A stretch of DNA of 41,635 nt, taken from assembly GCA_903910795.1 (NCBI GenBank), contig CAIWAX010000197.1:1-41635 (forward strand). The letters are read 5' to 3'. Each line of letters begins with the position of its first letter. Within the stretch, counting starts at the first letter, position 1. A program made the translations under genes and the position numbers. This stretch comes from an uncultured Anaerolineae bacterium. GTDB taxonomy: Bacteria > Chloroflexota > Anaerolineae > Anaerolineales > Villigracilaceae. Below the pieces are notes generated by a model. The model was not told where the DNA came from. It did not search any database and was given only the letters and a program-made list of their open reading frames with translations. Positions 1 to 41,635 of the stretch are shown here, piece by piece.

Positions 1-48
1 GCGATTACTTGCTGGTATAAGAACTAAATTTCGATGGTTTGCCCCGCA

Positions 49-89
49 AATAGAGTTTTTAGCGTGTATTTTGCGCTAAAAACTCTATT
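49..89. repeat. perfect 16-bp inverted repeat (hairpin)
   Basis: AATAGAGTTTTTAGCG at 49-64 is exactly complementary to 74-89, with a 9-base spacer. It could form a strong stem-loop in either strand. There is no clear T-run after it, so a terminator role is only possible. Confidence 0.75.
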
Positions 90-173
90 AAAAAAGTCTC
101 TTCTCTCCCTTCCCGCTTTTGGGAAGGGTTCTTTCACCTCGCACACCTGCACTTGCGTTCCGGTGCGATTTGC

Positions 174-192
174 CGATTTGCTAAGCAAATCG
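174..192. repeat. family A palindromic core
   Basis: CGATTTGCTAAGCAAATCG is a perfect palindrome around a single central base. It is flanked by further CGATTTG/CAAATCG arms, so the symmetry extends to both sides. It is the same core as in the longer family A copies elsewhere in the window. Confidence 0.7.
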
Positions 193-210
193 CAAATCGT
201 GTGTTCTTGG

Positions 211-293
211 CGAGGACCGAGGGTTCTTTCACCTCGCGCGTTCTTCGCGAGGATGGGTTTCTGCCCAAAAGCACCCACCCCGTGAGCAGTTAC
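211..293. repeat. inverted copy of right-hand MITE-like element end
   Basis: 251-293 is identical, in inverse orientation, to 38114-38156 (43 bp). The alignment continues with clear but weaker identity over about 40 more bases (211-250 against 38157-38197, ungapped by eye). The segment ends in GTGAGCAGTTAC, the terminal sequence of the 253-bp element at 38105-38357. The other end of this copy is not visible and may lie outside the window or be decayed. Confidence 0.75.
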
Positions 294-325
294 CTTTTAA
301 AAACAGATTGGCTGTCAGGATGAAA

Positions 326-2278
326 TTAGAGCAAAGGATCATCCTTGCTTTGGCCAGATATTTCTGCGCGAATCTGGGCCCAGGCCGAGCGGGCTTCTTC
401 AACAGACGACTCATCCTCGATCGTACTGATATCGCCCGGATCGCGGCCCAGAATGACGGCCTTAAAGACCCGGCGCATAATCTTGCCGGAACGGGTTTTG
501 GGCAGCATACTGACAAAATGGATTTCGCCCACTACCGCCAGCGCGCCAAGTTCCGTCCTGACAGTTTCAATCATCTCTGCCTTCAACTTGGAGGATGGCG
601 GGTTGCCTGAACGCAAAACCACAAAAGCGGAAATGACTTCGCCACGCAGTTCGTCAGGGCGGCCAGTCACCCCGGCCTCAGCCACAGCCGGATGCCGCAT
701 CAGAGCAGTCTCAACCTCTATGGTACCCAAGCGGTGGGCAGCAATCTTGATAACCTCATCGGCGCGCCCGGCGAACCAGGCGTAACCATCCGTATCAAAA
801 TGAGCCGCATCACCCATGTAATAAACGCCCTTGCCATCCTGAAGTGGGAGATGCATCCAGTAATCAGATTTATAACGTTCCGGTTCTCCCCAAAGAGATT
901 GAATCAACCCCGGGAAAGGTTTTGTTACCACCATGATACCTTTTTCACCGTGCAGGCAGGGTACTCCATCAGCATTCAGAACCTTTGCTTCAATCCCGGC
1001 CAGAGGGATACCGGCCGAACCAGGTTTGATGGGTATCATGCTGATACCATAAGGATTGCCGAATACCGGGCCGCCGGTCTCAGTCTGCCACATGTGGTCA
1101 ATGACCGGTACCCGATCCTTAAAGACTCTCTTCTGCATCCACTCCCAGGCAGGAGCATTGAGCACTTCCCCAGCGCAAAAAACGCGGGTAAGTGAACTGA
1201 AATTATATTGAGAGGAATAGGATTCGCCATAACGCATTAGCAAACGCACCGCGGTTGGCGAAGTAAAGACACCCGTTACCTGAAACTCTTCCATGATTTT
1301 CCAGATTGTGCCGGGATCTGGATAATCTATTGCGCCTTCATAAACAATTGTAGTACAGCCCATGATGAGCGGTGCATAGACAATATAGCTGTGACCAACA
1401 ATCCAGCCAATATCCGAAGTAGACCACCAGACATCGTTTGGCTGCATACCAAACACCCAGCGCGCCATGCTGGAAATCCAGACCTGATACGCCCCATGCG
1501 TATGAACAGCCAGCTTGGGCTTGGCCGTGGTGCCCGAGGTGGCAATCATGAACGAGGGTTCATTGGCTTCCATGGGAATACATCCGCCAGATTGTCCCTT
1601 GCCATGCGCGAGGAATTCGCCCCAGGTCAGATCACGATCGGCGTGCATGGGAACATCAGCAGATCCGCGTTTGAGCACCACAACATGTTCCACCGAATGG
1701 CCACCGCCTTCCAGGGCGGTATCCACAATCTCTTTCAGAGGTACATCCTTGCCTTTGCGGTAAGTCACATCTCCCATGAAGACAGCGCGAGAACCACTGG
1801 CGCGAATGCGGTCCCCTAAAGCCCCGGCGCCAAAACCAGCAAAAACTACAGAATGGATGGCACCGATGCGAACAGTCGCCAGCATCAAAATAATCGCTTC
1901 GGGACAGGTAGGCATATAAATGGTCAGACGGTCACCTTTTTGCAACCCCAGACCCCGCAAAGCTGCGGCAGTGAGTTCAACTTCATGCAAGAGCTGAGCG
2001 TAGGTAAATAACCGGCGCTCACCTCGTTCAGTTGCGTACACAATCGCGGTGTGCCCGCCCCAACCACGCTTTACATGAAAATCCAGCGCGTTGTAGGAAA
2101 GATTGGTTTCGGCCCCGAGAAACCAGCGAAAAGTAGGGAAATCCCATTCAAAAACCCGATCCCAAGGACGGAACCAATGCAATTGTTCAGCCGCCTTAGC
2201 CCAAAATTGCTCAGGCGCCTCACGGGATTCCTCTAGCCAGCGATTCACCAGAGGGTTTACAAGATCTACATCAGACAT
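326..2278 (-). CDS. acetyl-CoA synthetase-like AMP-forming acyl-CoA ligase
   Basis: The 650-residue protein has the usual length for acetyl/propionyl-CoA synthetases (ANL family), which activate a short acid with ATP to an acyl-adenylate and then to acyl-CoA in the cytoplasm. Visible motifs are the phosphate loop TSGTTAKPK (about residues 248-256; the family more often has a Gly in place of this Ala), GWIVGHSYIVY, the WQTETGG adenylate motif, and the C-terminal PKTRSGKIMRR segment with the lysine that is catalytic and often acetylated. The ATG start is preceded by AAGGAGGAACAAATT, an excellent ribosome binding site. The gene stands alone, divergent from the RNB gene. A Sir2-type deacylase at 33830 could in principle regulate it, but that is speculation. 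Acetate is the likely substrate; propionate or another short acid is possible. Confidence 0.88.
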   Translation of the reverse strand: MSDVDLVNPLVNRWLEESREAPEQFWAKAAEQLHWFRPWDRVFEWDFPTFRWFLGAETNLSYNALDFHVKRGWGGHTAIVYATERGERRLFTYAQLLHEVELTAAALRGLGLQKGDRLTIYMPTCPEAIILMLATVRIGAIHSVVFAGFGAGALGDRIRASGSRAVFMGDVTYRKGKDVPLKEIVDTALEGGGHSVEHVVVLKRGSADVPMHADRDLTWGEFLAHGKGQSGGCIPMEANEPSFMIATSGTTAKPKLAVHTHGAYQVWISSMARWVFGMQPNDVWWSTSDIGWIVGHSYIVYAPLIMGCTTIVYEGAIDYPDPGTIWKIMEEFQVTGVFTSPTAVRLLMRYGESYSSQYNFSSLTRVFCAGEVLNAPAWEWMQKRVFKDRVPVIDHMWQTETGGPVFGNPYGISMIPIKPGSAGIPLAGIEAKVLNADGVPCLHGEKGIMVVTKPFPGLIQSLWGEPERYKSDYWMHLPLQDGKGVYYMGDAAHFDTDGYAWFAGRADEVIKIAAHRLGTIEVETALMRHPAVAEAGVTGRPDELRGEVISAFVVLRSGNPPSSKLKAEMIETVRTELGALAVVGEIHFVSMLPKTRSGKIMRRVFKAVILGRDPGDISTIEDESSVEEARSAWAQIRAEISGQSKDDPLL

Positions 2279-2636
2279 AATTTGTTCCTCCTTCGGGTTG
2301 AATGGGAAAACAGAAACTTTGGCGATACAACAAACTTACAATTTAAGCAAACTCAGGCTGCCAACAAAACTTCCAAACCGGACGGCCCGAAATCCATACC
2401 AATTTGCTGCCAGGAATGAGATCGACCTCCCAGCCACTCATTATTGAATATGAATATAAACGGTTTCCAGTATAAAATTATATGATAAAACACCGCAAAA
2501 CAGAAATGGATTCTTGACATTTTGATAACTGCTCAACAACATGCCTGAAAAAAAACGGCTTCATTTCAGGCCAGGGCTGATATACTCATTTTCAAGAAGA
2601 AACCAATACACGCGATATGTTTCGAAGGAGCAATTT
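2279..2636. promoter_or_regulatory. divergent intergenic region
   Basis: This 358-base AT-rich gap separates the divergent ligase and RNB genes and must hold both promoters. On the plus strand TGATATACT at 2578-2586 is an extended -10 element about 50 bases before the RNB start at 2637. A TTGACA lies at 2516-2521 but has no good partner. On the minus strand a TATAAT is read from ATTATA near 2476-2481. An upstream in-frame ATG at 2541 would precede the -10 element, which argues against it as start codon. Confidence 0.4.
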
Positions 2637-4136
2637 ATGAATACAGCGCAGAGTTCCAATCAACATCACCGGGCGCAACTGGAAGCAATCGCCCACCGGG
2701 TGATGATTGAACGCGGACTATTACCAGATTTTTCACCCAACGCCCTGGCCGAACTCGAACAGCTCCTTGCCCCAACTGCAAGCATTCACGCTGGAGCGCT
2801 TCGGGATCTACGCGGTTTGCTTTGGTGTTCAATTGACAACGATGATTCGCGCGATCTGGATCAACTAACTGTTGCCATACCAACCCCTGATGACAATGTT
2901 AAAATATTGGTGGCAGTGGCAGATGTTGATTCAATCGTAAAAGATGGCTCGGCAATTGATGAGCATGCCAGACACAACACCACCTCAGTTTATACGGCGG
3001 CAAAGATTTTCCCCATGTTGCCTGAAAAGCTGTCAACCGACCTCACGTCGCTTAATTTTAACGAAGACCGGCCGGCAATCGTCATTGAAATGTTGATTGG
3101 TATAGACGGCGCATTGCAATCATCCATTATTTACCGTGCTATGGTAAGCAACCATGCCAAACTGGCATATAAAAGCGTGGCAGCCTGGCTTGATGGGATT
3201 GCCACAATCCCTGAACCAGTTGCCGTGATGAGCGGGCTGGCTGAAAACCTGCGTTTGCAGGACAAGGTTGCGCAAAGCATGAAGAATTTCAGGCACACAC
3301 ATGGTGCGCTTTCACTGGAAACCATCGAAGCCCAGCCAATCTTTGATGGAAACGAGATCACCGATCTGGGAGTGGAAGAGAAAAACCGCGCCAAAGATAT
3401 GATTGAAGATTTTATGATCTCAGCCAATAGTGTTATCGCCAGGTTTCTTTCCGCCAGCCAACTGCCCTCAATCCGGCGGGTCGTACGCACTCCCAAACGT
3501 TGGGATCGGATAGTTGAAATTGCCCGTGAGCACAGCTCACAGCTTCCAAACGACCCAGATGCAAAAGCCTTGAATGAGTTCCTTATCAAAGCCAAACAGG
3601 CTGACCCGGTGCGGTTCCCCGACTTATGTCTGGCAGTTATTAAATTAATGGGGCCAGGTGAATATGTGGCAGAAATTCAAGGCAGCACCCCACCGGGTCA
3701 CTTTGGTCTGGCTGTGAATGCCTATACCCATTCCACTGCCCCCAATCGCAGGTATGCTGATGTGCTCACCCATCGATTAGTGAAAGCCGCTCTTGCGAAC
3801 CAGGCATCCCCTTACAACTTTGATACCCTCAGCCGGTTGGCGCAACACATTACAACGCAAGAAGACGCCGCCAATAAAGTCGAACGGCAGGTTGGAAAAT
3901 CCGCCGCAGCCTTGTTGTTTGAATCAAAAGTAGGCCAGCAATTCGACGCCATCGTAACAGGCGCCTCAGCCAAAGGCACCTGGGTGCGGTTGCTGGGCAT
4001 TCCGGTTGAAGGCAAACTTGTGAACAGCTATGAAGGTCTGGATGTTGGTCATCGCATCCGTGTGCAGTTGGTCTCGGTGGATGTTGAACAAGGATTTATC
4101 GATTTCAAAAGAGTGAATTCCAACATGGTTCGATAA
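2637..4136 (+). CDS. RNase II/R-family 3'-5' exoribonuclease (RNB domain)
   Basis: Ribonucleases of this family degrade RNA processively from the 3' end in the cytoplasm. The start at 2637 (499 residues) is chosen because GAAGGAG precedes it at good spacing; a longer frame from 2541 lacks such a site. The RNB metal-site motif reads SIDNDDSRDLDQL (about residues 66-78), so the fourth Asp of the canonical DxDD signature is Gln. The C-terminal RNB signature THSTAPNRRYADVLTHR is intact. An S1/OB-like strand pattern follows (FDAIVTGASAKGTWVRL to the end). The N-terminus lacks the two cold-shock domains of E. coli RNase II/R, so this belongs to the shorter bacterial branch. No operon partner; the next gene has its own promoter candidate. 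Confidence 0.85.
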   Translation: MNTAQSSNQHHRAQLEAIAHRVMIERGLLPDFSPNALAELEQLLAPTASIHAGALRDLRGLLWCSIDNDDSRDLDQLTVAIPTPDDNVKILVAVADVDSIVKDGSAIDEHARHNTTSVYTAAKIFPMLPEKLSTDLTSLNFNEDRPAIVIEMLIGIDGALQSSIIYRAMVSNHAKLAYKSVAAWLDGIATIPEPVAVMSGLAENLRLQDKVAQSMKNFRHTHGALSLETIEAQPIFDGNEITDLGVEEKNRAKDMIEDFMISANSVIARFLSASQLPSIRRVVRTPKRWDRIVEIAREHSSQLPNDPDAKALNEFLIKAKQADPVRFPDLCLAVIKLMGPGEYVAEIQGSTPPGHFGLAVNAYTHSTAPNRRYADVLTHRLVKAALANQASPYNFDTLSRLAQHITTQEDAANKVERQVGKSAAALLFESKVGQQFDAIVTGASAKGTWVRLLGIPVEGKLVNSYEGLDVGHRIRVQLVSVDVEQGFIDFKRVNSNMVR

Positions 4137-4217
4137 CTTTTTATGTGAACAGCGGGATGCAAGCCTTAAGATGTAAAACATGATAAAAGTCATTCCAGAA
4201 GGGGTAAAAGGGCACTT

Positions 4218-4245
4218 TTGACTCTGGCATTTGTGACTATAGTAT
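4218..4245 (+). promoter_or_regulatory. candidate promoter for the iron-sulfur protein gene
   Basis: TTGACT (4218-4223) and TAGTAT (4240-4245) are separated by 16 bases and lie about 35 bases before the ATG at 4280. The match to a housekeeping promoter is fair only. Confidence 0.4.
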
Positions 4246-4279
4246 GGAATTATCCTATTCCTATTGAGGTCAGGCATCC

Positions 4280-5560
4280 ATGTCGCATACTACATTGAAA
4301 TCCGGGTACACAGAGCTTGTGGATCGATTGAACCGGTTCCCACAAGGTGCTCCGCCTTCGGACACGCTTTATAAAATCCTGCAGATCCTATTCAGTGAGC
4401 GGGAAGCCCAGCTTGTGGCGCTGCTGCCAATCAAGCCCTTCACTGCTGAAAAAGCCAGCCAGGTCTGGAAACTCAGCTTGCCAGAAACCCGCAAGGTGCT
4501 GGATGAACTTGCCAGCCGGGCTATCCTGGTGGATATTGAATGGGAAGGAAAAACCACCTATACACTGCCACCGCCCATGGCCGGTTTTTTTGAGTTTTCC
4601 ATGATGCGCCTGCACGGTGACATCGACCAGAAAGTGCTGGGTGAGTTGTTTTACCAATACTTGAATGTAGAAGAAGACTTCATCCGCAACCTGTTTGTGC
4701 GAGGAGAAACCCAACTTGGCCGCGTTTTTGTGCACGAGCCAGTCCTCTCCAATGAAAATGCACTTTACGTTCTGGATTACGAACGAGCCAGTGAAGTGAT
4801 CCAGACTGCCACCCATCGTGGGATTGGCGTTTGCTATTGCCGACATAAAATGATGCATGTCGGGCAGAATTGCAACGCAGCCATGGATATTTGTATGACC
4901 TTCAACGGCTCGGCTCAGGCCCTGACCAGACACGGTTACGCCCGAGCGGTGGACGTAAACGAAGGAATGGATTTGCTTCAGCAAGCATACGAGCAAAACC
5001 TGGTTCAGTTCGGCGAAAATGTACGAGAGGGCGTCAATTTCATCTGCAATTGCTGTGGGTGCTGCTGTGAAGCAATGATCGCGGCACGCAAATTCGGCAT
5101 GCTCAACCCGGTTCATACCAGCAATTTCCTACCAGCGGTAGCGGAAGATAACTGCAACGGCTGTGGAAAATGTGTAAGCGCCTGCCCGGTCGAAGCCATG
5201 AGTCTGGTTTCAAGCAATGACGCCCATCATCCAAAAATGAAAAAAGCCAAAGTGGATGAAGATTTATGCCTGGGGTGCGGTGTTTGCGTACGCACCTGCG
5301 CGCATGAGGGTCTGACACTTAACTCACGGCCGGAACGCGTGCTAACCCCTCTTAATTCAGTGCATCGAACGGTGATGATGGCTATCGAACGCGGTGATCT
5401 GCAAAACCTGATCTTTGATAACCGAGTACTATGGAACCATCGAGCCCTGGCGGCCGTACTGGGTGCCGTACTACGCATGCCCCCCATAAAACAGGTGATG
5501 GCAACAAAACAGGTTAAGTCACGTTATATGGAATATCTGGTGACACACATCAAAATATAG
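4280..5560 (+). CDS. 4Fe-4S dicluster protein with Cys-rich central region
   Basis: The 426-residue protein carries two ferredoxin-type CxxCxxCxxxC clusters (C292-C302 and C330-C340), so two [4Fe-4S] clusters are expected. Before them sit a CYCRHK motif (185-190), further cysteines at 198 and 205, and a striking CNCCGCCC string (256-263) that could bind another metal centre. The N-terminal about 100 residues look like a winged-helix fold (KASQVWKLSLPETRKVLDEL followed by a strand pair). It is probably a cytoplasmic electron-transfer or redox-regulatory protein of a kind seen in anaerobes; the partner is unknown. A GAGG ribosome binding site precedes the ATG. It is transcribed alone and ends at a strong terminator. 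Confidence 0.75.
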   Translation: MSHTTLKSGYTELVDRLNRFPQGAPPSDTLYKILQILFSEREAQLVALLPIKPFTAEKASQVWKLSLPETRKVLDELASRAILVDIEWEGKTTYTLPPPMAGFFEFSMMRLHGDIDQKVLGELFYQYLNVEEDFIRNLFVRGETQLGRVFVHEPVLSNENALYVLDYERASEVIQTATHRGIGVCYCRHKMMHVGQNCNAAMDICMTFNGSAQALTRHGYARAVDVNEGMDLLQQAYEQNLVQFGENVREGVNFICNCCGCCCEAMIAARKFGMLNPVHTSNFLPAVAEDNCNGCGKCVSACPVEAMSLVSSNDAHHPKMKKAKVDEDLCLGCGVCVRTCAHEGLTLNSRPERVLTPLNSVHRTVMMAIERGDLQNLIFDNRVLWNHRALAAVLGAVLRMPPIKQVMATKQVKSRYMEYLVTHIKI

Positions 5561-5590
5561 GCCTACGCCGAATAACTGTTTACAGCAGCC

Positions 5591-5626
5591 AGATCAGCCC
5601 GCAATTGCTTGCGGGCTGATCTTTTT
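5591..5626 (+). terminator. rho-independent terminator
   Basis: A perfect 14-bp stem (AGATCAGCCCGCAA with its complement), a TTGC loop and a following TTTTT run, 30 bases after the stop of the iron-sulfur protein gene. Confidence 0.9.
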
Positions 5627-5835
5627 CGATAACCAGACCCTCTTGCCAGCAGCCCACTTGCTCTCGTTCGCTTAAAAAACCGTGACCTTTTACTTATTTA
5701 ACGATTGGATCTTTAACAATGAGTTCCATTGCTTTGTAACTCAAAAGTGGTAAAATTGTACTAATAAGATAATATATAGCCTAATTAAGGTGTATAGTTA
5801 ATCAAATTTGGTTGACTTTTTGAAAAGGGAGAAGC

Positions 5836-6588
5836 ATGTCCAAGATAATTTCTGTCCATTCGTTTCGCGGAGGTACTGGAAAATCCAATACCAGCGCGAA
5901 CCTGACCTATCTATGTGCTTTGCAGGGATTGCGAGTCGGCGTTGTAGATACAGACATTCAATCCCCCGGGATTCACGTTCTTTTTGGATTGGATGATCAA
6001 GATATGGGAAGATCCCTGAATGATTATCTTTGGGGTAAATGCAAAATTGAAGATGCGGCCCATGATGTCACTTCAACACTTGGCTCGCAGATCAAAGGAA
6101 AAGTATTTTTGATCCCTTCGAGCATTAAAGCCGGAGAAATTGCGCGCGTATTACGCGAAGGCTATGATGTTGGGTTGCTGAACGATGGGTTTGAGTCACT
6201 TGTAAAAAACCTCAACCTGGATATGCTTATCATCGATACCCATCCTGGTTTGAATGAGGAAACGCTTCTCTCGATCGCAATTTCTGACACACTCGTACTG
6301 ATCTTACGTCCAGACCAGCAGGATTATCAGGGAACCAGCGTGACAGTTGAAGTTGCCCGCAAATTAGGTGTGCCGCAAATGTTATTGATGGATAATAAAG
6401 TGCCCGTAATGCTAATGAATGAAGTTAAGCAGCGTATTGAAAAACTTTATAACTGCGAAGTAGCCGTTGTGATTCCCCATACGGACGAATTAATGACACT
6501 TGCCAGTTCTGGAATTTTTTCATTGCGATATCCCGACCACCCGGTGACCAGCCTTTATAAGAAAATGGCTGAACGGGTAATGGCCTGA
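5836..6588 (+). CDS. MinD/ParA-like P-loop ATPase (first of two)
   Basis: This 250-residue protein begins with a deviant Walker A, SFRGGTGKSN (residues 9-18), followed by VDTDIQSPG (switch I/A' region) and LIIDTHPGLNEE (Walker B/switch II), the signature of SIMIBI ATPases such as MinD, ParA and FlhG. Such proteins dimerise with ATP on membranes, DNA or partner proteins and position or assemble complexes. There is no ParB-like neighbour and no clear C-terminal amphipathic helix, so cell-division or plasmid partition is not implied. GGGAGAAGC precedes the ATG. A close paralogue lies at 13557, on the far side of the receptor and transporter-like genes, suggesting both serve that signalling complex. 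Confidence 0.85.
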   Translation: MSKIISVHSFRGGTGKSNTSANLTYLCALQGLRVGVVDTDIQSPGIHVLFGLDDQDMGRSLNDYLWGKCKIEDAAHDVTSTLGSQIKGKVFLIPSSIKAGEIARVLREGYDVGLLNDGFESLVKNLNLDMLIIDTHPGLNEETLLSIAISDTLVLILRPDQQDYQGTSVTVEVARKLGVPQMLLMDNKVPVMLMNEVKQRIEKLYNCEVAVVIPHTDELMTLASSGIFSLRYPDHPVTSLYKKMAERVMA

Positions 6589-6593
6589 ATTTT

Positions 6594-6637
6594 ATGGAAT
6601 AATCTCAATTGATTTGCTAAACAAATCAATTGGGATT
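6594..6637 (+). repeat. family A repeat copy
   Basis: Begins ATGGAATAATCTCAATTGAT six bases after the MinD-like stop. Its arms AATCTCAATTGATTTG and CAAATCAATTGGGATT pair in 15 of 16 positions, so it may act as a 3' hairpin for the preceding mRNA. Confidence 0.8.
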
Positions 6638-6661
6638 AAAAGTCAGTGCTAAAAATTTTCA

Positions 6662-6703
6662 GGGAAGAACTGGCTTGAAGCCGAATTCATACCAGTTCTT
6701 CCC
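6662..6703. repeat. 12-bp perfect hairpin
   Basis: GGGAAGAACTGG (6662-6673) pairs with CCAGTTCTTCCC (6692-6703) across an 18-base loop. No T-run follows on the plus strand, so it is better read as an mRNA-stabilising hairpin or a remnant than as a clear terminator. A smaller CAGAAGA/TCTTCTG hairpin follows at 6721-6747. Confidence 0.5.
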
Positions 6704-6751
6704 CGAAATTAAGTTAAAGACAGAAGAGTTGTCCAACCATTCTTCTGAATA

Positions 6752-6781
6752 ATGGAGTAATCCCGGTTTTTGATTGGGATT
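6752..6781 (+). repeat. family A repeat copy, short form
   Basis: ATGGAGTAATCCCGG followed by TTTTTGATTGGGATT; the palindromic core is missing. It ends 25 bases before the start codon of the methyltransferase, just ahead of its ribosome binding site. Confidence 0.75.
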
Positions 6782-6805
6782 GTCTCTCTTCCCCGGAGCA
6801 TCAAA

Positions 6806-7510
6806 ATGGGTCAAACAGCCTTGCCAATCGTTCCACAAATCTCTGATGATTTGCTCGAGAAATATGCCTTACAAATAATGAAAAAGCAAGAAGAGGATAC
6901 ACCTCTTCAAAGAGTATTGCACGAGATAGAAAAAATCGCTGAGGATGAATCAGTCCCAATCATTGGTGCCCTGGAAGGCAAAATATTGGCCTCAATAATT
7001 TCTATGCGCCAACCTGCTGCTCAAAACGTGCTGGATATTGGCACAGCTATTGGATACTCGGCCATCTGGTTGGCTCGGGTAACCGGGCGGGCTGGACATG
7101 TGACATCCATAGAAATCGATCCCCTGCGCGCCGAACGCGCGCGCGAATTTGTGCGCCGTGCAGGGGTTGAAGATCAGGTTGAGATTATCACCGGTGATGT
7201 TTTTGAGGTACTTCCCCAGCAAAACAAGAAATACGATGTGATTTTCCAGGATGTTATGAAGCATGTGTATTTTGCCAAAGACCCGCACCTGGCTTTAAAA
7301 CTGCTTGATATCAGCGTAAACCATCTAGCAAATGGCGGGATTTTGCTAACCGACAATGCTTTTTGCCAGGGCAAGGTTTTAGAGGATTCTGAATATAACC
7401 AGGTCAAAGGCATCCAGGCCTACAACGAAGCCGTGTCCACCCATCCGCAGTTGGATAGCCTGTTGTTCCCTTTCCGGGATGGTTTATGGTATTCACGCCA
7501 CCGGGAATAG
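6806..7510 (+). CDS. class I SAM-dependent O-methyltransferase (caffeoyl-CoA OMT-like)
   Basis: The 234-residue protein has the SAM-binding motif I NVLDIGTAIGYSAIWLA, an acidic loop SIEIDP that would hold the ribose, and a VIFQDVMK segment where this family has its metal-binding aspartates. The family transfers a methyl group from SAM to a hydroxyl of small catechol-like molecules; the substrate here is unknown. The ATG at 6806 has GGAG eight bases upstream. An in-frame TTG at 6770 lies inside a family A repeat and is not preferred. The gene sits between a MinD-like ATPase and a receptor gene but is separated from both by repeats, so a shared role is not certain. Confidence 0.82.
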   Translation: MGQTALPIVPQISDDLLEKYALQIMKKQEEDTPLQRVLHEIEKIAEDESVPIIGALEGKILASIISMRQPAAQNVLDIGTAIGYSAIWLARVTGRAGHVTSIEIDPLRAERAREFVRRAGVEDQVEIITGDVFEVLPQQNKKYDVIFQDVMKHVYFAKDPHLALKLLDISVNHLANGGILLTDNAFCQGKVLEDSEYNQVKGIQAYNEAVSTHPQLDSLLFPFRDGLWYSRHRE

Positions 7511-7515
7511 CCTGA

Positions 7516-7534
7516 ATGGAAAGTACCCATAGGC
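7516..7534 (+). repeat. family B repeat copy
   Basis: ATGGAAAGTACCCATAGG immediately after the methyltransferase stop region. It is the first of a run of short repeats filling the gap to 7726. Confidence 0.75.
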
Positions 7535-7539
7535 GGCTC

Positions 7540-7726
7540 ATAGAATAATCCCGTAATTGATTGGGACATGGTGCTGTGCATGGAGTAATCCCGGTACGAT
7601 TTGCTAAGCAAAGCGATTCGTTTCGGCAAAGTAAGCTTTGTAAGAAAATCTGTCTAATCACTTTTACCCTTCGCGATGTAACCCCGGTACGATTTGCTAA
7701 GTAAATCTGCGAATCGAATGGGATTG
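7540..7726 (+). repeat. three family A copies in a row with a 21-bp shared spacer
   Basis: Copies start near 7540 (ATAGAATAATCCCG), 7580 (ATGGAGTAATCCCGG, with GATTTGCTAAGCAAAGCG) and 7678 (GTAACCCCGGTACGATTTGC). Between the first two lies GGGACATGGTGCTGTGCATGG (7563-7583, one base longer than quoted elsewhere), which recurs exactly at 22615-22635. The block is the whole 5' region of the receptor gene. Confidence 0.75.
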
Positions 7727-7751
7727 AGATCGCCCAGGCTGGAGATGCAAG

Positions 7752-9743
7752 GTGAAGCGAATAACCCCCTATTTGAACCCGAAAAACTGGCCCATTCTGG
7801 TCAAGATATCCGCGGCGCTATTAGTAGCTTCACTGATACCTGTGATTGTAGTTGCACTATATGGCTACTTTTTCAGCGTAACCACCATACAGAATACTGA
7901 ATATCACAACCTTGAATTACTGGCGGCAGCCACCGCAGAACGGCTGGATCAATTGATGCTGGACAACTCGATAGCGGCTTCCCAGTTGGGAAGTAACAGC
8001 GAAGTGATTGCCCTGTTATCAGATCCGGAGCATGCCCCTGACTATGTACGCACTTCGGTTTCCGATACGTTTACCCGCATTCTGGCCACAAATCCGCTAT
8101 ACGAATATGTCTATCTCCTGGATAAGAATGGTAAAGCCATTATCTCAAGGCAGTTACCTTCTGTTCCCAGCATACAAGGCCAGGCTTTCTCAACGAGGGC
8201 TTATTATCTCGAAACTATGAAAGGTCAGAATTACATCGATGTGCTGGTAGGGCGCACGAGTAAAAATTTGGGGTTTTATTTTTCTGCGCCAGTGTTGGGA
8301 ACAGATGGCAAGCCGATCGGCGTTGTCATTATCAAACTCAAGGGCGAAGCAATTACTGGCATTATCAATAAATTCAAGGCCGGCAACACCGGTTACGCCT
8401 TTCTGGTGGACCAGGACGGCGTGATCGTCTCGCACCCCAACCAGAGCTGGTATTATCACAGCCTGATCCAACTTCCAAAGGATGTTCAATTAAAAATTGG
8501 GCAGCGCTTTATGCTGAGCGGCTGCGAAGATGCCAAAAACCTGAGCAACTGCGCTGTTCAAAGTCTTAATTTATCGCCGCTTGCCGCTGCCATTGGTGAA
8601 AGCAATGCTGTCCGATATGCCACTTATAAACTACCATCCGATGGTTCAGAACGCATTGTTGGCATTGCCAACACAACCCAGTTGAATTGGATCGTTGGTG
8701 TTGATGAGGCCAAAAAAGAATTCACCGCTCCGCTCGATGCGCTGGCTCAACAAATTATATTAGGCGTTCTGGTGATCGGTACGCTGGCCCTGCTCGGCGG
8801 CATTCTGCTGGCACGTGTTATCACTCAGCCATTAGGAGAATTATCGATGGCGGCTCAGTCCGTGCAACGCGGCGGATCGCTCGAGAATGCCAGCTTTTCC
8901 CTGGTGATGAACCAAGGTGACGAGGTTGGTCACCTGGCATTGGTATTCAGTAACATGGTAAAGGCTCTGCACGCCAGGGTTGCCGAATTGCACACCATCA
9001 ATGTGGTATCCAGAACGATTTCTTCCAGCTTTAACATTGGGAATACGCTTACACTGGTGTTGAACTCGTTGCGCAATGTTGTGCCTTATGACCGCTCCCT
9101 GGTATTGATCTACGATCCCAAAAAAGATGAGTTCTATACTCGCGCGAGTGCAGATGGGCGCGGTTTCTACCTGAACCGTGTTTGGAGTCAAGAAGACCGG
9201 CCAGCCATTCACAACCGCAGTGAGAATCACATTCAACAATTTTTCGAGAAACGCAAGGCTGTTCCAGTGGGAGGAGGCGGCAATCCAGAAAAAGTGGTCT
9301 TCGAAGAAATCAGCTTCTCTGTGTTGATCCCAGACTTGAGCGTGCTTGGCGATGCCGAACTTGACTATTCGCGTGAGTGGGGTAATTTTGAGCCCAAATC
9401 GTACCTGGGAGTACCACTGCTGTATAAAGAAGAGATTATAGGAATCATAGAACTCGCCAGCGCAAAACCAGGCAACTTCACTACCGATCACGTACGGGTC
9501 CTTGAATTAATTGCCGGGCAGGCAGCCGTGGCAGTTCGCAACGCGCTGGATGTTGAGATGCGTGAGAATGAATTGCACAAGCAAATTGATGAACTACAAA
9601 TTGTGATTGATGAAGGCAAAAAACAAAAATCTGTCAAGGAAATTGTTGAAAGCGACTTTTTCCAGGAATTAACCTCGAAAGCCGATAAAATCCGGAAAAA
9701 GCGCCTGGGAAATTCGAACCAAGAAAACCCAAAAATGGAATAA
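7752..9743 (+). CDS. dCache-HAMP-GAF membrane receptor without a catalytic output
   Basis: The 663-residue protein has a transmembrane helix at about 17-40, an extracytoplasmic double-Cache-like sensor to about 300 (YVYLLDKNGKAI and YAFLVDQDGVIVSHP are typical), a second membrane helix at about 333-355, a HAMP linker, a GAF domain at about 425-600 and a basic coiled-coil tail. No kinase, cyclase or methyl-accepting region is present, so it must signal through a partner. GTG at 7752 is the start, with GGAG upstream. The C-terminal Met-Glu-stop is provided by a family A repeat (ATGGAATAATCCCGG at 9735). The next gene starts 64 bases on, in the same direction. Confidence 0.85.
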   Translation: MKRITPYLNPKNWPILVKISAALLVASLIPVIVVALYGYFFSVTTIQNTEYHNLELLAAATAERLDQLMLDNSIAASQLGSNSEVIALLSDPEHAPDYVRTSVSDTFTRILATNPLYEYVYLLDKNGKAIISRQLPSVPSIQGQAFSTRAYYLETMKGQNYIDVLVGRTSKNLGFYFSAPVLGTDGKPIGVVIIKLKGEAITGIINKFKAGNTGYAFLVDQDGVIVSHPNQSWYYHSLIQLPKDVQLKIGQRFMLSGCEDAKNLSNCAVQSLNLSPLAAAIGESNAVRYATYKLPSDGSERIVGIANTTQLNWIVGVDEAKKEFTAPLDALAQQIILGVLVIGTLALLGGILLARVITQPLGELSMAAQSVQRGGSLENASFSLVMNQGDEVGHLALVFSNMVKALHARVAELHTINVVSRTISSSFNIGNTLTLVLNSLRNVVPYDRSLVLIYDPKKDEFYTRASADGRGFYLNRVWSQEDRPAIHNRSENHIQQFFEKRKAVPVGGGGNPEKVVFEEISFSVLIPDLSVLGDAELDYSREWGNFEPKSYLGVPLLYKEEIIGIIELASAKPGNFTTDHVRVLELIAGQAAVAVRNALDVEMRENELHKQIDELQIVIDEGKKQKSVKEIVESDFFQELTSKADKIRKKRLGNSNQENPKME

Positions 9744-9764
9744 TCCCGGTACTTGCGAGATTGA
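9735..9764 (+). repeat. family A copy supplying the receptor stop codon
   Basis: ATGGAATAATCCCGGTACTT overlaps the receptor gene end in frame: ATG GAA TAA are its last three codons. Confidence 0.8.
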
Positions 9765-9807
9765 TTATCACGCTGTCACGAGGCGAGCCACGCTCAGGAA
9801 AAACACC

Positions 9808-12800
9808 ATGAGTAACTATTTAAACCGAATACTAAATATCCGCCCGGAAGAGGGTCGGAAAGTGTTCATGTTGGTGTTGATTTTTTTCCTGTTTATTACT
9901 GGAACAACCTGGGCCGAAACGATCATAGAATCCTCGTTTTATTTTTTGGCTGGAGTCAGCCGGCTCTCACAGGTTTTCACTTTCCATGCCATCACGGCAA
10001 TAGTTGCCACGGCAGTTTATACTGCATTCGTCGATCAGACATCAAACCGAAAACTTCTCATAGCGGTCTGTGCAACAGCTTCCGTGACAATCGGCGCAGG
10101 TCTTTTGGTTCTGGGATATAACCAGATACTGGCTTATACAATTCTTTACGTATTGGTACGAGCAGTACGCACATCTTTTCTGATCCAATGGTGGAATTAC
10201 GCCAGTGATTTTTACGATGCGCGCGCCTCGAAACGTATCATCCCAGTAATCAATTCGGCTTCGCGTATTGCTATCATCTTTGCGGGGTTGACCATCCCAT
10301 TACTCGACAGCATCCTATCACCCGCCGCCATCATCCTGCTATGGGTCATTACGCTGATTATGATCGCCTGCCTGGCGCTGGTAATGGTTCGGGTAACAGG
10401 CACAGATAATTCAATGGAGGGTACCCGCCCACAGGGCAAATATAAGTTCGGTATAGATTTTGCCCCAACAAAAAACAAAAAAGACCCTATTTCTTATTGG
10501 CAGAATATTCGCGAGGGTTTTCAATATGTTTCATCGCAAAATTATTTACGCTGGCTGGCACTCTCCACCTTTTTGATGGTGATCATTTTTGGCATCCTGA
10601 ATTATCAGGGCGGTCTTATCTTTGCCCAACAATTTAAAACTCGCGCCGAAATGACAGACTTTATCGGCACACTCAATGGTCTGACAAGTCTGATCATGCT
10701 GCCAGTGCAGTTGTTTTTATTCAGCCGGATTGTCACCAGGATTGGGGTGGGCAATGCCAATGTCATTTACCCATTTGGTACGCTGCTGATTTCTGGAAGT
10801 TTTTTGATTTCGCCCTTATCGCTGACAAGCGGAGCGCTGGCACATTTTGACCGGAATACTTTCCGCTATTCGACCCAGGAATCGAGCAATAATCTGCTTT
10901 ACAATGCTATTCCCGCCCGAATCAAGGGGCGCTCACGTTCTTTCATTGACGGGCTGGTGCTGCCAATCGCACTTCTCGCAAGCAGCGCCCTGCTGGAGAT
11001 TGGCAAACTGTTGCCAGCATCTTTATTTTTACCGGTGCTTCTGGGGATTCCGGCATTGGCTTATTTTATTTGCAGCCTTGTGATTCGGAATTTATATTCG
11101 CATGCCATGTTGAGCGTGCTTGACCAGGAAGATTACACTTTTTTGTTGCCTACTGATGAGGAAATTGAACTTACGGCTGACCCTGCTGCCAGGAATTATC
11201 TGTTAAAAAAGTTAGCGGAAAGCAAGGATGACTCTGTTATCCTACTGATCGCCCAAATAATGACAGAAACCGCAGGAACGAAAGTACTGCCAATCCTGGA
11301 GATGAAAGCCCGGGGAAGCCCCCCGCCATTGAGAGCCGGTATTGTGGATGTTGTTTCTACTGGTGAAATCCAATCCATCTCAAAAAATACCCTGGTACAT
11401 TTTTTCACGTCATTCATAAAGGACCCCGACAACCGTGTGCGCCTGGCAGCATTCAACGGTCTGCTTCGTTCATCAGACACAACCAGCGAAAGTTTCCTTG
11501 CACAGGCCTCCGGCTTGCTGCACGATGAAAATTATGAAATTCGCGGCCAGGCCTTATCCAGCTTATTGGATTCGACAAATTTCCAATATCTTGAGAAAGG
11601 GAAGACCGCACTCGAAGAATTACTGCACCAACCCGATTCGCACGCACGAATTTGCGCGTTGAAGGCACTGGGGAGATATAAGGATCCGCATTATCTCCCC
11701 ATTATCCTGGAACATCTGGGAGAGGAAAGTAATGATGTGCGGCTTCAAGCGGTAGAAGCGCTGAAACTCCGTTCCTTGGAAAGCTTTTCTGATGGAATAA
11801 TCCCGGTACGATTTGCTAAGCAAATCGATTGGGAAGGTACAGAATCCAGCATCCCCAAAGCAGTCAGTAATCTGGTAAATGACCCACTCGATCAAGTAAG
11901 AATTGGCCTTCTTTCGATACTAGAAAAAAACAACTCCCCTGAAGCCCTGGGGTTGATCGTGCGCCTTCTGCTGGATACCAACATCCATGTGCAGGAATCT
12001 GCCGCTGATATCCTGGTAAAAAAGGGCCTACATGCGATACCAGCTTTATTAGATCAACTCGAAACCCATAAAAATGCCCCTGCCAATCAATCTTTGGTAA
12101 AGGCCGTTTTATGCCGTATTGATCCTCAAAAATATGGGCAATTGACCGATGAACAAGTTCTTGTAGAATTGAAAACAATTTACACACGCAAAGCCCAACT
12201 GAGCGCCATCCACGAGCTGCCGATTTCGGAACCCGGCATCCTGGCTTTGTGCAGTTTTCTTGAGGAAAACAACCAGGTATCCTTGAATGCCATTTTTAAC
12301 CTGTTGGCGGCCCGCCATGGGAAAAAAGTATTGCAAAGAATAACGACATCTTTAAAAGCGCAGTCAAGCCACACCCGTGCAAATGCCAGCGAAGCCCTGG
12401 AGACATTGATCAGTTCATCTCTTGTGAAATTGATCATACCGCTCTTTGACAGCAACATTTCGGTACAGCAACTGGCTCAGATTGGCGCAAATGTTTGGGA
12501 TGATATCAAACCTGCCAATCAGGCGAAAGTTTTCAGCAGCCTGGTGAATGAACCGAAAAGTGAATTGACGCGGGCGTTGGCTGTCTTTGCCCTTGGTGAA
12601 TCCATGCCCAACCTTGCTCATCTCGAAACCTCGCAAGGCGAAAACCGCCGTCCAGGCAGATTTAATCTGCTGGACAAATTATTGGATGATAAAACTGGAA
12701 ATCCCGTTCAGGCGCCGCTTACCGAAACTGGCAAGCTTCCACGGAATCATCCCGGTACTTTATCGGGACTAATCAGTCAGCCGGAAGCGCGTTACCTTAT

Positions 12801-13464
12801 TTCGCAGGCCGAGAATGACCCCAGCCAGGATGTTCGAGCTGCTGCCTGGTCTGCCGCCCGACTCGCAGGCAAAGCCGTGGAAAGTACCCACGATTTGCCT
12901 GGCAAATCGTTCAGTAAAGAAAGTTCCACGAAAGGTGAGTTTATGACTGCCAGTCTTTCAGTAATTGAGCGCATTATATTTTTAAAACAGGTGAACTTAT
13001 TTGAAAGCATGACCATCGAGCAGTTGAAAGTTCTGGCAAGTATTTCTGAAGATGAACTTGTGCCTCAAGGAACTGTCATTTTCAACGAAGGCGATCCGGG
13101 CGGGGTGGTTTATGTGATCGTACACGGTCGTATTGGCATAGAACGTACCAGCGACCGCAAAGATTCGATATTGCGCCTGGCAACCCTTAAAGCACGTGAT
13201 TCTTTTGGCGAAATGAATTTATTTGATAACAGCCCAAGGAGCGCGAGCGCAATTGTGGTAGAAGATTCTCTGCTTCTTAAACTGCGCGCGGAACCTTTTC
13301 TGGCAATCATTCACCAGCATCCCGATATGTCTATTGAACTAATCAAAGTTCTGAGCATGCGCATCCGGGAAGCCAACGATCAGATCGCCCATCTTTCCCG
13401 CTCAACACCCCGCCAGTTACAAAAATTGTACGACAAGCTCGATACAACAGATGATCAAAAATAA
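9808..13464 (+). CDS. NTT/MFS-like transporter fused to HEAT repeats and a cNMP-binding domain
   Basis: The 1218-residue protein has three parts. Residues 1 to about 450 hold some ten to twelve hydrophobic helices resembling the ATP/ADP-translocase (NTT) branch of MFS-like proteins. About 455-1010 is a chain of HEAT-like helical repeats (for example VRLAAFNGLL, ARICALKALGRYKD). About 1065-1190 is a cyclic-nucleotide-binding domain with GTVIFNEGDPGGVVYVIVHG and FGEMNLFDNSPRSASAIV. The fusion suggests a membrane scaffold whose state follows a nucleotide ligand; transport is unproven. Three stretches derive from dispersed repeats in frame: about 662-676, 978-987 and 1024-1035. They fall in the HEAT region and its linker. 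The ATG has CAGGA upstream. The gene lies between a receptor and a MinD-like ATPase, which are likely partners. Confidence 0.85.
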   Translation: MSNYLNRILNIRPEEGRKVFMLVLIFFLFITGTTWAETIIESSFYFLAGVSRLSQVFTFHAITAIVATAVYTAFVDQTSNRKLLIAVCATASVTIGAGLLVLGYNQILAYTILYVLVRAVRTSFLIQWWNYASDFYDARASKRIIPVINSASRIAIIFAGLTIPLLDSILSPAAIILLWVITLIMIACLALVMVRVTGTDNSMEGTRPQGKYKFGIDFAPTKNKKDPISYWQNIREGFQYVSSQNYLRWLALSTFLMVIIFGILNYQGGLIFAQQFKTRAEMTDFIGTLNGLTSLIMLPVQLFLFSRIVTRIGVGNANVIYPFGTLLISGSFLISPLSLTSGALAHFDRNTFRYSTQESSNNLLYNAIPARIKGRSRSFIDGLVLPIALLASSALLEIGKLLPASLFLPVLLGIPALAYFICSLVIRNLYSHAMLSVLDQEDYTFLLPTDEEIELTADPAARNYLLKKLAESKDDSVILLIAQIMTETAGTKVLPILEMKARGSPPPLRAGIVDVVSTGEIQSISKNTLVHFFTSFIKDPDNRVRLAAFNGLLRSSDTTSESFLAQASGLLHDENYEIRGQALSSLLDSTNFQYLEKGKTALEELLHQPDSHARICALKALGRYKDPHYLPIILEHLGEESNDVRLQAVEALKLRSLESFSDGIIPVRFAKQIDWEGTESSIPKAVSNLVNDPLDQVRIGLLSILEKNNSPEALGLIVRLLLDTNIHVQESAADILVKKGLHAIPALLDQLETHKNAPANQSLVKAVLCRIDPQKYGQLTDEQVLVELKTIYTRKAQLSAIHELPISEPGILALCSFLEENNQVSLNAIFNLLAARHGKKVLQRITTSLKAQSSHTRANASEALETLISSSLVKLIIPLFDSNISVQQLAQIGANVWDDIKPANQAKVFSSLVNEPKSELTRALAVFALGESMPNLAHLETSQGENRRPGRFNLLDKLLDDKTGNPVQAPLTETGKLPRNHPGTLSGLISQPEARYLISQAENDPSQDVRAAAWSAARLAGKAVESTHDLPGKSFSKESSTKGEFMTASLSVIERIIFLKQVNLFESMTIEQLKVLASISEDELVPQGTVIFNEGDPGGVVYVIVHGRIGIERTSDRKDSILRLATLKARDSFGEMNLFDNSPRSASAIVVEDSLLLKLRAEPFLAIIHQHPDMSIELIKVLSMRIREANDQIAHLSRSTPRQLQKLYDKLDTTDDQK
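11792..11834 (+). repeat. full family A copy inside a coding sequence
   Basis: ATGGAATAATCCCGGTACGA followed by the TTTGCTAAGCAAATCG core and ATTGGGA. It is read in frame as DGIIPVRFAKQIDWEG (from residue 662) within the HEAT region of the 9808-13464 protein. Confidence 0.9.
12741..12769 (+). repeat. degenerate family A copy inside a coding sequence
   Basis: ACGGAATCATCCCGGTACTT and TATCGGGA match the short form of family A, read in a different frame (RNHPGTLSG) from the copy at 11792. Confidence 0.6.
12877..12913 (+). repeat. hybrid B/A element inside a coding sequence
   Basis: GTGGAAAGTACCCACGATTT joins a family B start to a family A-like GATTTGCCTGGCAAATC core. It is read in frame as VESTHDLPGKSF. 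An inverted relative is at 28305-28342. Confidence 0.75.
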
Positions 13465-13556
13465 TCTAAGCGACCTTGCCCTGCCACAATATCCAAAACA
13501 GGACAGGGATTGCATAATATACTCAGGCAAATTAACCAAAAAAAGGGCTCAGCCTT

Positions 13557-14306
13557 ATGAATAAAGTGGTTACAATCCATTCCTTTCGGCAAAGCGTAGG
13601 AAAATCAAACCTGACGGCCAACCTGGCCTGCCTACTCAGCTTACAAGGGAAACGAGTGGCATTAGTGGATACAGATTTTCAGGGAGCCAGCGCTCACCTA
13701 TTTTTTGGATATAAGGATGGGGATATTCAATCCACCTTTAATGATTTCCTGTGGAAAAAATGTGACATCGCTCAAGCCACTTATGATGTAACCGTCAGGC
13801 TGGGCGATCAGGCAGAAGGGAAACTGTATCTGATACCTGCCAGCACTCAAATTTCAGATATCATGCAAATGCTTCGGGCCTGTATGAACATCGATCGCTT
13901 CACCGAAGGCCTGGAAAAGCTGGAAAAAGAACTGGCACTGGATATTATATTAGTGGACACCCACGCTGGATTAAATGAAAACACTTTAATGGCAATGGCT
14001 ATATCCAATTCACTGATCCTCGTATTGCACCCCGATCCGCAAGACTTCCAGGGCACTGCAATTTCCGTTGAAGTAGCCCAACGTTTGATGGTGCCATCCA
14101 TAAAATTGGTTTTGAACGACAGCTCGCCAAATCTCAATCCCGAAGAAGTCAGCCAGCAGTTGGAAGCAACCTATCACTGCGGAGGCGGCTCTGTTCTAAA
14201 CCACACTGAAGAATTGCTGGCACTGGCTTCCAGTCAACCATTTGTCCTCGCCTACCCTGACCATCCACTCACAGATCATATAAAGTCCATTGCGGAAAAT
14301 TTATAA
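13557..14306 (+). CDS. MinD/ParA-like ATPase with degenerate P-loop (second of two)
   Basis: This 249-residue protein is a clear paralogue of the product at 5836: both share the VDTD segment, the LFFG/LFG step, the WxKC motif and the D(T)H(P/A)GLNE switch region. Its Walker A reads SFRQSVGKSN, so the two glycines of the usual GGxGK are replaced by Gln-Ser while the Lys-Ser remains. It may bind nucleotide more weakly or act as the regulatory half of a heterodimer with the first copy. It follows the transporter-like gene by 92 bases in the same direction and ends in a bidirectional terminator. The ribosome binding site (AAAAAGGG, rather far from the ATG) is modest. Confidence 0.83.
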   Translation: MNKVVTIHSFRQSVGKSNLTANLACLLSLQGKRVALVDTDFQGASAHLFFGYKDGDIQSTFNDFLWKKCDIAQATYDVTVRLGDQAEGKLYLIPASTQISDIMQMLRACMNIDRFTEGLEKLEKELALDIILVDTHAGLNENTLMAMAISNSLILVLHPDPQDFQGTAISVEVAQRLMVPSIKLVLNDSSPNLNPEEVSQQLEATYHCGGGSVLNHTEELLALASSQPFVLAYPDHPLTDHIKSIAENL

Positions 14307-14356
14307 AAACAGGAGCATCCAGATAAACTGAGATGCTCCTGTTTTTATAAATTTTC
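14295..14356. terminator. bidirectional terminator between convergent genes
   Basis: Perfect 25-bp arms (14295-14319 and 14332-14356) with a 12-base loop; the GC-rich part is ACAGGAGCATC, flanked by A/T runs on both sides. It overlaps the last codons of the MinD-like gene and serves also the minus-strand phosphatase gene ending at 14373. Confidence 0.92.
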
Positions 14357-14372
14357 TAATGATCAAATGCAA

Positions 14373-15707
14373 TCACTGCGGCAGATGCCTCACTGCAATC
14401 ATGGTAATGTCATCATATTGGTCAGCGGTGGAGATATGTTCAACCAATGTGGTTTTAAACCGCAATAACAATTCTTCGGCGGTCTCAACCGGTTTTTGTT
14501 GCAAAAGTTCCAGCATCCTCTTTTCGCTGAACATTTTTCCCGCCGGATTGCGCGCATCTGTAACTCCGTCAGAATATCCAAACAGGATATCTCCCGGTTC
14601 CAGCAGAGCTTCGCCAATGGTATACACAGCATCCGGCATCATTCCGACAGGCGTACCTGTCGCCTTCAACTTTGTTTTGATCTGCCCGTCACTCCCCAGG
14701 ATGATCGGCGGGCAGTGACCGCCGTTAATATAGGATAGCGCGCCCGTCACAGGATCCAACATCCCAAAGAAAAGGGTCGCAAAATAATTTAGTTCCAAAT
14801 GGTTGGTTGTAATATAAGCGTTAGTGAGTACAACCGCATTTTGCAAGGCCATACTACCAATGGAAGGCATTTTTCGACGGCGTCCTGGAATAATCCCGGC
14901 ATTTGATTGGGCGTCGAACGAACCCGCCTCGCTGCCAGTATCATTAAGACTATCCATTAAATTCAAAGTGTAATTCTGCTGAGCATAAGCCCGGGTCAAA
15001 CTGCGAGTGAGGGCCATAAAAAGCGCAGCTCCAACACCTTTATCGCATACATCTGCAATGACAAAACCGACACGCCGGCCTTGCGCCATCATGAAGGCAT
15101 CATAGAAATCGCCTGCCACCTCACGCGCCGGATGAAAATAGGCTGATATTTCCCAGCCATCCGGTTTGGGTAGTTCATTTGGGAGAAAGCTTAATTGAAT
15201 ATCACGAGCAATTTCAACATCATGTTCAATCTTATCCCGTAAACGCAGGCGGGCCTGTTCGCGTTCTTCCGACCGGCGCCTGCGAACCTCCTGGAATTCA
15301 CGAATCTGGGCCTTCAAAATGGTTGGAGAATATGGACGGAGCAGGTAGTCATCAGCTCCGAGATTGAGACAATTTTCTACGGCATCCATATCATCCCGAC
15401 CAGCCAGGATAATGACAGGGATTACCTTAAGGGCTTCATCGGCGGAGATTTTCTGGATAATCTGGCCTGCATGGAATAATCCCGGTACCTGATTGGGATT
15501 GAAGCCAGAGATATGCAAATCGAGCAACACAACTTCGGGCTTGAGATTTTGCACCAAAGTAAAGCCCTGGTCAGCATCAATAGCGTTCGAAACTGCATAA
15601 CCAGCTTCTTCCAGGCTGCGAGTCAGAAAATTCCGGTCTTTTTCAGCGCCGCAAATAATCAACAGCTTTTGCTTTTCACTTACCTGCGTGCCCGCGTTTG
15701 GGTACAA
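14373..15707 (-). CDS. receiver-like domain plus SpoIIE/PP2C-type phosphatase (RsbU/IcfG-like)
   Basis: The 444-residue protein begins with a receiver-like domain (about 14-140), then a short coiled linker and a PP2C phosphatase of the SpoIIE type with its metal aspartates in place (REVAGDFYD, IADVCDKGVG, FGYSDGVTDA, DDITMIAV). Such enzymes dephosphorylate STAS proteins and so release an anti-sigma kinase. In the receiver, Asp63 (LLDLH) is present, but the acidic pair is replaced (ICGAEKD), the usual Lys is Arg (LLRPYSP) and the Thr/Ser is Ala, so phosphorylation is doubtful. Two family A repeats are read in frame: NPNQVPGLFH (71-80), right after Asp63, and NAGIIPG in the phosphatase part. 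The start is TTG with GGAGGAACACC just upstream. Confidence 0.88.
   Translation of the reverse strand: MYPNAGTQVSEKQKLLIICGAEKDRNFLTRSLEEAGYAVSNAIDADQGFTLVQNLKPEVVLLDLHISGFNPNQVPGLFHAGQIIQKISADEALKVIPVIILAGRDDMDAVENCLNLGADDYLLRPYSPTILKAQIREFQEVRRRRSEEREQARLRLRDKIEHDVEIARDIQLSFLPNELPKPDGWEISAYFHPAREVAGDFYDAFMMAQGRRVGFVIADVCDKGVGAALFMALTRSLTRAYAQQNYTLNLMDSLNDTGSEAGSFDAQSNAGIIPGRRRKMPSIGSMALQNAVVLTNAYITTNHLELNYFATLFFGMLDPVTGALSYINGGHCPPIILGSDGQIKTKLKATGTPVGMMPDAVYTIGEALLEPGDILFGYSDGVTDARNPAGKMFSEKRMLELLQQKPVETAEELLLRFKTTLVEHISTADQYDDITMIAVRHLPQ
14886..14911 (+). repeat. short family A copy inside the phosphatase gene
   Basis: TGGAATAATCCCGGCATTTG and ATTGGG, opposite in orientation to the gene, encoding SNAGIIPG in the PP2C domain. 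Confidence 0.75.
15471..15501 (+). repeat. short family A copy inside the receiver domain
   Basis: ATGGAATAATCCCGGTACCT and GATTGGGATTG, opposite in orientation to the gene. It encodes FNPNQVPGLFH a few residues after Asp63. Confidence 0.85.
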
Positions 15708-15786
15708 GGTGTTCCTCCGATTTGATTACTACTCTATAACCCAGCTAATCCAAATTAATAAGAAACCGGGAAATAAACCTTGACAA

Positions 15787-16212
15787 CTACGCCTCAATTT
15801 TCGGCCGGTTGACAATGAAAATATTCCGATTATGCCCATTCACATATTCGTAGTCGAACTTGTCTACGTTTTGAATTGTCAGGTAGACACCCAGACCGCC
15901 AATCGGACGTTCATGCACAGGTTTGTCGATATGGTCAGGACGTCCCATTGAACGTGGGTCAAAAGGTCTGGAGGTATCTTCCAAAGTAATGATGAGAGAA
16001 TTGTCTGTTATGGTAGAAAGTACCAGCACATCACCTGATAACCCAGATTCTTCATAACCATGAATGACGATATTTGTGGCAATTTCATCCACAGCAAGCC
16101 GCAATCGATAAGCTACTTTTTTATCCAGACCAGCCGCTACAGCAGCGGCATTGACATATTGTCCAATAGCACTCAACGAATCCAAAGTTCCGGGTACGAG
16201 TAAAGGTTGCAT
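15787..16212 (-). CDS. anti-sigma factor/serine kinase of the RsbW-SpoIIAB type
   Basis: The 141-residue protein is a GHKL (HATPase_c) domain: N-box DEIATNIVIHGY (about 42-53), a G1-like DTSRPFDP, and a G2 loop GGLGVYL. Proteins of this size phosphorylate STAS antagonists on a serine and, when free, bind a sigma factor or another target. Here no sigma factor gene is adjacent, so the final target is unknown. The gene lies between the PP2C gene and a STAS gene in one operon (gap of 27 bases to the STAS gene), the standard partner-switch set. Confidence 0.9.
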   Translation of the reverse strand: MQPLLVPGTLDSLSAIGQYVNAAAVAAGLDKKVAYRLRLAVDEIATNIVIHGYEESGLSGDVLVLSTITDNSLIITLEDTSRPFDPRSMGRPDHIDKPVHERPIGGLGVYLTIQNVDKFDYEYVNGHNRNIFIVNRPKIEA

Positions 16213-16239
16213 GGATATATGGGCCTGATAAATCGCGAG

Positions 16240-16578
16240 CTAAGCGCCCTCGACCTTAGCCGCATCGTAACTATCCAGGAAAGTGACACTGTTTTGAAAG
16301 CCGGTCATTTCGATCGTTTCCATAACCGATTCCTGAAGGCCAATCATATAGATTTCAGTTTGAGCGCCCATTTTTTGCTTGGCAAAAACCAGGGCGCGCA
16401 AACCCGCGCTGGCCATATATTCTAAATCCTTCATCAGCAGAGCGACCGCCTTTACTTTTGCAGCCGCAGCTTTTTCGACATCGGTGCGAAAAGCGGGGGC
16501 TGCTGCAGCGTCCAGTTCGCCTGATAAAGTGATTTTTGCTACGCCATTGACGATCTCGAGAACTGAATTGAATGCCAT
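16240..16578 (-). CDS. STAS-domain anti-anti-sigma factor
   Basis: At 112 residues this is a lone STAS domain. GELDAAAAPAFRTDVE and the phosphoacceptor segment MASAGLRALVFA (Ser about 58) match SpoIIAA/RsbV. It should cycle between a form phosphorylated by the HATPase kinase encoded next to it and one dephosphorylated by the PP2C enzyme. AAGGAG precedes the ATG, and a family A repeat (16591-16648) ends directly at that ribosome binding site. First gene of the three-gene partner-switch operon. Confidence 0.92.
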   Translation of the reverse strand: MAFNSVLEIVNGVAKITLSGELDAAAAPAFRTDVEKAAAAKVKAVALLMKDLEYMASAGLRALVFAKQKMGAQTEIYMIGLQESVMETIEMTGFQNSVTFLDSYDAAKVEGA

Positions 16579-16590
16579 TTTTTTCTCCTT

Positions 16591-16648
16591 ATGGAATAAT
16601 CCCGGTACGATTTACGCTTTGCTTAACAAAGCGGCAAATTGATTGGGA
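16591..16648 (+). repeat. long family A copy upstream of the STAS gene
   Basis: ATGGAATAATCCCGGTACGA, then an expanded core with CGCTTTGCTTAACAAAGCG, then ATTGATTGGGA. On the minus strand its end runs into the AAGGAG of the STAS gene, so it forms part of that gene's 5' leader. Confidence 0.85.
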
Positions 16649-16709
16649 AATGATAGTTAACTTATTCAAAAGATACGGCGGCAGCCGTAACAATTCAAAT
16701 TAAAAAATA

Positions 16710-18899
16710 TTACTTTGCTACCAGAATTACGACAGACCTGGGGCCGACAAACAAGTGATCTTGTTTGCCCAATAGCAACTCGGCACCCGGTTCGCATACG
16801 TCTTCGGGGGTATTGACGCCAGTGTTGGCAAACACATACCAATTCTGCCCCCGCACAGATGGCAGCCCGGGGAGTTCCACATCCAACCCCTCCCAATATG
16901 TGTTGGTAACCACATAAATACTGTTATCTTGGCTTTGGCCGCCTTTGGCATGTTTGCCGTCCAGCATGAAAGCCAGCAAACGGCTGGATTCGGACCAATC
17001 CGGGTTCCAGGCTTTGACCCCATGCCAGGAAATATCCGGCAAACCTGTGCCAAGATAATCCTGACCGCGTAAATGCCACATATTATGAAAAACCGGGTGC
17101 GCTTTCCGAAATGAAATGCAATTCTTAAAAAAGCGGAAAAGTTGTTGGTTCTTTTGTAAAAGACTCCAGTCCAACCAGCTTAATTCAGAATCATGACAAT
17201 ACATATTGTTATTGCCACTCTGGCTGTTACCCATCTCATCGCCCATCAACATCATAGGAACGCCCTGGCTAACGGTCAATAATGCAAAAGCATTTTTTAT
17301 TTGCCGGAAGCGTAAATCCTGAATACCCTGGTCATCGGTTTCGCCTTCGCAGCCACAGTTCCAACTATTGTTATCGTTTGCGCCATCATTGTTATTCTCG
17401 CCATTGGCCTCGTTATGCTTGTTATCATAAGAAACCAAATCCAACATCGTAAAACCATCATGGCAGGTGATGAAATTTACAGAAGCTGTTGGCCCACGGC
17501 TGGCATACAAATCGGGTGAACCTTGAAGCCGCAGCGCCAGGTCAGAAATAATTCCGCTGTCCCCCTTGATCCAACGGCGCAAGGTGTCACGGAATTTACC
17601 GTTCCACTCACCCCAACGGCCAAAGGCAGGGAAGGAACCCACCTGATACAGACCACCCGCATCCCAGGCCTCTGCGATCAATTTGCACTTGGCCAAAACA
17701 GGATCGTTTGCCAGGGCCTCAAGCAGGGGTGGGTTCAACATGGGCGCGCCATTTTGATCGCGGCCCAAAACGGCGGCCAGATCAAACCGGAAACCGTCAA
17801 TATGATATTCGGCCGCCCAATATCTTAAACAATCCAACACCATGCCACGAACGACGGGATTATTACAGTTCAGGGTGTTGCCGGTTCCACTAAAATTGAA
17901 ATAGTAACCTTCCGGTGTCAATAGATAATACGTGATGTTATCTATTCCGCGGAAAGAGATGGTTGGCCCGTACTCGTTGCCTTCGGCTGTATGGTTAAAA
18001 ACGACATCCAGCATGACTTCAATGCCGTTGGCATGTAGTTCTTTTACGAGGGTTTTAAGTTCGTCCACCACCATTGTGCCGTCTTTGGATTTGCCCGTGG
18101 CAGCATACCCGGCCTTGGGAGCAAAGAAACCAACCGTGCTGTAGCCCCAATAATTCACAAGCATTTCGCCTGTTTCAGGATGATTGTGAACACCTTCCAA
18201 CTCATCGAACTCATAAATGGGCATTAACTCAACAGAGTTTACGCCCAGTTCTTTGAGGTAAGGAATTTTATCCTTCAACCCTGCAAATGTGCCGGCGTGC
18301 TTGACCCCTGCAGATGGATGCCGCGTGAAACCACGGACATGCATTTCATAAATCATCAGATTTTCAGCCGGGATTTCCAACGGACGATCTGATTCCCAAT
18401 CAAAATCATCATAAGCAATCCGGGCACGGTGCTGGTAAATATTGTTCCAATCAGGGGCTTGACCCCAAATATCCCGGCCACCAATCGCGCGGGCATACGG
18501 ATCCAGCAATATAGAGCGAGGATCAAAACGCTGGAAGCCGGGTTTGCCGCGTTCAACTTTCGGATAACCCGCGCCCATCCGAAAACCGTATTCGATTTCT
18601 TCAATGTTCAGATCGAACACCACCATTGAAAAAACATTCCCAATTCTAAAATCGCCCCAAAACGGCTCACCAGTGCCCGGCTTGGTAAACATCCCCCGAA
18701 AAGGAATTTCAGCAAAAGGTTTGGGGGCATCTTTTTTGAACAACACAAGCACACAGTAATCGGCATGGCGGGAGAATACGGAGAAATTTATCCCACCAGG
18801 TACCGGGTTGGCTCCAAACGGATAGGGGTGACCTGGCCGCAAACCATACTCATTAAAAATATGTGTGGGATACGTGTCGATCCTGAGCATGTCATCCAT
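16710..18899 (-). CDS. glgX: GlgX/isoamylase-type glycogen debranching enzyme
   Basis: The 729-residue enzyme hydrolyses alpha-1,6 branches of glycogen or its limit dextrin. An N-terminal CBM48-like domain (NPVPGGINFSVFSRHADYCVLVLF) is followed by the GH13 barrel with the four conserved regions: DVVFNHTAEG, GFRFDLAAVLG (nucleophile Asp), LIAEAWDAGG (acid/base Glu) and FITCHDGF. Length and the HDGFTMLDLVSY segment agree with the GlgX/TreX group. AAGGAAGG precedes the ATG. It is encoded between two STAS genes, all leftward, which ties glycogen use to the partner-switch module. The gene symbol rests on family membership; no biochemical detail distinguishes GlgX from TreX here. Confidence 0.92.
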   Translation of the reverse strand: MDDMLRIDTYPTHIFNEYGLRPGHPYPFGANPVPGGINFSVFSRHADYCVLVLFKKDAPKPFAEIPFRGMFTKPGTGEPFWGDFRIGNVFSMVVFDLNIEEIEYGFRMGAGYPKVERGKPGFQRFDPRSILLDPYARAIGGRDIWGQAPDWNNIYQHRARIAYDDFDWESDRPLEIPAENLMIYEMHVRGFTRHPSAGVKHAGTFAGLKDKIPYLKELGVNSVELMPIYEFDELEGVHNHPETGEMLVNYWGYSTVGFFAPKAGYAATGKSKDGTMVVDELKTLVKELHANGIEVMLDVVFNHTAEGNEYGPTISFRGIDNITYYLLTPEGYYFNFSGTGNTLNCNNPVVRGMVLDCLRYWAAEYHIDGFRFDLAAVLGRDQNGAPMLNPPLLEALANDPVLAKCKLIAEAWDAGGLYQVGSFPAFGRWGEWNGKFRDTLRRWIKGDSGIISDLALRLQGSPDLYASRGPTASVNFITCHDGFTMLDLVSYDNKHNEANGENNNDGANDNNSWNCGCEGETDDQGIQDLRFRQIKNAFALLTVSQGVPMMLMGDEMGNSQSGNNNMYCHDSELSWLDWSLLQKNQQLFRFFKNCISFRKAHPVFHNMWHLRGQDYLGTGLPDISWHGVKAWNPDWSESSRLLAFMLDGKHAKGGQSQDNSIYVVTNTYWEGLDVELPGLPSVRGQNWYVFANTGVNTPEDVCEPGAELLLGKQDHLFVGPRSVVILVAK

Positions 18900-18918
18900 T
18901 AACTACCTTCCTTTCTCA

Positions 18919-19275
18919 CTAAGAAACTAGCGACTGGATGCCCGACTCAAGCGAGTCCAGCACAGTGAAATATCCCAGGAAACCAGTCATAGACATGGTA
19001 TCTTGTAATTCATCAGACAACCCTACCAATACAATGCGTCCCTGTTTTGCAGAAGTCTGCCTGTATAGGGAGAGCAGCATACGCAAACCAGCGCTGGACA
19101 TGTAAGCCACCTTCGTCATGTCCAGAAGGAGCTTGCAGCCAGGCGCAGACAGAGGCATGACACGCCGCTGAATTTCAGCTGCATTGGTCGCATCTATTTC
19201 GCCGGTCAGGCTGATTGCGTTGATGGAGGTTGTTCCAGCTCCGGCCTGAAGCGTTTCAATGTTGATTTCTATCAT
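18919..19275 (-). CDS. second STAS-domain protein
   Basis: This 118-residue STAS protein has GEIDATNAAEIQRRV and the phosphoacceptor segment YMSSAGLRMLLSLY. It is a second substrate candidate for the same kinase and phosphatase. The ATG at 19275 is preferred over one two codons upstream because AGGAG sits six bases before it and would overlap the earlier one. It ends 19 bases before the GlgX start, so the two are co-transcribed. Confidence 0.88.
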   Translation of the reverse strand: MIEINIETLQAGAGTTSINAISLTGEIDATNAAEIQRRVMPLSAPGCKLLLDMTKVAYMSSAGLRMLLSLYRQTSAKQGRIVLVGLSDELQDTMSMTGFLGYFTVLDSLESGIQSLVS

Positions 19276-19287
19276 AGCCATCTCCTA

Positions 19288-19334
19288 ATGGAATAATCTC
19301 GGCACGATTTGCTAAGCAAATCGTGCCGAGATGG
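19288..19334 (+). repeat. family A copy with a perfect 37-base palindrome
   Basis: ATGGAATAATCTCGGCACGA leads into a palindrome of 18-base arms around a single base (19296-19332). On the minus strand its end meets the AGGAG of the STAS gene. A further half-core GATTTGCTTTGCAAATC lies at 19352-19368, inside the next gene's 3' end. Confidence 0.9.
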
Positions 19335-19349
19335 ATCGGCCCGGCAAGG

Positions 19350-21191
19350 TTACGATTTGCTTTGCAAATCGGTCGGTACTATCCGAACTTTGACACGAAT
19401 TTGTTCCTTGGATTCCGGCAGTTTCACCGTCAGGCGATCAGCTTCAAAATTGGTGTACGGTTCATCATTGATCCAGACTTCGCCAATTCGAACACTGCCC
19501 TGAGGGAGAATATCAGGTGATACGCGCAAAATATTACGCGGGAAAGCGCCCGGCTGCGGCTTGAAATAGAAATCCATTGGCTGTTTGAAAATTAACAGGT
19601 TGTTGTAAACTGCTGATAAGTAGCACAACTCGGAAGAGTGGTAGAAACTCATCGAATGGCTGCCCTTGAAACGCTCAGTACCCAGTAAATAGGGCAACCC
19701 ATTTGCGAGAACGTTAAAGTAGACACCGCCATCATCATGATCGAGATGGAAAGCATTATAGAAAGCCTGAGATTCACGCGCAATTTTCAAATATTCGGCA
19801 TCGCCCTGGGTGCCATTCAGGATCAAATAAGCCAAAATGCCCTGTTCCTGTTGCCACCAGGCCTTGCGATCATGGAAGGCAAAGCGGTTCCATTCCTGTT
19901 TGCCGTATTTGACACGTTCCATCACATCGTACCAGCCAGAGCGCTGGCGATCCATGCCCACTTTTGGCATTTCCTCCGCAATCCGGCGCGCCAAAGCAAC
20001 GTATTTTTCCTTATCCTTAAGACTGTTCATACGCATCAAATTCCAGGCAATCTTCAGGTTGTGCCCAACCACGCCGCGGTTTTGCTGCCACATGTGCTTC
20101 TGGTCAAATGACCAGTCTTCAAAGAATTTCTCCTGCACAAACAAACTGTGTTGATAATCCTGGAAATGTCCTTCAATGGTATCGAAGGTGTATTCCAGGA
20201 AATCGGCATAGCGTTTCTCGCCGGTTGCCAGGAAAAGATTAATCAGGTAAGCAGGCGCATGATCACCAACCGAGTTCCAGTTCTTCTTGCCCTTATTGGC
20301 CCCAAGCGCATCGCTGCGCGCATCCAGCGAAATTGGGTCCAGATGCGAAAAGTAGCCGCCGTTTGATTTGTCCAGATAAAAACGTTCGAACAGGTCAACG
20401 GTCATCTCTGCATCCTTCAGAATGCGAGGATCGCCAGTGATGCGATAGGTTTGAATCGGGCCAGCCAGCGCATAAATTTGTTCGTACGCCGGAATAGCAT
20501 CATAGTCATCACCAAACTCGGATGCGAAAATCTTATCTTCACGGTTCCCATGCACATCAATACCGTGATACCAGTAAACAACCTTTTCATCGGGATCGTA
20601 GAAACGGAAATGATCGCGCAGATATTGGGTGCCTTTTTCGGCAACTTCCAGGAAACGATCTTCGCCTGTCATCAGGTAAGCCGAAGCCATACCATAGACC
20701 ATGCGGGAAATGGTATCGGTCTCCTGGCGGTAGTTGTCAGCTTCCTTTTTACCGGCCAGGTTAATGATGGTGCGATAATTGCGGTAATCGATTGGCTGGC
20801 CTTCTCCAAACTGAGCCCGGATGTAAAAATCTCCCAGTGAAATGATCTGTTTGATCCACCAATCGGGTCGTTCGAATCCGAAGGAATTCTCTTTTGCGCC
20901 CATATAAATGACATATTGAGCTTCAAAAGTTAGATCACCGCCCTCCGGATAAATAATTCCGTAAACATACAGATAGCGGCCGGGCACAAGCATGCTGCGA
21001 ATCTGGTCAGGGTTCGTCCACTGCCTGGGTTCTTCAAGGTTGTTTGCGATCCAACCATACGTATTTGTTTTAAGCCTGACCGTAAATTCACGATCGTCCG
21101 GCGCTTTCATGGTGAATGAATCTGACTTCTTGTCATAAGTTTGCACATAACCGGCAAGTGTGTCTGAAAAAGTGAAATTCATATTGTTCAT
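19350..21191 (-). CDS. AGE-fold (N-acylglucosamine 2-epimerase-like) protein
   Basis: The 613-residue protein has an N-terminal beta domain of about 100 residues (GYVQTYDKKSDSFTMKAPDD), then an alpha/alpha-barrel of the N-acylglucosamine 2-epimerase/cellobiose epimerase type (YGMASAYLMTGEDRFLEVAEKG, WWQQEQGILAYLI), and a C-terminal beta domain. The family acts on sugars, but the two added domains make the substrate uncertain. The ATG has GGAG eight bases upstream. The last residues (TDLQSKS) and the stop are encoded in a family A-like palindrome, so the end of the protein may be repeat-derived. It is co-oriented with the STAS-GlgX genes, as in the cyanobacterial icfG cluster. Confidence 0.78.
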   Translation of the reverse strand: MNNMNFTFSDTLAGYVQTYDKKSDSFTMKAPDDREFTVRLKTNTYGWIANNLEEPRQWTNPDQIRSMLVPGRYLYVYGIIYPEGGDLTFEAQYVIYMGAKENSFGFERPDWWIKQIISLGDFYIRAQFGEGQPIDYRNYRTIINLAGKKEADNYRQETDTISRMVYGMASAYLMTGEDRFLEVAEKGTQYLRDHFRFYDPDEKVVYWYHGIDVHGNREDKIFASEFGDDYDAIPAYEQIYALAGPIQTYRITGDPRILKDAEMTVDLFERFYLDKSNGGYFSHLDPISLDARSDALGANKGKKNWNSVGDHAPAYLINLFLATGEKRYADFLEYTFDTIEGHFQDYQHSLFVQEKFFEDWSFDQKHMWQQNRGVVGHNLKIAWNLMRMNSLKDKEKYVALARRIAEEMPKVGMDRQRSGWYDVMERVKYGKQEWNRFAFHDRKAWWQQEQGILAYLILNGTQGDAEYLKIARESQAFYNAFHLDHDDGGVYFNVLANGLPYLLGTERFKGSHSMSFYHSSELCYLSAVYNNLLIFKQPMDFYFKPQPGAFPRNILRVSPDILPQGSVRIGEVWINDEPYTNFEADRLTVKLPESKEQIRVKVRIVPTDLQSKS

Positions 21192-21212
21192 TGCGTTATC
21201 TCCTAAATAAAA

Positions 21213-21896
21213 CTAACTGCGGGGTAGGCCCGGTTTTTGGGAAGGGTTTAGCTGTTCGTGATGCAGGAAATCTTGCACGTTGGGTACCAGGTAGTAAATA
21301 ATTGCAACGGCAAACAATATTTTTGCCGCCAGCAGACTAAAAAAGGAAACACCGATGGCCACCAGGTAAATGGCTGGCCCGGTTAGAATGCGGAAATGAA
21401 AAGAGCGCATCAGGGCCGGTTGAACAGTGTCGCACATCAAATGACGGTTATAGGTGGCATACCACCAGATTAGATCCAGCAAGACACCGCCCACTATCAA
21501 ATTAATGGCGTACAGAACCGCTGAAATCTGTTGATCACTATACCGGACAAGCAGTGCAGCCGGAAAAGGAATAAGCGCCACACTTAACAAGAAAAGGATG
21601 TTTAACCAGAGCATTAACCGATCATGCCGCAGGACATGCAGGAAAACATTATTGTGCCCAACCCAGTAAATCCCAAGGACCATAAATCCCAGGAATACAC
21701 TCAGTAAATCCGGGATCATCCGAAGCAGCGCAGAGGGCAATTCGGCGGCCACCTGGCCCGGGGCCACATCCGGGATCTTGATGGAAAAAACCATCAGGGT
21801 TATCACAATCGAGAAAACACCATCACTCATCGCATTCAAGCGTTGGTTATCAGCGGCACCCTTGGCTCGAAACATATTAAAGCCGGTGACCTGCAT
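21213..21896 (-). CDS. TMEM175/DUF1211-family membrane protein (putative K+ channel)
   Basis: The protein (227 residues from the chosen start) has about six hydrophobic helices and the signature RLNAMSDGVFSIVITLMVF, a variant of the RxxxFSDGVxAIxxTL motif of bacterial TMEM175 channels, which conduct potassium. A longer in-frame reading to 22091 would run through a family A repeat (encoding IDSLSKSDRDHP) and into the VOC gene; the shorter ATG at 21896 gives a normal N-terminus but only a weak ribosome binding site, so the start is not settled (22004 is an alternative). Confidence 0.75.
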   Translation of the reverse strand: MQVTGFNMFRAKGAADNQRLNAMSDGVFSIVITLMVFSIKIPDVAPGQVAAELPSALLRMIPDLLSVFLGFMVLGIYWVGHNNVFLHVLRHDRLMLWLNILFLLSVALIPFPAALLVRYSDQQISAVLYAINLIVGGVLLDLIWWYATYNRHLMCDTVQPALMRSFHFRILTGPAIYLVAIGVSFFSLLAAKILFAVAIIYYLVPNVQDFLHHEQLNPSQKPGLPRS

Positions 21897-21940
21897 AAAG
21901 GACCTGGCTCCCTTTTTTGGAGCAGTCTCCTGTGTTCTGG

Positions 21941-21986
21941 TGGGATGATCCCGGTCCGATTTGCTAAGCGAATCGATTGGCGTGGG
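21941..21986 (+). repeat. family A copy at the 5' end of the channel gene
   Basis: TGGGATGATCCCGGTCCGAT, core TTTGCTAAGCGAATCG, then ATTGGCGTGGG. It is open in frame with the downstream channel gene, so it may be translated if an upstream start is used. Confidence 0.8.
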
Positions 21987-22056
21987 TTGCGTGTTCGACT
22001 GCATAAAATAATTCCGATCCTTGTTAGGACATGGTACCCTATTAGCTTGGCATAAA

Positions 22057-22515
22057 TCAGGAGAGAGCCGGAGGCAATGCCTGGTCAACATAACCCTGGT
22101 TTAATTCAATAATGTTGCCTTCCGGGTCGGCAACCCAGGCGCCTTTCCAGCCAGGTATAAAATCGCCAAAGTCCGCTGGGCCAAGCATGATTTTTACGGC
22201 ACTGCCGAGTTCAGCCAGTTTGGCATCCACATTGTCAACCTCAAAGGCCAGGTGGCGCACACCAGACCACGGGTAGCCGTCGTCTTTGGGCGGCTCCAAA
22301 GGGGAATCGGCTTTGGCCTTGAATAATTCCATGTAAAAATGGCCTGATTTGATAAATAAAATCTGGTCATCACCGAGCGGAATAACTCGCGCCCGTTTAA
22401 AACCAAAATACTTTGAATAAAATCGCTCGATTACAGCCGGATCTTTACAGGTCAGACCGATATGCGAAAAGATTGTCGGCACTGGTCTATTGCGAGGTTC
22501 AAAAAACGGGATCAT
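22057..22515 (-). CDS. VOC/glyoxalase-superfamily protein
   Basis: The 152-residue protein shows the paired beta-alpha-beta-beta-beta modules of the VOC fold: FSHIGLTCKDPAVIERFYSKYFGF, YMELF, VRHLAFEVDNVDAKLAEL and DPEGNIIELNQ. The two His and two Glu at these places could bind a metal ion, as in glyoxalase I, dioxygenases and epimerases. The reaction cannot be told from sequence. AAGGACG precedes the ATG. Three tandem family A units lie directly upstream. Confidence 0.83.
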   Translation of the reverse strand: MIPFFEPRNRPVPTIFSHIGLTCKDPAVIERFYSKYFGFKRARVIPLGDDQILFIKSGHFYMELFKAKADSPLEPPKDDGYPWSGVRHLAFEVDNVDAKLAELGSAVKIMLGPADFGDFIPGWKGAWVADPEGNIIELNQGYVDQALPPALS

Positions 22516-22536
22516 TTTCTTATTCGTCCTTCACTT

Positions 22537-22617
22537 ATGGAATAATCCCAGTACTTGCTTGGGATGGAATAATCCCAGTACTTGCTTGGGATGGAATAAT
22601 CCCAGTACTTGCTTGGG
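22537..22617 (+). repeat. three perfect 27-bp tandem units of family A
   Basis: Units at 22537-22563, 22564-22590 and 22591-22617 are identical. Each starts ATGGAATAATCCCAGTACTT and ends GCTTGGG; ATCCCA and TGGGAT within them can pair. They are followed by the 21-bp segment also found at 7563-7583 and by a short family B piece (ATGGAAAATACCC at 22632). The block fills the gap between the VOC and DJ-1 genes. Confidence 0.95.
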
Positions 22618-22643
22618 ACATGGTGCTGTGCATGGAAAATACC

Positions 22644-23288
22644 CTAGTGATTACTGGCAAGCGGTTTATTAATCTCAATTGGATGTAAGGCGGGTTCAGG
22701 CTTGACCACACCCGAAAGGATATCAATAACCATACGGGCAAACTGGTGACAGTGCCCGCCCGTCCGGCCGGTCACCAGATCCCCATCCACCACTACATCC
22801 TGATCAACATAAATAATACCCATGTTCCTGGCGTCTCCAAGCAGGTTGTTGTGAACAACCGCCCGGCGCCCAAGCACCATTTCTGGCGCAGGCGCGGCCA
22901 GCCACATACCATGGCAAATAATGCCCTTCAGGATAGACTTTTCTGCGAAGGCTCTTTTTAGGAAAACTGTGGCTGGCGGCAGCTTGTGAATATCTTCGGT
23001 AAACCGCAAACGATCTGACACCATACCAGCGGGGACAATCAGCGCAGAAAAACTGCGCAGAGTGGCATCATCCATACCCTCAAAGCTTTCGACATGACCA
23101 TCAAAAGGAATTTTATATTCATGCCCTTTGAAACCCGCAGCCATGACTTCAGAGGTTTGGCCCCACATACGCGATAAAAAGTGCAGGTCGACACCTTCCT
23201 CAGCAAAGCGGTGTTTGTAATACCAAATCTCAGGCTCGTAATAATCACCCTCGATCAGGATGCCGATTTTCTTCCCTTGTAATGTCAT
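22644..23288 (-). CDS. DJ-1/PfpI-family protein
   Basis: The 214-residue protein has the family layout: KIGILIEGDYYEPEIWYY at the N-terminus with the conserved Glu, SALIVPAGMVSDRLR, and the nucleophile elbow IICHGMWLAAPA with its Cys. Members include proteases, glyoxalases, chaperones and amidases; CHG with a following His-rich end (GGHCHQFARMV) does not fix which. There is no signal peptide. Its last codons lie close to a short family B piece. In the Synechocystis icfG region a DJ-1/PfpI gene is also near the AGE and STAS genes (from memory). Confidence 0.83.
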   Translation of the reverse strand: MTLQGKKIGILIEGDYYEPEIWYYKHRFAEEGVDLHFLSRMWGQTSEVMAAGFKGHEYKIPFDGHVESFEGMDDATLRSFSALIVPAGMVSDRLRFTEDIHKLPPATVFLKRAFAEKSILKGIICHGMWLAAPAPEMVLGRRAVVHNNLLGDARNMGIIYVDQDVVVDGDLVTGRTGGHCHQFARMVIDILSGVVKPEPALHPIEINKPLASNH

Positions 23289-23353
23289 CTTTCAACTCCA
23301 TAAAAGCAGTGCTGCAAACATTTAGTAAAAATATATGTAAAATCTATTTCCCA

Positions 23354-23394
23354 GGGCACCCTCCGGATGGAAAAACACAATCCGGAGGGTGTCC
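23354..23394 (-). terminator. strong hairpin between GMC and DJ-1 genes
   Basis: CACCCTCCGGAT (23357-23368) pairs perfectly with 23380-23391, and three more pairs (one G-T) extend it. The T-rich stretch on the minus strand follows after about 15 bases rather than at once, so it may be a partial terminator or an mRNA-stabilising hairpin. Confidence 0.5.
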
Positions 23395-23422
23395 GCTTCA
23401 TTTTCACAGGTTTTGGAAGGGA

Positions 23423-24964
23423 TTAACTCAGTAATCCGTGATCTTTCTTAATCATATCGCTGGCTTTTTCAGCGATCATGATGATCGGTGCGTGAATATT
23501 ACCGACATTGATAGTAGGCATGATGCTTGCGTCTACTACACGCAGCCCTTCAATACCGTAAACCTTCAATTGAGGATCCACCACCGCCATAGCGTCCGTG
23601 CCCATTTTGCATGAGCCAACCTGGTGATGATACGAATCGCAGCGGTTATGGACAAATTTGCGCAGATCATCATCATTCTTGCCGTAATCAGGGCCAGGTA
23701 ATAATTCCTTGCCAGTCAGCACCTTGGAGAAGGCCCGGGTGGCAAAAATCTCACGGCACATTCTGGTCATCTGAACCATGCGCCTCACATCGGCCTCAAC
23801 AGCCAGGTAATTGGGATTGAGCAGAGGTTTCTGGAGCGGATCGCTGCTACCCAGGCGCACCCAACCACGCGATTCAGGACGCTGCAAACCAGGGATCAAG
23901 GAAACCGAATTGGGGTTATCTGCGCCTACAATGACATCAAATGGCAGGTGCACAAAGTTGAACTGGAGATCCGGGACAGGCATGGAAGGATCAGACTTAC
24001 AGAACAAACTGACCTCGGATGTATTCAGGTGCCCGGGAGCTACCGGTTCCCGAGTTTCCATAATGGCGCCCGTCAAGACATGGTTATGGTAGTTCTCGCC
24101 AACACCCGGCAAGTCTGCAAACACAGGTTTGTTGAATTCCTGAAGTTGAGCCGCAGGACCAATGCCAGAATTGAGCAGCAAGTGCGGAGATTCAAGCGCA
24201 CCCAGGCAGACAATCACCTCATTGTTTGCGTAAACGGTCTTTTTCTGACCATTCTGAACATATTCCACGCCCACACAACGCTTATCTTTAAAAAGCAGGC
24301 GGGTTGCCTGGCAGCGAGTGAACAGAGTCAGGTTAGCCCTGGTCATGGCTGGGATGAGATAGGCAACAGCATCACTGTTGCGCTTACCATCCTTGCCGAT
24401 ATTGACGTGGTGCCAGCCGTAACCCTCCATTTGGGGACCGTTAAAATCATCAGTCGGCTTGAAGCCCAATTCCGCACAGGCCTCCAGGAAGAGAGGCGAG
24501 AGAGGGTGGTGCTCATGGTTCTTAGGATTAATCACATGCAGCGGGCCACCTTGACCAACCAGATCGCTGGTGTGGTCTTCCTGATCTTCAAGTTTCTTGA
24601 AGTACGGCAGGACGTCCTTATAAGCCCAACCGGGATTGCCCATGTAGGCCCAATTGTCATAATCCGAAGGGTGTCCACGGATATGCATCATAAGGTAAAG
24701 CTGGCTGGTACCGCCGATGATCTTGCCGCGCGGTTCGTAAATCACGCGATTATTCAAACCGGGCTGGGGAATAGTTGTGTAGCCCCAGTCAATATCCGAC
24801 CCCAGGAGGGTATACCAGAGCGAAGGGTTCTGAACATTGGGGCCAATTTGGGTACCGCCCGCTTCCAGTACCAGAACTCTGGCTTTTGGATTTTCGCTCA
24901 AGCGACTGGCAAGCACAGATCCGGCTGACCCTGCGCCAACAATAACAAAATCGTAATCACTCAT
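23423..24964 (-). CDS. GMC-family FAD-dependent oxidoreductase
   Basis: The 513-residue enzyme begins with the FAD motif YDFVIVGAGSAGSVLASRL and has the GMC signatures EPRGKIIGGTSQLYLM and ECLGALESPHLLLNSGIGP-like (CLGALESPHLLLNSGIG). The catalytic region reads YHHQVGSCKMG with the active-site His. In the final segment GNIHAPIIMIAEKASD, an His stands where many family members have Asn. Such enzymes oxidise primary or secondary alcohols to carbonyls; choline dehydrogenase and aryl-alcohol oxidase are relatives. Its start codon has GGAGG encoded in the last codons of the NTF2-like gene two bases upstream, so the two are coupled in translation. Confidence 0.9.
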   Translation of the reverse strand: MSDYDFVIVGAGSAGSVLASRLSENPKARVLVLEAGGTQIGPNVQNPSLWYTLLGSDIDWGYTTIPQPGLNNRVIYEPRGKIIGGTSQLYLMMHIRGHPSDYDNWAYMGNPGWAYKDVLPYFKKLEDQEDHTSDLVGQGGPLHVINPKNHEHHPLSPLFLEACAELGFKPTDDFNGPQMEGYGWHHVNIGKDGKRNSDAVAYLIPAMTRANLTLFTRCQATRLLFKDKRCVGVEYVQNGQKKTVYANNEVIVCLGALESPHLLLNSGIGPAAQLQEFNKPVFADLPGVGENYHNHVLTGAIMETREPVAPGHLNTSEVSLFCKSDPSMPVPDLQFNFVHLPFDVIVGADNPNSVSLIPGLQRPESRGWVRLGSSDPLQKPLLNPNYLAVEADVRRMVQMTRMCREIFATRAFSKVLTGKELLPGPDYGKNDDDLRKFVHNRCDSYHHQVGSCKMGTDAMAVVDPQLKVYGIEGLRVVDASIMPTINVGNIHAPIIMIAEKASDMIKKDHGLLS

Positions 24965-24966
24965 TG

Positions 24967-25422
24967 TTAACCTCCAGAGATCTGCCGCAGGAAGGGTGCA
25001 AATGGCTTGGAGTCATGCACATTGCGCATGTAAGCGATTTTCCCATCGCGGAAGCGAAAAAAATTCATAGCATAAGCTTCAATGGGTTGATCAGGGTATT
25101 TGGCTGCCGCAGCAGTAATATGCGAAAGTGATGAGCCTTCATTACCTTCTACTGCCATTTCTTTCAGCTCATTTTTAAATACGGCATAAGCCTGACCCAT
25201 ACCCGCCATCATTGGGCGAAGCGTGGCAAGCCCTTCAATATGCCCGGCCAACTGTTCATCCATCACCATATCATCTGTAAAAAGATCACACCAGGCATCC
25301 CATTTTCCAGCGTTGGCATATTCATAATATTTGCGAATGGTTTCATGATTTTCCATCGCATGCGAGGCATCTGATCCTGACCAGATTGCCTCGGCATCAC
25401 TAAAATTATTTACGGTAGTCAT
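24967..25422 (-). CDS. NTF2/SnoaL-like protein (1)
   Basis: The 151-residue protein is a single cone-shaped NTF2/SnoaL-like domain: ENHETIRKYYEYANAGKWDAWCDLFTDDMVMDEQ, then a long strand pair and FFRFRDGKIAYMRNVHDS. Family members are aldol cyclases, isomerases, hydrolases or pure binding proteins, so no reaction is assigned. A stretch of AAAGGAAA lies before the ATG with a rather long spacing. It ends two bases before the GMC gene and provides its ribosome binding site. Confidence 0.78.
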   Translation of the reverse strand: MTTVNNFSDAEAIWSGSDASHAMENHETIRKYYEYANAGKWDAWCDLFTDDMVMDEQLAGHIEGLATLRPMMAGMGQAYAVFKNELKEMAVEGNEGSSLSHITAAAAKYPDQPIEAYAMNFFRFRDGKIAYMRNVHDSKPFAPFLRQISGG

Positions 25423-25467
25423 AAGACATATTTCCTTTACGCTGATCTCTAAAGATGAGACTTGTAT

Positions 25468-26472
25468 TTATGCACCAACCGAAACTCCGCCACCAACCAT
25501 CTGCTGCATCAGCTCAAGCGTGCCCTCATTACTCCAGGTTTCAACAATCTGACCGCCTTCAAATTTGGCAATGATGATTTGTCCCCAGGTGACTTTTTTA
25601 CCAGTTGCGGGGATGCCCATTAAGCTACCTGTCTGGGTTCCGGTCTGCTTAAACCAGCCAAGCACCATGTCGCCATCGGCCAGGATGGTATTGAATTCCA
25701 CATGCAGATCGGGCATAGCGGTACGCAGCATGCTTACCTCAGATTTCAATCCCTGGCTGCCAGGTTTATAATCTGGCTGGCTGACATATACTGCCTGAGG
25801 ATAAAAAACCTTATCGGCAAAATCAAGATTACCCTTGTTCCAAAGCTCATCCACAAGCTGTCTGAAAATTTCCTTATTCGCGTTGGGCGATATGTAAATT
25901 CCCGATAATCTCTGAGGAGCGGGCGGATCCTGGCGGTTGGCATCAAAAGTGGGAGAACCGGGAACAACGCCCATTTGCTGCATCACACCCAAACCATCCC
26001 ATTCCTGCCAGCGTGCGTCGATCAGACCATTCTTGTTGAAACGCATTAACGCGGTGCCGGTCCAACATACAAACTTGCCAGTAGGCGGGGCAAAACCCAT
26101 AAAATTGCCCTTATGTGTACCGCTCAACACGCCGCGAACACCGCAGGTATCCCCTTCGGCGACCACATGAGTAACCCGGAAAGCCAGATCCGGAAGGCCC
26201 TGATAAAATTGAAGATACAATTGTTTGAAGGCTTCGGGCCCAAACAGATCCTGAAAACCCGCCCCGCCATAACTGATAAACTCGGGGGCAAGCAATTCTC
26301 GGAAAACATCCAGGTTCGCCCGGTTGGCTTCGTCAAACAGGCGAACCATGGCATCCTTCATTTCATTGACAGAGAGCGGCCTGCCAGCGGCACTTTTAGT
26401 GCCGCTGGCAGTATTTTCTCCCTGCCAGATCATCTCAGCTAGGTAATTATTTCCATCTGGCACACTGCTCAT
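25468..26472 (-). CDS. tandem NTF2/SnoaL-like (ester cyclase-type) protein (2)
   Basis: The 334-residue protein contains two SnoaL-like domains in a row. Both carry the ester-cyclase pattern: in domain 1 LSGTHKGNFMGFAPPTGK and DGLGVMQQMG, in domain 2 QTGTQTGSLMGIPATGKKV and LELMQQM. ATG at 26472 is chosen over an in-frame TTG eight codons upstream because GGAG lies at good spacing only before the ATG. Spacing to its neighbours (about 45 bases each side) supports one operon. Confidence 0.82.
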   Translation of the reverse strand: MSSVPDGNNYLAEMIWQGENTASGTKSAAGRPLSVNEMKDAMVRLFDEANRANLDVFRELLAPEFISYGGAGFQDLFGPEAFKQLYLQFYQGLPDLAFRVTHVVAEGDTCGVRGVLSGTHKGNFMGFAPPTGKFVCWTGTALMRFNKNGLIDARWQEWDGLGVMQQMGVVPGSPTFDANRQDPPAPQRLSGIYISPNANKEIFRQLVDELWNKGNLDFADKVFYPQAVYVSQPDYKPGSQGLKSEVSMLRTAMPDLHVEFNTILADGDMVLGWFKQTGTQTGSLMGIPATGKKVTWGQIIIAKFEGGQIVETWSNEGTLELMQQMVGGGVSVGA

Positions 26473-26516
26473 ATCCACTCTCCAGAAATCAGGCAAATTC
26501 TTTAGAAAGTACGGGA

Positions 26517-26933
26517 TTACTGCTTGGTTCCATTAAGCTGCTGGATCATGCTGAGCATATCTACTTCATACCAGCTTTCAACGATCACGCCTTTTTCGAT
26601 CCGCAGTACTCCAATTTCTGTCCAGGAAGCTTTACGACCCGAAGCCTTCATACCCAATAAGTCCGCACCAGTGTGAGTGCCGCTTTGCGTAAAACGACCA
26701 ACCACTTGATTTTCATCAGCAACCATCAAATCGATTTCCATGTGATAATCAGGCATCGCTTTCTGGAACATTTCCGCCAAGAATTTGACACCTTCCGGAC
26801 CGGGAGGCAGTTGTGGGGCACTCGGGCTGGTATGATCCGGAGAAAAGAGAGCATCTGCCATAGAAAGGTTGCCCGCGTTCCAGACTTCTTCGATCATGCG
26901 GCGCATGATATGTTTATTTTCTTGGATTGACAT
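26517..26933 (-). CDS. NTF2/SnoaL-like ester cyclase-type protein (3)
   Basis: The 138-residue protein is a typical SnoaL-like polyketide/ester cyclase homologue: NKHIMRRMIEEVWNAGNLSMADALF, then QSGTHTGADLLGMKASGRK and a terminal DMLSMIQQLNG. The same arrangement appears in several neighbours, so it belongs to one expanded family. AAGGAG precedes the ATG at seven bases. Its TAA stop is part of a truncated family A sequence (TAATCCCGTAC on the minus strand). Confidence 0.85.
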   Translation of the reverse strand: MSIQENKHIMRRMIEEVWNAGNLSMADALFSPDHTSPSAPQLPPGPEGVKFLAEMFQKAMPDYHMEIDLMVADENQVVGRFTQSGTHTGADLLGMKASGRKASWTEIGVLRIEKGVIVESWYEVDMLSMIQQLNGTKQ

Positions 26934-26944
26934 TCGATTTCTCC

Positions 26945-28252
26945 TTAATGGCTGGGGGGAGTAACAAACGGTGAACGAGACCAGAACTGGTCATATTCCG
27001 TTGCGCCATCCCCAAAGATAGCGCCTTTGCCAGCGATGACCTTGCCATCTTTCCAACGCAGTACATGCGCCACTTCGATATCCATGGTTTTCTCTGAGGC
27101 ATCTTTGCGATAACCACGGTTGCGGGTCAAATCAACAGAGTAATCACCGGTCACGAGAACTTTACCGGCCACTGGATCCATGCGGAAGCTGTGGTCAGAC
27201 ATTTCTCCGACTTTGCCCATAAAGGCCAGAAATTCATCGCGGCTGTAATACCAACCCGAAAGTTCGTTATGGCCGGGCACCTGCCAGACCATGTCTTCAG
27301 CCCAATACTGGTTGATACGCGCCATGTCGCCGGAAGAAAGCGCGGAATAAGCCTCACCAACATGCTCAGGCGTGATGGATGTCTCAATGTCAAATTGCTG
27401 GGGCGGCTGCTCAGGGGTTGGGATAGCGCCAATCTGCTGCATCATACCCAACATGTTTAATTCGCCCCAACCTTCGCAGATCTTGCCACCTACAACGCGG
27501 TCAATCCCGATCGAAGTGACTTCCACTGGTTTGTTGCTGGCTGGAATGCCATAAAATTCACCGGTGTGTGTGCCGCGGAATGTCATTCGGATTGCCGACA
27601 TCTCGCCTTCAGTGACAATGTCATCCATGGTCATATGACCATCGGGGAAGGCTTCGTGCCAAACCTTGACCATTCCCGCCACGCCATCCGGGCCTTGCTT
27701 AATATCCTGACCACCTGCCCCATGAGCGGTAAATTCGGGGGCAACCAATTCCCGGGTGATGGAATAATTCTTTTTGTTCCACAGTTCTTCAAACCAGCGG
27801 GAAAATAGCAGCCGGTGCTCATCGGCATGTGACAGGGAGCCTTTATGCAAAGCAGCTTCCACGTCTGCGCGAGAAGGCAGCACTTCGGTAGCGTTCGCCC
27901 TTTTATTGGGAGCGGGCATGACAAAGGTTGCATTCGGATCATTTTTTCCAGGAATTACCTGGAATTCGATGACAACCGTTTCACCAATAAAGATTTTGTC
28001 GCCATTTTTCAAATCATGGGGTGAGTTAATGGCTTCCCCATTGATATAGGTACCATTTGTGGAACCGAGATCCTGAATGGTATATCCAGAAGCGGTTTTG
28101 ATCAACTTTGCATGAGACCGGGAAAGAGCGCGGTCATCAATGGTAATGGAATTGGAAGATTCGCGTCCCATTGTGATCTGGCCATCAACCAGTTCAAATG
28201 CCTGTCCAACAGCAGGCCCTTTTTGCACTACGAGTTTGAATATATCAGCCAC
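26945..28252 (-). CDS. FHA domain fused to two NTF2/SnoaL-like domains (4)
   Basis: Residues 1 to about 105 form an FHA domain with all usual features: ITMGRESSNSITI, LSRSHAKL, DLGSTNGTYINGEAI. FHA domains bind phosphothreonine peptides, so this protein may be recruited by a Ser/Thr kinase target. Residues of about 140-285 form an ester-cyclase-like SnoaL domain (MTFRGTHTGEFYGIPASNK, LGMMQQIG). About 295-435 form a second NTF2-like domain (VGEAYSALSSGDMARI, VLRWKDGKVIAGKGAI) that is nearly duplicated by the gene at 29292. The start is GTG with CAGGAG upstream. No kinase gene is seen in the window. The fusion is unusual and the central oddity of this operon. Confidence 0.88.
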   Translation of the reverse strand: MADIFKLVVQKGPAVGQAFELVDGQITMGRESSNSITIDDRALSRSHAKLIKTASGYTIQDLGSTNGTYINGEAINSPHDLKNGDKIFIGETVVIEFQVIPGKNDPNATFVMPAPNKRANATEVLPSRADVEAALHKGSLSHADEHRLLFSRWFEELWNKKNYSITRELVAPEFTAHGAGGQDIKQGPDGVAGMVKVWHEAFPDGHMTMDDIVTEGEMSAIRMTFRGTHTGEFYGIPASNKPVEVTSIGIDRVVGGKICEGWGELNMLGMMQQIGAIPTPEQPPQQFDIETSITPEHVGEAYSALSSGDMARINQYWAEDMVWQVPGHNELSGWYYSRDEFLAFMGKVGEMSDHSFRMDPVAGKVLVTGDYSVDLTRNRGYRKDASEKTMDIEVAHVLRWKDGKVIAGKGAIFGDGATEYDQFWSRSPFVTPPSH

Positions 28253-28304
28253 GTTTTTCTCTCCTGCCCGCCAACAGATTTGAGGAAATTACAGCCCGTT
28301 TTAC

Positions 28305-28342
28305 TGAACGATTCGCTAAGCAAATCGTGGGTACTTTCCATT
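28305..28342 (-). repeat. hybrid B/A element between the FHA and tautomerase genes
   Basis: On the minus strand it reads ATGGAAAGTACCCACGATTT, then GCTTAGCGAATCGTTCA. This matches 12877-12913, where the same hybrid is translated. Confidence 0.8.
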
Positions 28343-28365
28343 CTGTGTGGCGATGCCAGCGAAAA

Positions 28366-28713
28366 TTATTTGCCTTCCCAAAGTTTTTGCGCATGATCCC
28401 AACTATGACTATGATCGGTGGGCTCTACTCCGCTTTTATTTTGGGATTCAATAAAGTTACGCATGATCTCGTTGGACTTTTTGTGCATATCGGCATAATC
28501 CGGCCCGTACAGGAAAGGCAGGTCAGGCAAGGGAGTTCCCGCGATGGACCATTCCATGGGTGGGGTTTCCTGGATAATGCAATAAGTGTAGGGACGGGCT
28601 ACATCACCAACAACACTGATAAAGGTGTCCGTCATCTTTTTGAGCAGATCACGTTTTTGCTCAGGGCTGGTCAACACAACCCCTTCAATGACCTGGATCG
28701 TAATAATTGGCAT
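28366..28713 (-). CDS. 4-oxalocrotonate tautomerase-family protein
   Basis: The 115-residue protein starts MPIITIQVIEG; after Met removal Pro1 would be the catalytic base of the tautomerase superfamily. QKRDLLKKMTDTFISVV and the ETPPMEWSIAG segment fit the first 60-70 residues of 4-OT enzymes, here followed by about 45 extra residues ending in a His-rich stretch (DHSHSWDHAQ). 4-OT enzymes interconvert 2-hydroxy-dienoates and 2-oxo-enoates; relatives dehalogenate or hydrate. GAAGGAG lies before the ATG. Confidence 0.82.
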   Translation of the reverse strand: MPIITIQVIEGVVLTSPEQKRDLLKKMTDTFISVVGDVARPYTYCIIQETPPMEWSIAGTPLPDLPFLYGPDYADMHKKSNEIMRNFIESQNKSGVEPTDHSHSWDHAQKLWEGK

Positions 28714-28813
28714 ATTTTTCTCCTTCGACGAACAATGCGCCGATTAACTAACTCGAAAGCTTCCAATAATATCCCCGGGAACAAGGGGAGCAAGCATTTA
28801 CTTTTTTGAAAAC

Positions 28814-29281
28814 TTAGTTTCCAAGCTGTTTCATCAGTTCTGCGCTGTCAAAAGCGCTCCAGGCTTCACTTATTTTTCCATCTATTAAGTGGGCAATCAG
28901 GATGCCCATAATTGAAATAGAGCGGCCTGCAGGCTCAACCCCGGCAAAAATTCCCCGGTGAGTGCCACTGAAGTTATAACGAACTACCACTGTATCGCCT
29001 TCTCCGATAACCTCATCCTGAGAGAAATAGATATCGGGAAAAGAAGTGCGAAACAAGGTCACCCTTTGCTTCAATTGTTCACGTCCTTGCGTCAAACCAC
29101 GCGCTTGAGAACTGCCATCAGACTGAACAGGCGCATCCAAAACATAGTTGGTAGTATAGATTTCATCGACAACATCCAACTGGCCCTGATTTAATACTTG
29201 ATTGAAGTGACGGTCCAAAACAGCTTTATTACCTTCAACAAAAGTGTTTTTATCCATACCGAACTTATGAGTATTTTCCAT
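28814..29281 (-). CDS. NTF2/SnoaL-like protein with repeat-derived N-terminus (5)
   Basis: From the chosen ATG the protein has 155 residues: NKAVLDRHFNQVLNQGQLDVVDEIY, RYNFSGTHRGIFAGVEPAGRSI and SAFDSAELMKQLGN give a standard SnoaL/ester-cyclase domain. The first nine residues MENTHKFGM come from a family B repeat (29258-29281). The start at 29281 lies ten bases after the stop of the upstream gene and has no clear ribosome binding site, so translation is probably coupled. MDK at 29257 is an alternative start. A longer reading to 29362 would overlap the upstream gene and is not preferred. Confidence 0.75.
   Translation of the reverse strand: MENTHKFGMDKNTFVEGNKAVLDRHFNQVLNQGQLDVVDEIYTTNYVLDAPVQSDGSSQARGLTQGREQLKQRVTLFRTSFPDIYFSQDEVIGEGDTVVVRYNFSGTHRGIFAGVEPAGRSISIMGILIAHLIDGKISEAWSAFDSAELMKQLGN
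29258..29281 (-). repeat. family B copy used as a gene start
   Basis: On the minus strand ATGGAAAATACTCATAAGTT and CGGT, the same 24-base unit as the tandem copies at 36413-36481 with two changes. Its ATG is the best start for the 28814 gene. Confidence 0.75.
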
Positions 29282-29291
29282 TAAGAGTTCG

Positions 29292-29744
29292 TCAATGAGT
29301 AGGTGGAGTGACCATAGGCGAGCTTGACCAGAATTGGTCATACTCGGTGGCGCCATCGCCAAAAATGGCGCCTTTGCCAGCGATCACTTTGCCATCCTTC
29401 CAACGAAGAACATGCACAACTTCGATATCCATGGTTTTATCGGTCTGGCTGGCGCGGTTTCCACGATTACGGGTAATATCGGCTGAATATTCACCGGTTA
29501 CGATCACTTGCCCGGCGATATTTTCCATGCGGAAGCTATTTCCAGAAAGCTGCCCAACGTTTCCCATAAAAGCCAGGAACTGATCCCGGCCAAAATACCA
29601 CCCTGAAAGGCGGTTATGTCCCGGAACCTGCCAGACCATCTCTTCGGCCCAAAACTCCTTGATGCGCTCCATATCACCAGAAGCCAGAGCAGAATAGGCC
29701 TCTTTCACGTGCTCAGGTGTAATTATTGCTTTAACGGTAGCCAT
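29292..29744 (-). CDS. NTF2-like protein, near-duplicate of the FHA-fusion C-terminus (6)
   Basis: The 150-residue protein aligns along its whole length with the last about 150 residues of the FHA fusion: both have ITPEHVxEAYSAL, VWQVPGHNxLSGWY, DKTMDIEV-type/EKTMDIEV, HVLRWKDGKVIAGKGAIF and DGATEYDQFW. This points to a recent gene or domain duplication inside the operon. GGTGGAG lies before the ATG. Its TGA stop lies ten bases before the next gene's ATG. Confidence 0.85.
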   Translation of the reverse strand: MATVKAIITPEHVKEAYSALASGDMERIKEFWAEEMVWQVPGHNRLSGWYFGRDQFLAFMGNVGQLSGNSFRMENIAGQVIVTGEYSADITRNRGNRASQTDKTMDIEVVHVLRWKDGKVIAGKGAIFGDGATEYDQFWSSSPMVTPPTH

Positions 29745-29769
29745 CTACACTCCACCTTTGCTCGCCTGC

Positions 29770-30192
29770 TTAGTCGGCCAGGCGGGCGGGAATACCCTTC
29801 AGTTTGAAAACAGACCAGAAAAAGCGGTCGACACTATGTTGATCGCCAGTATGTACATGCACATCATAAATCTTGCCATCCTTGACGCCGTAGGAAGTGC
29901 AGGTCGGGAAGTCAAAATGTTCATTTCCGATCTTGCCGTGGCCCATGTGCTTCTCGATCACGGTGCCATCATCCAAAACACCAAAGTGAACATGATCCAC
30001 CACGATACCAGCCTTGAAGAGCGAACCAAAGAAAGCGATCACTGCATCCACCCCTTCCATGCGGGCAGAGAGCGGGTGATGGCCGGGCATGGTCCAACTG
30101 ATATCAGGGTGGAAAATTTCACGCTTGATACTTTCCATGTCACCCTTGCCAAAATAATCGTACATTTTGAAAACCAACTGAGTGTTATCCAT
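29770..30192 (-). CDS. NTF2/SnoaL-like protein (7)
   Basis: The 140-residue protein has one NTF2-like domain: NTQLVFKMYDYFGKGDMESIKREIF, ISWTMPGHHPLSARMEGVDAVIAFF and DGKIYDVHVHTGDQHSVDRFFW. The SWTMPGHHPL segment resembles the VWQVPGHNxL segment of the 29292 product and the FHA fusion, so they form one sub-branch. AGGAG precedes the ATG at good spacing. Confidence 0.82.
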   Translation of the reverse strand: MDNTQLVFKMYDYFGKGDMESIKREIFHPDISWTMPGHHPLSARMEGVDAVIAFFGSLFKAGIVVDHVHFGVLDDGTVIEKHMGHGKIGNEHFDFPTCTSYGVKDGKIYDVHVHTGDQHSVDRFFWSVFKLKGIPARLAD

Positions 30193-30258
30193 TTTTCATC
30201 TCCTATTGATATATAAACGGTTAAAGGATTTAGGTGATTATTTGACTATCAGACTCAT

Positions 30259-30702
30259 TTAAAGCCTGGCAAACCCTGGAGAATACTTGAAAGGTTCTAC
30301 GGTAGCATTGTAAGAAGCAATTTCCAAACCAAACGCATTTTGCTGGCTTGAGCGCACGACCCAACGCTGGGTGGCATCCATTGAAACCCGTTTGCTCTTG
30401 GGCGCAGGCGCCACCCACCAGGAAGCCTGCCAGCCGACAAGGATATCAAGGGTAAATTCGTTGCCATTTGGAGTAATTTTGACTTCGTTGACAAAGTGAT
30501 TTTCATCAAAGAAAATATTGGTTACGCGGTCATACCAGACCTTAAAAGAGGCATAGTCCTTGATATCGCCATCCGGAAAAGTCATCACCAGCCCGTTGGA
30601 AGCCAGCATGGGATAAACTTGTTCGATAGGCAGGTGAAAATCAAGCGCCTGATACCAGGCAGCGACAAAATTTTGAATCTGTTGTTCCGAAATGTTGCTC
30701 AT
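30259..30702 (-). CDS. NTF2/SnoaL-like protein (8)
   Basis: The 147-residue protein has an NTF2-like pattern (QIQNFVAAWYQALDFHLPIEQVYPML, FKVWYDRVTNIFFDENHFV, DILVGWQASWWVAPAPKSK) but departs from the ester-cyclase motifs of its neighbours. The many Trp residues in the strand region suggest a hydrophobic pocket. GGAG lies ten bases before the ATG. Assignment to the NTF2 fold is by overall pattern and context. Confidence 0.7.
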   Translation of the reverse strand: MSNISEQQIQNFVAAWYQALDFHLPIEQVYPMLASNGLVMTFPDGDIKDYASFKVWYDRVTNIFFDENHFVNEVKITPNGNEFTLDILVGWQASWWVAPAPKSKRVSMDATQRWVVRSSQQNAFGLEIASYNATVEPFKYSPGFARL

Positions 30703-30717
30703 AAAAATATTCTCCGA

Positions 30718-31077
30718 TTAAGAATTAGGGGTAAAACCCAACATGCCAGTAAAGTGATGGATGGCCTTTCCGTTTTGCAAAACGAAACAGTCATAAACCC
30801 GGGCCACACCTGCAGCGACTTTGATGGTTGCCTCAAACATGACCGCGTCTTCAGTTTCCATGAACTTTTCGGTGGAAATCAACTTGATGTTTCCCAGATT
30901 TGCCAGGTAGCCGGTAAAATGCTTGATCAGGGCTTCCCTGCCTTTCACATGCAGGTCATAACCAACCAGTTCTGCATCTGGCGCATATTGTGTATTGATC
31001 AAACCGACAACATTATTGGCCTCAAGCAAAGCCACCTGACGATTGTAAAAATCTTTACCAGTGGTATTTTCTGTCAT
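30718..31077 (-). CDS. NTF2/SnoaL-like protein (9)
   Basis: At 119 residues this is the shortest of the group: FYNRQVALLEANNVVGLINTQYAPDAELVGYDLHVKGREAL-type N-terminus (DLHVKGREALIKHFTGYL) and VARVYDCFVLQNGKAIHHFTG at the end match SnoaL_2/DUF4440-like proteins. AAAGGAA precedes the ATG. It is the first NTF2-like gene after the TPP enzyme, 15 bases from it. Confidence 0.78.
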   Translation of the reverse strand: MTENTTGKDFYNRQVALLEANNVVGLINTQYAPDAELVGYDLHVKGREALIKHFTGYLANLGNIKLISTEKFMETEDAVMFEATIKVAAGVARVYDCFVLQNGKAIHHFTGMLGFTPNS

Positions 31078-31092
31078 CTTTACATTCCTTTG

Positions 31093-32799
31093 TTATTGTC
31101 CACAAGTATTACCCACCCGTTCAGGGTGAGTATCCGATTCAAGCACCAGGTCAACCAGGAACGGGCCGGGAGTGGCCAACATTTGCTGGACGGCACCGGC
31201 GATTTCCCAGGGTTTTTCAACCCGTATGCCTGGTACTCCCATACCTTTCGCCATTTCGACAAAACGCAACTGAGGGTATGACAAATCAAAACTCATTGGG
31301 AAATCGTGCGCGGGGATGTTTTGTTCTTTCCAATATTGATTGATATTAAGTTGAAGCAAGCGATAAGACGCGTTATTGCAAACTACGAACTTGGCATTTA
31401 CATTATGGCGCGCCGCGGTCCAAAGCGCCTGGATCGTGTACATACTGCCGCCATCACCTGTAAAACCGATCACGGTCTTTTCAGGGTTTGCCAGCTTGGC
31501 CCCAATGGCACCCGGTATGCCTACACCCAATGAACCACCACGGGTTAGAAAATATTGACCGGTGCTGGTAGGCGGAAAATATCGAACCACTGCGGGCGAA
31601 CTGGTCAGAGCTTCATCAAAAATGACCGTATCACTGGAAAGGTGCGGAACCAGTTCTTCCATAAAGCGCGCCATTTTCAGTGGAACAGAGTCACGGCTGG
31701 CATGATCAGCATCCAGAGCGGCTGACAATTTGGCGGCCTTGGCAGACCCAATTTCCTTTGTGCGCGCTTTCGCCGAGCTTTTTTGGGGTGCGGTCATCAT
31801 TTCTTCCAACGCCTGAGCCAATAACGCCAGGGTCAGTTTGGGATCTGCAACAACACCCACATCCACACGGTGATTTTTCGCAATCTCGTAAGAGTTCAAA
31901 TCGATGTGATAAACCTGGGCATTTTTTGCAAATACGTCACCCAGTTCAGGGAAAACCTCGGGTAAAACGTAAGTACCCACGATCAAATTGGCATCCCCTT
32001 TTTGCATCAAGGGCAGACTATTTTGACCAAACATGTGTCCAGTCATGCCCATGTACAGAGGGTGACTGTAAGCCATATTTAACTCACCGGCATCGGCTTC
32101 CCAGACCTCCGCTCCCAACAACTCTGCCACTCGCGCTAATTCAGCCGAGGCGCCGGAATAAGCCACACCATCCCCCATAAAAATCATTGGGGTTTTGGCG
32201 GAGGCCAAACCTTCAGCCATCGAGCGGATGGTAGCAGTTTCTGGAGCCACCCGGGTGGAAGGGATCGAGGTTGGGCGAACTTCCTCGGTAGAAACTGCAT
32301 CCAGGATATCCTGGGGGATGCAGACATATACCGGTCCCTTCGGTGGGGTCGCGGCGATCTTGATAGCCCGGCGCAAAGTTCTTAGTAGTGAAGAGGGATG
32401 GAGCACCATGGTTGAGTACTTGGTGACGGGCTCCATAAAACCAACCAGATCGCCTGCCATCTGGGCATCCATATTCATGTACTTAACGCCTGCGTCGCCG
32501 CCGATCACCACCAACGGGGCATGACCGCGCTTGGCTTGATACAGAGCGCCAACCGCATTCCCAATGCCAGGTGATGAGTGCAACTGGACCAGGGTAGGCT
32601 TCTGGGTGGCGCGCGCATATCCATCAGCTGCCATGACTGCCACAGTTTCCTGAAGCGTCAGGATATATTTCATTTCCGGATAGCTTGAAACAGCATCCAG
32701 AAAACCCTGTTCCACAGTTCCGGGATTGCCAAACATATGATTCATGCCATCGGCAAGGAACTGTTCAATAATAGTGTAGCGGCCTGTTTTTTCAGTCAT
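31093..32799 (-). CDS. TPP-dependent enzyme of the benzoylformate decarboxylase/acetolactate synthase type
   Basis: The 568-residue enzyme has the three-domain layout of this family. The activating Glu lies in LTLQETVAVMAADGYAR, a His in VQLHSSPGIGNAVGAL matches the active-site His of benzoylformate decarboxylase, and the TPP motif is GDGGSMYTIQALW followed by NN about 25 residues on. The segment FGNPGTVEQ has Thr where benzoylformate decarboxylase has a catalytic Ser. A 2-oxo acid decarboxylase (or carboligase) giving an aldehyde is the best guess. ATG at 32799 is chosen because GGAG is nine bases upstream; that GGAG overlaps the alternative TTG at 32814. It leads the NTF2-like genes. Confidence 0.87.
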   Translation of the reverse strand: MTEKTGRYTIIEQFLADGMNHMFGNPGTVEQGFLDAVSSYPEMKYILTLQETVAVMAADGYARATQKPTLVQLHSSPGIGNAVGALYQAKRGHAPLVVIGGDAGVKYMNMDAQMAGDLVGFMEPVTKYSTMVLHPSSLLRTLRRAIKIAATPPKGPVYVCIPQDILDAVSTEEVRPTSIPSTRVAPETATIRSMAEGLASAKTPMIFMGDGVAYSGASAELARVAELLGAEVWEADAGELNMAYSHPLYMGMTGHMFGQNSLPLMQKGDANLIVGTYVLPEVFPELGDVFAKNAQVYHIDLNSYEIAKNHRVDVGVVADPKLTLALLAQALEEMMTAPQKSSAKARTKEIGSAKAAKLSAALDADHASRDSVPLKMARFMEELVPHLSSDTVIFDEALTSSPAVVRYFPPTSTGQYFLTRGGSLGVGIPGAIGAKLANPEKTVIGFTGDGGSMYTIQALWTAARHNVNAKFVVCNNASYRLLQLNINQYWKEQNIPAHDFPMSFDLSYPQLRFVEMAKGMGVPGIRVEKPWEIAGAVQQMLATPGPFLVDLVLESDTHPERVGNTCGQ

Positions 32800-32816
32800 T
32801 GCAAAGCGCTCCAAAG

Positions 32817-32853
32817 AAAAATCTCAAAACGGCTGGAATTCAGCTTAAGATTT
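32817..32853 (-). terminator. hairpin between DJ-1 and TPP genes
   Basis: AAAATCTTAAGCTG and CAGCCGTTTTGAGATTTTT can form an imperfect stem with a T-run at its end on the minus strand. It may attenuate transcription into the operon but lies just before the TPP gene's ribosome binding site, so full termination is unlikely. Confidence 0.35.
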
Positions 32854-33678
32854 TTACCAACCGTACCGCTTGAGGCCATTCTCGAGTACTTCGACCATCA
32901 ACTCGCCAACCAGCCGGGAATCTTGTGTTGAACGACCGGTCAGGAAGGGGTAATCCAGGACGGTGGAAATAGTGTGACCAACTCCACCGTGATACTGACC
33001 GGTAGGGCCAACAGCATCACGTAAAATAAGCTCCAATGGATAAAAGGGAGGCCCAAAATTGGCATCGACACCCAACACGCCAGTGCCGTCCTTGTAATCG
33101 TATTCCATCGCATGGCCGGTAACATGCTTGCCAGCAATAATGCTTTTGCGATCGGTCCAATCACGTGCAAAAGCCAGGCAAGTGACGCAATAGCATTCAG
33201 CAGCTATCAACTTGCCCTGGGCTAAAAAGCCCAAAATGACATCATGCAACTGCTGATTGTTTACCATATCGATCATGGGGCCGCTACCGCCGGGAAGCAA
33301 GAGAGCATCATATTGCTTCAAATCCTCCCAGCACTTTTGCCGATCATTGTAGTATTTCTCCAGTCCATGCCCAAAATTGGCAGAATTAAAATAGGGGCGG
33401 ACAGGGAACCATGTGGATAGGTTTATGGGGTTGTCAAGGCGTTTTGAAGCATCGATTTCCCGCGTTTTACTCGCATAATATTCATCGGTAACAACTTTAT
33501 CCAGGGGCGGATCAAGATAACCTGCTTCCATGCTGGGCGGCAGAGCATGCGCACGCCGGCCTTTAGCAGTCATAAAAACTGTCTCATAGCCCCCGGCATC
33601 GAGTACATCGAGCGGTCCAACCAGCTCTTCGCCCCAATAACCAAACTCAGAAATACACACCAAAATTTTCTTAGCCAT
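32854..33678 (-). CDS. DJ-1/PfpI-family protein, larger form
   Basis: The 274-residue protein has the DJ-1 layout with insertions: ILVCISEFGYWGEELVGPLDVLDAGG-type N-terminus (FGYWGEELVGPLDVL), DALLLPGGSGPMIDM and a nucleophile elbow AAECYCVTCLAFA with three cysteines in place of the usual CHG. The shape recalls large class I glutamine-amidotransferase-like proteins and Hsp31-type members. GGAGG lies six bases before the ATG at 33678. It is the first gene of the leftward operon, with the divergent promoter region behind it. Confidence 0.82.
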   Translation of the reverse strand: MAKKILVCISEFGYWGEELVGPLDVLDAGGYETVFMTAKGRRAHALPPSMEAGYLDPPLDKVVTDEYYASKTREIDASKRLDNPINLSTWFPVRPYFNSANFGHGLEKYYNDRQKCWEDLKQYDALLLPGGSGPMIDMVNNQQLHDVILGFLAQGKLIAAECYCVTCLAFARDWTDRKSIIAGKHVTGHAMEYDYKDGTGVLGVDANFGPPFYPLELILRDAVGPTGQYHGGVGHTISTVLDYPFLTGRSTQDSRLVGELMVEVLENGLKRYGW

Positions 33679-33829
33679 CAACTACCTCCATAAAGCTGGT
33701 GATTCATTTATCGACATACAATATAAGATATATAAGACAAATATTATCACATTATATGTGGTATTGCAATTAACAATTGGTTAAAAAAAACATATTTAGT
33801 ACATTTGGGTGATGAGATAAAATAGAAAT
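33679..33829. promoter_or_regulatory. AT-rich divergent promoter region with a candidate operator
   Basis: This 151-base gap separates the leftward operon from the rightward Sir2 gene and is much more AT-rich than the genes. TATCACAT (33745-33752), TAT, then ATGTGGTA (33756-33763) is a 19-base inverted repeat (7 of 8 pairs) that could be a regulator binding site. A TAAAAT lies near 33818, 10-15 bases before the Sir2 ATG, too close to be certain as a -10 element. Confidence 0.4.
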
Positions 33830-34561
33830 ATGAATCTTCCACCTGAACTCATTGTCTATCTGAGAAGCTCCACCCGCGTTGCCGTATTGACCGGCGCAGG
33901 CATCTCGCAAGAATCGGGGCTGCGCACTTTTCGAGAAGCCAGGGATGGCTTATGGACACAGTACAAACCTGAAGATCTGGCTTCCCGCGAAGCCTTCGCC
34001 CAAAACCCCAAACTGGTTTGGGATTGGTACGCGATGCGGCGTGAAAAAGTGCGCGGCGTGCTGCCCAACCCGGGTCATTATGCCCTGGCTGAATTGGAAC
34101 GCCGCATCCCAACCTTTACGCTCATCACCCAAAATGTGGATGGATTGCACTTAAAAGCCGGGAGTGCAAATATTATTGAACTGCATGGCAACCTTCAACG
34201 AGTAAAATGTTCAGAATGTGGACGCGCAACTGTCGAATGGGTTGAAACTGAAGGAAGTGTGCCCATCTGTCTGGTGTGCGGAGGCTTACTGCGGCCAGAT
34301 GTAGTCTGGTTTGGTGAAAGCCTGCCGCGCGCTGCGTTGGAAACCGCGGTTTTGGCCTGCCGGGAATGTGAGATATTTTTCTCAATTGGCACTTCCGGGT
34401 TGGTACAGCCCGCCGCCTCACTGGCTTATGCCGCGAGAAACCGCGGGGCAAAATTAGTAGAAATCAACGCGGAGCAAACATCTCTGACCGAAAAAGTTGA
34501 TTTTGCGCTGCAAGGAAAATCCGGCGAGATTTTGCCTGCTCTTTTAAGCGCCGCCTGGTAA
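33830..34561 (+). CDS. Sir2-family NAD-dependent protein deacylase (CobB/SIRT5-like)
   Basis: The 243-residue enzyme has the NAD motif TGAGISQESGLRTFR, TQNVDGLH, the active-site His in ELHGNL (H119) and a zinc ribbon CxxC...CxxC (127, 130, 147, 150). Tyr67 and Arg70 in WYAMR are the residues that let class III sirtuins accept succinyl- and malonyl-lysine, so it may remove acidic acyl groups as well as acetyl. It acts in the cytoplasm with NAD+ as co-substrate. It starts 150 bases from a divergent operon. Sirtuins of this kind activate acetyl-CoA synthetases by deacetylation; one such ligase is encoded at 326, but far away. Confidence 0.93.
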   Translation: MNLPPELIVYLRSSTRVAVLTGAGISQESGLRTFREARDGLWTQYKPEDLASREAFAQNPKLVWDWYAMRREKVRGVLPNPGHYALAELERRIPTFTLITQNVDGLHLKAGSANIIELHGNLQRVKCSECGRATVEWVETEGSVPICLVCGGLLRPDVVWFGESLPRAALETAVLACRECEIFFSIGTSGLVQPAASLAYAARNRGAKLVEINAEQTSLTEKVDFALQGKSGEILPALLSAAW

Positions 34562-34592
34562 ACCCAGCCAACTGATTTGGTTGATATTCATA

Positions 34593-34598
34593 TATAAT
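34593..34598 (+). promoter_or_regulatory. -10 element before a small ORF and the DUF1963 gene
   Basis: A perfect TATAAT 27 bases before a small ORF start. No good -35 is seen (CTGATT at 34574 has too short spacing). Confidence 0.35.
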
Positions 34599-34624
34599 CC
34601 AGATTGGAAGGGAAAAGGTAGATA

Positions 34625-34693
34625 ATGCGAAAAACATACGGTGGGCAAATCCTGCCATTAATATTTGGACATGTGTCCTATGGAAAGGTGTAA
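34625..34693 (+). CDS. possible 22-residue peptide
   Basis: ATG preceded by GGAAGGGAAAAGG opens a frame of 22 codons (MRKTYGGQILPLIFGHVSYG, KV) that ends five bases before the ATG of the DUF1963 gene. It could be a leader peptide or merely chance; the ribosome binding site is the only positive sign. Confidence 0.25.
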   Translation: MRKTYGGQILPLIFGHVSYGKV

Positions 34694-34698
34694 ATATC

Positions 34699-35553
34699 AT
34701 GAATAAAGAAGAAATATCAGCTTCAATAACCGCTGCCGGGTTAGGAAAATTGCTTCCGGATATTCAAAGGCTCCTGCAGGAATCCATCCGCATTCGTCCC
34801 ACTCCTGCGGGTCAGAGCGCTCTTCCGGCCGGCACTTCACATTTGGGAGGATTACCCGATTTGCCATGGGGCTTTGCCTGGCCGGAATGTAAAGGCATTC
34901 CTATGAGCTTCATTGGACAAATCTGCCTTGAAGATCTTAACGGATTTGAACTGGCGAAAAAACTGCCAGAATCAGGGCTGCTATCCTTCTTTTACGATGC
35001 CAACCAGGAAACCTATGGCGGTTCCCCAAATGACCGTGGGGGCTGGGCCGTTTATTTCTTTGATGGACTGGCAAGGTTAACTTTGCACACTGTCGCTGCG
35101 CCAACCCGGCTGCCCGAAAACGCCAGGTATGCAGCCTGTCATTTGAGTTTTGCGACTGAATTTACCCTGCCCACCAGCGCAGCCCAACATATTGAAAACC
35201 TCAATTGGGGAGATGCTGACGTTCAGGCTTATGAAAATTTTCTATCCAGCTTTCCAACTGACAATGACTACACTTTGCGCCATCACCGTATGTTCGGACA
35301 CCCAAACCAACTGCAGGATGATATGCAGTTGCAGAGCGCTTTATACACCAGCGGAGTTCCGACCATCACTGACCCGCGCGCAGCAGCCCTGGCACAGAAA
35401 AAGGAAGATTGGCTGCTGCTACTTCAGATCGATTCAGATGATGCGCTCGGAATGCAATGGGCTTCATCCGGCTTGCTTTATTTCTGGATTAATTCCGCGG
35501 CACTAAGCGAACGCAAATTCGATCAAACCTGGCTGGTTTTACAAGCCGAATAA
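34699..35553 (+). CDS. DUF1963 (YwqG-like) protein
   Basis: The 284-residue protein has the family features SHLGGLPDLPWGFAWP, MSFIGQICLEDL, GLLSFFYDAN, HRMFGHPNQLQDDMQ and WLLLLQIDSDD with a terminal LYFWI. The biochemical role of this family is unknown; it is soluble and lacks a signal peptide. GGAAAGG lies ten bases before the ATG. Confidence 0.85.
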   Translation: MNKEEISASITAAGLGKLLPDIQRLLQESIRIRPTPAGQSALPAGTSHLGGLPDLPWGFAWPECKGIPMSFIGQICLEDLNGFELAKKLPESGLLSFFYDANQETYGGSPNDRGGWAVYFFDGLARLTLHTVAAPTRLPENARYAACHLSFATEFTLPTSAAQHIENLNWGDADVQAYENFLSSFPTDNDYTLRHHRMFGHPNQLQDDMQLQSALYTSGVPTITDPRAAALAQKKEDWLLLLQIDSDDALGMQWASSGLLYFWINSAALSERKFDQTWLVLQAE

Positions 35554-35584
35554 TAATCATCACTTTTTCAAGGAGTGTAATAAG

Positions 35585-36211
35585 ATGAAAAAACAACATG
35601 TTTCCATTGGTGGAGTTATCTTGCTCCTGATTGTTTATTTCTTTCTAAAACCTTACCTGTCGTCATCTGGAACAACGGGCACAACCAATCCCCAAGGCAA
35701 CCAACCGGCCACTGCCGTGGCCGGTAATAGTTCTGGCAGCTCAAGTGGAAATTCATCGAACGGATCAGGTATCCAACCCGCTGATTGGGGAAAGCAAAAA
35801 AAGACATCCGGCTGCAATATCAATGGAAAATTCCCGGATAAAGATTGCACCCCTGGCGCCATCATTTCCACTGCCACCAAGGATCAAATTTGCCAATCCG
35901 GCTATTCCCAGACCGTACGCAATGTGCCTGAAAGCGAGAAGAACCAGGTTTATGCCGAATACGGGATCACCTCTCGCAACCCGGGTGAATATGAAGTAGA
36001 TCATTTCATCAGCCTTGAACTGGGCGGTTCAAACGATATCTCCAATCTTTTTCCCGAAGCGGCCGAACCCAAACCGGGCTTCCACGAAAAGGATAAAGTC
36101 GAGAATTACCTGCATGCGCAGGTTTGTAATGGCTCCATGACTTTACTTGAAGCACAAACCCAAATTTCAAGCAACTGGCTGGATGTATACAACAGCATGC
36201 CCAATAAATAA
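35585..36211 (+). CDS. membrane-anchored or secreted HNH-type nuclease
   Basis: The 208-residue protein begins with a signal anchor (KKQHVSIGGVILLLIVYFFL), then a low-complexity Ser/Gly/Asn linker (about 30-60) and an extracytoplasmic domain. YEVDHFISLELGGSNDISNLFP contains the DH...N core of HNH endonucleases, with Asn and a following HEKDKVE segment supplying the remaining ligands. It most likely cuts DNA outside the membrane. Pairs of cysteines may form disulphides. AAGGAG precedes the ATG. The gene is followed by a family B repeat and a terminator. Confidence 0.8.
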   Translation: MKKQHVSIGGVILLLIVYFFLKPYLSSSGTTGTTNPQGNQPATAVAGNSSGSSSGNSSNGSGIQPADWGKQKKTSGCNINGKFPDKDCTPGAIISTATKDQICQSGYSQTVRNVPESEKNQVYAEYGITSRNPGEYEVDHFISLELGGSNDISNLFPEAAEPKPGFHEKDKVENYLHAQVCNGSMTLLEAQTQISSNWLDVYNSMPNK

Positions 36212-36218
36212 TACTGAG

Positions 36219-36236
36219 CTTATGGGTACTTTCCAT
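36219..36236 (-). repeat. family B copy after the nuclease gene
   Basis: On the minus strand ATGGAAAGTACCCATAAG, eight bases beyond the nuclease stop. Confidence 0.8.
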
Positions 36237-36281
36237 TCGGGGAAAGAACGACTCGAAATTTTCGTCAAGTCATAACTAGAT

Positions 36282-36330
36282 AAAGAAGATGCTCCCGCCG
36301 TTTATTATCTGGCAAGAGCATCTTCTTTTT
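36282..36330 (+). terminator. rho-independent terminator
   Basis: AAAGAAGATGCTC pairs with GAGCATCTTCTTT over 13 bp and a TTTTT run follows. The 21-base loop can pair further. It terminates the nuclease gene. Confidence 0.85.
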
Positions 36331-36412
36331 AAGCAAAAAAGCGCAATTTGTGACAGTGAAGGGTATATTTACATCGTGAGCACGCTCGTCAGATGACAAG
36401 CTCGCTGGTACT

Positions 36413-36481
36413 GAACTGATGGGTACTTTCCATACCGAACTTATGGGTACTTTCCATACCGAACTTATGGGTACTTTCCAT
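36413..36481 (-). repeat. three tandem 24-bp family B units
   Basis: Units at 36413-36436, 36437-36460 and 36461-36481 (last one lacks three bases). On the minus strand each reads ATGGAAAGTACCCATAAG (one unit with CATCAG), joined by TTCGGT. The block abuts and shares one base with the stop codon of the GH25-like gene. Confidence 0.92.
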
Positions 36482-37890
36482 TATATTTTCCAATCCGTCC
36501 AATTCGTAGCACCCTGGCGCAGCGCAATCCATCCACCACTGACCTTGCCCCAAATGCCACCTTTGGCAAGCATAACCTGATCCACCGTTACGCTTTCGCC
36601 ATAATACTTATAGCCAATAATAGCTTTATCCAATCCTGCACCCGCCCGCAAATTCAAGCGTGGAAAAGCCCTGATTTTTACAATTTTGGGCAACTGGCTG
36701 TCCACACTTACCAGTTTATCCATTTGTACCCACCAGGGTCCGCCGATAATGGGAACGTAAACCGGGCTGGAGCGATCACCCCAACCATTGGTCTTGTTAT
36801 AGTCATACACCGAATGAACCAGGTTAGGGAAATCGGAAGCGTTTAATGTGGAAATTTGATCAAGCGGGAGCCCTTCAACGCGTCCCCAGTTGCCAGAACC
36901 AGAAGGATTATCTACGACTACCTCTTCAATTTTCACCACGTTCCGGCCTGGCCAAAGAAGACCGATCCATTTAATCTTATCGCCTTCCAAACCCTTGCTA
37001 GGGCCCCAATCGGGTTGTGAAATTAAACCAATCGCGGCCGGGTTGGTTGGATTCAACATATTCAATACTGGCTTCAAGGTAGCCCAGAGGATTGAAGTAA
37101 TATTATCTCCCAACATTCGCTGCCGGCTCATTGGTAGTGTCAGCGGACCGCCGCCAGTGCGCGGATAATAATTTGCATTACCGAAAGTGTATAAACCCGC
37201 ATTCGGCGGCAGCGGCACCACTTGGCCCGAGCCAAAATAATCCGCAAGCTGTTGCTCGGTGCCCAAAAAGATGCTGACATCCATCGTCCTGGTTGAACCC
37301 GGCAGCAACAGAGCATCACCTGTAAATTGCCACATCTTTAACGTACCTGGGATGGAACTGGAATTGAAAGGCAGACTGAGCTTATCCAGGTCGATTTTTA
37401 CATCATCCCAAGTTTTAACATTTTTAAAATAAGTGGCGGTGTCCGGGTATTGGGCCCACCAGTAATCAGCCTTTGGCCAATAAGCCAGATACGGCAAAAA
37501 CCACTGGGCAGTATAAATAATCACCTTCCAGCGGGCTTTGCACAAATCCAAAAACTTTACTACCTCAGAGGCATAGGTTGAAGCAGAATAGCCCGACATA
37601 CGCACTTCAATATCCACTGCGATGGTTGGAATTCCAGCCGGTGCATTGGCAGCCAACCAGGCAAAATTTGCAGCGCCGTTAACCCAGGGGTTATAAACAA
37701 AATAAGGGAAACGGATAAAGTTAGCAGCCTGCCCCCATTGGCGCCAGAAATTAGTATCCAGGTGATGGCCGCCGGTCATATCATTGAGTCTGATGCCCAT
37801 GCCTGCGATACCATTCGCCTTGAGGATGGTCTCATCAACCTCCAACTGTCCCTCCCAGACATCCACCACCAAACAGGTATTCGGCTTCAT
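36481..37890 (-). CDS. GH25-lysozyme-like protein with C-terminal SH3-like domain
   Basis: The 469-residue protein begins with a barrel resembling GH25 muramidases: CLVVDVWEGQLEVDE, PTIAVDIEVR and KMWQFTGDA followed by MDVSIFLGT carry the usual acidic residues of that fold. The middle part (about 235-390) is not recognised. The end (VKIRAFPRLNLRAGAGLDKA onward to WIALRQG) is an SH3b-like cell-wall-binding domain. No signal peptide is visible, so export or phage origin cannot be decided. ATG at 37890 has GGAGGA six bases before it; a start 19 codons further upstream lacks a site. Its stop overlaps tandem family B repeats. Confidence 0.78.
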   Translation of the reverse strand: MKPNTCLVVDVWEGQLEVDETILKANGIAGMGIRLNDMTGGHHLDTNFWRQWGQAANFIRFPYFVYNPWVNGAANFAWLAANAPAGIPTIAVDIEVRMSGYSASTYASEVVKFLDLCKARWKVIIYTAQWFLPYLAYWPKADYWWAQYPDTATYFKNVKTWDDVKIDLDKLSLPFNSSSIPGTLKMWQFTGDALLLPGSTRTMDVSIFLGTEQQLADYFGSGQVVPLPPNAGLYTFGNANYYPRTGGGPLTLPMSRQRMLGDNITSILWATLKPVLNMLNPTNPAAIGLISQPDWGPSKGLEGDKIKWIGLLWPGRNVVKIEEVVVDNPSGSGNWGRVEGLPLDQISTLNASDFPNLVHSVYDYNKTNGWGDRSSPVYVPIIGGPWWVQMDKLVSVDSQLPKIVKIRAFPRLNLRAGAGLDKAIIGYKYYGESVTVDQVMLAKGGIWGKVSGGWIALRQGATNWTDWKI

Positions 37891-38104
37891 TTCATCCTCC
37901 AATTTCCAGGTGCCCGGCACATAACTACCGACACAATTTGTACACAAAAATATAACAGTGGATCTTCGAAAAAAGGCGAAGTTCTATTTTGTAGCCCAGG
38001 TTAGGATAGTGATGCTTCAGTCGCAAGCTTCGCTCTCGCGGGTGAATGAAAGAGCCGTTGACGCGGCAAAAAATACTGGGGCCGGCCAATGACATAGTAT
38101 CTAA

Positions 38105-38357
38105 AAAATATTTGTAACTGCTCACGGGGTGGGTGCTTTTGGGCAGAAACCCATCCTTGCTAAGAACATGCGAGCTGAAACAAGGGCCGCTACGCGAAAC
38201 ACCACTTGCGGGGAACCCACAGGGCGCTTTGCGAACCAGTGATTATCGTTTCACTTGGGCATTAAAACGTGATGGAAAGTACCAACCCATAGGGCAAATG
38301 TAAGTTCAATATGATTATGCCCAAACCAAGACATGGGTGAGCAGTTACAAATATTTT
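38105..38357. mobile_element. 253-bp MITE-like element with 21-bp perfect terminal inverted repeats
   Basis: AAAATATTTGTAACTGCTCAC (38105-38125, 21 bases; only 20 are needed to recognise it) is exactly complementary to 38337-38357. Weaker symmetry continues inward (GCTTTTGGGCAG against GGTTTGGGCAT). The element has no gene. The left end 38114-38156 recurs inverted and identical at 251-293. No clear target duplication is visible in the AT-rich flanks. Confidence 0.8.
38272..38293 (+). repeat. family B-like piece inside the MITE-like element
   Basis: ATGGAAAGTACCAACCCATA and GG, close to the family B start but with a three-base insertion. Confidence 0.55.
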
Positions 38358-38381
38358 AAGATTGGCTGATGATAGCCGCCA

Positions 38382-39074
38382 TCAAAAAATTCTATCTTCG
38401 ATTTCCCAGGCGTGATCAAGGGTATGCCAGGCCAGATTACGAACAAAATGGCGGGGCGTCCAGAATACACTGCTGCGCAACCCCTGTTCTGGAATTTCTC
38501 CCAGGGCGGCTCGCGCCAGCGCATTTAAACCAGCCTGCCGTATCCGGCCAAGCTCATGAAGCGGCTCTTCAGGAGTGTGTATTTGGAATTTCCAGGCCAG
38601 CCGCTCCAGATCGCTGGCATCCGATGCAATCAGATGGTCAAGAATACCGGCCAGATCCCGCCCACCCCCACGGGGGCCTTTACGGAGGGTTCTGCCAGAG
38701 GCAGCGATCACAGCCGAATCTAAAGCCTGCCAACAGGCCATGATTAGAGCTTGTAATCGCAAATATTCTTCTTCGCTGACCGGAAGGTTATCACTGGCAG
38801 GTGGAATATTGGGAGCGCCAAAATCTGTCGTTGCGTTGCCTTCCAATCTTTCCACTATAACGAATTTGGTTAGTTCTGTAGGAACATTAAATTGAATTTG
38901 CGCGGCCTGCAATACGCCCCCATAACGCAAACCTATCTCAAACAAAGCCTGCAATGCAGAATTTTCGTCATTGCCAATCCGGCACCAACCAGGCCAATCA
39001 ACTGCGCCGGCAAAGGTTTTTCTCCGCCCCGTTTCAATATACACGCGGATTTGATCCCCGAATGGTTGGTTCAT
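38382..39074 (-). CDS. DinB-like protein with HicB-like N-terminus
   Basis: The 230-residue protein is not firmly assigned. Its first about 70 residues (IRVYIETGRRKTFAGAVDWPGW) look like an antitoxin-type HicB fold. The remainder is helical with GGGRDLAGILDHLIASDAS and a terminal LAWHTLDHAWEIEDR, in which spaced His residues resemble the metal site of DinB/YfiT proteins. It is probably soluble. GGAG lies six bases before the ATG. A metal-dependent thiol or amine transferase is a possibility only. Confidence 0.6.
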   Translation of the reverse strand: MNQPFGDQIRVYIETGRRKTFAGAVDWPGWCRIGNDENSALQALFEIGLRYGGVLQAAQIQFNVPTELTKFVIVERLEGNATTDFGAPNIPPASDNLPVSEEEYLRLQALIMACWQALDSAVIAASGRTLRKGPRGGGRDLAGILDHLIASDASDLERLAWKFQIHTPEEPLHELGRIRQAGLNALARAALGEIPEQGLRSSVFWTPRHFVRNLAWHTLDHAWEIEDRIF

Positions 39075-39227
39075 TCATTGCTCCAACGAATTGAAATATT
39101 CTGATAAATCTGGGAAGATTCATTCTTGTCGCTTCGGAAAACCTTTAACATGATGCTAGTATAGCATAAAGGTTATGCTGGAAGAGAATGAAGCACACTT
39201 AGACTTCCTGATATGGTAAGCATAAAA

Positions 39228-41635
39228 TCAGCCAGTATGTACCCTCACACAGTTTCGTCCGGATGTCTTGGCAGCATATAAAGCGTGGTCAGCCGCGTGC
39301 AATAGCCTATCAACGCTATCACCATTTTGGGGGTAAACTGCCAGCCCGATAGAGATGGTAGAGGTTAAACTCGCTGGGCCAACCCGAACCAGGCTGAATT
39401 CATAACACAGGATTTCGGCCCGGCGTTTGGCATCCGAGATGTTGGCGCCCGGAAGGATAATAATAAACTCCTCCCCGCCGTAACGGCAGGCTATGTCGCT
39501 ATCACGAATGCTCTGCCGTAACAGATTACTCAGGGCTACCAGTACCAGATCGCCAGATTCATGCCCGTATGTATCATTGAGATTTTTAAAATGGTCGATA
39601 TCCAACATCAGGACACTTACTGAATTTTCCTCACGGTTTGCACGTGACAGCTCGCGCTGCAAGGCATCATTCATAAAACGACGATTATATAGTCCGGTCA
39701 ATGAGTCATGGGTGGCCAGTTCGATCAAAAGAGCTTGCATAGCCTCATTGGCCACAGCCTGCTTTTCCAATTTTCGATTGGCACGCCGCAAAGCCTGTTC
39801 CGCTTCTTTACGTTCCGTAATATCAACGTGGGTTCCGATGATTCTGATCGGTTTGCCGTTTTCATCCCATTGGACAGGTCGTCCGCGGCTAAGGATCCAT
39901 TTCCAACCACTGCCCCGGGCGCGCATACGCATCTCAATTTCGAAACCTGGGATGCGGTTTTCGCGGCAGTCTTGATTAATCGCCCGAACCCGCTCCAGAT
40001 CATCAGGATGAACCAGGCCCAACCAACCATCAATGTTACTGGGGATTTCAGCAAGATCATAACCCAGCATGCGACAATATCCTGGACTGAAGTACGTATA
40101 ATTATCGAGAAAATTCTGATCCCACAGCCCATCATTGGAGGCATCCATCGCCAATCTGAGCTGCTCTTCGCTTTTTTCAAGCGCCATCTCTGCCAGTTTA
40201 TGCTCACTGATATCCATGATGGTTCCGGTAACTTTGATGACACTCCCACCCTCAAACACCGGTTTCCCGTGGGTTCGTACCCAGAGTTTTACGCCTTGTG
40301 CGTTTTGAATACTTAATTCCAGGTCGTATGATTTTCCCTCATTAACAGCCAGGGAAAACGCTCTACCCATCGTTTCCTGATCTTCAGGAGCATAAAAACT
40401 GGTATCCTGGACGATATCGTCTGGGATAAAATCATACGAAACGCCATAGATATGATAAATTTCGCGAGTCCAGGTTACCTTTTTGGTTTCACAGTCATAT
40501 TCCCATCCGCCCACTTTCGCAATAGCCTGGGATTCATTTAGCAGGGTCTCGCTTTGCTTTAGTGCATCTTCAGCGAACTTTCGCCCGGTGATATCTTCCA
40601 CAAAACCTTCCAAGTAAACCAGACTGCCATCAGGGGCCAGAACTTGGCGCACAGAAAGTTTACCCACCATCAGACTGCCATCTTTTCTACGGTAATGATT
40701 GACAGCATGAAACCAGTTCTCGCGGTCAAGCGTGCTTCGAAGAACATCTCCATAATTGAAGGTGTCAACATATAGCTGACTGGGGATATCAGTAATCGTG
40801 GAGACTAGTTCCTGTGGGCCATTGTAACGAAGCATGGCAGCCAGGGCAGTATTGACCATCAAAAAGCCCCCACCCGGTAGGGAATGGAATATGCCAATGG
40901 ATGCATTATCAAAAAGGTCATGATATTTGGCTTCACTTTTTAACAGTAAATTCTCAGTTTGCTTGAATTCTTTGAACATTGCGCGAAGAGTAAAGGAGGT
41001 CAGAACCAATACAATCAGGTAAATTTGCATCCCGACAAGGTGCATTTCAAGACTTTGCGCCGTTTCAGCAAATTGACTCAGACCATTGAGCGCGTTGAAT
41101 AATCCCACCAGGCAGGTGAGACCCAACAATGTGGTGATAAAGCGTTGGTTGAACCGTAGACCGGCCCAAATTAAAAATGGGAATATCAAGTAGGCGCTTA
41201 AATCTGGTTCGCCAAGGATCGGCTGCCCGGAGAGGAAGAGAACTGCCAGAGCAATCATCACGCAAGCCAGCAAAACAACGCCTTCTAACGTTTTCCAGCC
41301 AAACCATCTACCGTCCAAAACCACATCTTGATAGGCAGGCATCCACGAAAGGATCAGAGGTGTGATGAGAACCATGCCCAGGCTATCAGCCAAACACCAG
41401 CTAAACCACAAACGCCAGAAATTTACCCCGAATAACTGAGATGCCGCGGCCGCGCCGAAACAAGTTGCTCCAACAACACTCAGTATGACATAAAGGAAGA
41501 ACCATATTGATTGACTGGCGCGGCTGAAAAGCTGGTAACTATTGACAAAACGCTCCAATAAATTAGCCGCAAAGAAGGCCTCAGCACAGTTCACAATAGC
41601 AATTACAAGGCCAATCACGAAGGGATAACCTCCTA
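39228..41635 (-). CDS. MASE1-PAS-PAS-PAS-GGDEF diguanylate cyclase (5' end outside window)
   Basis: The frame remains open to the right edge (a GTG at 41618 is in mid-sequence and PF upstream of it continues the membrane domain), so the N-terminus is missing. The visible part has about five to six membrane helices of a MASE1 sensor, three PAS domains (YHDLFDNASIGIFHS; IAKVGGWEYDCETKKVTW; LRLAMDASNDGLWD) with PAC segments, a coiled linker, and a GGDEF domain with active-site GGEEF. RDSD, five residues before it, is an inhibitory I-site. It should make cyclic di-GMP from GTP in response to a membrane or redox signal. Confidence 0.88.
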   Translation of the reverse strand, partial: GGYPFVIGLVIAIVNCAEAFFAANLLERFVNSYQLFSRASQSIWFFLYVILSVVGATCFGAAAASQLFGVNFWRLWFSWCLADSLGMVLITPLILSWMPAYQDVVLDGRWFGWKTLEGVVLLACVMIALAVLFLSGQPILGEPDLSAYLIFPFLIWAGLRFNQRFITTLLGLTCLVGLFNALNGLSQFAETAQSLEMHLVGMQIYLIVLVLTSFTLRAMFKEFKQTENLLLKSEAKYHDLFDNASIGIFHSLPGGGFLMVNTALAAMLRYNGPQELVSTITDIPSQLYVDTFNYGDVLRSTLDRENWFHAVNHYRRKDGSLMVGKLSVRQVLAPDGSLVYLEGFVEDITGRKFAEDALKQSETLLNESQAIAKVGGWEYDCETKKVTWTREIYHIYGVSYDFIPDDIVQDTSFYAPEDQETMGRAFSLAVNEGKSYDLELSIQNAQGVKLWVRTHGKPVFEGGSVIKVTGTIMDISEHKLAEMALEKSEEQLRLAMDASNDGLWDQNFLDNYTYFSPGYCRMLGYDLAEIPSNIDGWLGLVHPDDLERVRAINQDCRENRIPGFEIEMRMRARGSGWKWILSRGRPVQWDENGKPIRIIGTHVDITERKEAEQALRRANRKLEKQAVANEAMQALLIELATHDSLTGLYNRRFMNDALQRELSRANREENSVSVLMLDIDHFKNLNDTYGHESGDLVLVALSNLLRQSIRDSDIACRYGGEEFIIILPGANISDAKRRAEILCYEFSLVRVGPASLTSTISIGLAVYPQNGDSVDRLLHAADHALYAAKTSGRNCVRVHTG

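Follow-up and report, generated by a model that had tools for sequence, protein, structure and literature searches.

The NTF2-like gene run

The window, which is the whole stretch of 41,635 nucleotides that was analysed, from an uncultured Anaerolineae bacterium, carries a run of nine NTF2-like genes (C, D, E, F, G, I, J, K and L) with 11 domains and one tautomerase gene (H), flanked by a TPP enzyme gene (B) on one side and a GMC oxidoreductase gene (M) on the other, and every gene reads leftward. The run is one part of a 19-kb island (14373-33681), the genes of which are lettered A to V and all lie on the minus strand. A preliminary description of the locus had counted eight NTF2-like genes, one fewer than were found; its figure of about eleven domains held, as did its layout of one tautomerase, a TPP enzyme, two DJ-1 proteins, a VOC protein and a GMC oxidoreductase, all leftward. 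A misassembly was excluded because two other genomes, the contigs of which were assembled independently, have the identical gene order.

Genes C (30718-31077) and D (30259-30702) are common to several phyla. C gives a weak SnoaL_2 match below the Pfam cut-off, and its structural model (pLDDT 93.7) has its best fold matches among ketosteroid-isomerase/SnoaL proteins. D, for which an alignment of 25 homologues was built, has no Pfam family, and its AlphaFold model (pLDDT 88.8) was matched by Foldseek to NTF2-like folds with a TM of about 0.7. The cone-shaped alpha+beta fold of the NTF2-like superfamily is thus indicated for C and D by models that match solved folds, and for the others by Pfam matches. 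Downstream, E (29770-30192) and F (29292-29744) are SnoaL_2 proteins and G (28814-29281) is a SnoaL protein; the start codon of G was taken at 29281, the mechanical ORF beginning at 29362, and G is missing from the island of one related genome (G010). I (26945-28252) combines an FHA domain, a SnoaL domain and a StmD/NgnD-like NTF2 domain, with PDB matches to GarA (FHA), to ester cyclases/IdmH and to NgnD (2e-25). J (26517-26933) has one SnoaL domain and K (25468-26496) has two. L (24967-25422) is a SnoaL_2 protein paired with the GMC gene M (23423-24964), the counterpart of which in G010 is split into two overlapping frames. The tautomerase H (28366-28713; PF01361) has a C-terminal extension.

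Across the whole 5.0-Mb genome, 10 of the 12 SnoaL_2 matches fall inside this 6-kb run, which agrees with the crowding of one fold remarked on earlier, and so do six of the eight SnoaL (PF07366) matches above cut-off (nominal binomial p for the domain crowding 5e-28, a figure that ignores tandem duplication). All tested genes are under purifying selection in a comparison of three species (nominal omega <0.17, with synonymous sites near saturation). The intergenic gaps from A to M measure 2-113 bp, and their sizes suggest that A to M may form one transcription unit; promoter and terminator scans returned site counts no higher than in shuffled sequence.

A short conserved tail motif, A-[EQ]-x-hydrophobic-W-x-G, is found at the C-terminus of H (AQKLWEG) and at the N-termini of K (AEMIWQG) and L (AEAIWSG). 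It occurs in 10 of 6602 protein tails, all of them K, L or H, against an expectation of 0.85, and outside the run a whole-genome search gave no matches other than internal or spurious ones. The common tail on K, L and H hints at docking, or physical association, of these proteins; the hetero-oligomer or series of catalysts suggested in the preliminary description is a hypothesis. Where the close GMC subfamily is present, L adjoins an M-type gene in 6/6 loci, as it does in 1/29 of the other GMC-bearing loci; judged by gene neighbourhood, L belongs with a single GMC subfamily.

The island and its recurrence

The order of the island is DJ-1, TPP enzyme, the variable block of NTF2 genes, tautomerase and GMC, then DJ-1, VOC, AGE-type epimerase, STAS, GlgX, STAS, RsbW-like kinase and SpoIIE phosphatase. 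A (32854-33681) is a ThiJ_like/DJ-1 protein (PF17124, E 1e-21), and B (31093-32814) is a TPP enzyme that is related to benzoylformate decarboxylase and defines an island-specific family. Beyond M lie the DJ-1/PfpI protein N (22644-23288), in which Cys125-His126 is kept, and the VOC/glyoxalase-fold protein O (22057-22515). P (21213-22091) is a TMEM175-like membrane protein present in 3/3 Anaerolineae islands; its real start is possibly further downstream. These are followed by Q (19350-21191), an AGE-type (GlcNAc 2-epimerase-like) protein that is extended at its N-terminus; the STAS protein R (18919-19281); the glycogen debranching enzyme GlgX, S (16710-18899), which scores 647 bits against the TIGR02100 cut-off of 640.9; a second STAS protein, T (16240-16578); the RsbW-like HATPase U (15787-16212); and V (14373-15707), which combines a response-regulator receiver with a SpoIIE phosphatase.

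The whole A-V block is syntenic in three genomes (G004 and G010 among them), and B, D and Q are present all-or-none in the identical 3 of 150 related genomes. A core consisting of the ThiJ_like protein, the TPP enzyme, DJ-1, the AGE-type protein and GlgX, often with STAS, RsbW-like kinase and SpoIIE phosphatase, was also found in about 50 further genomes from at least seven phyla (Bacteroidota, Pseudomonadota, Cyanobacteriota, Deinococcota, Actinomycetota, Acidobacteriota and other Chloroflexota), and it lies on plasmids in Nostoc, Runella, Deinococcus, Gemmobacter and Streptomyces. Among 65 loci of the TPP family, 63 have an A-type gene, 54 an N-type gene and 41 an O-type gene, and TPP paralogues at 38-40% identity are without the island neighbours. 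Conservation alignments demonstrate that catalytic residues are kept in B, N and A (Cys163 of A in at least 97% of 50 sequences) and that switch residues are kept in U, T and R. A search of a phage collection gave one match, which was unrelated.

The NTF2 genes are the variable part, with 0-9 per locus. Runella, Dyadobacter and Arundinibacter likewise carry NTF2-rich islands, with 7-10 domains; a search for the same gene set elsewhere, as had been proposed for this locus, recovers both the core and NTF2-rich versions of it. Islands without NTF2 genes occur in Streptomyces, Gemmobacter and some Chloroflexota, and the NTF2 genes are therefore not needed for the role of the core. Other lineages have accessory enzymes that are likewise of carbonyl or redox type (molybdopterin dehydrogenase, metallo-beta-lactamase fold, HpcH aldolase). 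C and D accompany the core widely, with the same TPP and DJ-1 genes across phyla. In the tree, where support at deep nodes is low, the SnoaL members cluster according to lineage, and on this grouping the idea that the entire array passes between phyla as one unit was rejected for them. They seem to have expanded independently in Anaerolineae and in Bacteroidota, and by this sequence comparison the NTF2-rich islands have at least two independent origins. Taken together, the best explanation is that the NTF2 run would be the wing that varies from lineage to lineage in an island of metabolic and regulatory genes that has spread horizontally.

Relation to known switches and enzymes

The regulatory genes at 14373-21191 have the co-location of AGE, STAS, GlgX, STAS, kinase and SpoIIE-type phosphatase that is typical of the icfG cluster, and the same is seen in G004 and G010. 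As two papers describe it, the icfG cluster of Synechocystis PCC 6803 (slr1852-slr1862) holds an AGE-type protein, two STAS proteins, GlgX, a SpoIIE-type phosphatase and an RsbW-like kinase, and is linked to carbon (PMC12329169, PMC8670252). The likeness is one of gene content, as taken from those papers. The island differs in its order STAS-RsbW-SpoIIE, in the receiver domain on the phosphatase and in the attached enzyme wing; the accessible text mentions no TPP enzyme, GMC or NTF2 array in the cyanobacterial cluster (PMC12329169, PMC8670252).

The kinase, the two serine-keeping STAS proteins and the SpoIIE phosphatase also resemble RsbW/RsbV/RsbU (SpoIIAB/SpoIIAA/SpoIIE): U keeps the N-box and G-box residues (E43, N47, G105-G106-x-G108), T keeps Ser57 and R keeps Ser62-Ser63. 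Unlike that system, the island has no sigma factor gene within it, and GlgX and AGE are embedded among the switch genes. Beyond the NTF2 run, the island carries a complete RsbW/STAS/SpoIIE partner switch, an AGE-type epimerase and GlgX, parts that the preliminary description had not noticed. The switch half resembles the cyanobacterial icfG cluster; for the attached enzyme half, a search of the open-access literature gave no description, only the cyanobacterial icfG papers matching, an absence that is weak evidence.

B has the features of a broad ThDP-dependent 2-oxo acid enzyme, keeping E56, G453-D454-G455 and N480-N481, and its nearest solved protein is benzoylformate decarboxylase, a full-length relative with which it shares the catalytic Glu, one His and the cofactor motif. 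However, the equivalent of His281 is Val287 in B (Val in nearly all homologues), the equivalent of Ser26 is Thr33, and the score of 308 bits is below the equivalog cut-off of 493 bits for the family. B was therefore rejected as a benzoylformate decarboxylase.

Proposed function and alternatives

At a probability of roughly 45%, our leading and still tentative reading is that of a carbon- or stress-gated island for the turnover of sugar-derived carbonyl compounds by the TPP enzyme and lineage-specific NTF2 enzymes. Carbon or stress status would set the island on or off through the partner switch, in the manner of the cyanobacterial icfG cluster, and GlgX and the AGE-type protein would work on glycogen-derived or other reducing sugars. 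The TPP enzyme may cleave or join carbon skeletons at the carbonyl, the NTF2 enzymes and tautomerase may isomerise, dehydrate or cyclise reactive carbonyl intermediates, and the GMC enzyme would oxidise, a step for which other lineages could use a molybdenum aldehyde-oxidase-type enzyme instead. DJ-1 and VOC proteins would deal with dicarbonyl by-products, and the tail motif might tether some island enzymes to a common partner. In a bolder form that we regard as doubtful, the NTF2 enzymes and tautomerase would dock by this tail into a carbon-gated assembly that converts glycogen-derived sugar carbonyls to a small molecule via the TPP family, the NTF2 sets of different lineages giving different end products.

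The islands might instead be small-molecule biosynthetic clusters, in which the NTF2/SnoaL proteins act as cyclases or pericyclases for a natural product and the TPP enzyme forms a scaffold C-C bond. Among solved structures, SnoL/SnoaL2, AknH, IdmH and the NgnD/StmD [6+4]/[4+2] cyclases are some of the nearest to K, I and F; Foldseek matched C to TerC and to the enediyne proteins SgcJ and SgcE6, among others; and Nif11-type leader peptides adjoin the TPP gene in a Nostoc carrier. PF07366 matches are above cut-off in G, I, J and K, as in SnoaL-type polyketide ester cyclases, SnoaL2, AknH and IdmH, but these proteins score 27-44 bits against the NCBIfam NF033407 cut-off of 200 for SnoaL methyl ester cyclases and have no polyketide context. 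The StmD/NgnD cyclases of streptoseomycin and nargenicin are related over the full length to F and to the last domain of I (best E 2e-25); however, the NgnD pocket is only partly kept in I, where three of seven compared residues are the same (Y13, P37 and M69), Y55 and W67 are replaced by Phe, F34 by Trp and N87 by Thr, and the active-site set Y13, Y55, W67, M69 is thus incomplete. The scan of the island genes turned up no polyketide synthase, NRPS or terpene synthase, the longest ORF of the window is no more than 1218 aa, and the core is linked to GlgX and AGE rather than to a scaffold enzyme, all of which makes a biosynthetic cluster unlikely.

A general stress or carbonyl-detoxification island, in which DJ-1, VOC and NTF2 proteins guard against reactive aldehydes, the glycogen enzymes supply reserve carbon, and the partner switch activates the whole in stress with no ordered pathway for the NTF2 proteins, is given a somewhat lower standing. 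The two DJ-1 proteins with their cysteines kept, the VOC protein and the glycogen/trehalose genes (GlgX, GlgB, GlgE- or TreS-type) beside the Streptomyces islands favour it, as does the cyanobacterial cluster, where Slr1854 is counted among the general stress proteins and butanol induces slr1854. However, salt represses, rather than induces, the Synechocystis icfG operon, and this account leaves unexplained the dedicated TPP enzyme, the GMC-L pair kept across phyla and the strong selection on each of the nine NTF2 genes. It should be noted that these responses, salt repressing the operon and butanol inducing slr1854, also make the gating signal proposed in our leading reading less certain.

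Improbable is a catabolic cluster for an external aromatic or terpenoid acid with B as a benzoylformate-decarboxylase-like decarboxylase. The closest solved protein of B fits such a role, and tautomerase, VOC and NTF2 proteins are also known in aromatic degradation; against this, B lacks the His281 equivalent and falls below the family score, the conserved core is without an uptake transporter, ring hydroxylase or CoA ligase, and GlgX and AGE would be left unexplained. Finally, a merely local, chance multiplication of a fold that is prone to duplication, its copies sharing no function, a doubt already raised in the preliminary description, is very improbable indeed: the SnoaL members are lineage-grouped, J and the second domain of K are sisters in the tree, and F and the last domain of I are near-duplicates at 74% identity, as had been observed before, but the paralogues of the run are deeply diverged, purifying selection acts on all of them, and NTF2-rich islands have arisen two times or more. 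Other phyla, too, have C, D, E-F and L-M together with these partners, so that the set is co-conserved.

Work on the regulatory half in cyanobacteria goes back decades. The same switch is joined to one TPP family and a variable NTF2 set in phyla far apart, and also on plasmids, which offers concrete candidate effectors for it, and the cultured carriers Dyadobacter, Runella, Spirosoma and Streptomyces make knockouts and metabolomics feasible. Altogether, the islands appear to present a case of one small fold multiplied separately in at least two phyla within the same genomic setting.

Content and fold of the NTF2-like run

The 5.0-Mb genome to which the window belongs, as a single complete contig, has uncultured Anaerolineae as its nearest named relatives. 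ORF calls and a domain search of the window bore out the genes and domains of the preliminary description, with one correction: the run at 24967-31077, which had been credited with eight genes and about eleven NTF2 domains, does hold 11 domains, carried by nine NTF2-like genes. Gene D had no Pfam match in the domain search of the window ORFs; its AlphaFold model (pLDDT 88.8, from a 25-sequence alignment) displayed the element order helix-helix-strand-strand-helix-four-strand, as in the NTF2-like fold, and was matched by NTF2-like structures at a TM of about 0.7. Gene C scored below the Pfam cut-off, and its model (pLDDT 93.7) matched ketosteroid isomerase and SnoaL-like folds. Inside this 6-kb run lie 10 of the 12 SnoaL_2 matches of the whole genome, as well as 6 of its 8 SnoaL matches above the cut-off (nominal p of 5e-28 for the clustering, uncorrected for tandem duplication). 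All tested genes are under purifying selection, with a nominal omega below 0.17. An inverted repeat of 14 pairs with a 3-base loop and a + strand T-rich tail was also seen in the N-terminal linker of the NTF2-like gene K (26381-26411).

A larger island shared between distant genomes

Neighbourhoods of 50 homologues of the TPP enzyme gene B (31093-32814) from public genomes were compared. They hold homologues of both DJ-1 genes (A and N), the VOC gene O and gene D. Window genes well away from the run are represented too, namely AGE (gene Q, 19350-21191), STAS, GlgX, STAS and the RsbW-like kinase. The SpoIIE-type phosphatase was recognised in fewer of the 50, many loci ending before they reach this gene. 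The whole block from A to V (14373-33681) is common, in the same order, to the window and two related Anaerolineae genomes, G004 and G010, with protein identities of 59-91%; the NTF2-like gene G is absent from the G010 island. Genes B, Q and D each occur once in exactly the same 3 of 150 related genomes, indicating that the island is present whole or absent. Among 65 B-family loci (about 50% identity or more; a non-random sample picked by similarity to B, many truncated by contig ends), A was found in 63, N in 54, any NTF2 gene in 50, Q in 49, D in 46, GlgX in 44, VOC in 41, GMC in 35 and any STAS in 31. Other Chloroflexota have TPP paralogues 38-40% identical to B (loci L121-L124); these stand without island neighbours, and the B family is therefore island-specific. 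The set is co-conserved, and to that extent the earlier reading of the run as a system is supported. Some copies of the island are carried on plasmids, namely in Nostoc, Runella, Deinococcus, Gemmobacter and Streptomyces.

Beyond the island, at 5836-14306, the window encodes two MinD-like proteins, a dCache-GAF sensor, a HEAT/cNMP-binding protein and an O-methyltransferase; these genes are syntenic in G004 and in part in G010, where the contig stops. In the islands of Contendobacter, Deinococcus and Streptomyces, too, the SpoIIE gene is followed by MinD-like genes. In G010 the GMC gene (L032 9201-10734) is broken into two frames that overlap, through either a frameshift or an error of assembly.

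Variation among the NTF2 members and a shared tail motif

The number of NTF2 genes per locus ranges from 0 to 9, a figure that is approximate because distant members could escape detection. There are 12 NTF2 domains in the G004 island, 10 in three Runella islands and 7-8 in several Dyadobacter and Arundinibacter. C and D are common to several phyla, the NTF2-like genes E and F were found together in a Prolixibacteraceae locus (L080), and a locus from another Chloroflexota family (L120) has a C-D-F-tautomerase-SnoaL-SnoaL set with AGE and GlgX. Anaerolineae and Bacteroidota SnoaL members fell into separate tree groups, with low deep support, which suggests that they multiplied separately in the same genomic setting. 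The SnoaL gene L and a close GMC subfamily co-occur: L lies within 151 bp of the GMC gene in 6 of 6 loci whose GMC scores above 570 bits, as against 1 of the 29 remaining loci that have GMC.

Several rearranged or additional members were observed. In gene L of G004 (L067 14398-15282) the N-terminal tail motif and the gene's own NTF2 domain are separated by an additional SnoaL domain; G010 contigs C280 and C408 hold more F-like copies (63-69% identity), and a separate G010 contig (L081) carries a second A-like gene and a G-like protein. One Candidatus Thiodiazotropha genome (L060 17559-19598) encodes a fusion of an L-like NTF2 domain with a metallo-beta-lactamase fold; in other islands the latter fold also occurs as separate genes. 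A plasmid of Nostoc sp. ATCC 53789 encodes two Nif11-type leader peptides (L082 18546-19206) near the TPP gene and beside a GMC gene.

A motif, A-[EQ]-x-[ILVMT]-W-x-[GS], is present in the N-terminal tails of K and L and the C-terminal tail of the tautomerase H, and is kept in all three species while its flanking residues have changed; the L120 relative of H also retains it. Among 6602 ORF tails of the analysed loci the motif occurs 10 times, each time in K, L or H, where 0.85 occurrences would be expected from shuffled tails, a comparison that overstates significance as the motif was defined post hoc. A genome-wide search returned no further credible protein tail with the motif. K, L and H may dock to a common partner through these tails, and the motif is the only hint toward the catalyst series or hetero-oligomer proposed in the preliminary description.

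Regulatory genes, catalytic residues and a possible function

By gene content, genes Q to V match the Synechocystis icfG operon. According to two papers, this operon is linked to carbon metabolism, with Slr1861 as kinase and anti-SigC factor, Slr1856 and Slr1859 as STAS substrates and IcfG as phosphatase (PMC12329169; PMC8670252). The switch parts are intact in the window island, the signature residues of the kinase and STAS proteins being retained. By gene content, the island is an enlarged variant of the icfG-type cluster; its enzyme wing, for which no earlier description was found in the open-access literature, is apparently undescribed so far.

B retains the equivalents of Glu47 and His70 of benzoylformate decarboxylase and the GDG/NN cofactor motif, while, in at least 97% of 48 sequences, Thr takes the place of Ser26 and Val that of His281. 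From this pattern B is probably an active enzyme, yet its assignment as benzoylformate decarboxylase was rejected on account of the two replacements. Cys125-His126 is retained in N and Cys163 in A. Gene I joins an FHA domain (nearest solved structure GarA; GR, SRSH and TNG signature intact, as judged by eye) to a SnoaL domain and an NgnD-related domain (2e-25). The NgnD-related domain retains the NgnD residues Y13, P37 and M69 and differs at F34, Y55, W67 and N87.

A stress-protection island is one of the two main rival explanations. The other is a natural-product cluster; the run does hold relatives of NTF2 cyclases, but no scaffold enzyme turned up among the scanned island genes. The best reading, to which we give a probability of about 0.45, is a carbon- or stress-gated island for sugar and carbonyl chemistry, each chemical step being proposed from knowledge of the protein families. 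Carbon or stress status would gate the island, GlgX and the AGE-type protein would handle sugars, and GMC would carry out oxidation; B may cleave or join at a carbonyl, the NTF2 proteins and the tautomerase may isomerise, dehydrate or cyclise, and the DJ-1 and VOC proteins would deal with dicarbonyls.
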